Notes under the pieces: model-generated
What the model was told of the DNA's origin: nothing
Databases searched by the model: none
Seen by the model: the letters and a program-made list of their open reading frames with translations, nothing else
Made by a program: the position numbers and the translations under genes
IMG/VR virus record: IMGVR_UViG_3300001678_000032
Coordinates: 1-37,614 of that record
Direction: 5' to 3' (one strand)
Source of the DNA: a virus
Length of the DNA: 37,614 nt
Part shown: positions 1 to 37,614 of the stretch, piece by piece
Layout: every line of letters begins with the position of its first letter
How positions within the stretch are numbered: the first letter of the stretch is position 1

Positions 1-183
1 ATACTACCAGAATGGATGCTATCCAAACAGACATTGATGCTAATGAGGTATCTCTATCTGCTTTATCAAGAGCCATTTCAGATCTAATTGAAGCTCTATC
101 AGTTGTTGCAGTAGAATGACTATTATCAGATGATACCTCATTAGCATCAATGTCTGTTTGGATAGCATCCATTCTGGTAGTAT
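1..183. repeat. Perfect 52-bp inverted repeat with 79-bp spacer at the window edge
   Basis: Bases 1-52 are exactly the reverse complement of 132-183. The spacer is 53-131. The left arm puts the fibre coding sequence in the wrong orientation: the repeat unit proceeds as DRDTS and is then followed by the antisense of an upstream part of the same gene. The switch point has a short shared GATAC. This is what an inverted chimera from amplification, or an assembler folding back at a contig end, looks like. A genuine invertible fibre segment is the less likely alternative. Confidence 0.9.
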
Positions 184-1132
184 CAACTGATACTTGGACT
201 GCAATAGAAGTATCTCTATCAGTCTCATTAGAAGCCATTTCGGTTCTAATCGCAGCACGATCAGTTGTTGCAGCAGAATGACTATTATCTGAATCTAATT
301 CATTAGCATCGATGTCTGATTGGATGTTATCCATTCTAGTAGTATCGACTGATACTTGAGTAGCAACACTTGCATCTCTAGCAGTTTCATTAGAAGCCAT
401 TTCGGTTCTAATTGAAGCTCTATCAGTTGTTGCAGCGGTATGGCTATTATCTGAATCTAATTCATTTTGGTCTATATCTGATTGAAGCGTATTCTGTATA
501 CTAGTAACAAAATCTTGAGTTGCTGCTTGAATACCACCAATAGTAACTGAAGCAAATTCAGGAGAATCCGTAGCACCTACATCAATATCTACTATATGTT
601 GAGAACCATCAGATGTTGAAATTGTTAGAACACCTGTTGCTTGATTGTATGTTACACTATCAACACCTGCAACCGCAGTTGTTCCAGCTTGAGTAATTCT
701 ACCTTTAGTATCGATTGTAAGTACTGGCACTTCACTTGCTGAACCATAATTGCCAGAAGTAACACCAGAATCAGCGTGAGTGATATTAATATCAGTGTCA
801 CTCAGGTCTGTCATAGTAGCAGTACCTGTGGCATCACCACTGATAGATAGTACTGGATCATTAACATTAACGTCAATCTTACCTGCTACATCATCGTAAG
901 TAACATCAAGCCCTGACTCGTTGTTACCACCTTCAAACATAGCTCCTAAAACATCTTGCAGATCTTCAGTTTCTGTCTTTAACCAGGCTAAATTATTCCA
1001 AGTGGAGACTCCATCACCAACTTTAAATTGTTTCTTATCTGTATCGAAACCCAATTCTGCTAAATCCAATACTGGATTATTGTTAGCCCAAACTGAGGTT
1101 GCGTCTCTTCTAAACTGAATTTTAATAGCCAT
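1..1132 (-). CDS. Tail fibre / adhesin protein, 3' part missing at window edge
   Basis: An open frame runs from an ATG at 1132 to the left edge, about 377 codons with no stop. A purine-rich AGAAGAG lies upstream of the ATG. The N-terminus reads MAIKIQFRRDATSVW and continues with an 'E.GFDTDKKQFKVGDG..TWNNL' pattern seen at the start of many phage fibre proteins that attach to the virion. A middle domain (about residues 75-215) is Asp/Thr/Ser-rich and probably beta-structured. From about residue 218 the protein is made of 54-residue units containing 'SDNSH..ATTDRA.IR.EMA', which look helical or coiled-coil, as in trimeric fibre shafts. The last 17 codons (bases 1-51) are the reverse complement of 133-183 and are probably not true coding sequence. 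Role: virion surface fibre, likely host recognition. Receptor unknown. Confidence 0.8.
   Translation of the reverse strand, partial: MAIKIQFRRDATSVWANNNPVLDLAELGFDTDKKQFKVGDGVSTWNNLAWLKTETEDLQDVLGAMFEGGNNESGLDVTYDDVAGKIDVNVNDPVLSISGDATGTATMTDLSDTDINITHADSGVTSGNYGSASEVPVLTIDTKGRITQAGTTAVAGVDSVTYNQATGVLTISTSDGSQHIVDIDVGATDSPEFASVTIGGIQAATQDFVTSIQNTLQSDIDQNELDSDNSHTAATTDRASIRTEMASNETARDASVATQVSVDTTRMDNIQSDIDANELDSDNSHSAATTDRAAIRTEMASNETDRDTSIAVQVSVDTTRMDAIQTDIDANEVSSDNSHSTATTDRASIRSEMALDKADRDTSLASMSVWIASILVV
53..481 (-). repeat. Tandem 162-bp coding repeats in the fibre shaft (two full units and a partial third)
   Basis: Unit 1 occupies 481-320, unit 2 319-158, and a third unit runs from 157 until the sequence turns into the inverted copy near 52. 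Each full unit encodes 54 residues with the conserved core SDNSH..ATTDRA.IR.EMA and ends near VSVDTTRMD.IQ. The repeats are in frame, so they lengthen the shaft of the fibre. Confidence 0.85.
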
Positions 1133-1151
1133 TTATAAGTCTCTTCTTATT

Positions 1152-1490
1152 TTAGTTTAAGTCAAAGGTAATTGTTGCATCACCATTATCATCCGAGTCA
1201 CCACCATCTAAAGTAAACTGCTTAGCAGCTGGTGTCTCCCATGATATAGTACTTCCATTTGTTGTTAACACCATACCGCTGTTGGAAGCTGATTGCTCTG
1301 GTATCACTCCGGAAGCAGCAGAAGCTCCAACCTCGAATATATCACCACCACTATCTTTTGAGTATAATATACGGTCAGATACGTTTATAGCAAACTCACC
1401 TTGTTCTATATATGCTGGACTGTTGGGATCAGTTGACGGTTTCCTTCCAGGAATCGACGTCTGTTTGATTTTAAATTTTGTTCCAGCCAT
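1152..1490 (-). CDS. Small fibre-like virion protein, 112 aa
   Basis: The protein starts MAGTKFKIKQ and carries, at about residues 25-52, a segment (YIEQGEFAINVSDRILYS then KDSGGDIFEVG) that matches the 'GE.AIN..D..LY.KD..G....' signature found at the N-terminus of many phage fibre and adhesin proteins. The rest (about 55-112) is Ser/Gly/Asp-rich and ends FDLN. There is no fibre shaft, so it may be an adaptor, or a fibre whose distal part is encoded by the downstream gene that starts 19 bp away. It has its own late-promoter-like TATAAATA at 1519-1512. Function inferred from position and the N-terminal pattern only. Confidence 0.65.
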   Translation of the reverse strand: MAGTKFKIKQTSIPGRKPSTDPNSPAYIEQGEFAINVSDRILYSKDSGGDIFEVGASAASGVIPEQSASNSGMVLTTNGSTISWETPAAKQFTLDGGDSDDNGDATITFDLN

Positions 1491-1511
1491 ATATTTCTAA
1501 TTCTTTATAGT

Positions 1512-1519
1512 TATTTATA
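1512..1519 (-). promoter_or_regulatory. Candidate T4-type late promoter, TATAAATA
   Basis: On the minus strand this reads TATAAATA, the exact T4 late -10 element, in the 87-bp gap between the 888-aa and 112-aa genes. It lies 21 nt upstream of the ATG at 1490 and would give a leader of about 15 nt. Confidence 0.55.
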
Positions 1520-1577
1520 GTTATTTAAATACACAGAGGCAACTATTAATCTTCTGTGTATTCACGTCAACTTCTAA

Positions 1578-4244
1578 TTAGAAGGTTCCGCCATCAATAA
1601 TGTTTGACGCAACAGGAACACCTGATGAATTAAACTTAATAATGTAATCTTCTGGATTTGAAACTCCAGCCATATCGATAAAGTGTACAGCAGTTCCTGA
1701 TCCGTTAGATATCATGATAGCATCTGGAGTGAAACTACTCAATCCAGTACCACCAGATGTTACAGGAACATCATTATCAAACGTAACATTACCATTGACT
1801 GTCAAGTCAGTTGTGATCTGAACAGTACCTGTTATCGTAGTGTTGCCACCAGCAGGAGTAACAGTTAGATCACCAGTTTTAGTAGTAATCGTATTGTCTT
1901 TAACAACTAAGTTTCCAGTAGCACCAGTTTCTAAAGTTCCTCTTAGGAATAAGTTAGAGAATTGTGCATCACCCCAAGGCGCATCATAATCTTCATCATC
2001 AACTCCAGCAACTTTCGTTACATCAGGTTTGAATGAGAATCTATTGGTAGCGTTATCAAAACCAAAGAAACCAGTTTTAACATCAGTGCCATCACCATAG
2101 TCGAAATTAACACCACGGTCAATTAAGTCTACTGCAGGTAAAGAACCATCACCAACTTTAATAACTGGATCATTTAATGTCGTTACTGTTGACTCGATCG
2201 TAGTAGTAGTTCCGTTAACAGTTAAGTTACCGTCTATTACTGCATTGCCACCAACATTTAAGTTGTCTGTAATATCTACATCACCTGATAATACATCAAT
2301 ACCAGCGTTGAAGTCAGCATCTACATTTACATTTAACTTAGTAGTTACATTTAATGTTCCTACGTTAGCCGTACCTGTGTTAGCTGTTGTAATGTTAGCA
2401 ATCGGAGTTGTAATCTGATCAGTTACATATACACCTAACTTTGTTACTGTTAACTCTTCTGTGCCAGCTGCAATAAATCTTAGAGTGTCATCATCTAACG
2501 ATGAGTATCCTAATTGATCTCCTACTTCAGCTGTGATGTACGTATCTTGATCGATATCAACTACACCACCTAATCCAGTCCAAGCACCGCCAGCAACACC
2601 TTCAAATCTTCCGTCAGTTGTGTTGTATCTAATTGCAGCATTGCCTAAGAATGAAGCACTAGGTCTAGTTCCTTCAGAACCCATTGGAATGATTAATGCT
2701 GTATCACTATCTACAGTTACAACTCCAGTTCCATTAGGAGTTATAGTAAGACTTCCATCATTATCAATTGATGAAATAGTATTACCATTGATTCTAACAT
2801 TATCAATATCTGCGATACCGTTTAACGTTAATGTAGTACCATTGAATGTAAAGTTAGCAGAGTCTTCAATCTCACCACCGATTCCAGCAATAACAACTCT
2901 ATTATCAGTTAAGTCTTCAACCTTTAATGTTGCAATGGTAGCTGAAGTATCAACATCCAATGAACCAGTTATATGATTGTCACCGTTTAAGTATAACGTT
3001 GCTCCGTTATATGTTAGGTCAGCAGAGTCTTCAATCTCACCACCAGCACCAACGAATACCATACGGTCATTTGTTAAGTCCTGGACATTTAATGAATCAA
3101 CAGTTAGTTGAGCATCAATGTTAGTATCACCACCAATTTGTACTGTACCTGAAGTAGTTGTGTTACCGTTTACAGATAATAAAGTACCATCAAACGTGAA
3201 GTTAGCTGAATCCTCAATCTCTCCAGAAGGACCTGAAATAACAACACGATTGTTAGTTAAGTCAGTAACAGCTAATGAAGCAATAGTTGTTTGTGAATCA
3301 ATAGCAACTGTACCACCAAAGTAACCAGTACCAGATGTAGTAGTATTACCAGTAACAGCTAATGTAGTACCATTGAATGTAAAGTTAGCAGAGTCTTCGA
3401 TCTCTCCAGAAGGACCAACAATAACAACACGGTTATCAGTTAAGTCTTCTACGTTTAAAGAAGCAACAGTTGTCTGTGAATCTATGTTTACAGTACCTGT
3501 AATCTGTGCATTAGCATTAAGGTATAACTCAAGGCCATCAAATGTTAAGTTAGCTGAATCCTCTAACTCACCACCAGCACCAACAAATACCATACGATCA
3601 TTTGTTAAGTCTTCAACGTTAAGAGAAGCTAGTGTAGATTGGCCATCAACATGTAAAGTACCATTAACAAGAGAATTACCAGTTGTTGTTGTGTTACCGT
3701 TTACAGTTAATAATGTGCCATCGAACGTGAAGTTAGCAGAGTCTTCGATCTCGCCTGCGATACCAACAATAACAACTCTGTTATTAGTTAGATCTTCAAC
3801 GTTTAAAGAAGCTAAAGTCGTTTGACCTTCAATATCTATTGTACCAGATACTGTTAAGTTGCCAACAATATTAGTACTAGCTTGAACATTTAAATCACCA
3901 CTACCATTAGGATCTAGTAATAAATCACCATTAGTGTTGGTTGTTGTAATAGCATTACCATCAATAGTAATGTTATCAATATTGATTAAATCAATCTTAT
4001 TATCAGAACCTGTGATAATTGCGTGATTCGCAATAGTTTTACCAAAGTCTGTTGCTGATGCTTTTAATTGATCGGTATAGAACTTACCACCGATTGCAAT
4101 TGGATCGATAACTCCACCGTTATCCCATCCTATCCATAATTTATCGCTTATATACGAATAAGCCTGTTCACCTTGAGCTAATGCATTACTTGCAGGTTGT
4201 GCAGTAGTCAAGGAAAATTTAGTTACAATAACTGTACCTGACAT
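1578..4244 (-). CDS. Long tail fibre protein with six internal repeats, 888 aa
   Basis: The start is ATG 4244, preceded by a strong AAGGAGATAAAC. Residues 1-50 resemble an attachment domain (VIVTKFSLTTAQ...QGE.AY..ISDKLWIGWDNGG). From about residue 140 to 490 there are six units of roughly 55-61 residues. Each contains 'VEDLT.NRVVI.G..GEIEDSANFTF.GT.L..NGN', a beta-rich repeat probably stacked along a trimeric shaft. Residues about 650-760 contain a segment (STVTTLNDPVIKVGDG, then FFGFDNATNRFSFKPD) seen in other T4-like marine phage structural proteins. The C-terminus is IIDGGTF. The family is recognisable as a virion fibre; the exact T4 counterpart is not. Confidence 0.85.
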   Translation of the reverse strand: MSGTVIVTKFSLTTAQPASNALAQGEQAYSYISDKLWIGWDNGGVIDPIAIGGKFYTDQLKASATDFGKTIANHAIITGSDNKIDLINIDNITIDGNAITTTNTNGDLLLDPNGSGDLNVQASTNIVGNLTVSGTIDIEGQTTLASLNVEDLTNNRVVIVGIAGEIEDSANFTFDGTLLTVNGNTTTTGNSLVNGTLHVDGQSTLASLNVEDLTNDRMVFVGAGGELEDSANLTFDGLELYLNANAQITGTVNIDSQTTVASLNVEDLTDNRVVIVGPSGEIEDSANFTFNGTTLAVTGNTTTSGTGYFGGTVAIDSQTTIASLAVTDLTNNRVVISGPSGEIEDSANFTFDGTLLSVNGNTTTSGTVQIGGDTNIDAQLTVDSLNVQDLTNDRMVFVGAGGEIEDSADLTYNGATLYLNGDNHITGSLDVDTSATIATLKVEDLTDNRVVIAGIGGEIEDSANFTFNGTTLTLNGIADIDNVRINGNTISSIDNDGSLTITPNGTGVVTVDSDTALIIPMGSEGTRPSASFLGNAAIRYNTTDGRFEGVAGGAWTGLGGVVDIDQDTYITAEVGDQLGYSSLDDDTLRFIAAGTEELTVTKLGVYVTDQITTPIANITTANTGTANVGTLNVTTKLNVNVDADFNAGIDVLSGDVDITDNLNVGGNAVIDGNLTVNGTTTTIESTVTTLNDPVIKVGDGSLPAVDLIDRGVNFDYGDGTDVKTGFFGFDNATNRFSFKPDVTKVAGVDDEDYDAPWGDAQFSNLFLRGTLETGATGNLVVKDNTITTKTGDLTVTPAGGNTTITGTVQITTDLTVNGNVTFDNDVPVTSGGTGLSSFTPDAIMISNGSGTAVHFIDMAGVSNPEDYIIKFNSSGVPVASNIIDGGTF
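2775..3830 (-). repeat. Six degenerate in-frame repeats (about 165-185 bp) in the 888-aa fibre gene
   Basis: Successive units encode LTNNRVVIVGIAGEIEDSAN, LTNDRMVFVGAGGELEDSAN, LTDNRVVIVGPSGEIEDSAN, LTNNRVVISGPSGEIEDSAN, LTNDRMVFVGAGGEIEDSAD and LTDNRVVIAGIGGEIEDSAN. Two sub-types alternate irregularly: units 2 and 5 carry DRMVFVGAGG, the others NRVVI. This suggests duplication of blocks rather than of single units. Limits are approximate. Confidence 0.85.
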
Positions 4245-4320
4245 GTTTATCTCCTTAAAATTATACTATGCGTGGAACTGAATTCCACTTACCTTTGCGT
4301 ATGCGTAATGCTATGTAGCA

Positions 4321-4533
4321 CTAAAAACTTCCGCCTATTATATTAAGATTTGGGTTTTCTACTACGCCAAGAACTTTGAAAGTCTGTGTATTAGCATCCC
4401 AAATTATCACTGAGCCATCTTGTCTTAATGATGTATCTACATCGACAAGATCGCCTAATCTTTGTGTAGGGGTATAACTCATAGCCTTAGCTTGAATCCC
4501 TCGATTGCTGCCGATTTTTCCTTTAAGAGCCAT
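4321..4533 (-). CDS. Small virion protein, 70 aa, unknown function
   Basis: It begins MALKGKIGSNRG and contains 'LGDLVDVDTS...DGSVIIWDANTQTFK', a pattern common in phage fibre proteins. It ends NIIGGSF, close to the IIDGGTF end of the 888-aa fibre encoded next door. Its ATG overlaps the stop of the 110-aa gene by one base (TAATG), so the two are translationally coupled. Probably a minor adhesin or adaptor. No enzymatic motif is visible. Confidence 0.65.
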   Translation of the reverse strand: MALKGKIGSNRGIQAKAMSYTPTQRLGDLVDVDTSLRQDGSVIIWDANTQTFKVLGVVENPNLNIIGGSF

Positions 4534-4865
4534 TATCGAGTCACCCCTGGTGTTATTTCAAGTTGTCCTTCAACAACTCGTGTAATTTCGCCAGCAGAGC
4601 TTACGACTTCAACATCGTATACATATCTTCCTGGTTTCATATTGTTAGTTACACTATTGACTAGCTTTATTTGGATAACACCTTCAGCGGCATTTACGTG
4701 AGAACATATAAAATCTACCTTATTAGTAGATGTATAAGTCTTTCGTATTTGTCCAAATATAGTATATCCGGTTAGATTCGCTCCATACCCAGTAGCATCT
4801 TCTACTGTAATCTGAGTACTAAAGTCGGAACCTTGATCTATTGTAATGTTAGAATATATAGCCAT
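4533..4865 (-). CDS. Small beta-sandwich virion protein, 110 aa
   Basis: The sequence MAIYSNITIDQGSDF is followed by 'T.Y...GQIRKTY', 'KPGRYVYDVEV' and a final 'EGQLEITPGVTR'. This matches a small immunoglobulin-like or baseplate-upper-protein-like structural family seen in marine T4-like phages. Two TATAAATA boxes lie upstream, at 4879-4872 and 4930-4923. The nearer one would start the transcript at about the ATG, and no Shine-Dalgarno is present. The gene directly follows the accessory cassette and is the first fibre-side gene to its left. Confidence 0.6.
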   Translation of the reverse strand: MAIYSNITIDQGSDFSTQITVEDATGYGANLTGYTIFGQIRKTYTSTNKVDFICSHVNAAEGVIQIKLVNSVTNNMKPGRYVYDVEVVSSAGEITRVVEGQLEITPGVTR

Positions 4866-4871
4866 ATAAGT

Positions 4872-4879
4872 TATTTATA
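4872..4879 (-). promoter_or_regulatory. Candidate T4-type late promoter giving a near-leaderless transcript
   Basis: Minus-strand TATAAATA whose last base is 7 nt before the ATG at 4865. With a T4-like start about 6 nt after the box, the mRNA would begin 1 nt before the AUG. Confidence 0.5.
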
Positions 4880-4922
4880 GTTTTGAACTTCTAAGGTATA
4901 TGATTATACCTCGATATAGTCT

Positions 4923-4930
4923 TATTTATA
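4923..4930 (-). promoter_or_regulatory. Second candidate late promoter upstream of the 110-aa gene
   Basis: Minus-strand TATAAATAAG in the 76-bp gap after the stop of the diiron gene at 4942. It would give a leader of about 50 nt to the gene at 4865 and separates cassette transcription from the fibre genes. Confidence 0.5.
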
Positions 4931-4941
4931 CAAGGCAGCTG

Positions 4942-5715
4942 CTACAACTGATAAGCTTTGATATGTGTCTTTAGAATGTCTGTTCTCTTGTATGGATTAT
5001 CATCTCCAAACCAGGTTTGGAACAACATGTACTTCATATTGACCATCTCCAATAAGTCTTTAGGAGTCAATAAATCTATAGTATCTTCTATAATGTATTT
5101 AAAGTGGTCTTTCATATCCCCAACATGACCAGATACTAAACTTGGTAGAACATCTAATGCTCTTTGTTTATGGTATGCATCTTTACTTATCAAATCATTA
5201 ATAAGCAGCTTTAAAGCATTGTAGTGTCTCACTTCATCATTACGTATATTGAGTATAAGCTCTTTAAACTTAGGATGCTCTATTCTATTAGCTGCTGCTG
5301 TATATAGGGGTGCTTGAATAGACTCAGATGAACATACTGTCATCATCAATTGATATACATCCCAATCGTTATCATCAGATGAGAAACTATTGTATAGATC
5401 ATTACTTACTACCTTTTTACCAACGACTTTATATAGGGCCATGCCATGTCTGAATTCTTCGTATGTCATTATACTAGTAAACAATAGTATTTCCATAAAG
5501 TCTGATCTATATTGTTCTGGAACACCACTGATTATCTTATCTCTTGCAGAACATGTTATAGCTAATGAGAACATCTCTACATCAGCTACATGCACTAGTA
5601 TGCCAGCAATAGCTTTATCATTATCAGATAGATCTTTAACCCAAGGATAGTCATACTCATTAGCTAACCACCTATGAGAATCTGACACTTCAGACCAATG
5701 GATCAGTGTCTTCAT
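4942..5715 (-). CDS. Ferritin-like diiron oxidoreductase, acyl-ACP-desaturase-like (paralogue A)
   Basis: The 257-aa protein carries a full set of six candidate iron ligands in ferritin-like order: E47 (helix 1), E87 and H90 in YEEFRHG, E131 in CSSES, and E161 and H164 in NDEVRHY. The EExRHG plus DExRH pair is the signature of soluble acyl-ACP desaturases (EENRHG and DEKRHE in plants), which use O2 to insert a double bond into an acyl chain on ACP. The protein is shorter than plant desaturases (about 360 aa). The C-terminal region has a conserved WFGDDNPY. It overlaps its paralogue upstream by 4 bp (ATGA), and the operon also encodes ACP and a ketosynthase. It could instead be an N-oxygenase or hydroxylase of the same fold; chemistry is not decidable here. 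Confidence 0.75.
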   Translation of the reverse strand: MKTLIHWSEVSDSHRWLANEYDYPWVKDLSDNDKAIAGILVHVADVEMFSLAITCSARDKIISGVPEQYRSDFMEILLFTSIMTYEEFRHGMALYKVVGKKVVSNDLYNSFSSDDNDWDVYQLMMTVCSSESIQAPLYTAAANRIEHPKFKELILNIRNDEVRHYNALKLLINDLISKDAYHKQRALDVLPSLVSGHVGDMKDHFKYIIEDTIDLLTPKDLLEMVNMKYMLFQTWFGDDNPYKRTDILKTHIKAYQL

Positions 5716-6485
5716 TTTCTCATTGCTTTAACATGAGCTATCTTCAACTTGGCTGGTGTGTATGGATTATCATCACCAAACCAATGTTCTAACAGTTTAA
5801 ACTTTGTATTAGTAACATTCATTAAGTCTTTAGGTGTCCACAAGTGCTTAGTCATATCAGCACCTCTCATATAGTCTTTATGTATTTCAGCATTATGGAA
5901 GTGGATAGCTAAGTCAAGATTATCAAGCATCTGTTGTTTATGGAAATCGTTCTTATTAATCAATTGTTTGATAAGATCCCTCCAAGCAGATAAATGTCTT
6001 GCTTCATCTCTTTTAATGTTCTTAAAGATGTCTTTGAGTCGTTCATCCTCAACAGCATTAATGATCTTCTCATATACCATTACATTAGTTGCTTCAGATA
6101 TAGCAAAAGACATTAATAATGAATATGCAGTCCAATTATGGACATTATCTGCTTCAACTCTAGTATCTTCAGCCCACTCTTCATCAGATAGCTTTATACC
6201 ATTCAACGCGTTGATTACAGTACCATGTCTAAACTCTTCGTATGATATGATTGATGAGTATACAGCTATAGTAGCCCAATCATTTATATAATCTTCTGGG
6301 ATCATCTTGAACATCATGTACACAGATCCAGTTCCTGAATGCTCTCCCTTAGCTATATCTCTTAACGTCTTTAATACAGCTTTGTCGTCATCAGACAATT
6401 CACTTATCCAAGGATAATCATAATTGCCTTCAATCTTCCATCTTTGGTTGTCAGATAGATTAGCCCATTTAATAATAGTATCCAT
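5712..6485 (-). CDS. Ferritin-like diiron oxidoreductase, acyl-ACP-desaturase-like (paralogue B)
   Basis: 257 aa, the same length as its neighbour and alignable along its whole length (shared DYPW, YEEFRHG, DExRH, TPKDL and WFGDDNPY). Candidate diiron ligands are E48, E84, H87, E131, E161 and H164. The pair therefore arose by tandem duplication, and neither copy has lost a ligand. The start ATG at 6485 overlaps the stop of the ketosynthase by one base (TAATG). The helix-1 context differs between copies (GEHSGTGS here, VEMFSLAI in copy A), as does helix 3. That would fit different substrates or an obligate heterodimer. The family is inferred from motifs; an ACP-bound substrate is inferred from the operon. 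Confidence 0.75.
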   Translation of the reverse strand: MDTIIKWANLSDNQRWKIEGNYDYPWISELSDDDKAVLKTLRDIAKGEHSGTGSVYMMFKMIPEDYINDWATIAVYSSIISYEEFRHGTVINALNGIKLSDEEWAEDTRVEADNVHNWTAYSLLMSFAISEATNVMVYEKIINAVEDERLKDIFKNIKRDEARHLSAWRDLIKQLINKNDFHKQQMLDNLDLAIHFHNAEIHKDYMRGADMTKHLWTPKDLMNVTNTKFKLLEHWFGDDNPYTPAKLKIAHVKAMRK

Positions 6486-7489
6486 TATAACCCTCTCGTC
6501 AGTATAGATCCAAATACATTGCCCATTCCAGATGATAGATGTAGTATGATCCCTTTATATTCATTCAATGATAAATCCAATTCAATGCCGGATGATGAAC
6601 CTAATGTATGTCCTATTAGTTTTTTATATGATATAGTACCAATGTCAGACCCTAGCATATCCCTTACTACCTGCAACTCCACTTTATTATCATCAGTTCC
6701 TGTGTCATGAAGTTTCACTAAATCTATGGACTGCTTTATGTACTGTCCAGTGGCCTTTTGAACAGCATCTTTAATAACCCTCTTGTACCCATCTCCAGAA
6801 GAGTTAATTCCTATAGGATTGCTATATGTCTCGTGATAAGTTGATACATGCATCAGTTCAGCAATTGCTTCATTACCAGTAAGCTCCATAGAGTGTTCAT
6901 TCTCTATTAATGTATACGAAGCTCCTTCTCCTAAGTAAAAGGTATCCCTAAAGTCATCAACAGTGTTGCATACCTTATTCTTGCAGAAGAATTCGAGCAG
7001 TTCATTGGATGACCCATCTTCTGCAGATACGATGAGCACTCTATCTAATTCACCTGACTTGATTAACAACTCTGCATGCTTCATTGCTGCAGTATGTGAT
7101 ATACAAGCTGTTCCATCTACAGATAAATGATCAAAGACACCTACTCTATTAGCAATGTATCCCATTAAGATATTATGTAATGATAATGCGTGATTTTTAG
7201 TAGTAGGATATTTGTCAGGAGTCTTAACTAGATCACATATGAATCCAGAAGATGTTGTATTGCCTGCAGCATATATCAATCCGGATCTAGCAGTAGTTAA
7301 ACTATCTTCTAAATTATGATTGGCAAATAACTTATCTAATACGAGATGTATTTTAGTTTTGATTCCACGATCTACAAACTTCATATCTCGTTCATCTAAT
7401 ATAGAATGAACATAGGTAGGTATATTAAGATCGTCTATCAGTCTCAGTTCTCTTGAGCTAATAGATTTAGTCTTAGTAATGTAAATCAT
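6485..7489 (-). CDS. Beta-ketoacyl-ACP synthase of the FabF/FabB type
   Basis: The 334-aa thiolase-fold protein has the complete Cys-His-Lys-His set: C129 in DGTACISH, H261 in HDTGTDDNKVE (compare H-GT-T...N..E), K289, and H294 in KKLIGHTLGSSSGIEL, close to the FabF K..TGH..GAAG motif. 'ELDRVLIVSAED' matches the strand after the nucleophile helix. These enzymes extend an acyl chain by decarboxylative condensation with malonyl-ACP. It is shorter than FabF (about 410 aa), mostly before the Cys, so the cap and dimer region is reduced. HDTGT in place of HGTGT and the missing N-terminal part suggest a specialised member. The start overlaps the ACP stop (ATGA). Confidence 0.85.
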   Translation of the reverse strand: MIYITKTKSISSRELRLIDDLNIPTYVHSILDERDMKFVDRGIKTKIHLVLDKLFANHNLEDSLTTARSGLIYAAGNTTSSGFICDLVKTPDKYPTTKNHALSLHNILMGYIANRVGVFDHLSVDGTACISHTAAMKHAELLIKSGELDRVLIVSAEDGSSNELLEFFCKNKVCNTVDDFRDTFYLGEGASYTLIENEHSMELTGNEAIAELMHVSTYHETYSNPIGINSSGDGYKRVIKDAVQKATGQYIKQSIDLVKLHDTGTDDNKVELQVVRDMLGSDIGTISYKKLIGHTLGSSSGIELDLSLNEYKGIILHLSSGMGNVFGSILTRGL

Positions 7490-7803
7490 AGTACTTGGTT
7501 TATAGCTTCATCCTTGGTAGGATCTAAAGTATGCACCTCATTGATGCAATTTAAGATATCTTCTATTAATAGAGGTCGGGGAGGTTCAGGAGATATATCT
7601 GGGTGATTGTTAAAATCATCATCACTGATTCCCCAGATATCACCCATGTAAATGAATACTGTAATAAAGTCTAATGAGTCTACACCAGTGTCTGTTAATG
7701 CTTGAGAAGCGTCATCCACTAGCTTATAGTCGGATTTAATGTTAATAGCCTCTTCACATATTACCATAATTATGTCAAATTGTTCTTGCCTACTTGTATT
7801 CAT
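7486..7803 (-). CDS. Acyl carrier protein
   Basis: 105 aa, with the phosphopantetheine-attachment motif DTGVDSLDFITVFI. The serine carrying the prosthetic group is S43. A final helix resembles the ACP C-terminus (LLIEDILNCINEV). The protein is longer than typical ACP (about 80 aa), mainly through a PEPPRP-containing loop after helix II and a C-terminal tail. It is the first gene of the leftward arm, with a GGAG 9-10 nt before the ATG. It would need a host phosphopantetheinyl transferase, since none is seen here. It is the presumed carrier for the ketosynthase and the two diiron proteins downstream. Confidence 0.85.
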   Translation of the reverse strand: MNTSRQEQFDIIMVICEEAINIKSDYKLVDDASQALTDTGVDSLDFITVFIYMGDIWGISDDDFNNHPDISPEPPRPLLIEDILNCINEVHTLDPTKDEAINQVL

Positions 7804-7859
7804 AATATATTCTCCAATTGTTTATACTATATATATATGTACACTATATTATATTTTTA
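7804..7859. promoter_or_regulatory. Divergent promoter region of the accessory cassette
   Basis: The 56 bp between the ACP start (7803) and the radical SAM start (7860) is nearly all A/T and must hold promoters for both arms. The minus strand contains TATAAACA, one mismatch from the late box, about 20 nt before the ACP ATG, followed by TTGGAG. The plus strand has TATATTAT-like sequence and no Shine-Dalgarno before 7860. Exact promoters cannot be fixed by eye. Confidence 0.5.
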
Positions 7860-8849
7860 ATGACTATGTTTCTAGATGAAATAAACTCAATCCATATTGA
7901 ACTTACCAACAGATGTAACGCTAAATGTCCTATGTGCATGAGAACATTTAACGATAAGATTAAAAACGATCCTCAAGATATTTCCATTGACAGCTTTAAA
8001 GAATGGTTCTCCCCTGAATTTATTGCAGGCCTGACTAAGATTAAGTTTTGTGGTAATGCTGGAGATCCTGCAATCGCAAAAGATTGTTTAAAGATACATC
8101 AGTACGTTATTGAATGCAACCCCAACATACAGCTATTGATGAATACTAATGGTGGAGTTAGAACTGAAAAGTTTTGGTCTCAGTTAGGTGATTTGTATAA
8201 GAACAACGAGGAGAGTTTTGTTACATTCCACATTGATGGGTTGGAAGATACTAATCATATATACCGAAAGGGCGTGGTATGGTCTAAGATAATGAAAAAT
8301 GCTGCTGCATACAATGCAACAAAAGCTAGATCTCTTTGGGCATTCATACCATTCTTTCATAATGAACATCAAAAAGAAGAGGCTGAAGAGCTATCCGTTA
8401 AATTAGGGTTCACTAACTTTGCGTTAAAGATATCAGCGAGATGGAACAACAGATCTAAACCACATAAAAGTGAATCAGGAATTATATACCCACCAACATC
8501 TAGTGAGTTTAACATCGATGGATTTCAAGTATTTGATGATCATCCAACTTGTGTAGCATTAGCTCGTAAAGAGATGTATATAGATTCTTGGGGAAGATTG
8601 TTCCCATGTTGTTGGGTAGCATCTAAAGTAGAGTCTGGTAAGATTGAAGTAAACGAAGACCTATCTTTATATAATAATAGTATAAATACTATCATGAATA
8701 ATAACTATTATGACCATGAACTGAAAGATTCGTGGAGTAATAGACACAAATCATCTGTTTGCCACGAGAAGTGTACAGGATCTAAGGTTCACGTATGGGA
8801 AGTAGATGGAGTTAAACGACCACAAAAAGATATGTGGCACATAGGATAG
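7860..8849 (+). CDS. Radical SAM enzyme with SPASM-like C-terminal cysteine cluster
   Basis: The start chosen is ATG 7860 (329 aa). The frame is open further upstream, but only through promoter-like A/T sequence; ATG 7866 is also possible. The CxxxCxxC motif that binds the [4Fe-4S] cluster used to cleave SAM is C19, C23, C26 in ELTNRCNAKCPMCMR. 'KFCGNAGDP' (63-70) fills the SAM-binding 'GGE' position. A second group of cysteines, C231, C250, C251, C301 and C305 (LFPCCW ... CHEKC), looks like a SPASM or twitch auxiliary-cluster domain, typical of enzymes that modify peptides, sugars or other large substrates. It is not a QueE (which is shorter and lacks SPASM), although its neighbour is QueC-like. 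Substrate unknown. Confidence 0.8.
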   Translation: MTMFLDEINSIHIELTNRCNAKCPMCMRTFNDKIKNDPQDISIDSFKEWFSPEFIAGLTKIKFCGNAGDPAIAKDCLKIHQYVIECNPNIQLLMNTNGGVRTEKFWSQLGDLYKNNEESFVTFHIDGLEDTNHIYRKGVVWSKIMKNAAAYNATKARSLWAFIPFFHNEHQKEEAEELSVKLGFTNFALKISARWNNRSKPHKSESGIIYPPTSSEFNIDGFQVFDDHPTCVALARKEMYIDSWGRLFPCCWVASKVESGKIEVNEDLSLYNNSINTIMNNNYYDHELKDSWSNRHKSSVCHEKCTGSKVHVWEVDGVKRPQKDMWHIG

Positions 8850-8853
8850 ACAA

Positions 8854-9645
8854 ATGATAAATTTACCTGATGTTAATAAGGTTTTTATAAGTCATAGTGG
8901 TGGCATGGATAGCACATTAGTGCTACTACTAGCTATTGACAAATATGGTAAGGATAATGTTACTGCAGTATATGCTAATATAGGTCATATAATGTCTGGA
9001 GACATAAACGCCACTAAGGATGATGCTGCTCACATGGTATTCAATCATATGTCAAGTTTAATTGATGTCAACTCAGTTATAATAGAAGATTCTGATTTTC
9101 AATCGGTTGATATACACGAGGCCGATATGCACAACATGTTTGCCAAGATAAGAGATATCATACTATTAAAATCCAACTTACCAGTTGAAACACTACCTTT
9201 ATTTGGAATCACTAAAAAGGAAAAGGATATCATAGATCTACAACGATTGAGTGTATCAGCAGATGGAGTTGTACAAACGATTGATATCGATGCTATAGAA
9301 GAAGAGGTTGCTAATAATCCAGAGAAATACAGTGGAGTTGTTAATGCTTATGGACTAGGTAACATTCGTAAACATATTCCAGAACTCCTATCCACAGTTT
9401 ATAGTAAGTTTTCTAAAGAGATGATTGATGAAGCAGAGGCTGGTCAAGCTCCTATATTCAACTTGAATAAGGCTGATATTATTAAAGAATATGTTAGTCG
9501 TGGGTGGGAAGATATTATGTACAAAACTATATCATGCTCTAAACCTGTTGATAACCTCAATTGTGGAATTTGTGATTTATGTAATGAAAGGAAGAGATCA
9601 TTTGAAAATGCAGGAGTTGCTGACAACACAGTATACATTGGTTAA
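8854..9645 (+). CDS. QueC-like PP-loop ATPase
   Basis: 263 aa. The PP-loop SGGMDST is at residues 15-21 (HSGGMDSTLVLLLAI). The C-terminus has the QueC zinc site, C228, C237, C240 and C243 (SCSKP...CGICDLCNERKRSF...AG..D.T.Y). QueC uses ATP to turn 7-carboxy-7-deazaguanine into 7-cyano-7-deazaguanine (preQ0), by activating the carboxylate and adding ammonia. The middle of this protein (about residues 95-210) looks divergent from bacterial QueC. No QueD, QueE or FolE is in the window. It may therefore make preQ0 for tRNA or DNA modification with genes elsewhere, or adenylate another carboxylate. It starts 4 bp after the radical SAM stop. Confidence 0.75.
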   Translation: MINLPDVNKVFISHSGGMDSTLVLLLAIDKYGKDNVTAVYANIGHIMSGDINATKDDAAHMVFNHMSSLIDVNSVIIEDSDFQSVDIHEADMHNMFAKIRDIILLKSNLPVETLPLFGITKKEKDIIDLQRLSVSADGVVQTIDIDAIEEEVANNPEKYSGVVNAYGLGNIRKHIPELLSTVYSKFSKEMIDEAEAGQAPIFNLNKADIIKEYVSRGWEDIMYKTISCSKPVDNLNCGICDLCNERKRSFENAGVADNTVYIG

Positions 9646-10204
9646 CTTTACTGATTATGAATACGGTTCTACTATAGGTATAGCTGATGTTGGCAAAGGG
9701 GTTCCTCATGAATCAACAGCATATTTATATCTTAAAGCATGTGAACACTTCGGCGAGGATAATGTTATCCTTATTAATTTAAATTACGGACAATGTAAAC
9801 CTAGTTACATCACCTTCAATGAAGCATGTGAAATAATTAAACCAAAACACAGTCTAGAATTTAAACCTGATGATTTTAATGCATCGTTAATTGGTGGTGA
9901 TATTAATACAACTCTACAGCATGTGTTAGATGTGTATAAAACTAAAGTAACTCAATATGGTTTAAATGCTCCCATACATCTATTAAAGAGCATTACTAAA
10001 CAGTCAAGAGATTTTATTGAAAATGGTGGTTATCATCCAATACTATCAAACATACCACCAGATTGTATAGATAACATACTTGAAAGTGCTCCTCTATTTA
10101 ATATGAGTAATGAAGATATAATTGAAGCTATGAACCAAGATGGTTATGGAGATATAATTGACAAATATAATATGTGTAAAGCAAGGTACCAAGTACTCAG
10201 CTGA
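9608..10204 (+). CDS. QueC-like paralogue lacking the PP-loop and zinc site
   Basis: The chosen start is ATG 9608 (198 aa), with GGAAGAG about 11 nt upstream; an ATG at 9584 is the alternative. It overlaps the QueC-like gene by 38 bp. It aligns with that neighbour in two places. Residues 28-61 (GKGVPHESTAYLYLK, then FGEDNVILINLNYGQ) align with SGGMDSTLVLLLAIDKYGKDNVTAVYANIGH-type sequence. Residues 161-190 (APLFNMSNEDIIEA...C) align with APIFNLNKADIIKE...C. The ATP-binding SGGxDS is replaced by KGVPHES, and the CxxCxxC zinc site is gone. The protein is therefore probably not a working PP-loop enzyme. It could be a regulatory or partner subunit of the active copy. The relation is by eye. Confidence 0.65.
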   Translation: MQELLTTQYTLVNFTDYEYGSTIGIADVGKGVPHESTAYLYLKACEHFGEDNVILINLNYGQCKPSYITFNEACEIIKPKHSLEFKPDDFNASLIGGDINTTLQHVLDVYKTKVTQYGLNAPIHLLKSITKQSRDFIENGGYHPILSNIPPDCIDNILESAPLFNMSNEDIIEAMNQDGYGDIIDKYNMCKARYQVLS

Positions 10205-10823
10205 CTATGTGAATAAACTATATGGAATGGTAGAGAGGAATTTGAATGTTCCCTTTACATTCCATTGTTACACAGAAGACCCCACCGACATTCGTTCGGA
10301 AGTTCAAATAACACAAATCAAAACAGACTTGGAAAAGTGGTGGCTCAAATTAGATTGTCTTAATATATTTAATGAAGGGACTAACATTCTATTTGACTTG
10401 GATATTGTTATACTAAACCCACTAGAAAGATTACTATCTGTTAAGACAAGAACCTTGTCTATACTATATGCCCAATGGAAAGAGGGATATGTTCAACCGA
10501 AGGATATAGGATTCTCTACTTTATATAACTCTTCTATAATGAAGTGGGAAGGAGATCAAGGTAAAGACATCTATGAGTACTTCCAACAACATAAAGACAA
10601 AATACTATTTAAATATAAAGGTATAGATAGATATATGTTTAATGAACCAGTTGAGGTAGATCTTCTGCCAACATCAATTGCGTACTCTTATTGGAAGGGT
10701 GTTAGATACAAGAAAGATACAAAAGCAGAAATTGAGCGTTTAGATTATGAAGTATGCATCCTCAACCATAGTCCTAAGCCACATGAAATAAAGGACTCAT
10801 GGATACACAAGTATTGGTACTAA
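10158..10823 (+). CDS. Glycosyltransferase, GT-A fold, TTG start
   Basis: 221 aa. The start is TTG 10158, supported by GGAG 6 nt upstream and by the beta-strand beginning at once (TNIICVKQGTKYSADYVNKL). The metal- and sugar-nucleotide-binding DxD is D80-L81-D82 in NILFDLDIVIL, preceded by KWWLKLDCL, as in GT8/GT32-like enzymes. It ends with 'VCILNHSPKPHE...W'. It would transfer a sugar from a nucleotide donor; acceptor unknown. It overlaps the preceding gene by 47 bp, so the two are translationally coupled. The second glycosyltransferase of the operon (13867-14565) has a similar opening. Confidence 0.75.
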   Translation: MTNIICVKQGTKYSADYVNKLYGMVERNLNVPFTFHCYTEDPTDIRSEVQITQIKTDLEKWWLKLDCLNIFNEGTNILFDLDIVILNPLERLLSVKTRTLSILYAQWKEGYVQPKDIGFSTLYNSSIMKWEGDQGKDIYEYFQQHKDKILFKYKGIDRYMFNEPVEVDLLPTSIAYSYWKGVRYKKDTKAEIERLDYEVCILNHSPKPHEIKDSWIHKYWY

Positions 10824-11947
10824 AAAAAGACCCAGATTTAACTATAACAATCTCTTCAAATGCTCCACATTTCGATTATGTTCACCTGCAACACATAGCA
10901 ACTAAGAATGGTATTAGCAAAGCTATAACAGACTTCAAAGATGAGTACTTTATCACAATGCAATGGAAGGATAATGATCCCCATTTAATGGCGTCGTTAG
11001 CTAACGGAGGATTGTATTCTGATGGAGTTTATAGAATAACTAAGATATACATCAAAGATCAAATGCCTATAATGGTCAGTAAAGCTCAGATAACACACTT
11101 ATTCCATATAACAGATTATATCCCAGAAATAGACTGTAAACTGTTCTTTGGTAGCAGGGGGGTTAATGACCATCCATGGGCCAGGATAGCTAATATGACT
11201 GGCAACAGTGATATAGATGAAGAGAATGTTTATATGGTGGGTGTTAATCCTGACAAGAAGAGCACATGGAAGCACATATATTATAGTGGAGACATATCAC
11301 TATTGACTATACCTAAGATGTCTTTAGCGGAGTATAAAGAACGATTTAAAGAATATGAATATACTGATTGGGCTAAAGATTGGTGCAAGCCAGCAATAGA
11401 GAATAGTAAGTTCTTATTTGATAAGTTTGAAACTCCAAGTAAGGTGTTGGAGGTAGGAACATTTGAAGGAGCCTATACTTTTTGGTTAGCAGATAATTAC
11501 AAATTAACTGTAGATACTGTTGACCCTTTCGACGGAACAGTGTATAATGTAAGTAAAGAAGACTTTAACTTCGTTTATAATAATTTTAAACATAACTTAG
11601 ATATGTGTGTAAACAAAGATAATGTTACATTACATAATGATAATTCTTACGATGTTCTTAAACGTATGACTGATATATTCGATTTCATATATGTAGACGG
11701 ATCTCATATAGCATCTAACGTATTAGAGGATTTAGTTTTATCATTTAAGTTGTTGAAGAAAGGGGGCATCATGTTAATGGATGATGCTACTGCATGGAAG
11801 TATAGAGATCAATTAACTAAGGAAGTGTCTCATGATATAGGACATGCTCCCAGATTAGCAGTTGATAGCTTCATCCATTGCAATTGGGCCAACATAAAAG
11901 TTATAAATCTACCAGCAGGAAATCAAGTAGCAATTCAAAAATTATAA
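10799..11947 (+). CDS. Two-domain protein with C-terminal SAM-dependent methyltransferase
   Basis: 382 aa. Residues 1-165 form a region I do not recognise (ITISSNAPHFDYVHL..., with HPWARIANMTGN near 125-136). From about 205 there is a class I methyltransferase: motif I is KVLEVGTFEGAYTFWLADN (216-), followed by DTVDPFDG, 'LHNDNSYDVL', FDFIYVDGSHIASNVLEDL and LLKKGGIMLMDD. This matches the Methyltransf_24 type found in surface-sugar and natural-product clusters. The start ATG 10799 overlaps the glycosyltransferase end by 25 bp. The acceptor is unknown. The N-terminal domain may bind the substrate or be a second enzyme. Confidence 0.75.
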   Translation: MDTQVLVLKKDPDLTITISSNAPHFDYVHLQHIATKNGISKAITDFKDEYFITMQWKDNDPHLMASLANGGLYSDGVYRITKIYIKDQMPIMVSKAQITHLFHITDYIPEIDCKLFFGSRGVNDHPWARIANMTGNSDIDEENVYMVGVNPDKKSTWKHIYYSGDISLLTIPKMSLAEYKERFKEYEYTDWAKDWCKPAIENSKFLFDKFETPSKVLEVGTFEGAYTFWLADNYKLTVDTVDPFDGTVYNVSKEDFNFVYNNFKHNLDMCVNKDNVTLHNDNSYDVLKRMTDIFDFIYVDGSHIASNVLEDLVLSFKLLKKGGIMLMDDATAWKYRDQLTKEVSHDIGHAPRLAVDSFIHCNWANIKVINLPAGNQVAIQKL

Positions 11948-12597
11948 TGACAGTTGAACAAATTAAAGTATGGTGTGCTGATAATAATGTATTTTACTTG
12001 AAGGCCAATATAAAACTTCCTAAGGGAATCTATGAAGAAGCTGATGCATTATATAAGTCTGGTTTCTTTATTCCTCATAGAGATTCCCATGGACGCAATT
12101 GGGAAGTATCTACATTGAGAGGTGAAGAGTGGAACGTCACTACTTATGATAAGTCTAAACGTGATAATTATAAGTGGACAGAGGTTGCTGATAGAACTCC
12201 TATAATGACTAAATGGCTTAAAGAAACATTCCCATCTAATCTACATACTTTAGGCCGATGCAGATTTATGTTACTAAAACCTGGCGGGTTTATTCGAAGT
12301 CATACTGACACACATAAGTGGGAAGATGGTATGCCTCTCAAGAATGATATACTATCAGCTATTAATATATCCATCAATCAACCAGACAATTGTTATTTAC
12401 GGAGAACAGAAGATTGTTTAGAAGTTCCATTCACTCCAGGATCTGTATTCTGGTTTAATAATGGAGCATTCCATGAAGCAGCTAACTTCTCTAAGGATAA
12501 TAGATATCACTTTATTATACATGGTGGTGCTAATATAGAACGCAATCAACTGTTTATTGATTCATTTATGAAGGAGTATCCTGATGCTGTCATTTGA
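11947..12597 (+). CDS. 2OG-Fe(II) dioxygenase of the aspartyl/asparaginyl beta-hydroxylase type
   Basis: The chosen start is ATG 11947 (216 aa), which overlaps the preceding stop as TAATG; the frame is open further upstream inside the methyltransferase gene. The iron ligands are H119 and D121 in KPGGFIRSHTDTHKW and H176 in NNGAFHEAANFS. R186 in KDNRYHFIIHG is the expected 2-oxoglutarate-binding arginine. The pattern 'RCRFMLLKPGG..R.H.D...AINISIN.PDNC' is that of the Asp/Asn/Pro beta-hydroxylase family. It would hydroxylate an amino-acid-like or related substrate using O2 and 2-oxoglutarate. Soluble; no signal peptide. Substrate not predictable. Confidence 0.8.
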   Translation: MTVEQIKVWCADNNVFYLKANIKLPKGIYEEADALYKSGFFIPHRDSHGRNWEVSTLRGEEWNVTTYDKSKRDNYKWTEVADRTPIMTKWLKETFPSNLHTLGRCRFMLLKPGGFIRSHTDTHKWEDGMPLKNDILSAINISINQPDNCYLRRTEDCLEVPFTPGSVFWFNNGAFHEAANFSKDNRYHFIIHGGANIERNQLFIDSFMKEYPDAVI

Positions 12598-13870
12598 TGA
12601 ACTAGCTGAGTATATACTATCTAACTCCAAACACAATACTATAAAGAATACCAAGAAGGTACACATAATAGTAGACTACCCTAAATTGAAGTGGGGAGAC
12701 TATTCAGAATACTTAATGACCTTAACTTGGTTTACTGGTATTGGCTGGAGTAACGGCGGATCAAAAGGATGTAACGTAATATTTGCTCATACCTTGGATG
12801 AGGCTTGCAAGAAGGCTGATGAATATGACCATGCTATGGTATCATACATAGGAACTTTCTACCAGAATAATCCTGATAATATGATACACACTCACTTCGA
12901 TAAGTTTTGTAAATCAGATCATCCATGTAGGGGACATATACTATGGCACCCAAATAAACAATATGGTAGACTACATCTTCAATCGATGTTCTTATCGTTA
13001 AAGCATTGGAGAGAGATCGGCCGTCCTACATTTGGAAACTATACTGGAAGAGTTGTAGTACCGAAGTTATCTAACAGCAATGTTCATGATGACTACACAC
13101 CTCATTACTTAACTCCCCAAGATGAATACACGGATGTTAAAAATGCTGAAATGGCTGAATATATCTCTAAGGTATTAGAATCAGGTAAAACTATTTTAAA
13201 TTATGATATAGAAAGGAGTTCTAAATTCTTTACATATCCTCATAGAGCTACTAAGGACGACCTAGTATGTGAAGCGCTAGACTTTGAACGTAATAGAAAA
13301 TCTAACATAATATATACACGTAATAACGAGAAGATCAATAAGAACTTATTTGATCATAAGTTTGATGTTATATATGCTCCTGCTTCTGGAAACCTAGCTG
13401 AATATTTGTGGAGAGTGTATGGTCATTCTAATACCAAGTTGGTGATATTTGATAATAATCTTCCTAGTGTGAAATGGAAAGAACGATTGTATGACTTAGT
13501 CCAAACACCAAAAGATATCGATAGAGTAACCAACAGCATTGTTCAATTGTATAAGTCTGATATTGATGATTGCTCGTATAAGCCTGAATTAGTATTTAAA
13601 ATGCAAGAGGTGTATTCTGATGAAGAATGGATATCAGATATGAAGTCTATCTCAAATGTAGAGTTTATCCAACATGATCTGGTATTGGATAATACTCTCC
13701 AACCAGATCCATCTAAAAACACATTAATGTATTTCTCTAATATATTTGCATATAATTTTATATACCACGTAGCAAGGTTAGAAGATATTAATAACAAATT
13801 TAATGAATATTTGAACTTACCTAATTGTGTAGTAGTAGGTAAAAATCCATTTAAGGACAATGTACGATGA
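12584..13870 (+). CDS. Unknown protein, 428 aa, in the glycosylation/modification operon
   Basis: I do not recognise a family. The start ATG 12584 has AAGGAG 7 nt upstream and overlaps the hydroxylase gene by 14 bp. The N-terminal part begins with a beta-strand (KKVHIIVDYPKLKWGDYSEYLMT-type), followed by alpha/beta sequence with 'GHILWHPNKQYGRLH' at about residues 116-131. The C-terminal third has 'FDVIYAPASGNLAEYLW' and 'TKLVIFDNN', and a final segment (NTLMYFSNIFAYNFIYH) that resembles a Rossmann-type methyl- or glycosyltransferase end. It lacks a clear DxD or GxGxG. It is soluble with no membrane helix. Its ORF stop overlaps the next ATG by 4 bp (ATGA), so it belongs to the same pathway. 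Confidence 0.75.
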   Translation: MLSFDELAEYILSNSKHNTIKNTKKVHIIVDYPKLKWGDYSEYLMTLTWFTGIGWSNGGSKGCNVIFAHTLDEACKKADEYDHAMVSYIGTFYQNNPDNMIHTHFDKFCKSDHPCRGHILWHPNKQYGRLHLQSMFLSLKHWREIGRPTFGNYTGRVVVPKLSNSNVHDDYTPHYLTPQDEYTDVKNAEMAEYISKVLESGKTILNYDIERSSKFFTYPHRATKDDLVCEALDFERNRKSNIIYTRNNEKINKNLFDHKFDVIYAPASGNLAEYLWRVYGHSNTKLVIFDNNLPSVKWKERLYDLVQTPKDIDRVTNSIVQLYKSDIDDCSYKPELVFKMQEVYSDEEWISDMKSISNVEFIQHDLVLDNTLQPDPSKNTLMYFSNIFAYNFIYHVARLEDINNKFNEYLNLPNCVVVGKNPFKDNVR

Positions 13871-14565
13871 ACATAGTAGCAGTTAGAATAGGAGACCGAT
13901 ACGGTCCTGAATACGAGACTTACTTAGAAGGTAAGTTACCTCAACACAACTTCATTTGGATTAGGGAAGCTATGGCTCCTAACATAATGCTCCAATGGAA
14001 TAAGATGTACGGCATGACTTTAGATCAGGATGAACCTATCTGTGTTGTGGATATTGATGTATTATTATTAGGAGACTACAATAAGATATTTGACTACCCT
14101 ATTGAACCAGGACAGTTCTTAGCAGCACCTGGTTACTGGAGAGATCTTCAAGGAGAAGATGCCATTCGTTGGTCTATCAATGGAGGGTTCTATAAGTACT
14201 ACCCTAAAGACTGTAGATATATCTATGATAAGTTTATGAAGCAGCCTGAGTATTGGCAACGTAAGTATATTGAAGAAGGCTTCACGAGTGGTCCTGTGAA
14301 CGGAGAACAACATTTCATCGAAGACTCGGTTAAAGAACAGTTGGATTTAGTTGTATTGCCTAATGAGTGGTTCTGTAGAATGGATGCTAGAGTTGGAGAT
14401 GAAGCTCGTCATTCCATGACCACTCTTAATAAGCTGTATAATAAACATACAGGAAATGGTTATATGTATTTAGGTAAGGAGTTTCATCCTGCAATTAAGC
14501 ATGTTCACTTTACACATATGGATAATCACCCAAGCAATTGGGAAGATTATGAACTATTCGTATAA
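13867..14565 (+). CDS. Glycosyltransferase, GT-A fold, last gene of the rightward arm
   Basis: 232 aa. It starts MNIVAVRIGDRYGPEYETYL, parallel to the opening of the glycosyltransferase at 10158. The DxD is D62-I63-D64 in EPICVVDIDVLLLGDY. 'INGGFYKYYPKDCRYIYDKF' and 'VNGEQHFIED' resemble the acceptor-side region of GT8-like enzymes. 'KHVHFTHMDNHP' near the end supplies a His that could complete the metal site. It meets the oppositely oriented structural gene at 14554 with a 12-bp overlap of the two 3' ends, which marks the cassette's right border. Confidence 0.75.
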   Translation: MNIVAVRIGDRYGPEYETYLEGKLPQHNFIWIREAMAPNIMLQWNKMYGMTLDQDEPICVVDIDVLLLGDYNKIFDYPIEPGQFLAAPGYWRDLQGEDAIRWSINGGFYKYYPKDCRYIYDKFMKQPEYWQRKYIEEGFTSGPVNGEQHFIEDSVKEQLDLVVLPNEWFCRMDARVGDEARHSMTTLNKLYNKHTGNGYMYLGKEFHPAIKHVHFTHMDNHPSNWEDYELFV

Positions 14566-15027
14566 GAACTTACCTGCAATATATAATGATTCAAGAGGAG
14601 TTTTAGCTTCTCTAAGTTGCTTCTTTAAGGCTGCATTGGTTGAGCCTTCTACTTCTGACATTTCAAATATTTTAATCTTAATATTAAATAAGAAATCTAT
14701 ATTTAAATCGTCAGGTGCTGGATTGAAGATGTGATCTACTGTTAATCTATCTTGCTGATCTGCAGCATTAGGATCGTATACTAATCCATAGTCAATACAC
14801 ATATTCTTAACGAATGCTGTGAAGTTAGCTCTATCAACCTCATGACGTTGGTTGGTCATATTAGTGATTTCATCAATAGTAAACTGTTCTAATAGTTCTA
14901 GATAATCAGGATTCTCTAAATCCGCAGGTACTAAGATTGCTTCAGGAAATTCTAGTCCTTCAACAATTGCAACTGTATCAATATAGTCCTTCTTTGAACT
15001 TGTAAAAAATGCTTCTGTAAATACCAT
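14554..15027 (-). CDS. Small structural-cluster protein, 157 aa
   Basis: The ATG at 15027 is chosen because a GAGG lies 10 nt upstream; a TTG at 15036 would extend the protein by three residues but sits too close to that site. The protein is acidic (MVFTEAFFTSSKKDYIDT..., 'LENPDYLELLEQFTIDEI', 'DQQDRLTVDHIFNPAPDD'). It has a C-terminal helix with 'NAALKKQLREAKTPLESLY'. I do not know its function. It is the last gene before the cassette, 1 bp after the 305-aa gene, so it probably belongs to the virion or fibre-assembly set (an adaptor or fibre chaperone is possible). Confidence 0.6.
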   Translation of the reverse strand: MVFTEAFFTSSKKDYIDTVAIVEGLEFPEAILVPADLENPDYLELLEQFTIDEITNMTNQRHEVDRANFTAFVKNMCIDYGLVYDPNAADQQDRLTVDHIFNPAPDDLNIDFLFNIKIKIFEMSEVEGSTNAALKKQLREAKTPLESLYIAGKFLYE

Positions 15028-15028
15028 G

Positions 15029-15946
15029 TTATTCAAACCTCACTCGTAAATTATAATTGCTAACGGTGTATGCACTGCCATTAGGAAATTCTTGTGATCT
15101 ATAGTCATCACCGACTTGTAGTTTCTGGTAATTACCCGATCCATTTAATCTTGTATCTGAACAAGCAGAACCTTGAGATGAACCAGATCCATTCCAACTC
15201 CATCTTAATCTATAACCAGTAACACTAGACGCTAGGTGTTTAACTGTTTGAAATATATAATCCTGATCAGTATTTTCTACAGCACTATATTCTTGTAATG
15301 ATCCATTGTTAAGAGTACTAAATCGTATCATCTGTGGTAGATTACCAGTAGTAATAGGGTTTCTTTTATGCAAGTAATAATTACCTACACCATAAGGTTG
15401 ATCTTGTGTCTCTGCGATTCCTGCAGCTGTGTATGAACTAACGCTAGCTCGTGTGTCATAAAACACCTGTCCCTGCTTTGTATAAGAAGCCACAGAATTA
15501 GCTGTAGATATTTTAAAAAATTCTGAATCCTTAACTTTAGTTAAAGCAGTATACGAAAATGTATCATATACATCCTGTAATGACATTTTTCTAAGGCTGC
15601 CAGAGCCGTTGTAATATACAGGGAAATTATCAACATTCGGTGCATTAACAGTTGTAACAGTTTGATTTACCTTAGAATATCCTACAGATACAACAACGGG
15701 TTCAGCAGTTGAAGATTCTGCAACAAATGCTGTGCTACTAGAACTGCTTGCTCCAGCTTTTAATCTAGAATCATAGATTGTACCCAGGTTACCACCTCCG
15801 GTTGCAGATGCAACATAGGTCAAGTATACATTAGCCTCACTGAGGTACCTACTATATAATCTATTGCGAGCTACATCTATGTCAGCATCACTAAATTCTT
15901 TGATGTTTCCATAACTATCGTACTTTAAAGGTCTTCTAAAAGCCAT
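15029..15946 (-). CDS. Virion structural protein, 305 aa, fibre-like
   Basis: It begins MAFRRPLKYDSYGNIKEFSD, an opening I associate with structural proteins of marine T4-like phages. Residues 1-40 are helical (DADIDVARNRLYSRYL) and the rest is Ser/Gly/Thr-rich beta-type sequence ending YNLRVRFE. AAGGAA stands 8 nt before the ATG. It lies between the 666-aa fibre and the 157-aa gene in one leftward run. It may be a short fibre or baseplate-associated protein; the T4 counterpart is not evident. Confidence 0.7.
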   Translation of the reverse strand: MAFRRPLKYDSYGNIKEFSDADIDVARNRLYSRYLSEANVYLTYVASATGGGNLGTIYDSRLKAGASSSSSTAFVAESSTAEPVVVSVGYSKVNQTVTTVNAPNVDNFPVYYNGSGSLRKMSLQDVYDTFSYTALTKVKDSEFFKISTANSVASYTKQGQVFYDTRASVSSYTAAGIAETQDQPYGVGNYYLHKRNPITTGNLPQMIRFSTLNNGSLQEYSAVENTDQDYIFQTVKHLASSVTGYRLRWSWNGSGSSQGSACSDTRLNGSGNYQKLQVGDDYRSQEFPNGSAYTVSNYNLRVRFE

Positions 15947-15962
15947 TATATAATTTCCTTAA

Positions 15963-17963
15963 TTACGGGAATAATTGAGTTCCGCCAGAATTTAATACCT
16001 TCAGTGCATTACCTGAGTGATAAACTCTTCTCATTGTACCAGCGTTATCTTCCATTTGCCACTCATTAGATGAATCATCCCACTTAAATGTTCTCCAAGT
16101 GTTTGAATTGTCATCGTAGAAATTTATATATGAATCTGATGATCCATTAGATCCTACTTGCATGTAGTCTGATGAAGTGTGAACAGTATCAGACGTGTTT
16201 GCAGTTACTGTTAATGACCCTACAAGAGTGTCAGTTGAATTTAATAAGAATTTATTATTAGCTTCTGATTCGGTGTAATATCTACCATCATGATTATGGT
16301 TATCATTACCAACTGTTGTCGATATTGTAACGCTTCCTAGGTTAGTCATATAAGCCTCACCAGTTACATCACCAGTTAGCTTTATTAGTGGATCATTAAC
16401 GTTTATATCTAAGGTGTTATCTGCTGCTTGATATATAACTGAAACCCCTGATTCAGAATTACCAGCCCACATAGCTCCAGCAATATCTTCAACACTAGTT
16501 TGAAAGTTGTCAATGTTAGCTGTTGTATGGTTATGTCCATCATCAGCAATTGTTAAGGTAACTTTACCTGTGGCATCACTATAGACTGCCGATATACCAC
16601 CTGATTCTGTGTTACTAGTAAACATACTACCTGACACATCTTGAACCTTCTCAGTAAATGTTAGGCCAGAATTATATATTACTTCACTGCCCATCTTAAC
16701 TTCATCAGAGAATGTAGCATTGTTTTTAAATTTAATGTTGGCTCCAACCTCATCCCAACCAGATACTTCATTAATTTCTAAGAATCTATTATCTAATGAC
16801 TCTCCACCAATCTTAATATCAGTAGCGTTTAATGTACCAGATACATCTACTTTATAAGATGAATGAGCTGCTTTACCAATACCCACTCTATTTGATGTAT
16901 TGATTCGAATCGTGTTGGTTGTACCATTACCAAGGTTTAGATATTGGCCAGATGCATATAATCCACCTGAAGTAAATGTCATATTACCAGTTAATGTATC
17001 ACCAGAAGCATTTACAAAATCACCAGTTAAATTATCTTGACGGGCCCTAATAGCAATAATAGCATCGGTAATATTCTGTTCAGTTCTAGTAGTACCATTT
17101 TCATATGTACTCCAAGTACCTACATCACCTTGCAAAAGGTCTACATTATTCTCTTCAGTATCTAATCTTGATTCATGGTTATTTAATGCCCAGATTAATG
17201 ATTTATTATCCGTACCATCCCATTTAGAATTAGTTAATACAAAATCCTCAATGCCATTAATAGCATCTACTAAATTAGTATGTGTTCCATATAATGCTGT
17301 TTGTATAGCAGATGCACTTGTATTGCCATTGGTCTGGGTACCACCAAGTATATATCCAATAGTATTTAATCTAGCATAGTCATTATTTAATGCACCAGAT
17401 ACAGATGTCTGAGTTCCATCATAAACATCTGCGAATGTAGTTGTTAATGTAATACCAGAAGCAATTGCGATTTGTCCAATATAATCAGTATTAGCATTAA
17501 TAGCTGTTACTAAATCGGTAGCGTGTGCACTAGATTGATCTGTTATATCTTCAATTAGTAATGGATCTAAGTTAGCCATAACACCACGATCGCTCTCGTT
17601 AGTATCTAGTCTTGAGTCATGAGAGTTTAAGGTACCAACTAATGTTGGATACTGAGCATAATGAGTAAGTCCTGTGATATCCCCTTGTTCATCATCTTTT
17701 GTGTTAAGTCGACTATCTGCATTATTGACAGCACCTACTAGGTTTCCACGGCCATCGAATAAGACTGATATATCACCAAGCCAAACACTATTATTACTAG
17801 TTTCAGTTCTTAGGTTGTTAAGGGTACCTATTACAGTGTCTTCACCAGACACTGAGTTGGAATTTATAGTAGATAAATCACCTAAGGCAGATCCTACCTC
17901 GTTGGTTTTGATTCTCCATTCTTCAAATGTGTTTGTGTATGAAACATTAACAGTATTAGGCAT
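15963..17963 (-). CDS. Tail fibre-like structural protein, 666 aa
   Basis: The N-terminus VNVSYTNTFEEWRIKTNEVG is a conserved opening of large structural proteins in T4-like marine phages. Residues about 45-300 hold loose repeats of 'VGTLN.HDSRLDTNES' or 'ALNN..SRLDT.E' type, likely coiled-coil shaft. Around 340-400 there is 'LGNGTTNTIRIN' then 'GIGKAAHSSYKVDVSGTL', typical of fibre intramolecular domains. The C-terminal third is beta-rich and ends VLNSGGTQLFP. Function: adhesin or proximal fibre, by inference. Confidence 0.8.
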   Translation of the reverse strand: MPNTVNVSYTNTFEEWRIKTNEVGSALGDLSTINSNSVSGEDTVIGTLNNLRTETSNNSVWLGDISVLFDGRGNLVGAVNNADSRLNTKDDEQGDITGLTHYAQYPTLVGTLNSHDSRLDTNESDRGVMANLDPLLIEDITDQSSAHATDLVTAINANTDYIGQIAIASGITLTTTFADVYDGTQTSVSGALNNDYARLNTIGYILGGTQTNGNTSASAIQTALYGTHTNLVDAINGIEDFVLTNSKWDGTDNKSLIWALNNHESRLDTEENNVDLLQGDVGTWSTYENGTTRTEQNITDAIIAIRARQDNLTGDFVNASGDTLTGNMTFTSGGLYASGQYLNLGNGTTNTIRINTSNRVGIGKAAHSSYKVDVSGTLNATDIKIGGESLDNRFLEINEVSGWDEVGANIKFKNNATFSDEVKMGSEVIYNSGLTFTEKVQDVSGSMFTSNTESGGISAVYSDATGKVTLTIADDGHNHTTANIDNFQTSVEDIAGAMWAGNSESGVSVIYQAADNTLDINVNDPLIKLTGDVTGEAYMTNLGSVTISTTVGNDNHNHDGRYYTESEANNKFLLNSTDTLVGSLTVTANTSDTVHTSSDYMQVGSNGSSDSYINFYDDNSNTWRTFKWDDSSNEWQMEDNAGTMRRVYHSGNALKVLNSGGTQLFP

Positions 17964-17964
17964 A

Positions 17965-18168
17965 TTACTTCTTCTTATTATTTAGTAAAGTCTTCAACAT
18001 ATCCTTTATTTCAGATACGTCATCCTCTAATTTATTTATACGGGCTGCATCCAATTTACGCTTCAATGAAGCTTCACGTACAATCTTAGCATTACTTCTA
18101 TCTTTATTTATAATAGCACCACTAGTTGGATCTCTGAATAAATCAGCCTTACCTTCTACAGGTATCAT
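17965..18168 (-). CDS. Small coiled-coil protein, 67 aa, conserved in the T4-like baseplate region
   Basis: It starts MIPVEGKADLFRDPTSGAII, then has basic residues and a C-terminal heptad-like helix (RINKLEDDVSEIKDMLKTLL) with a lysine tail. The start overlaps the stop of the 1685-aa gene by 4 bp, and its stop lies 1 bp from the 666-aa gene start. Small proteins of this kind sit next to the long DUF4815-type gene in related phages; the role is unknown. Two TATAAATA boxes fall inside it and may drive the fibre gene below. Confidence 0.7.
   Translation of the reverse strand: MIPVEGKADLFRDPTSGAIINKDRSNAKIVREASLKRKLDAARINKLEDDVSEIKDMLKTLLNNKKK
18033..18112 (-). promoter_or_regulatory. Pair of candidate late promoters inside the 67-aa gene
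   Basis: Minus-strand TATAAATA occurs at 18112-18105 and again at 18040-18033, about 140 and 70 nt upstream of the 666-aa fibre gene start. They could give that gene extra late transcription, but both are inside coding sequence, so confidence is limited. Confidence 0.35.
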
Positions 18169-21100
18169 GACAACAACGCTATAGATCTGAGGCTCTTACA
18201 TGAAGGAATCTTAGAAGTATCTTGTGATGTGAATACAATCTTGATAGCGAATAAAGTGAATGGTTCTACACTCACTGAATATTCCATTTCTCTATAGTAA
18301 CTTGGATCGTCTGAGTAAGGAATAGATCCAATGGTAGCAGTTACGTGCTCCCATGGCAGATTATCAAATCCTGTAGCTTCTGAACTAGTTTTAAAATACA
18401 ACTCAATACCAGTTTTAGATGGTCTATTAACATCCAAGAATACTTTCAGTTCATCAGAACTTTCATCTAACTGAACTGTTTTAGTAACATATTTAGATAG
18501 TGAAGACCCTCTATAAGCATCAGTCTCTTCAAAGAAGTTTGATACAGTATTAAAACCATTTGTATCAACACCAATAGGATTATTAATCCTATTGAATACC
18601 GTAATAGCTGAACAACGCTGCATATCAATTACAGGGCTCACATTATCATTATCAGATGTTAATGTACCTCTGAATTCAAGGGTAGGATCAGTTGTGTTTA
18701 GGATAGCTCTTGGAACTTGAGGTGTATAGTTATTGTTTATAATTATAGGTGTATATGAACTGCCAATAACATAGTCATTCTCACCTTGTAACATAGTATC
18801 CTTAATACCCCAAGTCATACCAGTGTTAGGTAAAGTTATCTCTTGGATGAATGGGAAGATTGTATTCCATGCTAGGTTTTCTGATGCAGTTACTCCAGCA
18901 CCACCGTCAATTCCAGTTCCAGTTGAAGCAGTTGGAGTTGTCACAGTATATCTATCTCTCTCTACGTTTTTAATAGTATGACTTGACTTCACTTCTACTA
19001 AAGGTATCCCGTTAATATTAGATGTTCCAGCATAATCAATTACTACAGATTCACCATTAGTCATACCATGGTTTCTATGAGATACTATAATATCTTTAGA
19101 TCCTATTATAGTTTGGAATGGATCCAACTCTAATGATCTTGCTTGAATAGAATCATTGTATAAGTCTATAGAAGCACTTGAACTAAACACAGCTCTATTC
19201 ATTCTAAACGATATATCTGTATTTTGATCAGGAGTCCATGTAGATGCGTTAGCAGATTTAAACATTACACCATTATATGGTTGTTTGTTTATTCTATTTC
19301 CATCAACGTCATCTTGCCCAATCTCAGCAACTTTTACATTATATTGATTAGAGTTAGCCATAATAACGAAACAGTATTCAATACCATCTTGTAAATATAC
19401 AGGCGAATCAAATGTAAAAGTGGTTGCTGGATTAGTATTAACTACGTCTGGAATGATAACATCAACCGGATTTAAAGTCTTTCTTGATAGTGGCACTACA
19501 CGTTGTGTAGGAATACCTTGATCCATTTCTCTTATTTGAATTTCTACTGGAATGTTAGCATCTTTAGATTGGAAGAACAAGTCAAGGCTTGTTACGAATG
19601 CTCCACCTTGCAAGTCAACCATTATAGATTGAGCTAGAGGATCTACCCAGTAAGTTCTAGTAGACTCATTTGTTCTAGTTTGATTTACAGCTTCTCTTTG
19701 AATTGTTGGAACTCTAGTCGATATAGAAACATTCTCTTTTGTCTCGATTAAACCTTTAGCAGCATAGTTTGCTGATGCAAAAGTAATATTGTTATCATTA
19801 GGGTTATTATTTTCAGATGATGTTAATAAGAACGTCTTATCACCAGTATTGAAACTCATATCACTATTGTTAGGTACCCAAAATGATCCTTTGATGAATC
19901 CGTTTGCGTCAGTAACAAGTGAAGTAGCTCCTAGTGGGTGAGCTGTTTTGTCATTAATACCAGTAGTAAGAGCGTTATTTGCTATAACAGCAAACGCAGC
20001 TGAAAGGATATCCATATCAACAGTGTTTACGTATGAAGATACTTCAACACCATCGAAGAATGCAAATACTTCAGTATTAGGTCTTAACCTAGTACCTTCA
20101 AATGAAACGAATCGAGATCTCATAAATGGAGCAAAGTTCACAGATACTACTCTATCTCCAACAGTAGTAGATACAGTATCAGTTCCTATAGATGTTACAG
20201 AACCTGCTCTTGATTGTCCACGTGTAGTAGTCTGATCTCTTCTTCTTCCACTAGCTACTGTAGTTGTTCCTGTCCAGTTAGTCTGCCATGAATTCCATAC
20301 AGTACCTGTTGCAACTGCCTCATTTACGATAGCACTCATTGCATCAAAAACACCGTCATTATTAATAATCACGTTAGGACGTCTATCTATATCTTTCCAC
20401 TCATCTGTTTCAGGAGTCAGCTTTAAAGACCCACTCCAATTGAAGACATCGTACGGATTAACGTTAATAGCTGTCGAGTATTGTAGCTGCTCAATTATAG
20501 CAGTATTTGTATAAGGTAGTGTTACAAGGTCACCTGTTCTTTGAGCACTAGATGAATTATCAAATAACATAGATACGTTATTTTCAGAAAATAATGGTCT
20601 TAGTAGACCATTAGCTCTATCGATACCGACTGAGTACTCAGTTGAGTCTGTTCTAGCAACATTTGTCGATTGGAACGAGTCTACCAAGAATCCTGTCTTA
20701 AATTTATCAATATTACCAGCACCTAAGATCTGTTTATCACTAGCTTCTTTTTCTAGTAAAGATAATACAGTATAGTATTCCAGCTTGTTGATTCTATTCT
20801 CAAGCTTACCAATATCACGCATTGTGTAGCGTTTATTATCAATATACTGAATATCAACTTCGTTTGGTGTCATTGTGTATGCAGGAATATTTAAATGATA
20901 CAATACCATTGCATCTTTAGGCATTCCTGGCTCAGATGGATCTAAATCAGAAACACCTTTAAGTACACCGAATTCTCCATCCTTATCTAAGTACACCTTA
21001 TCAATTCTATTTAAGTAATACTGAATATCTGTTGTGAACTGAGTGTTAGGTCTAGGACATGTAGTTACAGATGCTCCACTTCCAGTGAAGTGTCCTCCAC

Positions 21101-23222
21101 TATTATTCATACGTGGTCTGAAGTCTACAGCACTTCTTAATTCTATTCCGTTATGGCTAGGGATACCTTCATAGTCCACTTGACCAGTATACGAGTCAAT
21201 CGTAAAGAAGTCTCCAGTACCATGATCGAAGTAATTATAAGTTACATCCAAATCTCCAGTTACTGTAAAGTTGGTATCAACTTTTAGCTTGATAGAAGCT
21301 GGAGCGTAATGTGTATCTCTTTGTCCATTATCAAAATCAAAATGCTTAGTGATATCTTGACCACCTTCAGTAATTGAAACAATTGACTGAATATCACAGT
21401 GAGGTAATTGCTGGTACGTATTAAAGTCGATTGCAGTAGAGTAAGAGAAAACCATTCCATGATTTGGAATCAATGATTTTTGCTTATGTTTTAAAGTTCT
21501 ATTGACAGGAGCAATTAGAGTAGTGTATTTAGTTTCTACCGTTTGAGGAAGAAAGTTAATCGTTACTTGAGGAGGTGTTATATTGTTGTTAATAGTGACA
21601 GTTATAGGGTTAGTATTAACATTACCAGATACTTCATCATCTATGTACGAGTATACAGTATCCCAGTGGATAATGTCTCCAGTAGAGTCATTCTTTAGTA
21701 TCCAGTTTGTTGTATCAAACTGACTGAACGTCTCACTCTCTACATTACAAGAGAAATTAACTTGATGTGAAGCTACAGCTACTGGTGTAAACTCTTTATT
21801 ACAATTATAGCTGTAGTTAAAGTCTTGAGGTAGTAGAACATCAGTCTGAGCGTTACATGTTTTAATTCTAGAATAAGGCAATGCAAATACTAATGAATCG
21901 TTAGCTAAGTTATAATGTCCTGCAATGAGGTTGGCAGTAAATTTAGGAGTAGTATCACCTAAAGATGCTGAGTCTTTAACATTAGTAGCTTGAGAGATTG
22001 ATCCAGATAAATCAAAAACATGAAGTCTATATGAACCATCAGCTATATACTGGATAGATCGTACGCGAGCTTCACCCTTAACGTTGCCGTTATCATCTAA
22101 TAACGTTATTGGCTCAAATGTTGTAATATCAGGTAAACCTACAATAGAGCTAACATCAATAAAGTTATTAATATCAAGAGTAGTAACTTTGTCTGTTGCT
22201 AGATCAGCATCTCTAGCTTTATCGAATTCCACATCAGTGGTTGATAGAGTTTCAATCTCATATCCTCGAACGTAAGCTTTAGATGGTTCTATACCAAGAG
22301 TTAACTTGGTTGCGTCTGGATTAGGAGATACGTGATTTTTAACAGATGCTGGGAATGGGTTGACTGTATAGTTTCCACTCTCGTCGAATGTTCTTCGAGC
22401 CAAAGTGTCTTCTATAACAGCATAGTCAGTCGATCTAGCATGTTTTGTTATTTTACCAGATTGAAGTCTTGCTAATAGAACAAAGTTTCCTATAGCAGAG
22501 TTTACTTCTCTCTTAACTAATTCAGTTGTAATTGAATATCTATGAGCACCTGGAGCAGCTTCGTTCGGAGTTCCTAATGCGTTATCATTAAGTGATACAT
22601 CACTTCCTGCTGACACAACCTCTTCCTGTACTCTTAATCCAACGTCATATGATACATCAGTATCATATTTAGCTAGTACTATAGTAGAAGACTTTACTAT
22701 TACAAAGTTCTTCTTGATATAGTATATACCCTCATCTACAGAGATTATTGAACCATGGCCAACAGTATTTACTGTTAATGATATACCTGTATCAGCATCA
22801 ACTACTGATGATCCATCAGTAAAGACGTCTCCTGACATATAGTTACCGAATAAGGTAACTGCATCGTTTTCAGTAGCAGCTTCCACATGCACAACTTTAA
22901 ATATAGATGTTCCTAACTCTAAGCTGACGCCAATGTAATCATCAAGATTAGTAACAGTATCACTAGCTTTGATGTAATCAATCTTGTTGTGGATATGAAC
23001 ATGTCCAGGAACAACAATCGATCCCTCTTTAAACATATGGTCACCCATAGATGACACTTGATTCTGCAGTATAGACTGCATTTGAGTTAATTCTCTTGCT
23101 TGCAGTGCATGTCCAGGTCGGAATAAAATTCTATTATACTTCTCTCTTGGAGTTAAACCATCAACTGCTGTAGGTATGTTAAAATCATCCCAGTAAGGTT
23201 CAATATTAAACTTAATTGCCAT
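18165..23222 (-). CDS. Very large structural protein, DUF4815-type, 1685 aa
   Basis: The first 80 residues (FNIEPYWDDFNIPTAVDGLT, then REKYNRILFRPGHALQAREL and QMQSILQNQVS) are the conserved N-terminal region of a long structural protein found in T4-like cyanophages and pelagiphages. Residues about 700-780 contain 'HNGIELRSAVDFRPRMN' and 'RYTMRDIGKLENRINKLEYY', also conserved in these proteins. Later 'RTYWVDPLAQSIMVD' and 'PVEIQIREMDQGIPT' lie in a beta-rich domain. It is the longest gene here and follows gp8, where T4 has its wedge and fibre-attachment genes (gp9-gp12). It is probably the periphery of the baseplate or a fibre-attachment protein. AGGAATAG stands before the ATG. Confidence 0.85.
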   Translation of the reverse strand: MAIKFNIEPYWDDFNIPTAVDGLTPREKYNRILFRPGHALQARELTQMQSILQNQVSSMGDHMFKEGSIVVPGHVHIHNKIDYIKASDTVTNLDDYIGVSLELGTSIFKVVHVEAATENDAVTLFGNYMSGDVFTDGSSVVDADTGISLTVNTVGHGSIISVDEGIYYIKKNFVIVKSSTIVLAKYDTDVSYDVGLRVQEEVVSAGSDVSLNDNALGTPNEAAPGAHRYSITTELVKREVNSAIGNFVLLARLQSGKITKHARSTDYAVIEDTLARRTFDESGNYTVNPFPASVKNHVSPNPDATKLTLGIEPSKAYVRGYEIETLSTTDVEFDKARDADLATDKVTTLDINNFIDVSSIVGLPDITTFEPITLLDDNGNVKGEARVRSIQYIADGSYRLHVFDLSGSISQATNVKDSASLGDTTPKFTANLIAGHYNLANDSLVFALPYSRIKTCNAQTDVLLPQDFNYSYNCNKEFTPVAVASHQVNFSCNVESETFSQFDTTNWILKNDSTGDIIHWDTVYSYIDDEVSGNVNTNPITVTINNNITPPQVTINFLPQTVETKYTTLIAPVNRTLKHKQKSLIPNHGMVFSYSTAIDFNTYQQLPHCDIQSIVSITEGGQDITKHFDFDNGQRDTHYAPASIKLKVDTNFTVTGDLDVTYNYFDHGTGDFFTIDSYTGQVDYEGIPSHNGIELRSAVDFRPRMNNSGGHFTGSGASVTTCPRPNTQFTTDIQYYLNRIDKVYLDKDGEFGVLKGVSDLDPSEPGMPKDAMVLYHLNIPAYTMTPNEVDIQYIDNKRYTMRDIGKLENRINKLEYYTVLSLLEKEASDKQILGAGNIDKFKTGFLVDSFQSTNVARTDSTEYSVGIDRANGLLRPLFSENNVSMLFDNSSSAQRTGDLVTLPYTNTAIIEQLQYSTAINVNPYDVFNWSGSLKLTPETDEWKDIDRRPNVIINNDGVFDAMSAIVNEAVATGTVWNSWQTNWTGTTTVASGRRRDQTTTRGQSRAGSVTSIGTDTVSTTVGDRVVSVNFAPFMRSRFVSFEGTRLRPNTEVFAFFDGVEVSSYVNTVDMDILSAAFAVIANNALTTGINDKTAHPLGATSLVTDANGFIKGSFWVPNNSDMSFNTGDKTFLLTSSENNNPNDNNITFASANYAAKGLIETKENVSISTRVPTIQREAVNQTRTNESTRTYWVDPLAQSIMVDLQGGAFVTSLDLFFQSKDANIPVEIQIREMDQGIPTQRVVPLSRKTLNPVDVIIPDVVNTNPATTFTFDSPVYLQDGIEYCFVIMANSNQYNVKVAEIGQDDVDGNRINKQPYNGVMFKSANASTWTPDQNTDISFRMNRAVFSSSASIDLYNDSIQARSLELDPFQTIIGSKDIIVSHRNHGMTNGESVVIDYAGTSNINGIPLVEVKSSHTIKNVERDRYTVTTPTASTGTGIDGGAGVTASENLAWNTIFPFIQEITLPNTGMTWGIKDTMLQGENDYVIGSSYTPIIINNNYTPQVPRAILNTTDPTLEFRGTLTSDNDNVSPVIDMQRCSAITVFNRINNPIGVDTNGFNTVSNFFEETDAYRGSSLSKYVTKTVQLDESSDELKVFLDVNRPSKTGIELYFKTSSEATGFDNLPWEHVTATIGSIPYSDDPSYYREMEYSVSVEPFTLFAIKIVFTSQDTSKIPSCKSLRSIALLS

Positions 23223-23236
23223 TTGCTATTCCTAAT

Positions 23237-24607
23237 TTAAAATGCGATAACTAATCGGATTGTTTCGATTTGATCTGATCCTCTACTAACAGGGCTTCTA
23301 TTTTCTAAAAATAAAATATCACCTGAGTAATGGTCAATCTTTGGATCTACTACTGCAGTAACATCTTGACCACCAGTAGTAGCACTAGATAATCTAACCA
23401 GATCATTATCTGAGTTAAATACTCCAAATCCAGTATCTTCGTTCTGTACGTAATATAGGATACCATTAACAGAGTCATGCTCTACTACAATACCTCTAGC
23501 TCCAGTATCAGTTCCTACGAACTCATCATCTGGTGTGAATGAACCTCCAGCAACTACTAGAGACTTAGTAACATTGTATGCGTTAAAAGCTGCAACAGAG
23601 CCGGTAGAGTTGTCTATTGGATTCTTGATCAAAGAGATTTGTCTAAAATCGTTAGTTGATGGAATATCACCATTCTCATCACCATTAAATACTTTATTAA
23701 TAGCAATGTAATGAGATCTTAATTCATGTCTTGCGTCTTTACCAAAACCACCTTTAGGACCAATAACTGGTCGTACAACAGCTCCTGATCCAGCACCACC
23801 TGTAATTACTATTGTAGCTTTCGTATATCCTGATCCAGGATTAGTAACTTCAACATTTATGAAGTTACCATTCGAATCAACGGCTGCTGCTATCGTACAT
23901 CCTGTTCCATCTCCTATTACCTCTAGTACTGGGCTTGATGTGTAACCTGATCCAACTGATGTGATTTTAAAATTATAGATAGCTCCGTCAATAGCATTCT
24001 CTTGAACCGACCATTGGTTGATCAAGGCTGTATCAGATCCTGGATCTGGTTGAGATACCAACTTCTTAACTGGAATGAATGACTGCGTTAAGAACTTAGT
24101 GCCAGTATCAACTGGTACTGTGTACAAATATTTCCAAACGTATCCATCATATCCTGTATTATCGATAACACCTGATGTAGTAACACCTGCAATGTCAGGG
24201 TTTCTAGTAGATTGTCCAGAAGACTTTAAACAAATGAATACGTTATTATTATCAGTAATAACATAATATTCCTTACCTTCTATATTACCATCCCTATCAT
24301 CATAGTCTGCATACACCGTACCTGATGTCCACAAATGTCTAGGGCTGCAGTATATAATGTCGTTTGACTCAACCTTTTTCATTGCAAACATACCTTCCCA
24401 AGTAGTGTTTACTGTATAATCATTCTCTTCAGGATTCGTTGGATTGTTCTCATCTACTAAACCACCATCGTCTAACCAGGCATTTGGTTTACCTAGTCCA
24501 AGATAATAAGTATCTGAAGATACTGTTATGTTAGTATCATTGGACATACTGTCAACGAAGCGTTCCGTCGTATCTAATCTGAATTTGCTTGTAATAATTG
24601 CTGACAT
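23237..24607 (-). CDS. gp8: Baseplate wedge protein gp8
   Basis: 456 aa. Blocks match T4 gp8 in order: AIITSKFRLDTTERFVDSM (T4 AIVTSKFRTEKMLNFYNSI), YDGYVWKYLYTVPVD (T4 GDGYVWEYLFEIPPD), FRQISLIKNPID (T4 FRQISIITNPLE), and the end YSGDILFLENRSPV...DQIE (T4 HSGEMIYMENRPPI...DQTE). It is about 120 residues longer than T4 gp8, from inserted Gly-rich segments such as 'SVGSGYTSSPVLEVIGDGTG' at about 210-280. gp8 joins the wedge arms between gp7 and gp6. GGAG precedes the ATG at 24607, and a TATAAATA lies 69 nt upstream. Confidence 0.9.
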   Translation of the reverse strand: MSAIITSKFRLDTTERFVDSMSNDTNITVSSDTYYLGLGKPNAWLDDGGLVDENNPTNPEENDYTVNTTWEGMFAMKKVESNDIIYCSPRHLWTSGTVYADYDDRDGNIEGKEYYVITDNNNVFICLKSSGQSTRNPDIAGVTTSGVIDNTGYDGYVWKYLYTVPVDTGTKFLTQSFIPVKKLVSQPDPGSDTALINQWSVQENAIDGAIYNFKITSVGSGYTSSPVLEVIGDGTGCTIAAAVDSNGNFINVEVTNPGSGYTKATIVITGGAGSGAVVRPVIGPKGGFGKDARHELRSHYIAINKVFNGDENGDIPSTNDFRQISLIKNPIDNSTGSVAAFNAYNVTKSLVVAGGSFTPDDEFVGTDTGARGIVVEHDSVNGILYYVQNEDTGFGVFNSDNDLVRLSSATTGGQDVTAVVDPKIDHYSGDILFLENRSPVSRGSDQIETIRLVIAF

Positions 24608-24616
24608 TTATGTCTC

Positions 24617-25873
24617 CTATGGGGTGTTATTTGTTTCTGTTATGTCGCACCCTAGTTGTGTGCGGCTGATAGTTTTATTTATAACATCTTCAAATGTTAT
24701 ATTATTATAATCTCTTATTGGTCTAAAGTTAACAAACTTTGTGTTATCAAAATGGTCTATAAGTCCTACAGTAGTCAGGACGTTACTGTCATACACAAGT
24801 TCCTTTTCAACAAAGGTTCCTTCATCTAATGTCCACGTATATCTACTGATAGTTCTTGAGTCTGTATAGGTATTGCCATCAATACCAGTCCAAGTTTTTA
24901 TAATATCTTCCAACGCGATCGCGTATGGATTAGATGTTACCATATCAATGTATATATTTCTAGGTAGACCATTTAACTGGAATCCAGGTTGCTCATTAGG
25001 AATATTAGATGACAGCATTTCGATGAATATAAGTATCTCACCAAAGAAGATAAAACCTGATGGATGTACTAATCTAGTAAATGCATTCTTCCAATCAGTT
25101 ATGCTTTTACCAGTTCTCAATACATAAGAAAACTTCTGGTAAAAGAACGAGTCTTGTATGTACTTTTTATCAGATGTAAACCCATCAGCTGTAGTAAATA
25201 AACCAGCTTTATATACAGTAACCACATCACCAGGACTTAATTGAGTATTGAATTTAATGTAACTGATCCATTCGTCTGAATCGATATAATATCCACCCTT
25301 CCAATCAGAACTATCTACCAAAACATCATTGATGAATACTACATCATCATCTATTTTTAGTTTAAATCCTCTATCATCATCCCCCTCTATAATATTACTT
25401 GTAAGTGATACTGTAAAGGTATAAGATGGAGTATGAGACGAAACATCGTTTATAATCGATTCAGATAAGTCATACCACTTACCATCAGATGGTATAAGCA
25501 TATCCTCTTTAGGATAATAAACTTCAACTTCATCATTATAAATTAGCTTGAAGAAAGACTTAATAGATTCTGGGGTGCCACGCGATTTATAAAATTCTAC
25601 TAGGTGTTTATAGAACACTCGTGGACTCGCAGCGAAGTTCCTTGGTATGGGTACTCCTATCTCATTTTGGAGTTCTGTTAATAACTCCTCTTCGATCATA
25701 TCAATATCACGTTGTTGATCAAGTTGGTTTAAGTAGAACGCGCTTTTATTCGAATGTTCTAAATATAAACAATATACCTTAATGAACTGTACTAATTCCG
25801 GATATGATGTTACTATATGTTCAGGAACAAGATCGTCTACAAATGAAGATATATTAAAATAATTCTCAGCCAT
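24617..25873 (-). CDS. Putative baseplate wedge protein in the gp7 position, 418 aa
   Basis: It lies between gp6 and gp8, where T4 encodes gp7 (1032 aa), but is less than half that length. The N-terminal 130 residues are the conserved part: 'SYPELVQFIKVYCLYLEHS', 'KHLVEFYKSRGTPESIKSFF' and 'IYNDEVEVYYPKEDML'. I recognise this region from structural genes at the same place in marine T4-like phages. 'LVHPSGFIFFGEILIFIEM' at about 265-285 is also a conserved-looking segment. I do not see clear T4 gp7 similarity. It may be a reduced gp7 or a replacement. The start is 2 bp from the gp6 stop. Confidence 0.65.
   Translation of the reverse strand: MAENYFNISSFVDDLVPEHIVTSYPELVQFIKVYCLYLEHSNKSAFYLNQLDQQRDIDMIEEELLTELQNEIGVPIPRNFAASPRVFYKHLVEFYKSRGTPESIKSFFKLIYNDEVEVYYPKEDMLIPSDGKWYDLSESIINDVSSHTPSYTFTVSLTSNIIEGDDDRGFKLKIDDDVVFINDVLVDSSDWKGGYYIDSDEWISYIKFNTQLSPGDVVTVYKAGLFTTADGFTSDKKYIQDSFFYQKFSYVLRTGKSITDWKNAFTRLVHPSGFIFFGEILIFIEMLSSNIPNEQPGFQLNGLPRNIYIDMVTSNPYAIALEDIIKTWTGIDGNTYTDSRTISRYTWTLDEGTFVEKELVYDSNVLTTVGLIDHFDNTKFVNFRPIRDYNNITFEDVINKTISRTQLGCDITETNNTP
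24676..24683 (-). promoter_or_regulatory. Candidate late promoter upstream of gp8
   Basis: Minus-strand TATAAATA inside the 3' end of the preceding wedge gene. It would start an mRNA about 60 nt before the gp8 ATG at 24607. Confidence 0.45.
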
Positions 25874-25874
25874 C

Positions 25875-27728
25875 TTAGCTACTCACTGTAGTGTAATCAA
25901 TACCAGCAGTCGTTCCACCAATTACCATAGTATCAATTTCTCCAATAATTTTAGCATTGTTGTAATTAATAACTAATAACTCATTACGCATTGGTGATAT
26001 ATCGTTAGATGCTGGCTTTGTTATAATTTTAAGCTGGTCTGTTAACCCTACTACTGTATCCAAGCTAAATCCTTCTAATACAATCTTGCCAGTTAACTCA
26101 TCTATGTACCCTACAGTATGACTTAGAATCTTATTGTTATGATTAACAACTTGAATAATTCGCTTAGCTTCTTCCTCGTTAAAGTAATCCTTAAGCAGAC
26201 ATATTTCATTATTATATGTGAACTCGCTTGACGTCATATAATTTATTGATCCATGTAGAGATGTGAGAGCTTGGTTAAAGTTGAATTCGTAGTAACGCTC
26301 TTCCCCTAATACTGGAGTAAACAGCTGATGCATATTTACTCTGGTAGTGTTAGATACGACAGCAATATTTGCAGAATCGATCGCTTGCAGTATATTTGAG
26401 TTTCTGAACACTCCACCAAAGGATTTTAAATTATCATTATTATAATCTGTTAGTACAGATCTAATCTGTTCAGATAACGCAGCTTCTGTTGCGTTAGATA
26501 TGTTGGGGTTATACTTATAAAATACTTCTAAATCAATGTAAGTGTAATTTGGATCTACTAGAACTGGTGTAATTGATACAACGTTTTTAGGTTTCAAATG
26601 TACTCCAATAATCTCAGCTTTTTGAGTATCAGACAGAAATTCACCATCCAATGGTTTAATCGAAATATACACTTTGCCGTAATCAGGTGGAATATTATCT
26701 TCACCACCCCATACTGTTAACGTATCTACATTACCATAAGAGTTCTGAATAATGCCTTTATAATCATCTGGAGTTACTGCTCTATTTTGTGCAACAAAGC
26801 CTAATGGAGCATTAAATTTAATCGATTCAGTTGATTCATTAGGTGCACCACCAACTGCGTCAGTCACAGTTGTTATGACTACATCCGAATTTCCGTTGAT
26901 AGTATCAGCTAACGAAAACTTGGAAGCTCCGTTAATGTCTTCAGGACCTACTGTCAGGTAATTAATTTTAATAATATTACCTGGGGTCAATCTCTTGCCA
27001 ATAATACCATCACCGAATTTAATTTCATAAAAACCAGCTCTCGACTCTTCTAAGAAATATGCTGTAGAGGTATTATCAATATCAATAATATTTGGAATAT
27101 TAGCAAAGGTATCATATTGAGTTGTTGTTTGACTTTCATACACTTCGACAATCATAGTATCAGTATTTACATAATTATCTTGTAATACATAATGTTCGAA
27201 CCCAGTCTCGTCATATATGTACGTTCTATTATTGAGCTGTCCTTGCATTAATCTAACATTTTTAAATATATACTTGCCTTCAGAATCTCGTTCAGATGTG
27301 TGAGATAGTTCTGTTATTAGGTGGTGTGTAATAGAGTTAATGGTAGTAGTAAATATGGTACCTCTACTCATACTCAAGGGAAGATATTTACCTTCATCAT
27401 CTTGTACGTTTATAGGGCTGATAACTTCAATGTCGACAACTGCAACTGAAGGTTTCGTCGATCTTGGAGTATATCCTAATAGTTTAGCATGGGATACAAC
27501 ACTCTCTCTAAGTTGTGCTGTATCTAAAAAAGTCTCATTAAGAGCAAAGTTAGCATTAACAGAGTTGATGTGAGTAATATACGACAATACATCAATCATA
27601 GTGTTCATTGCTGAACCTTCAAAGTTATAGTCTTGGAATGCTCCAGGTTGTTCCTGCATGTAAGATATTAAGTTAGCTTTAAGTGTTTCAAAATCTAACT
27701 CTGATGCATTGATTGTTCTATTACTCAT
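25875..27728 (-). CDS. gp6: Baseplate wedge protein gp6 (gpJ-like)
   Basis: 617 aa, close to T4 gp6 (660). The N-terminus 'LDFETLKANLISYMQEQPGA' with 'NFEGSAMNTMIDVLSYITHI' and 'NETFLDTAQLRESVVSHAKL' is typical of gp6 and of baseplate J-like proteins. The middle 'VTPDDYKGIIQNSYGNVDTL' and 'WGGEDNIPPDYGKVYISIKP' is the J-like core. gp6 forms the iris-like dimers that link wedges around the hub and rearrange on infection. It overlaps the gp25 stop by 4 bp (ATGA). Confidence 0.92.
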   Translation of the reverse strand: MSNRTINASELDFETLKANLISYMQEQPGAFQDYNFEGSAMNTMIDVLSYITHINSVNANFALNETFLDTAQLRESVVSHAKLLGYTPRSTKPSVAVVDIEVISPINVQDDEGKYLPLSMSRGTIFTTTINSITHHLITELSHTSERDSEGKYIFKNVRLMQGQLNNRTYIYDETGFEHYVLQDNYVNTDTMIVEVYESQTTTQYDTFANIPNIIDIDNTSTAYFLEESRAGFYEIKFGDGIIGKRLTPGNIIKINYLTVGPEDINGASKFSLADTINGNSDVVITTVTDAVGGAPNESTESIKFNAPLGFVAQNRAVTPDDYKGIIQNSYGNVDTLTVWGGEDNIPPDYGKVYISIKPLDGEFLSDTQKAEIIGVHLKPKNVVSITPVLVDPNYTYIDLEVFYKYNPNISNATEAALSEQIRSVLTDYNNDNLKSFGGVFRNSNILQAIDSANIAVVSNTTRVNMHQLFTPVLGEERYYEFNFNQALTSLHGSINYMTSSEFTYNNEICLLKDYFNEEEAKRIIQVVNHNNKILSHTVGYIDELTGKIVLEGFSLDTVVGLTDQLKIITKPASNDISPMRNELLVINYNNAKIIGEIDTMVIGGTTAGIDYTTVSS

Positions 27729-28123
27729 CGTATTCTCTCTAGTGTTGTTGTGATGTCTTCTGTACTGCCTGTCGCTACAATCTGTATAGTAACTGTTATA
27801 TTAACAACGTTTCTATCAGGAAATGTGCTAACATTAACATTTAAAACTTTCACTCTTGGTTCATCATTAGTTATTGCTAACTTTACTTGGCTCGATATAA
27901 CAGCAGCCGTTACATAGTTTATTGGTTCGAATAAGAACGCTCTTAAATTAGCACCAAATTCTGGATTAAAAGGTCTCTCTCCATGATTGGTTCTTAGTAT
28001 GTTGAGTACACTCTGCTTAACAGCATTGATGCCCTTCTTAACAGATATGTCTCCTGTATTGGGATTCAGTTTATAGATAAAATCTATATCGGAGTATTCG
28101 TATGTTTGTGCTATTTGGGCCAT
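27725..28123 (-). CDS. gp25: Baseplate wedge protein gp25
   Basis: 132 aa, the same length as T4 gp25. It has the GPW/gp25 family pattern: 'GINAVKQSVLNILRTNHGER' followed by PFNPEFGANLRAFLFEP and a C-terminal ITVTIQIVATG strand. It caps the sheath-wedge interface and interacts with gp6 and gp53. There is no Shine-Dalgarno. An AATAAATA, one mismatch from the late box, ends 7 nt before the ATG, so a transcript from it would be nearly leaderless. Confidence 0.92.
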   Translation of the reverse strand: MAQIAQTYEYSDIDFIYKLNPNTGDISVKKGINAVKQSVLNILRTNHGERPFNPEFGANLRAFLFEPINYVTAAVISSQVKLAITNDEPRVKVLNVNVSTFPDRNVVNITVTIQIVATGSTEDITTTLERIR

Positions 28124-28131
28124 ATATCTAT

Positions 28132-29079
28132 TTATTCGTTTAGATAGATGTTAGTTGCTTTTAATTGCATATTACCATCGGTCTCAATTGTCATGTCTTT
28201 AACAGACTTTATATGCATTGCCCCTGAAGCTTCAATGTTGATATCTTTATCAGCTAATATATGAGCATTCTCGTTGGTATGGATTTTTATATCTTCACCA
28301 GCTTCAATGTTTATTCTTCCATCGATATTTACTGTAGCGTCCAACTCACCTTTGACCATAATGTTGCCAAGAACATGAGCATCTAAAGTTCCACCTACTA
28401 CTAAGTTCACATTCTGAGAGCACACTACGTTGACTGAACCAAAAACTTCTATAGTATCATCTCCGATTACTAATTGGTAGTTATCTCTCTCTATTCTCTC
28501 TACCTTTGTTCCGTTAGATTGGATTTCATAATATGTGCCTGACATATGCTTCTCACGTATACGTTCAGACCCAATTGTATCATCATACTCTTTAAGATGA
28601 CCTGACACAGTTTCATATACGTGGTTACTAGGATACTTAGGATTGTATGTAGAGTATGGCTGATATTTACCTCTAATTCCATCAAACTCTTTGTCAGGGT
28701 CATCCTCCCCTCTAACTCTTGTATTATTGTCTCCAGTGCTTAACTCTCTAGGATATATTCCATCTGGATCGTTAAAACCAAAATCAGTTGGTAGGGTTTC
28801 AGACCCTGATATAGACGGAATAGAGCCCATGACCAAAAATGATTGTAAGTCTGGGTCTGTAAATACTCCAACCACCCACGCTCCTTGTACGAAGAAAGAT
28901 GAGTGACCTAATCCAGATATGCCTGGAGTAGTTGTACCAGACATAACTAATGACCAAGGTAGATCTGCAGTAGAAACCTGTAGCTTATCTTTAGGATGAA
29001 CATTAACAACACGAATCTTCACTCTTCCTAACATCTTAGGATCTAATACATCTTCAACCACACCGTAATAAATTTCCAT
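28132..29079 (-). CDS. gp5: Baseplate hub spike gp5, without lysozyme domain
   Basis: 315 aa. Residues 1-110 form the OB-fold (IYYGVVEDVLDPKMLGRVKI ... VQGAWVVGVFTDPD). From about 190 to the end comes a beta-helix of short repeats ('VFGSVNVVC..NVNLVVGGTLDAHVLG.I.VKGELDATVNIDGRI'-like), as in the gp5 needle and VgrG/gpV. The T4 protein (575 aa) has a lysozyme domain between the two; here the linker (about 110-190) is short, with 'ELSTGDNNTRVRGEDDPDKE', and no lysozyme motif. The spike can pierce the outer membrane; peptidoglycan cleavage must come from another protein. Confidence 0.9.
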   Translation of the reverse strand: MEIYYGVVEDVLDPKMLGRVKIRVVNVHPKDKLQVSTADLPWSLVMSGTTTPGISGLGHSSFFVQGAWVVGVFTDPDLQSFLVMGSIPSISGSETLPTDFGFNDPDGIYPRELSTGDNNTRVRGEDDPDKEFDGIRGKYQPYSTYNPKYPSNHVYETVSGHLKEYDDTIGSERIREKHMSGTYYEIQSNGTKVERIERDNYQLVIGDDTIEVFGSVNVVCSQNVNLVVGGTLDAHVLGNIMVKGELDATVNIDGRINIEAGEDIKIHTNENAHILADKDINIEASGAMHIKSVKDMTIETDGNMQLKATNIYLNE

Positions 29080-29082
29080 TAG

Positions 29083-30198
29083 TTACCCTCGTACAACTTC
29101 AATGTGCTGAGTGTAATCATTATCAACTATATTATGAATGATTTTAGATATAATATAGTTACCTGAGTACTTCGACGACTCTTGTTGTTTTTGTTTGTGA
29201 TTTTGCATTTTAAGTTTTATTTTATTTCCTACACCAATGTTCGGAATAGCTTGACAGCCGTATGCGGTTATTCTTGTACTGAACAACATGTTAAGGATAG
29301 TCTGCATTTTACATATATTTATATGATCATCTGAATTTAATAATGGCTTGCCTATATCAAACATATCAGGTCTCATTAGATTCGATCTGCTGGTAGCTGT
29401 AGTAGTAGCACCGTATGCTTCATTCCCAATAGTGGAATTTGATATATCAACATTTACTATGGTTTTACCATATATTCCATTGGATATCTTCTCTATCTGA
29501 TTATCGTTATCATTATGTATGACTATGTTTGACGGTTGACCTATATTGGAGAACGGTTTATTAATAGTCTCAGCGTTTTGAATCTGAGTCGCTATAGTAG
29601 CAGACGTCAGCTGATCTTCAACTTGGGTTAGGCTTGTCAGAAAGCTGAATTTAGAACTTATAAGTCTCTGAAATAAGAAGAAAGGACTTATATTACTATC
29701 GTATGCTTGGTTTTGAATTTGTTTTATTGCTCTGTTAGGACTCACGTTAGGACTTATATAATGCCCTTGAGTAATAGAGTCAGTCAACACTTTAAGTTTA
29801 GTGTCGAAGTGTTGATCAAATATTTGTTTTATAATATCACTACTTCTTCCTTTAAACGATTTAGCGACTAACTGCATAGAATTTAATAAACTATCAATAG
29901 CTTTCAAGTTGATTACATATGTTTTCTTTGTAAGATGTGTAGTAATATCTACAGAACGAACTCCATCAAGGTAGAATGTATGACTAACTCGACTTTTAAT
30001 GTAATCGAATTCTACTAACACTCTTGTCTGATTACTAATAGCGTTATCTAATATTCCCACACCATCTACAATCTCTATGAACCCTTCTAGATTTCCAAAT
30101 AAACTTTCAGAAATACTCAAATTTGTCACTGTGTCTGTGATATCAATAGAGGTCCCTCCTTCATATACTAAGGAAACCTTATATGACGATAACAACAT
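29083..30198 (-). CDS. gp27: Baseplate hub protein gp27
   Basis: 371 aa (T4 gp27 is 391). 'LSISESLFGNLEGFIEIVDG' matches the T4 '[20 protein letters not shown]' block, and the end 'YIISKIIHNIVDNDYTQHIE' matches '[20 protein letters not shown]'. gp27 forms the trimeric ring at the base of the tube that holds gp5, which is encoded immediately downstream. The middle (about 195-275) is variable and Asn/Ser-rich. It overlaps the gp53 stop by one base. Confidence 0.85.
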   Translation of the reverse strand: MLLSSYKVSLVYEGGTSIDITDTVTNLSISESLFGNLEGFIEIVDGVGILDNAISNQTRVLVEFDYIKSRVSHTFYLDGVRSVDITTHLTKKTYVINLKAIDSLLNSMQLVAKSFKGRSSDIIKQIFDQHFDTKLKVLTDSITQGHYISPNVSPNRAIKQIQNQAYDSNISPFFLFQRLISSKFSFLTSLTQVEDQLTSATIATQIQNAETINKPFSNIGQPSNIVIHNDNDNQIEKISNGIYGKTIVNVDISNSTIGNEAYGATTTATSRSNLMRPDMFDIGKPLLNSDDHINICKMQTILNMLFSTRITAYGCQAIPNIGVGNKIKLKMQNHKQKQQESSKYSGNYIISKIIHNIVDNDYTQHIEVVRG

Positions 30199-30920
30199 TA
30201 TGCAATGTCCTTATGGAACGTACTGACAAAATCATCAATCTTATCAGGCTGTACTGCCCTTACGTATCTATTAGCATCGTTCATGTAGGATTCGTGCTCT
30301 AAATTAGTAACCTTATGTGTACCAGCTAATCTCGGAGCCGTAATATCACCTGTGGAGTCGTCTACATGATATGCTGGAGCATAAGCTCTTGATACAATCT
30401 CGTCTGCTGTGATTGTATCTTGTGACTCTAACCCATACAAATCTTCTCCAGCAGGTCTAAATTCACCAGAGATTACCTTAACCGTTATGTACTTGTCGTT
30501 AGTATGAACTGCCAATAATTGTCCAACAGCTCCTGAAATAACTCCTTGCAAGTATTCACCAACAATAAACTTTCCTAGAAGGTCGTCTGTACTAGTACAA
30601 GCAAGGGCTGCAAAGTCAGCATATTTGTAAATAGAGTAATCTAATAATTGTGCTGAGTTCTTTGGCCAATCGTTCCAGATGTTTTTTATATTAGGATTGA
30701 TTACCATAAAGACCCAATAATATTCTGTAGTGCCATATAGTCTATGACTCAGCTGTTCTATACGTTCGCCATCCAACACAGTCACATAGTGATAAAAGGT
30801 ATAATTGTTTAGCAATGACTGACTAGCAGAAACGAAACTAGTTAAGTTAGTAACATCATCGTATATACCATCACCATTTAGGTCGTATGGAATCGTTTGA
30901 AAGTTTGAAAAGTAGCTCAT
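30198..30920 (-). CDS. gp53: Baseplate wedge protein gp53
   Basis: 240 aa (T4 gp53 is 196). 'DGERIEQLSHRLYGTTEYYW' followed by VFMVINPNI is the gp53 family core, also seen as a LysM-like fold. The N-terminal 'YFSNFQTIPYDLNGDG' is the usual opening. gp53 clamps gp6, gp7 and gp25 at the wedge periphery. A middle segment of about 100 residues (120-220) extends the T4 length and is not recognised. Confidence 0.85.
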   Translation of the reverse strand: MSYFSNFQTIPYDLNGDGIYDDVTNLTSFVSASQSLLNNYTFYHYVTVLDGERIEQLSHRLYGTTEYYWVFMVINPNIKNIWNDWPKNSAQLLDYSIYKYADFAALACTSTDDLLGKFIVGEYLQGVISGAVGQLLAVHTNDKYITVKVISGEFRPAGEDLYGLESQDTITADEIVSRAYAPAYHVDDSTGDITAPRLAGTHKVTNLEHESYMNDANRYVRAVQPDKIDDFVSTFHKDIA

Positions 30921-30923
30921 ATG

Positions 30924-32132
30924 TTAATATCCTTTGTTTTCTACATCATCTCTGTATATCGGCATTATCTCACTCAAGGTAATGCTAAAATCGACTTCGA
31001 CTGGGTCATTATTATGTTTGAAAAACGATGCTGAGTTCGGGTTGTATACAACTGATACACTTGAAATTATTGTAGCAGGGAATGCTGGGAATCCACTAGC
31101 ACCATGAAAAGATGCTATGACTTGATCTGGAACAGATAATGTTACAGCACTATTTCTATGAGCATGAGCTGCAGCTCTAAACACCCTGATTATTTCTTCA
31201 CAATCAAGAGATTCTTGAATAGTATCTGGAAGAAACTTCCATTGAAAAGAAAAAGATCTCAGGCTTGTGTTTTTAAACTGCATATATTCATTAGGATTAA
31301 CAGCCTTACCACTTCTACGCAGAATTTCATCACCTACTGCTTGACCCGTCACTAGACCACCAGCACCACCTACAACTTTAGCAACACTGCCTAACATAGG
31401 AATCTTTTCTAAGAATGTTCCTAGATAACCTACAGCAGCACCTGTAACTTGGGTACCTACTACTAAAGCATCATCTCCACTTAAACTACTCAATCCTTTC
31501 TCAGATACTTGATCATAAACAGCAGCTAACTTTCTTGACTCCTGATCGTAATTTATTGTATCGTTAATTGTTATTCCTGGTGTCATATACAGAACAACAG
31601 TGTTGTTTAAACTTCTTTTCCCAACTTGATCTTTTAGAATATCAAGACGTTTTTTTAAAGTACTTTTAACCTTACCTTCAGCGTCACGTATTTGTCTGAT
31701 CCGTTCTCTCTCGGCAGCTGTAGCTTTATTTGTTCCACGGAATGCTTGTCTATTGTTTAGGTTATTATCAGCGTTTAAGGCTGAGATAGCTTCAGTAGTT
31801 CTCTGTATATCATCAGCTACAGCTGTAGGGGGTACGAGTCTGAAGAACTCAAACATTATGAACGGATCATCAGGCTGGGTTCCACCATCATTAGCTCTAG
31901 CATCAGCATATTTACTCAGATCACCAATACCTTGCAGGGTGTTACCAAAATCTTCATTAGTATCAGAATTAAACACGAACGCTTCATCAGCTGTGTTACC
32001 TAATGAATTCGGATATGACAAGTAAACACTACATTCACCAGGCTTTTTAGATCCTCCTCCCCACGCATCAGCAACATCTCCTACGAAGCCTGAAACTGTA
32101 TCTGCTATTGTTTGAAAAAATGGATTACCCAT
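30924..32132 (-). CDS. Baseplate-tail tube junction protein, gp48/gp54-like
   Basis: The chosen start is ATG 32132 (402 aa; MGNPFFQTIADTVSGF). The frame is open further up to 32255 but would cross the late promoter and the divergent gp4 gene. 'NNTVVLYMTPGITINDTINY' and 'NPNEYMQFKNTSLRSFSFQW' with 'VDFSITLSEIMPIYRDDV' match tube-initiator proteins. The C-terminal 'F.ITL.EI..' strand is shared with T4 gp48 (364 aa). A Gly-rich apolar stretch (about 235-275, 'LGSVAKVVGGAGGLVTGQ') may be a buried or transient membrane segment. It caps the hub and starts tube polymerisation. gp48 is favoured over gp54 on length and position. Confidence 0.75.
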   Translation of the reverse strand: MGNPFFQTIADTVSGFVGDVADAWGGGSKKPGECSVYLSYPNSLGNTADEAFVFNSDTNEDFGNTLQGIGDLSKYADARANDGGTQPDDPFIMFEFFRLVPPTAVADDIQRTTEAISALNADNNLNNRQAFRGTNKATAAERERIRQIRDAEGKVKSTLKKRLDILKDQVGKRSLNNTVVLYMTPGITINDTINYDQESRKLAAVYDQVSEKGLSSLSGDDALVVGTQVTGAAVGYLGTFLEKIPMLGSVAKVVGGAGGLVTGQAVGDEILRRSGKAVNPNEYMQFKNTSLRSFSFQWKFLPDTIQESLDCEEIIRVFRAAAHAHRNSAVTLSVPDQVIASFHGASGFPAFPATIISSVSVVYNPNSASFFKHNNDPVEVDFSITLSEIMPIYRDDVENKGY

Positions 32133-32164
32133 AATGATGCCTATTAGTGAAAATGTATAATACT

Positions 32165-32172
32165 TATTTATA
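32165..32172 (-). promoter_or_regulatory. Late promoter for the leftward baseplate operon
   Basis: Minus-strand TATAAATAAG, an exact late box, 32 nt before the ATG at 32132. It heads the run gp48-gp53-gp27-gp5-gp25-gp6 and beyond, in the 60-bp gap between divergent genes. Confidence 0.65.
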
Positions 32173-32179
32173 CCATTTA

Positions 32180-32187
32180 CATAAATA
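32180..32187 (+). promoter_or_regulatory. Candidate late promoter for gp4, leaderless
   Basis: Plus-strand CATAAATA (one mismatch to TATAAATA). The last base is 6 nt before the gp4 ATG at 32193, so a T4-like start would fall on the AUG itself. It is back to back with the leftward box at 32165-32172. Confidence 0.45.
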
Positions 32188-32192
32188 TAACT

Positions 32193-32693
32193 ATGAGAAA
32201 AACATATAGTGGAAAGTACAAGGTTAGACACCCAGAAAGATATAAAGGCGACCATACAAAAGTCACTTACAGATCATATTGGGAAAAACAGACATTTAAA
32301 TGGATCGAACGTCAGTCTTGGGTCAAATGGTGGAATTCTGAAGAGACTGTAGTACCGTATATATGTGCAACTGATAAGAAGCCTCATAGATACTTCATAG
32401 ACTTGACAATTAAACGTACAGATGGTAGAACTATATTAGTCGAGATCAAACCCCTTCATCAAACACAACCTCCTAAGAAGAAGAATCTCAATGAAGCTTT
32501 AACCTATATGAAGAATACATCTAAATGGAAATATGCTAAACGATATTGTGACGATAGAGGGTATAAGTTTGAAGTGTGGACGGAAAAGACTTTAGAAGGC
32601 TTTGGCATTAATCTGATGGTAAGGCCTAAAACCAAAACTGGTAAGCGTACATGGAAACCATTCAAACGTATTAAGAAGAAGAAGTCTAAGTAG
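32193..32693 (+). CDS. gp4: Head completion nuclease-like protein gp4
   Basis: 166 aa (T4 gp4, also named gp50/65, is 150). The pattern 'YSGKYKVRHPERYKGD', 'YRSYWEKQTFKWIERQSWVK' and 'WWNSEETVVPY' is that of the T4 gp4 family. 'HRYFIDLTIKRTDGRTILVE' followed by IKP contains D and the E-x-K of a PD-(D/E)xK restriction-like fold. The C-terminus is strongly basic (KRTWKPFKRIKKKKSK). gp4 acts on filled heads before tail joining. It has no Shine-Dalgarno. Confidence 0.88.
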   Translation: MRKTYSGKYKVRHPERYKGDHTKVTYRSYWEKQTFKWIERQSWVKWWNSEETVVPYICATDKKPHRYFIDLTIKRTDGRTILVEIKPLHQTQPPKKKNLNEALTYMKNTSKWKYAKRYCDDRGYKFEVWTEKTLEGFGINLMVRPKTKTGKRTWKPFKRIKKKKSK

Positions 32694-32773
32694 TATCCAG
32701 CCTTTCAGGCGACTCTTATATTATACACCACTTTTAGTCAAAAGTCAACATATGATGCTATATAAATAAGTAC
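32694..32773. other. Short intergenic region with a small hairpin and a late promoter
   Basis: The 80 bp between gp4 and the 194-aa gene contains GCCTTTCAGGC (32700-32710), a weak 4-bp stem, followed by CGACTCTTATATT. It is too short to be called a terminator with confidence. At its right end is TATAAATA (32761-32768). Confidence 0.4.
32761..32768 (+). promoter_or_regulatory. Late promoter of the rightward tail operon, leaderless
   Basis: Exact TATAAATA. Its last A is 6 nt before the ATG at 32774, so a T4-like start site coincides with the AUG. No Shine-Dalgarno sequence is present before this ATG. Confidence 0.6.
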
Positions 32774-33358
32774 ATGGCATCACTATTTGATAAATTAGAA
32801 GCAGAAGCATTTCGTAAAGGTCTAACTAAAAGATCCAAAGAAGCTCAAGACTGGTTCAGAAAGAAAGTAGGTTCTATGAACCAAATCAACATGCATAAAA
32901 TGTTGAAGGACGATCGTCTGGTGAGAAAGCAGAGACCTAGAGTTGGAGATATGTTTATGTATGCATACGATCCAAAACACAGAAAAACTCTTCCTTATTA
33001 CGATAGATTTCCATTAACTATTATGGTATCTAAGGCTCCTGGTGGGTTTTATGGATTAAATTTACATTATCTTCCATTAAAGCAAAGAGCTATATTTTTA
33101 GATAAATTAACTGCAATTGCTAATAACCAGAGGTATGATGAAACCACTAGATTGAAACTTAGCTACAACTTATTAAAAGGAGCGGCGAAGTATAAATACT
33201 TTGCTCCATGTTTTAAACATTATTTAACAGAACAAATAGATTCTAAGGTAATGAAGGTAGAGGCCTCAGAATGGGATATAGCTATATTCCTACCAACTGA
33301 AAACTTTGCTAAGAAAAAGAAATCATTTGTTTGGAAAGAATCAAGGAGTAAGTGGTAA
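32774..33358 (+). CDS. Conserved T4-like protein, possibly DNA end protector gp2
   Basis: 194 aa. 'DRLVRKQRPRVGDMFMYAYD' followed by PKHRKTLPYYDRFPL and 'GGFYGLNLHYLPLKQRAIFL' is a well-conserved block in marine T4-like phages, in a gene next to gp4. The N- and C-termini are basic. T4 has gp2 (DNA end protector, 274 aa) beside gp4, and the block fits gp2 in style, but I cannot align the rest, so the name is tentative. It would act on packaged DNA ends or head completion. Confidence 0.55.
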   Translation: MASLFDKLEAEAFRKGLTKRSKEAQDWFRKKVGSMNQINMHKMLKDDRLVRKQRPRVGDMFMYAYDPKHRKTLPYYDRFPLTIMVSKAPGGFYGLNLHYLPLKQRAIFLDKLTAIANNQRYDETTRLKLSYNLLKGAAKYKYFAPCFKHYLTEQIDSKVMKVEASEWDIAIFLPTENFAKKKKSFVWKESRSKW

Positions 33359-34074
33359 TGTCTTTACCGGTTGGCATAGATGCCTTAAAATCTACAATAG
33401 GAAAACGTGGGGGTTTAGCTAGAGCTAATCGCTTTGCTATATATATTACTCACCCTAATATGAAGAGCCCATTGGGTCCAGGTCTATTCAACGCTGATAT
33501 TGGATCGTTGGTATCAAACGTAGCTGGCACACTACTATCTGGTGGAGCCGTCGATCCAATGGCGTTTATCAACGATCCAAGAGATATGTTTTTATTATGT
33601 GAGAGTGTACAACTTCCTGGTAAGAGAATTGCCACTATGGAATCGTTTGTTACTCACAAGGCCATTAAAAAACCTTATTCATACTTAGTTGATGAAGTTA
33701 CTTTTACATTTATACTAACTAACGATTACTATGCTAAAAAGTATTTTGATTCGTGGCAAGCGTTAGTGGTTAATCAAGATTCACTTAAACTGAATTATAA
33801 AAGTGACTACGTAACCGACATAACATTACAACAGTTGACAGCATCTAACGACATTATACCAGCTTATAGTGTTAAACTGAAGAATGCATTCCCTATAGCA
33901 GTCAACGCTATTGAATTATCGAACTCAGTAGAGAATAGTCTCTTACAGTGTTCAGTAACAATATCATTTGATGATTGGGAAGAAATAGGATTACTAGATG
34001 GGTTTACCGATTTAGTATCTAAAGGAAGAGACATATTTGATGCAACAGTGGGACAAGTAAAAAGTTTATTTTAA
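33358..34074 (+). CDS. Tail-tube-fold protein, possibly gp54-like tube initiator
   Basis: The start ATG 33358 is chosen (238 aa). GGAG lies 9 nt upstream, and a GTG at 33352 would be only 3 nt from it. It overlaps the previous stop as TAATG. 'RANRFAIYI', 'CESVQLPGKRIATME', 'DEVTFTFILTNDYYAKKYFD', 'WQALV' and 'SYDDW'-like 'SFDDWEE' are hallmarks of the gp19/gp54 tube fold in T4-like phages. Since gp48 is encoded divergently and gp26 next, gp54 is the likely identity. The main tube protein gp19 is usually elsewhere, with the sheath gene. Confidence 0.65.
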   Translation: MSLPVGIDALKSTIGKRGGLARANRFAIYITHPNMKSPLGPGLFNADIGSLVSNVAGTLLSGGAVDPMAFINDPRDMFLLCESVQLPGKRIATMESFVTHKAIKKPYSYLVDEVTFTFILTNDYYAKKYFDSWQALVVNQDSLKLNYKSDYVTDITLQQLTASNDIIPAYSVKLKNAFPIAVNAIELSNSVENSLLQCSVTISFDDWEEIGLLDGFTDLVSKGRDIFDATVGQVKSLF

Positions 34075-34098
34075 ATTATATTATAACGGAGATATATT

Positions 34099-34803
34099 AT
34101 GAATACATTACCAACATTATCTGTACCAAAGTACAGTATGAATATACCATCAACTAAAGAAATTATTAGTTACAGACCATATTTAGTGAGAGAAGAGAAG
34201 ATTCTTATGATTGCGTTAGAATCAGAGGATGGTCAATCAATTGAAAGTGCTATTGTAGACATACTATCTACATGTATCGATTACAAGGGAGATGTCAACG
34301 ATCTAACGTCATATGATATTGAATACTTGTTCTTACAATTGAGAAGTGTAAGTGTTGGAGAGAGTATCGATATACTGAGAAGGTGTGTTGAGTGTGATCA
34401 TGCTAATGAGGTAAAGCTTGATATTAATAAAGCTAAGGTGATTTTCGAAGATCAAGATGACGTTATTAAGTTGTCTGATGATTTGGCATTGGAGCTGAAG
34501 TATCCTTCAATAAACTCTAAACTTACATTTGATGATTCAGAGAGTGATACAGAAGTTCTGATTAGAAGTGCTGCTAATGTATTGACTACAATATATCACG
34601 GTGAAGATGTTTATGATGCTCGTGATGTTTCTCTGCAAGAACGTCAAGAGTTTATTGAAGGCTTGAGTAATAACCAGTTTGAACAAGTGATAGATTACTT
34701 ATTGAATGCTCCGTATGTATATTATGAAGATGTGTTTACATGTACTAAATGTGGACATAAAGAGGAATTTAGTTATACAGGATTAATAGATTTTTTTATT
34801 TAG
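34099..34803 (+). CDS. gp26: Baseplate hub assembly protein gp26 (tail assembly chaperone-like)
   Basis: 234 aa (T4 gp26 is 208). 'VPKYSMNIPSTKEIISYRPY' and 'REEKILMIALESEDGQSIES' are the T4 baseplate-hub family opening. Cysteines C96 and C99 (CVEC) and C215 and C218 (CTKCGH) make a probable four-Cys zinc site, with the last pair at the C-terminus. ACGGAGATA stands before the ATG. The gene ends GLIDFFI-stop at a run of seven T (34791-34797). A -1 shift there would add 60 residues and a sensible sequence (see the findings). It lies directly upstream of the tape-measure-like gene, as do chaperone genes in other tailed phages. Confidence 0.8.
   Translation: MNTLPTLSVPKYSMNIPSTKEIISYRPYLVREEKILMIALESEDGQSIESAIVDILSTCIDYKGDVNDLTSYDIEYLFLQLRSVSVGESIDILRRCVECDHANEVKLDINKAKVIFEDQDDVIKLSDDLALELKYPSINSKLTFDDSESDTEVLIRSAANVLTTIYHGEDVYDARDVSLQERQEFIEGLSNNQFEQVIDYLLNAPYVYYEDVFTCTKCGHKEEFSYTGLIDFFI
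34791..34797 (+). promoter_or_regulatory. Candidate -1 frameshift slippery site (T TTT TTT)
   Basis: In the gp26 frame the codons read GAT TTT TTT ATT TAG. The heptamer T TTT TTT allows both tRNAs to re-pair one base back, then TAT TTA GCT follows. The -1 frame stays open to 34979. An AGGA at 34779-34782 lies 8 nt before the site, as in bacterial frameshift stimulators. A small hairpin TCCTA-TTA-TAGGA is at 34827-34839. No experimental support. Confidence 0.5.
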
Positions 34804-34838
34804 CTCTTTCACATGAATCGTTGGAGTCCTATTATAGG

Positions 34839-34979
34839 ATGAACTTTTCGTTGATGGAGGAGCACAAATATAGTTTAACTGAACTAGACAACATGATCCC
34901 ATGGGAACGTGAAATCTATACAAGTTTACTAATTAAGCAGATCAACGAGGATATAGAACATGCCAACAAGCAAGGGTAG
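34839..34979 (+). CDS. Short gp51-position frame, 46 aa if started at ATG
   Basis: From ATG 34839 the frame encodes MNFSLMEEHKYSLTELDNMI, then PWEREIYTSLLIKQINEDIE and a short tail. It is coding-like and lies where T4 has gp51, the hub assembly catalyst (249 aa). The same frame is open upstream to 34773 with LALSHESLESYY, which also looks coding although no ATG lies there. That suggests it is reached by -1 frameshifting from gp26 rather than by an own start. A GGAG at 34823-34826 is 12 nt before the ATG. The 3' end overlaps the next gene by 20 bp. Confidence 0.6.
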   Translation: MNFSLMEEHKYSLTELDNMIPWEREIYTSLLIKQINEDIEHANKQG

Positions 34980-36879
34980 TAACGGTCAAAAGAAGGGTAA
35001 CGGTGGTGCAGGCCTAAAGGCTAGAGAACAGCAGAGTCAGATGCAGGCTACTGCAGATAAGTCAAAAGGCGTTCTGGAGAACATCGAAAAGGAGTTCCTA
35101 GAACTTAAAAAAGTCCTAGGTGACCTTAATAAGAACGTAGCTACCCTAAGAAATGTCGAAATTCTCCAACTAGCTGGTGACTATACAAGTCGTAAAGAAA
35201 CCTTAGCAGAAACAAAAAAAGGTCTTAAAGCTGACAGATCTACGTCCAGACACGCTGTAGAATCTAATGCAAGAAGTGAAGCAGGGTTAAGATCCATCCG
35301 AACTGTTATAGTCGATATGCACAACTCAATAGTGAATGCTTCTGAGTTCGAACGAAGTGAACGTCATAGAATAGCATCTAAAGAGCAGAACGAATCGATT
35401 AAGAAGCACAGAACCATTGGTTGGAACCAGATGACGATGTTGCAAGAGTTTGGTATTTCTAGTGTATCAGGCTTGGACAGAACCAAGAAGTATAAGAATA
35501 AAAAAACAGGCGAGGAGCTTGATAGAAAACAACTACTGGCCATGTGGGATAGAATACCTACTGAGAAAGGTGGTGAAAGAGATCTTGGTTCTGTATCTAA
35601 GGCTTTTGAAAATCCGAATGACCCAAGAAACCGTCAACTGAATGCTGACTTAGAGAAGTACCTCAGGGTCATAGCTGCCAATGACAATCCTGGAATGCCC
35701 ATGGTCGATCGATTCAAGATGGTCCGCAGCAATATGGAAGCACAGTCTCCAGAGAAAAAAGCTAGACAGATATTAGACTTCAATAGGGATAATCACGTTG
35801 AAATAATAAGTCATAACAAAGCTATGCTGGGTGTTGGATCATCTAGCAATGATGCTATGTCTAAGATATTGGGGGTTAATACTAGCATTCTAAATCTACT
35901 AAAAGGTAATGTGTTGTCTGATAAAGAAACCACTAGAGAGAAGCGCAATGCCATAACCAGTCCTAAGTTTAGAAATCTTGGTAGAAGGGGACGATTTGGT
36001 TTAAGGGAGAAAGACAAACCAACAGATAGTGACGGAAGTGTATTTGGATATATTGCAGCAGCAACTGCCGTTCCTGTTGTTGCAAAAGTAGTTAAAAAAG
36101 TTGTTGATAAACGCAAGGTAAAGAAACTTGCTAATAAGAGCATAAAAACACAACAAAGAATAAATAAGAATGTTAATGTCAAGGCTCAGAACATTCAAGC
36201 TCAGACAGATGTTAAGAAGAATACAACTAGAACTAGGGGCGTAAAAAAACCTGTTACAGTTAAATCCAGTGTACCTAAGGTAACTAAATCTACTAGCTGG
36301 ACTCGTAATAAAATAAAGCAATTTGTAAAGGGCTTGAAACCAGGTAATCTTGCATTGATAAAGAACATTGTTAAGTTTAGAGACTTAGGTAAACTAAAAG
36401 CGTTGTTCTTAGCTGGCGGTCCAATTGGAATTGCTATAATGGGAGTGATGTGGTACGTTGAAGCTCAAGCTTTCGATTATCTTGAAGAGATATTGATGGA
36501 AGTTGATAAAGAACAAGCAGCTAAAATTACACTACCTAAAAATGCTAGTATGGATCCAAGTGAAGGCTTATTGGTAATGGTTAAAGATAAAGCTGGCAAT
36601 CTGGTTCCTTTACAGCCAGCTAGTCATAACAAAAACCAACTTGATGCACTGACTAATGCTACTACCTTACAGAAAACAGCTGTGCAACCTAGTACAGATG
36701 GGCCAGCAGCTGCTGGTGGAGCAGGACATGCAGTAGTGAACTCTGGAAACACTAGTAATTCTGGTAATAATGTTACTGTGCACAACTATGGTATAGATTA
36801 TACAGCAGGATATATGAACTCAGAGAAAGCTTTCAACGATCCTCTAATATACCCTAAACCTCTAGCTCCAGGATACTAA
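34960..36879 (+). CDS. Tape-measure-like / baseplate hub protein in the gp29 position, 639 aa
   Basis: The size is close to T4 gp29 (590 aa) and it follows gp26, as in T4. The N-terminal 350 residues are Lys/Glu/Gln-rich and helical, with heptad-like parts ('VLENIEKEFLELKKVLGDLN'). An apolar segment at about 353-375 ('FGYIAAATAVPVVAKVVKKV') and another at about 485-505 ('LFLAGGPIGIAIMGVMWYVE') could be membrane-inserting. Between them is a very basic Lys/Gln/Asn region. The C-terminus is Gly/Asn-rich (SGNTSNSGNNVTVHNYGID) and ends LAPGY. Function inferred from position, length and composition; I do not see direct T4 gp29 identity. Confidence 0.55.
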   Translation: MPTSKGSNGQKKGNGGAGLKAREQQSQMQATADKSKGVLENIEKEFLELKKVLGDLNKNVATLRNVEILQLAGDYTSRKETLAETKKGLKADRSTSRHAVESNARSEAGLRSIRTVIVDMHNSIVNASEFERSERHRIASKEQNESIKKHRTIGWNQMTMLQEFGISSVSGLDRTKKYKNKKTGEELDRKQLLAMWDRIPTEKGGERDLGSVSKAFENPNDPRNRQLNADLEKYLRVIAANDNPGMPMVDRFKMVRSNMEAQSPEKKARQILDFNRDNHVEIISHNKAMLGVGSSSNDAMSKILGVNTSILNLLKGNVLSDKETTREKRNAITSPKFRNLGRRGRFGLREKDKPTDSDGSVFGYIAAATAVPVVAKVVKKVVDKRKVKKLANKSIKTQQRINKNVNVKAQNIQAQTDVKKNTTRTRGVKKPVTVKSSVPKVTKSTSWTRNKIKQFVKGLKPGNLALIKNIVKFRDLGKLKALFLAGGPIGIAIMGVMWYVEAQAFDYLEEILMEVDKEQAAKITLPKNASMDPSEGLLVMVKDKAGNLVPLQPASHNKNQLDALTNATTLQKTAVQPSTDGPAAAGGAGHAVVNSGNTSNSGNNVTVHNYGIDYTAGYMNSEKAFNDPLIYPKPLAPGY

Positions 36880-36901
36880 AAAACCCCCAATTAAGGGGGT
36901 T
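36878..36901 (-). terminator. Rho-independent terminator of gp32
   Basis: The stem AACCCCC/GGGGGTT (36882-36888 with 36895-36901) has a six-base loop AATTAA. On the minus strand it is followed by TTTTTT, the U-tract. It sits between the convergent tape-measure-like and gp32 genes. On the plus strand only TTCCT follows, so it is mainly a leftward terminator. Confidence 0.85.
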
Positions 36902-36925
36902 CCTAAACAATCACTTCAGATTATG

Positions 36926-37614
36926 TTATGATTCCATTGCTAACTTTTTAAAGTAGCTCATAGTGTCATCGCTATCTGTTGATGTAGCTGCTACAGGAGC
37001 TGCTACTGGTTCATTAGAGATAGTATCATCTAAATCCACCTGCTCTGCAGTAGAAGTAACTTGACCACCTTCACCCAATACACGTGTAAGCTTTAAGTTG
37101 AGCTCATCATATGATTTGAATGCACTTGGATCGGTAAACTCTTTAAGAGAGTGTTCAGCGTTATAGATAGCTTCCAACTTGTCGTCTTCAGCTAATGCTT
37201 CTACAGCACCAAACTCAGATCTATCATAGTTTCTGTATCCAGCAACCTTAGCGATCTTCAATTTGAAGTTAGCACCTTTCCATAAGTCAAATGGATTAAC
37301 TGGAGTCTCGTCCGCATATTGTGGTTGCATAGAGTCCATAATCTTATCAAAGATCTTCTTACCATATTCATATAAGAAAGTCTTACCATTATTCTCTGGG
37401 TTCTCTGGATCTGAAACGATATAGATGTTTGAACAGTAATGTAAACGTCTCTTTTGCTTACGTGCGGTATCCTTTCCTTCATTTGTTCCGTTGTTCCACA
37501 ACTTAGAGTTAAGTTCTGAAACTGGATCATCCTTACCAACGGTGGTAAGAGACTTCTCTACGTACCATTGACCTGTTGGACCCTGAAAGAAGTGGTCCCA
37601 ATATTTAGCCCAAG
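36926..37614 (-). CDS. gp32: Single-stranded DNA-binding protein gp32, 5' part outside window
   Basis: 228 residues are visible, open to the right edge, starting WAKYWDHFFQGPTGQWYVEK. 'KRRLHYCSNIYIVSDPENPE' followed by NNGKTFLYEYGKKIFDKI matches T4 gp32 ([27 protein letters not shown] type). 'FDLWKGANFKLKIAKVAGYR' and 'SYDELNLKLTRVLGEGG' also align. The C-terminus is acidic (TDSDDTMSYFKKLAMES). gp32 coats ssDNA and organises replication and recombination proteins. At the T4 zinc ribbon (YIETC...SCPVC) this protein reads YVEKS...DDPVS, so the Cys ligands are absent. It is the only replication gene here. Confidence 0.92.
   Translation of the reverse strand, partial: WAKYWDHFFQGPTGQWYVEKSLTTVGKDDPVSELNSKLWNNGTNEGKDTARKQKRRLHYCSNIYIVSDPENPENNGKTFLYEYGKKIFDKIMDSMQPQYADETPVNPFDLWKGANFKLKIAKVAGYRNYDRSEFGAVEALAEDDKLEAIYNAEHSLKEFTDPSAFKSYDELNLKLTRVLGEGGQVTSTAEQVDLDDTISNEPVAAPVAATSTDSDDTMSYFKKLAMES

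Follow-up and report, generated by a model that had tools for sequence, protein, structure and literature searches.

A twelve-gene cassette in the fibre locus of a T4-like phage is, as we read it with moderate confidence, a host recognition cluster (HRC) holding two separately acquired modules: a glycan-type right arm and a phage acyl-ACP left arm whose product would serve the virion or the envelope. The cassette lies in an IMG/VR fragment whose relatives are Melnitz, HTVC008M and Mosig; the window, i.e., the whole 37,614-nt stretch analyzed, ends inside the fibre region. This explanation is based on gene order, homology, catalytic residues and recurrence beside virion genes.

In agreement with the preliminary description of this DNA, twelve intact open reading frames form two divergent arms, four on the minus strand (4942-7803) and eight on the plus strand (7860-14565), separated by an A/T-rich gap of exactly 56 bp (Table 1). 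They are non-structural, chemistry-type genes within the fibre locus, and virion genes stand on both sides, one to the left and, to the right, the anchor gene followed by a VrlC-type gene. Neighboring genes overlap by 4, 1 and 4 bp in the left arm, while the right-arm junctions comprise, in order, a 4-bp gap and overlaps of 38, 47, 25, 1, 14 and 4 bp; the tight packing described earlier thus stands, and it makes the translational coupling claimed along with it plausible. Homologs in other phage contigs were found for 11 of the 12 genes (the exception being 9608-10204), several in the same local order, which excludes chance as the source of the cassette. The T4 late promoter motif TATAAATA occurs 12 times (7.6 expected), yet 5 of 100 shuffles scored as high and none of the occurrences falls within the 56-bp gap, making the count too weak to serve as an argument. 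PADLOC matches (viperin, mads_2) were weak superfamily hits and were set aside.

Table 1. Features of the cassette and its flanks (positions in the window; L006 and L007 are other phage loci used for comparison)
Feature	Position	Strand	Evidence
Fibre-locus virion gene, left flank of cassette	4533-4865	-	39-40% to Mosig, Melnitz, HTVC008M
Ferritin-like diiron protein A, 257 aa	4942-5715	-	Pfam Rubrerythrin E 1.6e-4, just below cut-off
Ferritin-like diiron protein B, 257 aa, acyl-ACP desaturase/ADO-like predicted fold	5712-6485	-	Ligands, AF2 model
FabF-type beta-ketoacyl-ACP synthase (KAS), shortened, 334 aa	6485-7489	-	phrog_35856 E 4.6e-65; FabF profile E 7e-18
Acyl carrier protein (ACP)-like, 105 aa, DSLD serine	7486-7803	-	Family profile to PDB ACPs; 4-bp overlap with KAS
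A/T-rich divergent intergenic region	7804-7859		56 bp, 14% GC
Radical SAM, SPASM/twitch-type C-terminal cysteines, 329 aa	7860-8849	+	Radical_SAM above cut-off; 51% to L006
QueC-like PP-loop ATPase, 263 aa, SGGMDS and C(x)8CxxCxxC	8854-9645	+	PF06508 E 7e-13, above cut-off
Degenerate QueC-like paralog, 198 aa, without SGGxDS or zinc motif	9608-10204	+	Weak BLAST to 8854-9645, alignment
GT8-like glycosyltransferase, 221 aa, TTG start	10158-10823	+	phrog_1962 E 1.5e-9; homologs in 60 loci
C-terminal Methyltransf_24 protein, 382 aa	10799-11947	+	PF13578 E 2.9e-14; 40% to L006
Asp/Asn beta-hydroxylase family 2-oxoglutarate oxygenase, 216 aa	11947-12597	+	PF05118 E 2.5e-9, above cut-off; 60% to L007
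428-aa protein, methyltransferase-like C-terminal half (237-428)	12584-13870	+	Homologs in L007 and seven other loci
Second GT8-like glycosyltransferase, 232 aa	13867-14565	+	GT8 structure 5gvv E 0.005; 75% to L006
Right-boundary flank gene, conserved start of variable site	14554-15036	-	Homologs in 65 loci
Fibre-locus flank gene, anchor for relatives	15029-15946	-	40% to Mosig_00097; 175 IMG/VR relatives
VrlC-type baseplate protein, marks HRC start	18165-23222	-	33-39% to VrlC of Mosig, HTVC008M

The cassette site is the published HRC of pelagimyophages (Zaragoza-Solas et al. 2020, PMC7029224), an island that starts after the VrlC gene and extends as far as gp14, the neck gene. The window has the VrlC-type baseplate gene, and our locus comparison revealed hypervariable content between conserved structural genes. 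PMC7029224 likewise describes a hypervariable island with fibre genes after VrlC, reports cassettes of GT8-type glycosyltransferases and radical SAM enzymes, comparable to the radical SAM and GT8-like genes of our right arm, and proposes superinfection avoidance for the locus. Surface or virion modification, the theme favored by the preliminary description, is also the published guess, and we too consider it the most likely one. In contrast to the window, neither the available text of PMC7029224 nor the 160 related loci that we compared contain an ACP, a KAS or soluble diiron enzymes.

These 160 fibre-locus relatives, 9 of which span the whole site, speak against the two arms forming one unit. 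Left-arm genes were found in none of the 160, whereas right-arm genes recur among them in subsets and in both orientations, and all 9 site-spanning relatives carry right-arm genes without the left arm. The cassette had been expected to move as one unit, and separate occurrence of the arms with unrelated neighbors had been named as the result that would overturn this expectation; this is what we observed, as in unrelated phages the left-arm set is found beside portal, head-fibre or tail genes with no right arm present. The right arm is an HRC-type mosaic of GT8-like, radical SAM, hydroxylase and methyltransferase genes, kinds already known from ocean phages; what is new at this locus is the left arm. 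The earlier statement that no such combination is known in T4-like phages holds for the left arm only, GT8/radical-SAM cassettes at this site being both described and common. The site shows ocean phages swapping surface-chemistry genes at a locus tied to host recognition.

We accordingly regard it as distinctly unlikely that both arms form one pathway with a single product, whether a surface compound that is both acylated and glycosylated or a small molecule that is secreted. The arms do share the divergent intergenic region, their enzymes are chemically complementary, and at this site the cultured T4-like Pelagibacter phage Mosig (EXVC030M) likewise carries a cassette of two divergent arms, with homologous flanks, a radical SAM protein and both GT8-like proteins. 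However, Mosig's left arm holds oxygenases, an aminotransferase and reductases, and the acyl module was not found there. Moreover, the arms never co-occur outside the window, neither in the 160 relatives nor in 78 newly fetched ACP-KAS loci, none of which has right-arm genes, and the composition of the right arm varies by subset.

Profile matches confirmed the acyl chemistry assigned to the left arm (KAS, ACP and two ferritin-like diiron proteins). The ACP protein fits an ACP sequence profile and has the phosphopantetheine-accepting DSL/DSM serine; its family profile retrieves ACP structures from the PDB, the best of them at E 1.3e-4, and D-S-x-D is invariant across 13 homologs. Because the serine is invariant, we propose that the host would load the phage ACP with phosphopantetheine. 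In the KAS, the Cys, His, Lys and His catalytic positions are all kept in the alignment to E. coli FabF, and since this set is intact, the synthase may condense an acyl chain on the phage ACP. Its family profile matches FabF at E 2.8e-32, yet the window KAS falls short of the NCBIfam fabF equivalog cut-off (64 bits vs 494), making it a FabF relative and not FabF itself; in a tree that included only a few cellular KAS, the phage sequences formed a separate clade with support of 100/100. The pair shares its ACP-then-KAS order, ACP serine and KAS catalytic residues with the acpP-fabF genes that bacteria use in type II fatty acid synthesis. It differs in that the two genes overlap in phages, in most cases by 4 bp, whereas E. 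coli acpP-fabF has an 87-bp gap, in that the phage KAS measure 334-374 aa as compared with 413 for bacterial FabF, and in that no fabD, fabG or fabH was seen in the phage module.

Downstream of this pair, diiron proteins A and B are paralogs (35% identity, self-BLAST E 5e-52). Both have the ligand pattern of desaturases and aldehyde-deformylating oxygenase (ADO), i.e., E, ExxH, E, ExxH, providing four carboxylates and two His: E47, E87xxH90, E131 and E161xxH164 in A, and E48, E84xxH87, E131 and E161xxH164 in B. An AF2 model of B, the one good model of five and built from a two-sequence input, reached pLDDT 77 and pTM 0.79, and matched acyl-ACP desaturases, ADO and other diiron oxygenases at VIA Z of about 14-15.6. 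Soluble acyl-ACP desaturases and the cyanobacterial ADO share the ferritin-like fold and ligands with the pair, but identity in structural alignments is only about 10-18%. Z scores were tied among desaturases, ADO and hydroxylases, and PF03405 was below cut-off; the best PDB sequence match was the acyl-ACP desaturase DesA2, a weak one (E 0.022). In light of the ligands, fold and operon, we propose that the two proteins may desaturate or hydroxylate the ACP-bound chain. Other ferritin-like oxygenases fit the model nearly as well as desaturases and ADO. Scans of viral and genome collections and a search by the WFGDDNP DNA motif retrieved no relatives of the pair, and the best match in a viral structure library was an uncultured-phage 'rubrerythrin', with no E below 0.001.

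The overlapping ACP-KAS pair recurs in IMG/VR, where we confirmed 455 KAS-bearing contigs, and is nearly absent from cultured phages. Single-sequence scans of viral contigs with the window KAS or radical SAM protein gave no matches, and alignments were therefore needed as queries; in genome contigs, the single match was a distant KAS that does not belong to the phage type. The two genes overlap by either 4 or 7 bp in each of 17 loci, and among 77 further loci the gene immediately upstream of KAS encodes an ACP in 76. Two loci of one further phage type (L278 and L281) have a diiron-ACP-KAS triad on one strand, showing that the diiron association recurs; the L278 diiron protein, located only via its KAS, keeps the full ligand set and is 29% identical to B over 269 aa. 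Most ACP-KAS loci lack a diiron gene, and the core product may thus not depend on one. Matches from a phage collection in Listeria, Staphylococcus, Enterococcus and Pseudomonas records, unannotated or unverified, resemble host FabF DNA and were discarded, and the fabG-acpP-fabF set of Rhodobacteraceae prophages (PMC8224337) was rejected as the same module on account of its canonical host gene order.

In 90 of the 94 sampled ACP-KAS loci, a same-strand virion marker lay no more than 2.5 kb away, in three different contexts, the neighbors in unrelated phages being portal, tail, head-fibre and stabilisation genes. For example, Siphoviridae sp. ctpbd312 (MW202545), which is not T4-like and has neither diiron genes nor a glycosyltransferase cassette, carries the pair with a 4-bp overlap adjoining a tail/stabilisation gene. 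No report of an ACP-KAS module beside virion genes was found in the literature searched. This recurrence points to a lipid-type modification of the particle or cell surface that some phages produce themselves. We extend this only tentatively, as a possibility we somewhat doubt, to many uncultured tailed phages having a dedicated acyl-ACP module (ACP and KAS, sometimes diiron) that builds a phage-specific acyl group for the virion. If true, phages invest in a specific acyl group for the particle or host envelope, a lipid layer of phage biology; fatty acids have already been seen as bound ligands inside the T4 spike.

Where the acyl product would go divides two further readings. That it is built into the virion, e.g., as a spike or fibre ligand or on a lipidated structural protein aiding folding or membrane penetration, is rather unlikely, even though the virion-gene neighborhood and the lack of right-arm glycan genes in the 78 newly fetched loci speak for it: T4 gp5 takes ordinary cellular fatty acids, no lipidated partner protein was identified, and the neighborhood may merely reflect shared late timing. 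To our knowledge, T4 has no fatty-acid synthase of its own. We also think it rather unlikely that the module remodels the host membrane or lipid A acyl chains, excluding other phages or easing lysis or entry. The right arm is of glycan type and phages do encode lipid-acting enzymes, such as the cyanophage desaturases (Roitman 2018, as cited in PMC8224337), yet the cassette lacks a lipid acyltransferase, and the module's stable neighbors are virion genes, not early host-takeover genes. Under the two-module explanation that we prefer, the acyl product would be transferred to a component of the virion or to a lipid or glycan of the envelope; no acyltransferase to hand it on was recognizable in either arm.

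The right-arm enzymes, under this same explanation, may assemble a glycan and decorate it, either at the host surface or on the fibres. Their earlier assignments were upheld: a radical SAM protein with CxxxCxxC, a PP-loop/QueC-like protein, Methyltransf_24 and Asp_Arg_Hydrox by profile, and two GT8-like DxD proteins. The radical SAM protein also matched N_Twi_rSAM (E 4e-17, below that profile's cut-off). Members of the SPASM/twitch radical SAM and Asp/Asn hydroxylase families often have peptide substrates, and their presence, together with the SGGxDS and C(x)8CxxCxxC motifs kept by 8854-9645, could point to these genes modifying fibre proteins, including by a QueC-type conjugation like that of the Qat and type IV CBASS systems. 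QueC relatives have been proposed to conjugate deazaguanine to proteins (PMC13329287). We find this highly doubtful, as there is no obvious acceptor peptide, the NCBIfam QueC and QatC cut-offs were missed (36.5 bits vs 150 for the QueC equivalog TIGR00364), the L006 counterpart of the QueC-like protein has strongly diverged (27% identity), and its paralog is degenerate. This paralog, 9608-10204, in whose alignment neither motif appears, is a degenerate second QueC-like protein, which corrects the earlier reading.

The 428-aa protein, previously called unknown, resembles SAM methyltransferases in its C-terminal half (Foldseek prob 0.99, VIA Z 8-9.3), in a weak model whose N-terminal half is poor. 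The two glycosyltransferase families match each other by hhalign (99.5%) and both point, weakly, to GT8 by profile (E 0.004-0.005); DxD is invariant in the family of 10158-10823. The gene of the second one, 13867-14565, overlaps the flanking gene by 12 bp at its 3' end, as it also does in L006, L007 and L183.

The sequence of this linear, 37.6-kb viral record, a fragment, bore out the preliminary description: all twelve genes of the cassette lie at the stated coordinates, and the A/T-rich gap between the divergent arms is 56 bp long. The closest relatives of its baseplate wedge protein belong to the phages Melnitz, HTVC008M and Mosig (33-37% identity, approximately full length). Mosig homologs of the window's flanks bracket a large divergent cassette of Mosig's own, which shares with the window's the radical SAM (23% identity) and both glycosyltransferases (GTs; 27-30% identity). 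In HTVC008M, the same cluster holds a reversed oxygenase block, ahead of the neck genes. A published study describes the region behind the baseplate-type gene VrlC as a hypervariable host recognition cluster in which GT8 transferases occur alongside radical SAM cassettes, and proposes that it serves to avoid superinfection (PMC7029224). Thus, the site and theme of the cassette were already known and are not new.

Features of the cassette and of related loci
Feature	Locus	Coordinates (strand)	Content
Flank with Mosig homolog	Window	4533-4865	
Left arm	Window	4942-7803 (-)	Two ferritin-like diiron proteins, beta-ketoacyl-ACP synthase (KAS), acyl carrier protein (ACP)
Diiron protein B	Window	5712-6485 (-)	257 aa
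Right arm	Window	7860-14565 (+)	Radical SAM, QueC-like ATPase, degenerate QueC-like paralog, GT8-like transferase, methyltransferase, Asp/Asn hydroxylase family protein, 428-aa protein, second GT8-like transferase
Degenerate QueC-like protein	Window	9608-10204	
428-aa protein	Window	12584-13870	
Flank with Mosig homolog	Window	15029-15946	
GT/flank 3' overlap	Window	14554-14565	12 bp
GT/flank 3' overlap	L006	11392-11403	12 bp
GT/flank 3' overlap	L007	11377-11388	12 bp
GT/flank 3' overlap	L183		12 bp
Block past left flanking gene	L006	16289-19620	Two large proteins, GT-like by eye
Same fibre-locus site	L061	7829-9947	Carbamoyltransferase-like protein, protein resembling SGNH hydrolases (by eye)
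Surroundings of diiron-ACP-KAS	L278	6692-10767	Small unknown ORFs, cupin-domain protein
Cupin-domain protein	L278	10399-10767	

The suggestion that the cassette travels as a unit was not borne out: among 160 fibre-locus relatives from two anchor scans, none carried any left-arm gene (0/160), including nine with both flanking genes and hence the entire site. The relative L006 is the state without the left arm; its radical SAM, QueC-like, GT, methyltransferase and GT genes keep the window's order and strand arrangement, and the block stops just short of the left flank, with one small ORF intervening. L007 carries a GT, the hydroxylase, the 428-aa protein and a GT. In L183 the genes are split between the strands: one bears the hydroxylase, the 428-aa protein and a GT, the opposite one a radical SAM gene, the QueC-like gene, a GT and another radical SAM gene. 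Judged by these relatives, the right arm of the window resembles a mosaic that combines gene content of the L006 and L007 types. At the end of the site, the final GT gene and its convergent flanking neighbour overlap at their stop codons by exactly 12 bp, a feature conserved among these diverged phages.

Other content was also observed at or near this site. In L006, a further reversed block past the left flanking gene breaks up the fibre region, and in five relatives (L164, L173, L180, L197 and L201) the 4533-type fibre gene is immediately preceded by an opposite-strand array of four GT homologs. The L061 proteins give further hints of glycan decoration. Within the right arm, the 428-aa protein has a methyltransferase-like C-terminal half, and no fold was recognisable in this analysis for its N-terminal half, where an HDDYTP motif is invariant across eight relatives. 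The degenerate QueC-like protein, whose gene shares 38 bp with that of the intact protein, lacks the ATP-binding SGGxDS and the zinc cysteines and is possibly a non-catalytic partner subunit.

The ACP-KAS pair recurs elsewhere. A first search retrieved KAS relatives in 17 viral contigs and in the non-T4-like MW202545, and the 17-sequence alignment extended these to at least 455 contigs, counts from pattern scans being lower bounds. ACP lay directly upstream in 17/17 of the first set, usually with a 4-bp overlap, and in 76/77 of the second set, the check for ACP covering the best-scoring of the 455 contigs; the lone exception begins at a contig end. The D-S-x-D serine motif is invariant in the phage ACP. 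Window and phage KAS grouped at 100/100 against a small cellular sample (three sequences), with a portal-linked group as sister of the window KAS (96/95). No KAS of the phage type turned up when GTDB species genomes were scanned with two short patterns, and among 50,697 phage records MW202545 alone carried a full-length one.

A virion marker lay within 2.5 kb of the pair on the same strand in 90 of 94 sampled loci, the markers being drawn from those very loci. Most loci neighbour a virion stabilisation-type gene (phrog_3287), a second group an SU10-like portal, and a third head-fibre genes. As ACP-KAS is accompanied by virion genes, and the T4 gp5 spike contains fatty acids (PMC4576200), a role of the acyl module in the virion has to be weighed seriously against one in remodelling the envelope.

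In the third group (L278 and L281), a diiron gene directly precedes ACP; their diiron proteins are identical to each other and 29% identical to window protein B over 269 residues, with six of six ligands retained. This arrangement argues that the diiron, ACP and KAS genes recur as a set and are not chance neighbours. The predicted diiron fold (pLDDT 77, pTM 0.79, two-sequence alignment) matches acyl-ACP desaturases and aldehyde-deformylating oxygenase (Z ~14-15), and phenol and methane hydroxylases score equally well. Since ACP and KAS share the operon, the simplest reading is that the diiron proteins would act on an ACP-bound acyl chain; no acyltransferase for passing it on was seen in the cassette. 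Head-fibre-type genes adjoin the region around the L278 triad.

Follow-up and report, generated by a model that had tools for sequence, protein, structure and literature searches.

A divergent QueC-family protein and a putative motif-less paralogue in a radical SAM/glycosyltransferase cassette of marine phages

The window, that is, the whole stretch of DNA analysed here, is a fragment of 37,614 bases from an IMG/VR record and carries the structural genes (baseplate and tail) of a contractile-tailed phage. Between the tail genes lies a group of plus-strand genes in which two reading frames, P0001 and P0002, adjoin each other; the order is radical SAM, P0001, P0002, glycosyltransferase-like, methyltransferase, oxygenase, a 428-aa gene, and a second glycosyltransferase-like gene (Table 1). 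The first-pass annotation regarded P0001 as an active QueC-like enzyme and P0002 as its degenerate paralogue, and suggested that the two form one enzyme.

Table 1. Positions of the features discussed, in window coordinates
Feature	Position	Strand	Remarks	Basis
Radical SAM protein, C-terminal SPASM/twitch-like cysteines	7860..8849	+	directly upstream of P0001	PF04055; NF033640 below cut-off; synteny
QueC-family PP-loop protein P0001	8854..9645	+	263 aa	PF06508 7e-13, motif table
PP-loop SGGMDST codons, P0001	8896..8916	+		translation
Zinc site C228-x8-CxxCxxC, P0001	9535..9582	+		translation, motif table
Putative loop-less, zinc-less QueC-family paralogue P0002	9608..10204	+	198 aa; alternative start TTG 9638	BLASTP, profile, shuffles, codon score, decay simulation, model
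GVPHEST at PP-loop place, P0002	9698..9718	+		alignment
Glycosyltransferase-like gene	10158..10823	+	TTG start, GGAG upstream	phrog_1962; orthologues in L002, L163
Methyltransferase	10799..11947	+		PF13578 2.9e-14
Asp/Arg beta-hydroxylase-type oxygenase	11878..12597	+	real start near 11950	PF05118 2.5e-9
Second glycosyltransferase-like gene, same cluster	13867..14565	+	last of the plus-strand island	clustering; 72% identical L163 orthologue
Inserted cargo block	4942..15946	.	three related phages lack it at this position	L152, L153, L154

P0001 belongs to the QueC superfamily, with a score of 49 bits against PF06508 (gathering score, 22), and it also matches the phage QueC-like family phrog_1550 (4.5e-17). 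Its loop reads S15-G-G-M-D-S-T and its zinc site C228-x8-C237-G-I-C240-D-L-C243, so that the SGGxDS loop and the C(x)8CxxCxxC zinc motif of canonical QueC are both present; the translation and the motif table bear out the two motifs and their coordinates as first annotated. In contrast, none of the three substrate motifs that define canonical QueC (YxQxHxxE, VPxRN, and YPDC; PMC13329287) appears for P0001 in the motif table. VPxRN occurs in all 27 canonical-type sequences compared, and YxQxHxxE and YPDC in nearly all of them; the QueC genes of cultured phages that were compared keep VPxRN and mostly YPDC-like motifs. Three residues of these motifs, Y35, R99, and Y131 of E. coli QueC, have been proven essential (PMC13329287). 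The score of P0001 against the equivalog model TIGR00364 was 36.5 bits, compared with a cut-off of 150.3. The missing substrate motifs and the score far under this cut-off led us to judge, at the level of sequence, that P0001 is a divergent QueC-family protein and probably not a preQ0 synthase. Its earlier description as "active" is sound as regards the intact loop and zinc motifs, but residues essential in canonical QueC are missing, and the activity had been deduced from the two motifs only. When genome contigs were scanned with P0001 and the related L002 protein, canonical QueC genes were the only matches, and these were used as the comparison set. L005–L020, at first taken for relatives of P0001, were PAPS-reductase-like (SAGVTS) and were set aside. 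The "phage" records H3 and H4 carried canonical QueC, that of H3 having QueD, QueE, and FolE-like neighbours.

P0002 matched no model in Pfam, PHROGs, NCBIfam, or PADLOC. A single BLASTP comparison of P0001 with P0002 gave two best segments (E values of 4e-4 and 2e-3), which are collinear and coincide with the two blocks, one at each end, that had been aligned in the first-pass annotation. Smith–Waterman alignment of the two proteins gave a z score of about 6, with none of 1000 shuffles scoring as well, and P0001 is the best sequence match of P0002 inside the window. The corresponding z score of P0002 was 6.6 with L069, a sequence from outside the window, and 3.2 with L063 despite the 94% identity of L063 to L069, indicating that the score of any one pair is noisy. 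A profile built from phage and canonical QueC sequences found P0002 at an E value of 4.9e-5 among reading frames from 17 sources; its score was 19.4 bits, whereas none of 2000 shuffles exceeded 10.2. Comparison by hhalign yielded P values of 3.5e-5 for the C-terminal block of P0002 and, over 152 columns, 1.1e-4. When the profile was built from canonical QueC only, P0002 did not stand out from its own shuffles, and thus it is the phage branch that P0002 resembles. With the E value of 4.9e-5, the P value of 3.5e-5, and no shuffle among 2000 reaching its score, P0002 resembles the PP-loop family beyond chance, and we judge from these comparisons that its homology to the QueC family is real but distant, weak yet above chance. 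Tree analysis rejected neither a placement with P0001 (AU p 0.41) nor one with the L055-type branch (AU p 0.31), so that P0002 may have an origin other than duplication of P0001.

P0002 is a real, maintained coding gene. Its codon score per codon, taken over the part without neighbour overlap, is 0.194, compared with 0.200 for P0001; it exceeds all out-of-frame controls and falls among the values obtained for the remaining phage genes. When neutral decay of P0001 to 27% identity was simulated, a mean of 8.7 stops accumulated and none of 500 copies was still open. The codon score, together with a frame that is open where about nine stops would be expected from decay, led us to this conclusion. 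Two starts are possible: ATG 9608, which has GGAAGAG 11 bases upstream and gives a protein beginning MQEL, and TTG 9638, from which M-VNF aligns with M-INL of P0001. The 38-bp overlap with P0001 reported before is correct for the ATG, but the TTG would reduce it to 8 bp. The 3' end of P0002 overlaps the glycosyltransferase-like gene by 47 bp; the latter seems to begin at TTG 10158, inside the end of P0002, and its orthologues in L002 and L163 begin with ATG. At the place of the SGGxDS loop of catalytic PP-loop ATPases, P0002 reads GVPHEST, and only one of the four zinc cysteines is found (C190, at the first-ligand position), the chain stopping before the other three. The loss of the loop and of three cysteines agrees with the initial description of P0002. 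A YxQ element follows strand 2 in P0002 and is missing from P0001.

A structural model of P0002 guided by the family alignment (pLDDT 68.7, pTM 0.71) matched LarE, GMP synthetase, and NAD synthetase with Z scores of about 10. The predicted fold is accordingly of the PP-loop/HUP type, in agreement with the homology, although this is no independent proof because the alignment contains the family itself. The single-sequence model (pLDDT 35) was uninformative. No structural neighbour with an E value below 1e-3 was found among viral models, and the VIA-align list consists of re-ranked Foldseek matches, indicating the fold class and not the function. The first-pass annotation had named two results that would speak against its proposal, namely, the absence of a profile match and a predicted fold unrelated to PP-loop/HUP; given the match and the fold described above, neither arose.

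The relatives of the locus show what is shared and what is particular to the window. Fifteen relative loci (L055–L069) were gathered by searching with two aligned radical SAM proteins. In 12 of them the radical SAM gene is immediately followed, often with an overlap, by a QueC-like gene encoding about 265 aa, and the order is as follows: tail gene, radical SAM, QueC-like, a 190-aa gene (in some), glycosyltransferase, methyltransferase (in some), glycosyltransferase, and two further tail-locus genes. The window shares this order except for P0002 and extra genes. The QueC-like and radical SAM genes are slightly apart in the L002-type contigs (L002, L003, L062, and L064), and in L067 the radical SAM gene occurs without a QueC-like gene. 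Searches of whole records found one QueC-family gene in each of 13 records and none in L067. QueD was not found in 14 relative records of up to 114 kb, the control being positive in 9 of 14 known genomes. A tblastn search of 50,697 phage records found no match to the radical-SAM-linked branch (L055–L069). The contig L002 contains a related cassette in another order (3639–9657), with sulfotransferase, small kinase-like, oxygenase-type, glycosyltransferase, QueC-like, and radical SAM genes. We consider the conservation of the radical SAM/QueC-like/glycosyltransferase cassette in marine phages to be a firmer result than the P0002 paralogue.

The four zinc cysteines are present in every QueC-like protein of the relative cassettes, and the loops drift (SGGIKST, TGGIKSS, QGGIEST, SSGLEST, TGDIETT, and EADIEST). 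One or both glycines are lost in TGDIETT and EADIEST, which occur in single-copy genes; loss of the loop in this branch therefore needs no active sister. Such single-copy QueC-like genes with an eroded ATP loop (EADIEST, TGDIETT) and a full zinc site lie at 9001–9813 in L058, 9001–9798 in L061, and 9001–9798 in L065.

No relative of P0002 was found by direct search of viral contigs and phages, in 14 QueC/PAPS-type records, or in 36 related-phage records; most of these records are fragments, few reach the tail locus, and the first search step may miss weak matches. The 13 records with a QueC-like gene likewise lack P0002 and hold that gene as a single copy; the pair was seen in no other record searched. 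The slot of P0002 is empty in the relatives or occupied by an unrelated 190-aa gene, which was considered as a homologue and rejected for want of a match to P0002. The motif-less paralogue is real and, so far, one case, having been seen in the window phage only.

The closest relative of the cassette, L163, was reached through a search with the glycosyltransferase gene and shows 70, 61, 53, and 72% identity over four genes. It has two QueC-like genes: QueC-A (300 aa, SGGVNST), whose best match is P0001, and QueC-B (251 aa, TGGMESH), which is L055-type; both keep the zinc site. On the minus strand of L163 (1971–4421), QueC-A, radical SAM, and QueC-B form a single overlapping string, after which comes an oxygenase-type gene. 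P0002 shows no special likeness to QueC-B among the family members and is left unplaced by the trees, and we therefore regard the L163 pair as different from P0001/P0002 as far as the sequences tell; two QueC-like genes per cassette have thus been seen twice.

The pair most likely sits in a horizontally exchanged cargo cassette within the tail genes of a myovirus from the sea. In three related phages (L152, L153, and L154), whose structural proteins are about 50–83% identical to those of the window phage, the matches of 15963–17963 (weak in one) and 4533–4865 adjoin. Since these flanking genes are side by side there, the 11 kb that separates them in the window can be regarded as cargo. L150 and L151, which are identical here, carry a cargo of their own, in which both the glycosyltransferases and the radical SAM gene differ, and closer relatives of the window phage are without the cassette. 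The block also contains a second tandem paralogue pair on the minus strand, two overlapping 257-aa genes (4942–5715 and 5712–6485) that are alike and, by weak matches, of the ferritin-like diiron type. Adjoining them on the same strand and divergent from the radical SAM string, ketoacyl-synthase-like and acyl-carrier-protein-like genes (6485–7803) look like a small ACP-based pathway.

P0001 resembles canonical QueC in its PF06508 score and its two motifs and differs in its neighbours, which are radical SAM and glycosyltransferase genes with no QueD, QueE, or FolE seen; P0002, lacking loop and zinc site, differs further. QatC of the Qat defence system and Cap9 of type IV CBASS likewise use the QueC scaffold outside preQ0 synthesis and have an adjoining partner gene, but there the partner bears an N-terminal glycine and is not a relative of the enzyme, whereas P0002 is a putative family member starting MQEL or MVNF. 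P0001 scored 16.9 bits against the QatC model NF041925 (cut-off, 280); no qatA, qatB, or qatD was present among the annotated neighbours in the window, and none of ten neighbours in this fragmentary record matched a CD-NTase in Pfam. Deazaguanylation of a neighbour in the manner of Cap9/QatC was rejected, as no adjacent gene starts Met-Gly. The tRNA thiolase Ctu1/Ctu2 (Ncs6/Ncs2) offers a different parallel: it is held to descend from a homodimeric enzyme whose gene was duplicated and then diverged, and it combines a PP-loop enzyme with a diverged paralogue without cluster-binding cysteines, the two being 12–23% identical (PMC10067955). It belongs to another PP-loop subfamily with other chemistry and is eukaryotic, with Ctu2 found across eukaryotes. 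Moreover, Ctu2 retains a loose SGGxxS loop as well as its zinc fingers (PMC10067955, PMC4014090), whereas P0002 lacks loop and zinc site and has no known orthologue.

Our tentative reading, by analogy with Ctu1/Ctu2, is that P0001 and P0002 may be partners, P0002 being the non-catalytic member of an asymmetric two-subunit enzyme of this phage lineage. P0001 would use ATP to activate a carboxylate and couple it to an amine or ammonia, as in QueC, Cap9, and amide-forming PP-loop enzymes. The substrate could be what the radical SAM enzyme makes, or else a sugar or surface component on which the glycosyltransferases act, and the product would be other than preQ0. Less surely, P0002 might pair with P0001 by way of their common fold, in the manner of Ctu2 and Ctu1. 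This reading is consistent with the homology of the two proteins, the coding character of P0002, the overlap of the genes in one string, and the PP-loop fold of the alignment-guided model; the kept gene order, the absence of QueD from the 14 records, the missing substrate motifs, and the Ctu1/Ctu2 precedent also fit. Against it stand the lack of P0002 orthologues in the records searched, the persistence of single-copy relatives, some with a spoiled loop and no second copy, and the dependence of the model on an alignment containing the family. The fuller proposal of a heteromeric phage QueC-family enzyme behind a radical SAM protein, in which an active zinc subunit and a motif-less paralogue carry out a new, non-preQ0 carboxylate activation, is more doubtful; a modified sugar, base, or protein end is suggested as its product.

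Another possibility, and also a doubtful one, is that P0002 is an unpaired QueC-fold protein with an independent non-catalytic job, such as binding a substrate, carrier, or nucleotide, its neighbourhood reflecting origin or acquisition. The YxQ element absent from P0001, the unsettled tree placement, which would allow that P0002 is no copy of P0001, and the relatives that manage without it all fit this idea, but P0002 lies between P0001 and the glycosyltransferase gene, overlaps both, and has P0001 as its best match in the window. It is rather improbable that P0002 is a disappearing remnant of the second enzyme of an L163-like cassette (QueC-A, radical SAM, QueC-B). The two QueC-like genes around the radical SAM gene in L163, the lost ATP loop and zinc knuckle of P0002, and the overlap of its end with the next gene would agree with such an origin; a frame still open and ordinary codon usage in so extremely divergent a sequence, and the lack of special closeness to QueC-B, would not. 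We think it quite unlikely that P0001 is an ordinary preQ0 synthase serving 7-deazaguanine modification of DNA or tRNA made elsewhere in the genome, with P0002 incidental. Phage QueC often acts in that pathway, as in Arthrobacter phage Mufasa8 with its QueD and GTP cyclohydrolase neighbours, P0001 has the Pfam match, loop, and zinc site, and the window is a 37.6-kb fragment only; on the other side, the substrate motifs are missing, the TIGR00364 score is low, QueD was not found in the relatives' records, and the radical SAM neighbour matched no QueE model in NCBIfam. That P0002 is unrelated to QueC and its two blocks arose by chance is least likely of all, since several tests at about 1e-3 to 1e-5 and blocks in the correct order and spacing outweigh the absence of a curated match, the weak profile scores, the failure of the canonical-only profile, and the uninformative single-sequence model.

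Phage QueC-like genes themselves are well known; what is new here is the radical-SAM-linked QueC-like branch and its motif-less copy. Protein conjugation by QueC-family members in anti-phage defence is a recent finding, which makes further branches of the fold of interest, and the present branch occurs in phages, tied to radical SAM and tail-locus glycosyltransferase genes, and was not found among cultured phage records. If P0002 is not a subunit, the branch still shows that a QueC-like protein may lose its ATP loop and keep its zinc site, which brings the role of such proteins into question. If P0002 is a subunit, the pair would be a small, tractable case of enzyme asymmetry arising by duplication, in parallel to Ctu1/Ctu2.
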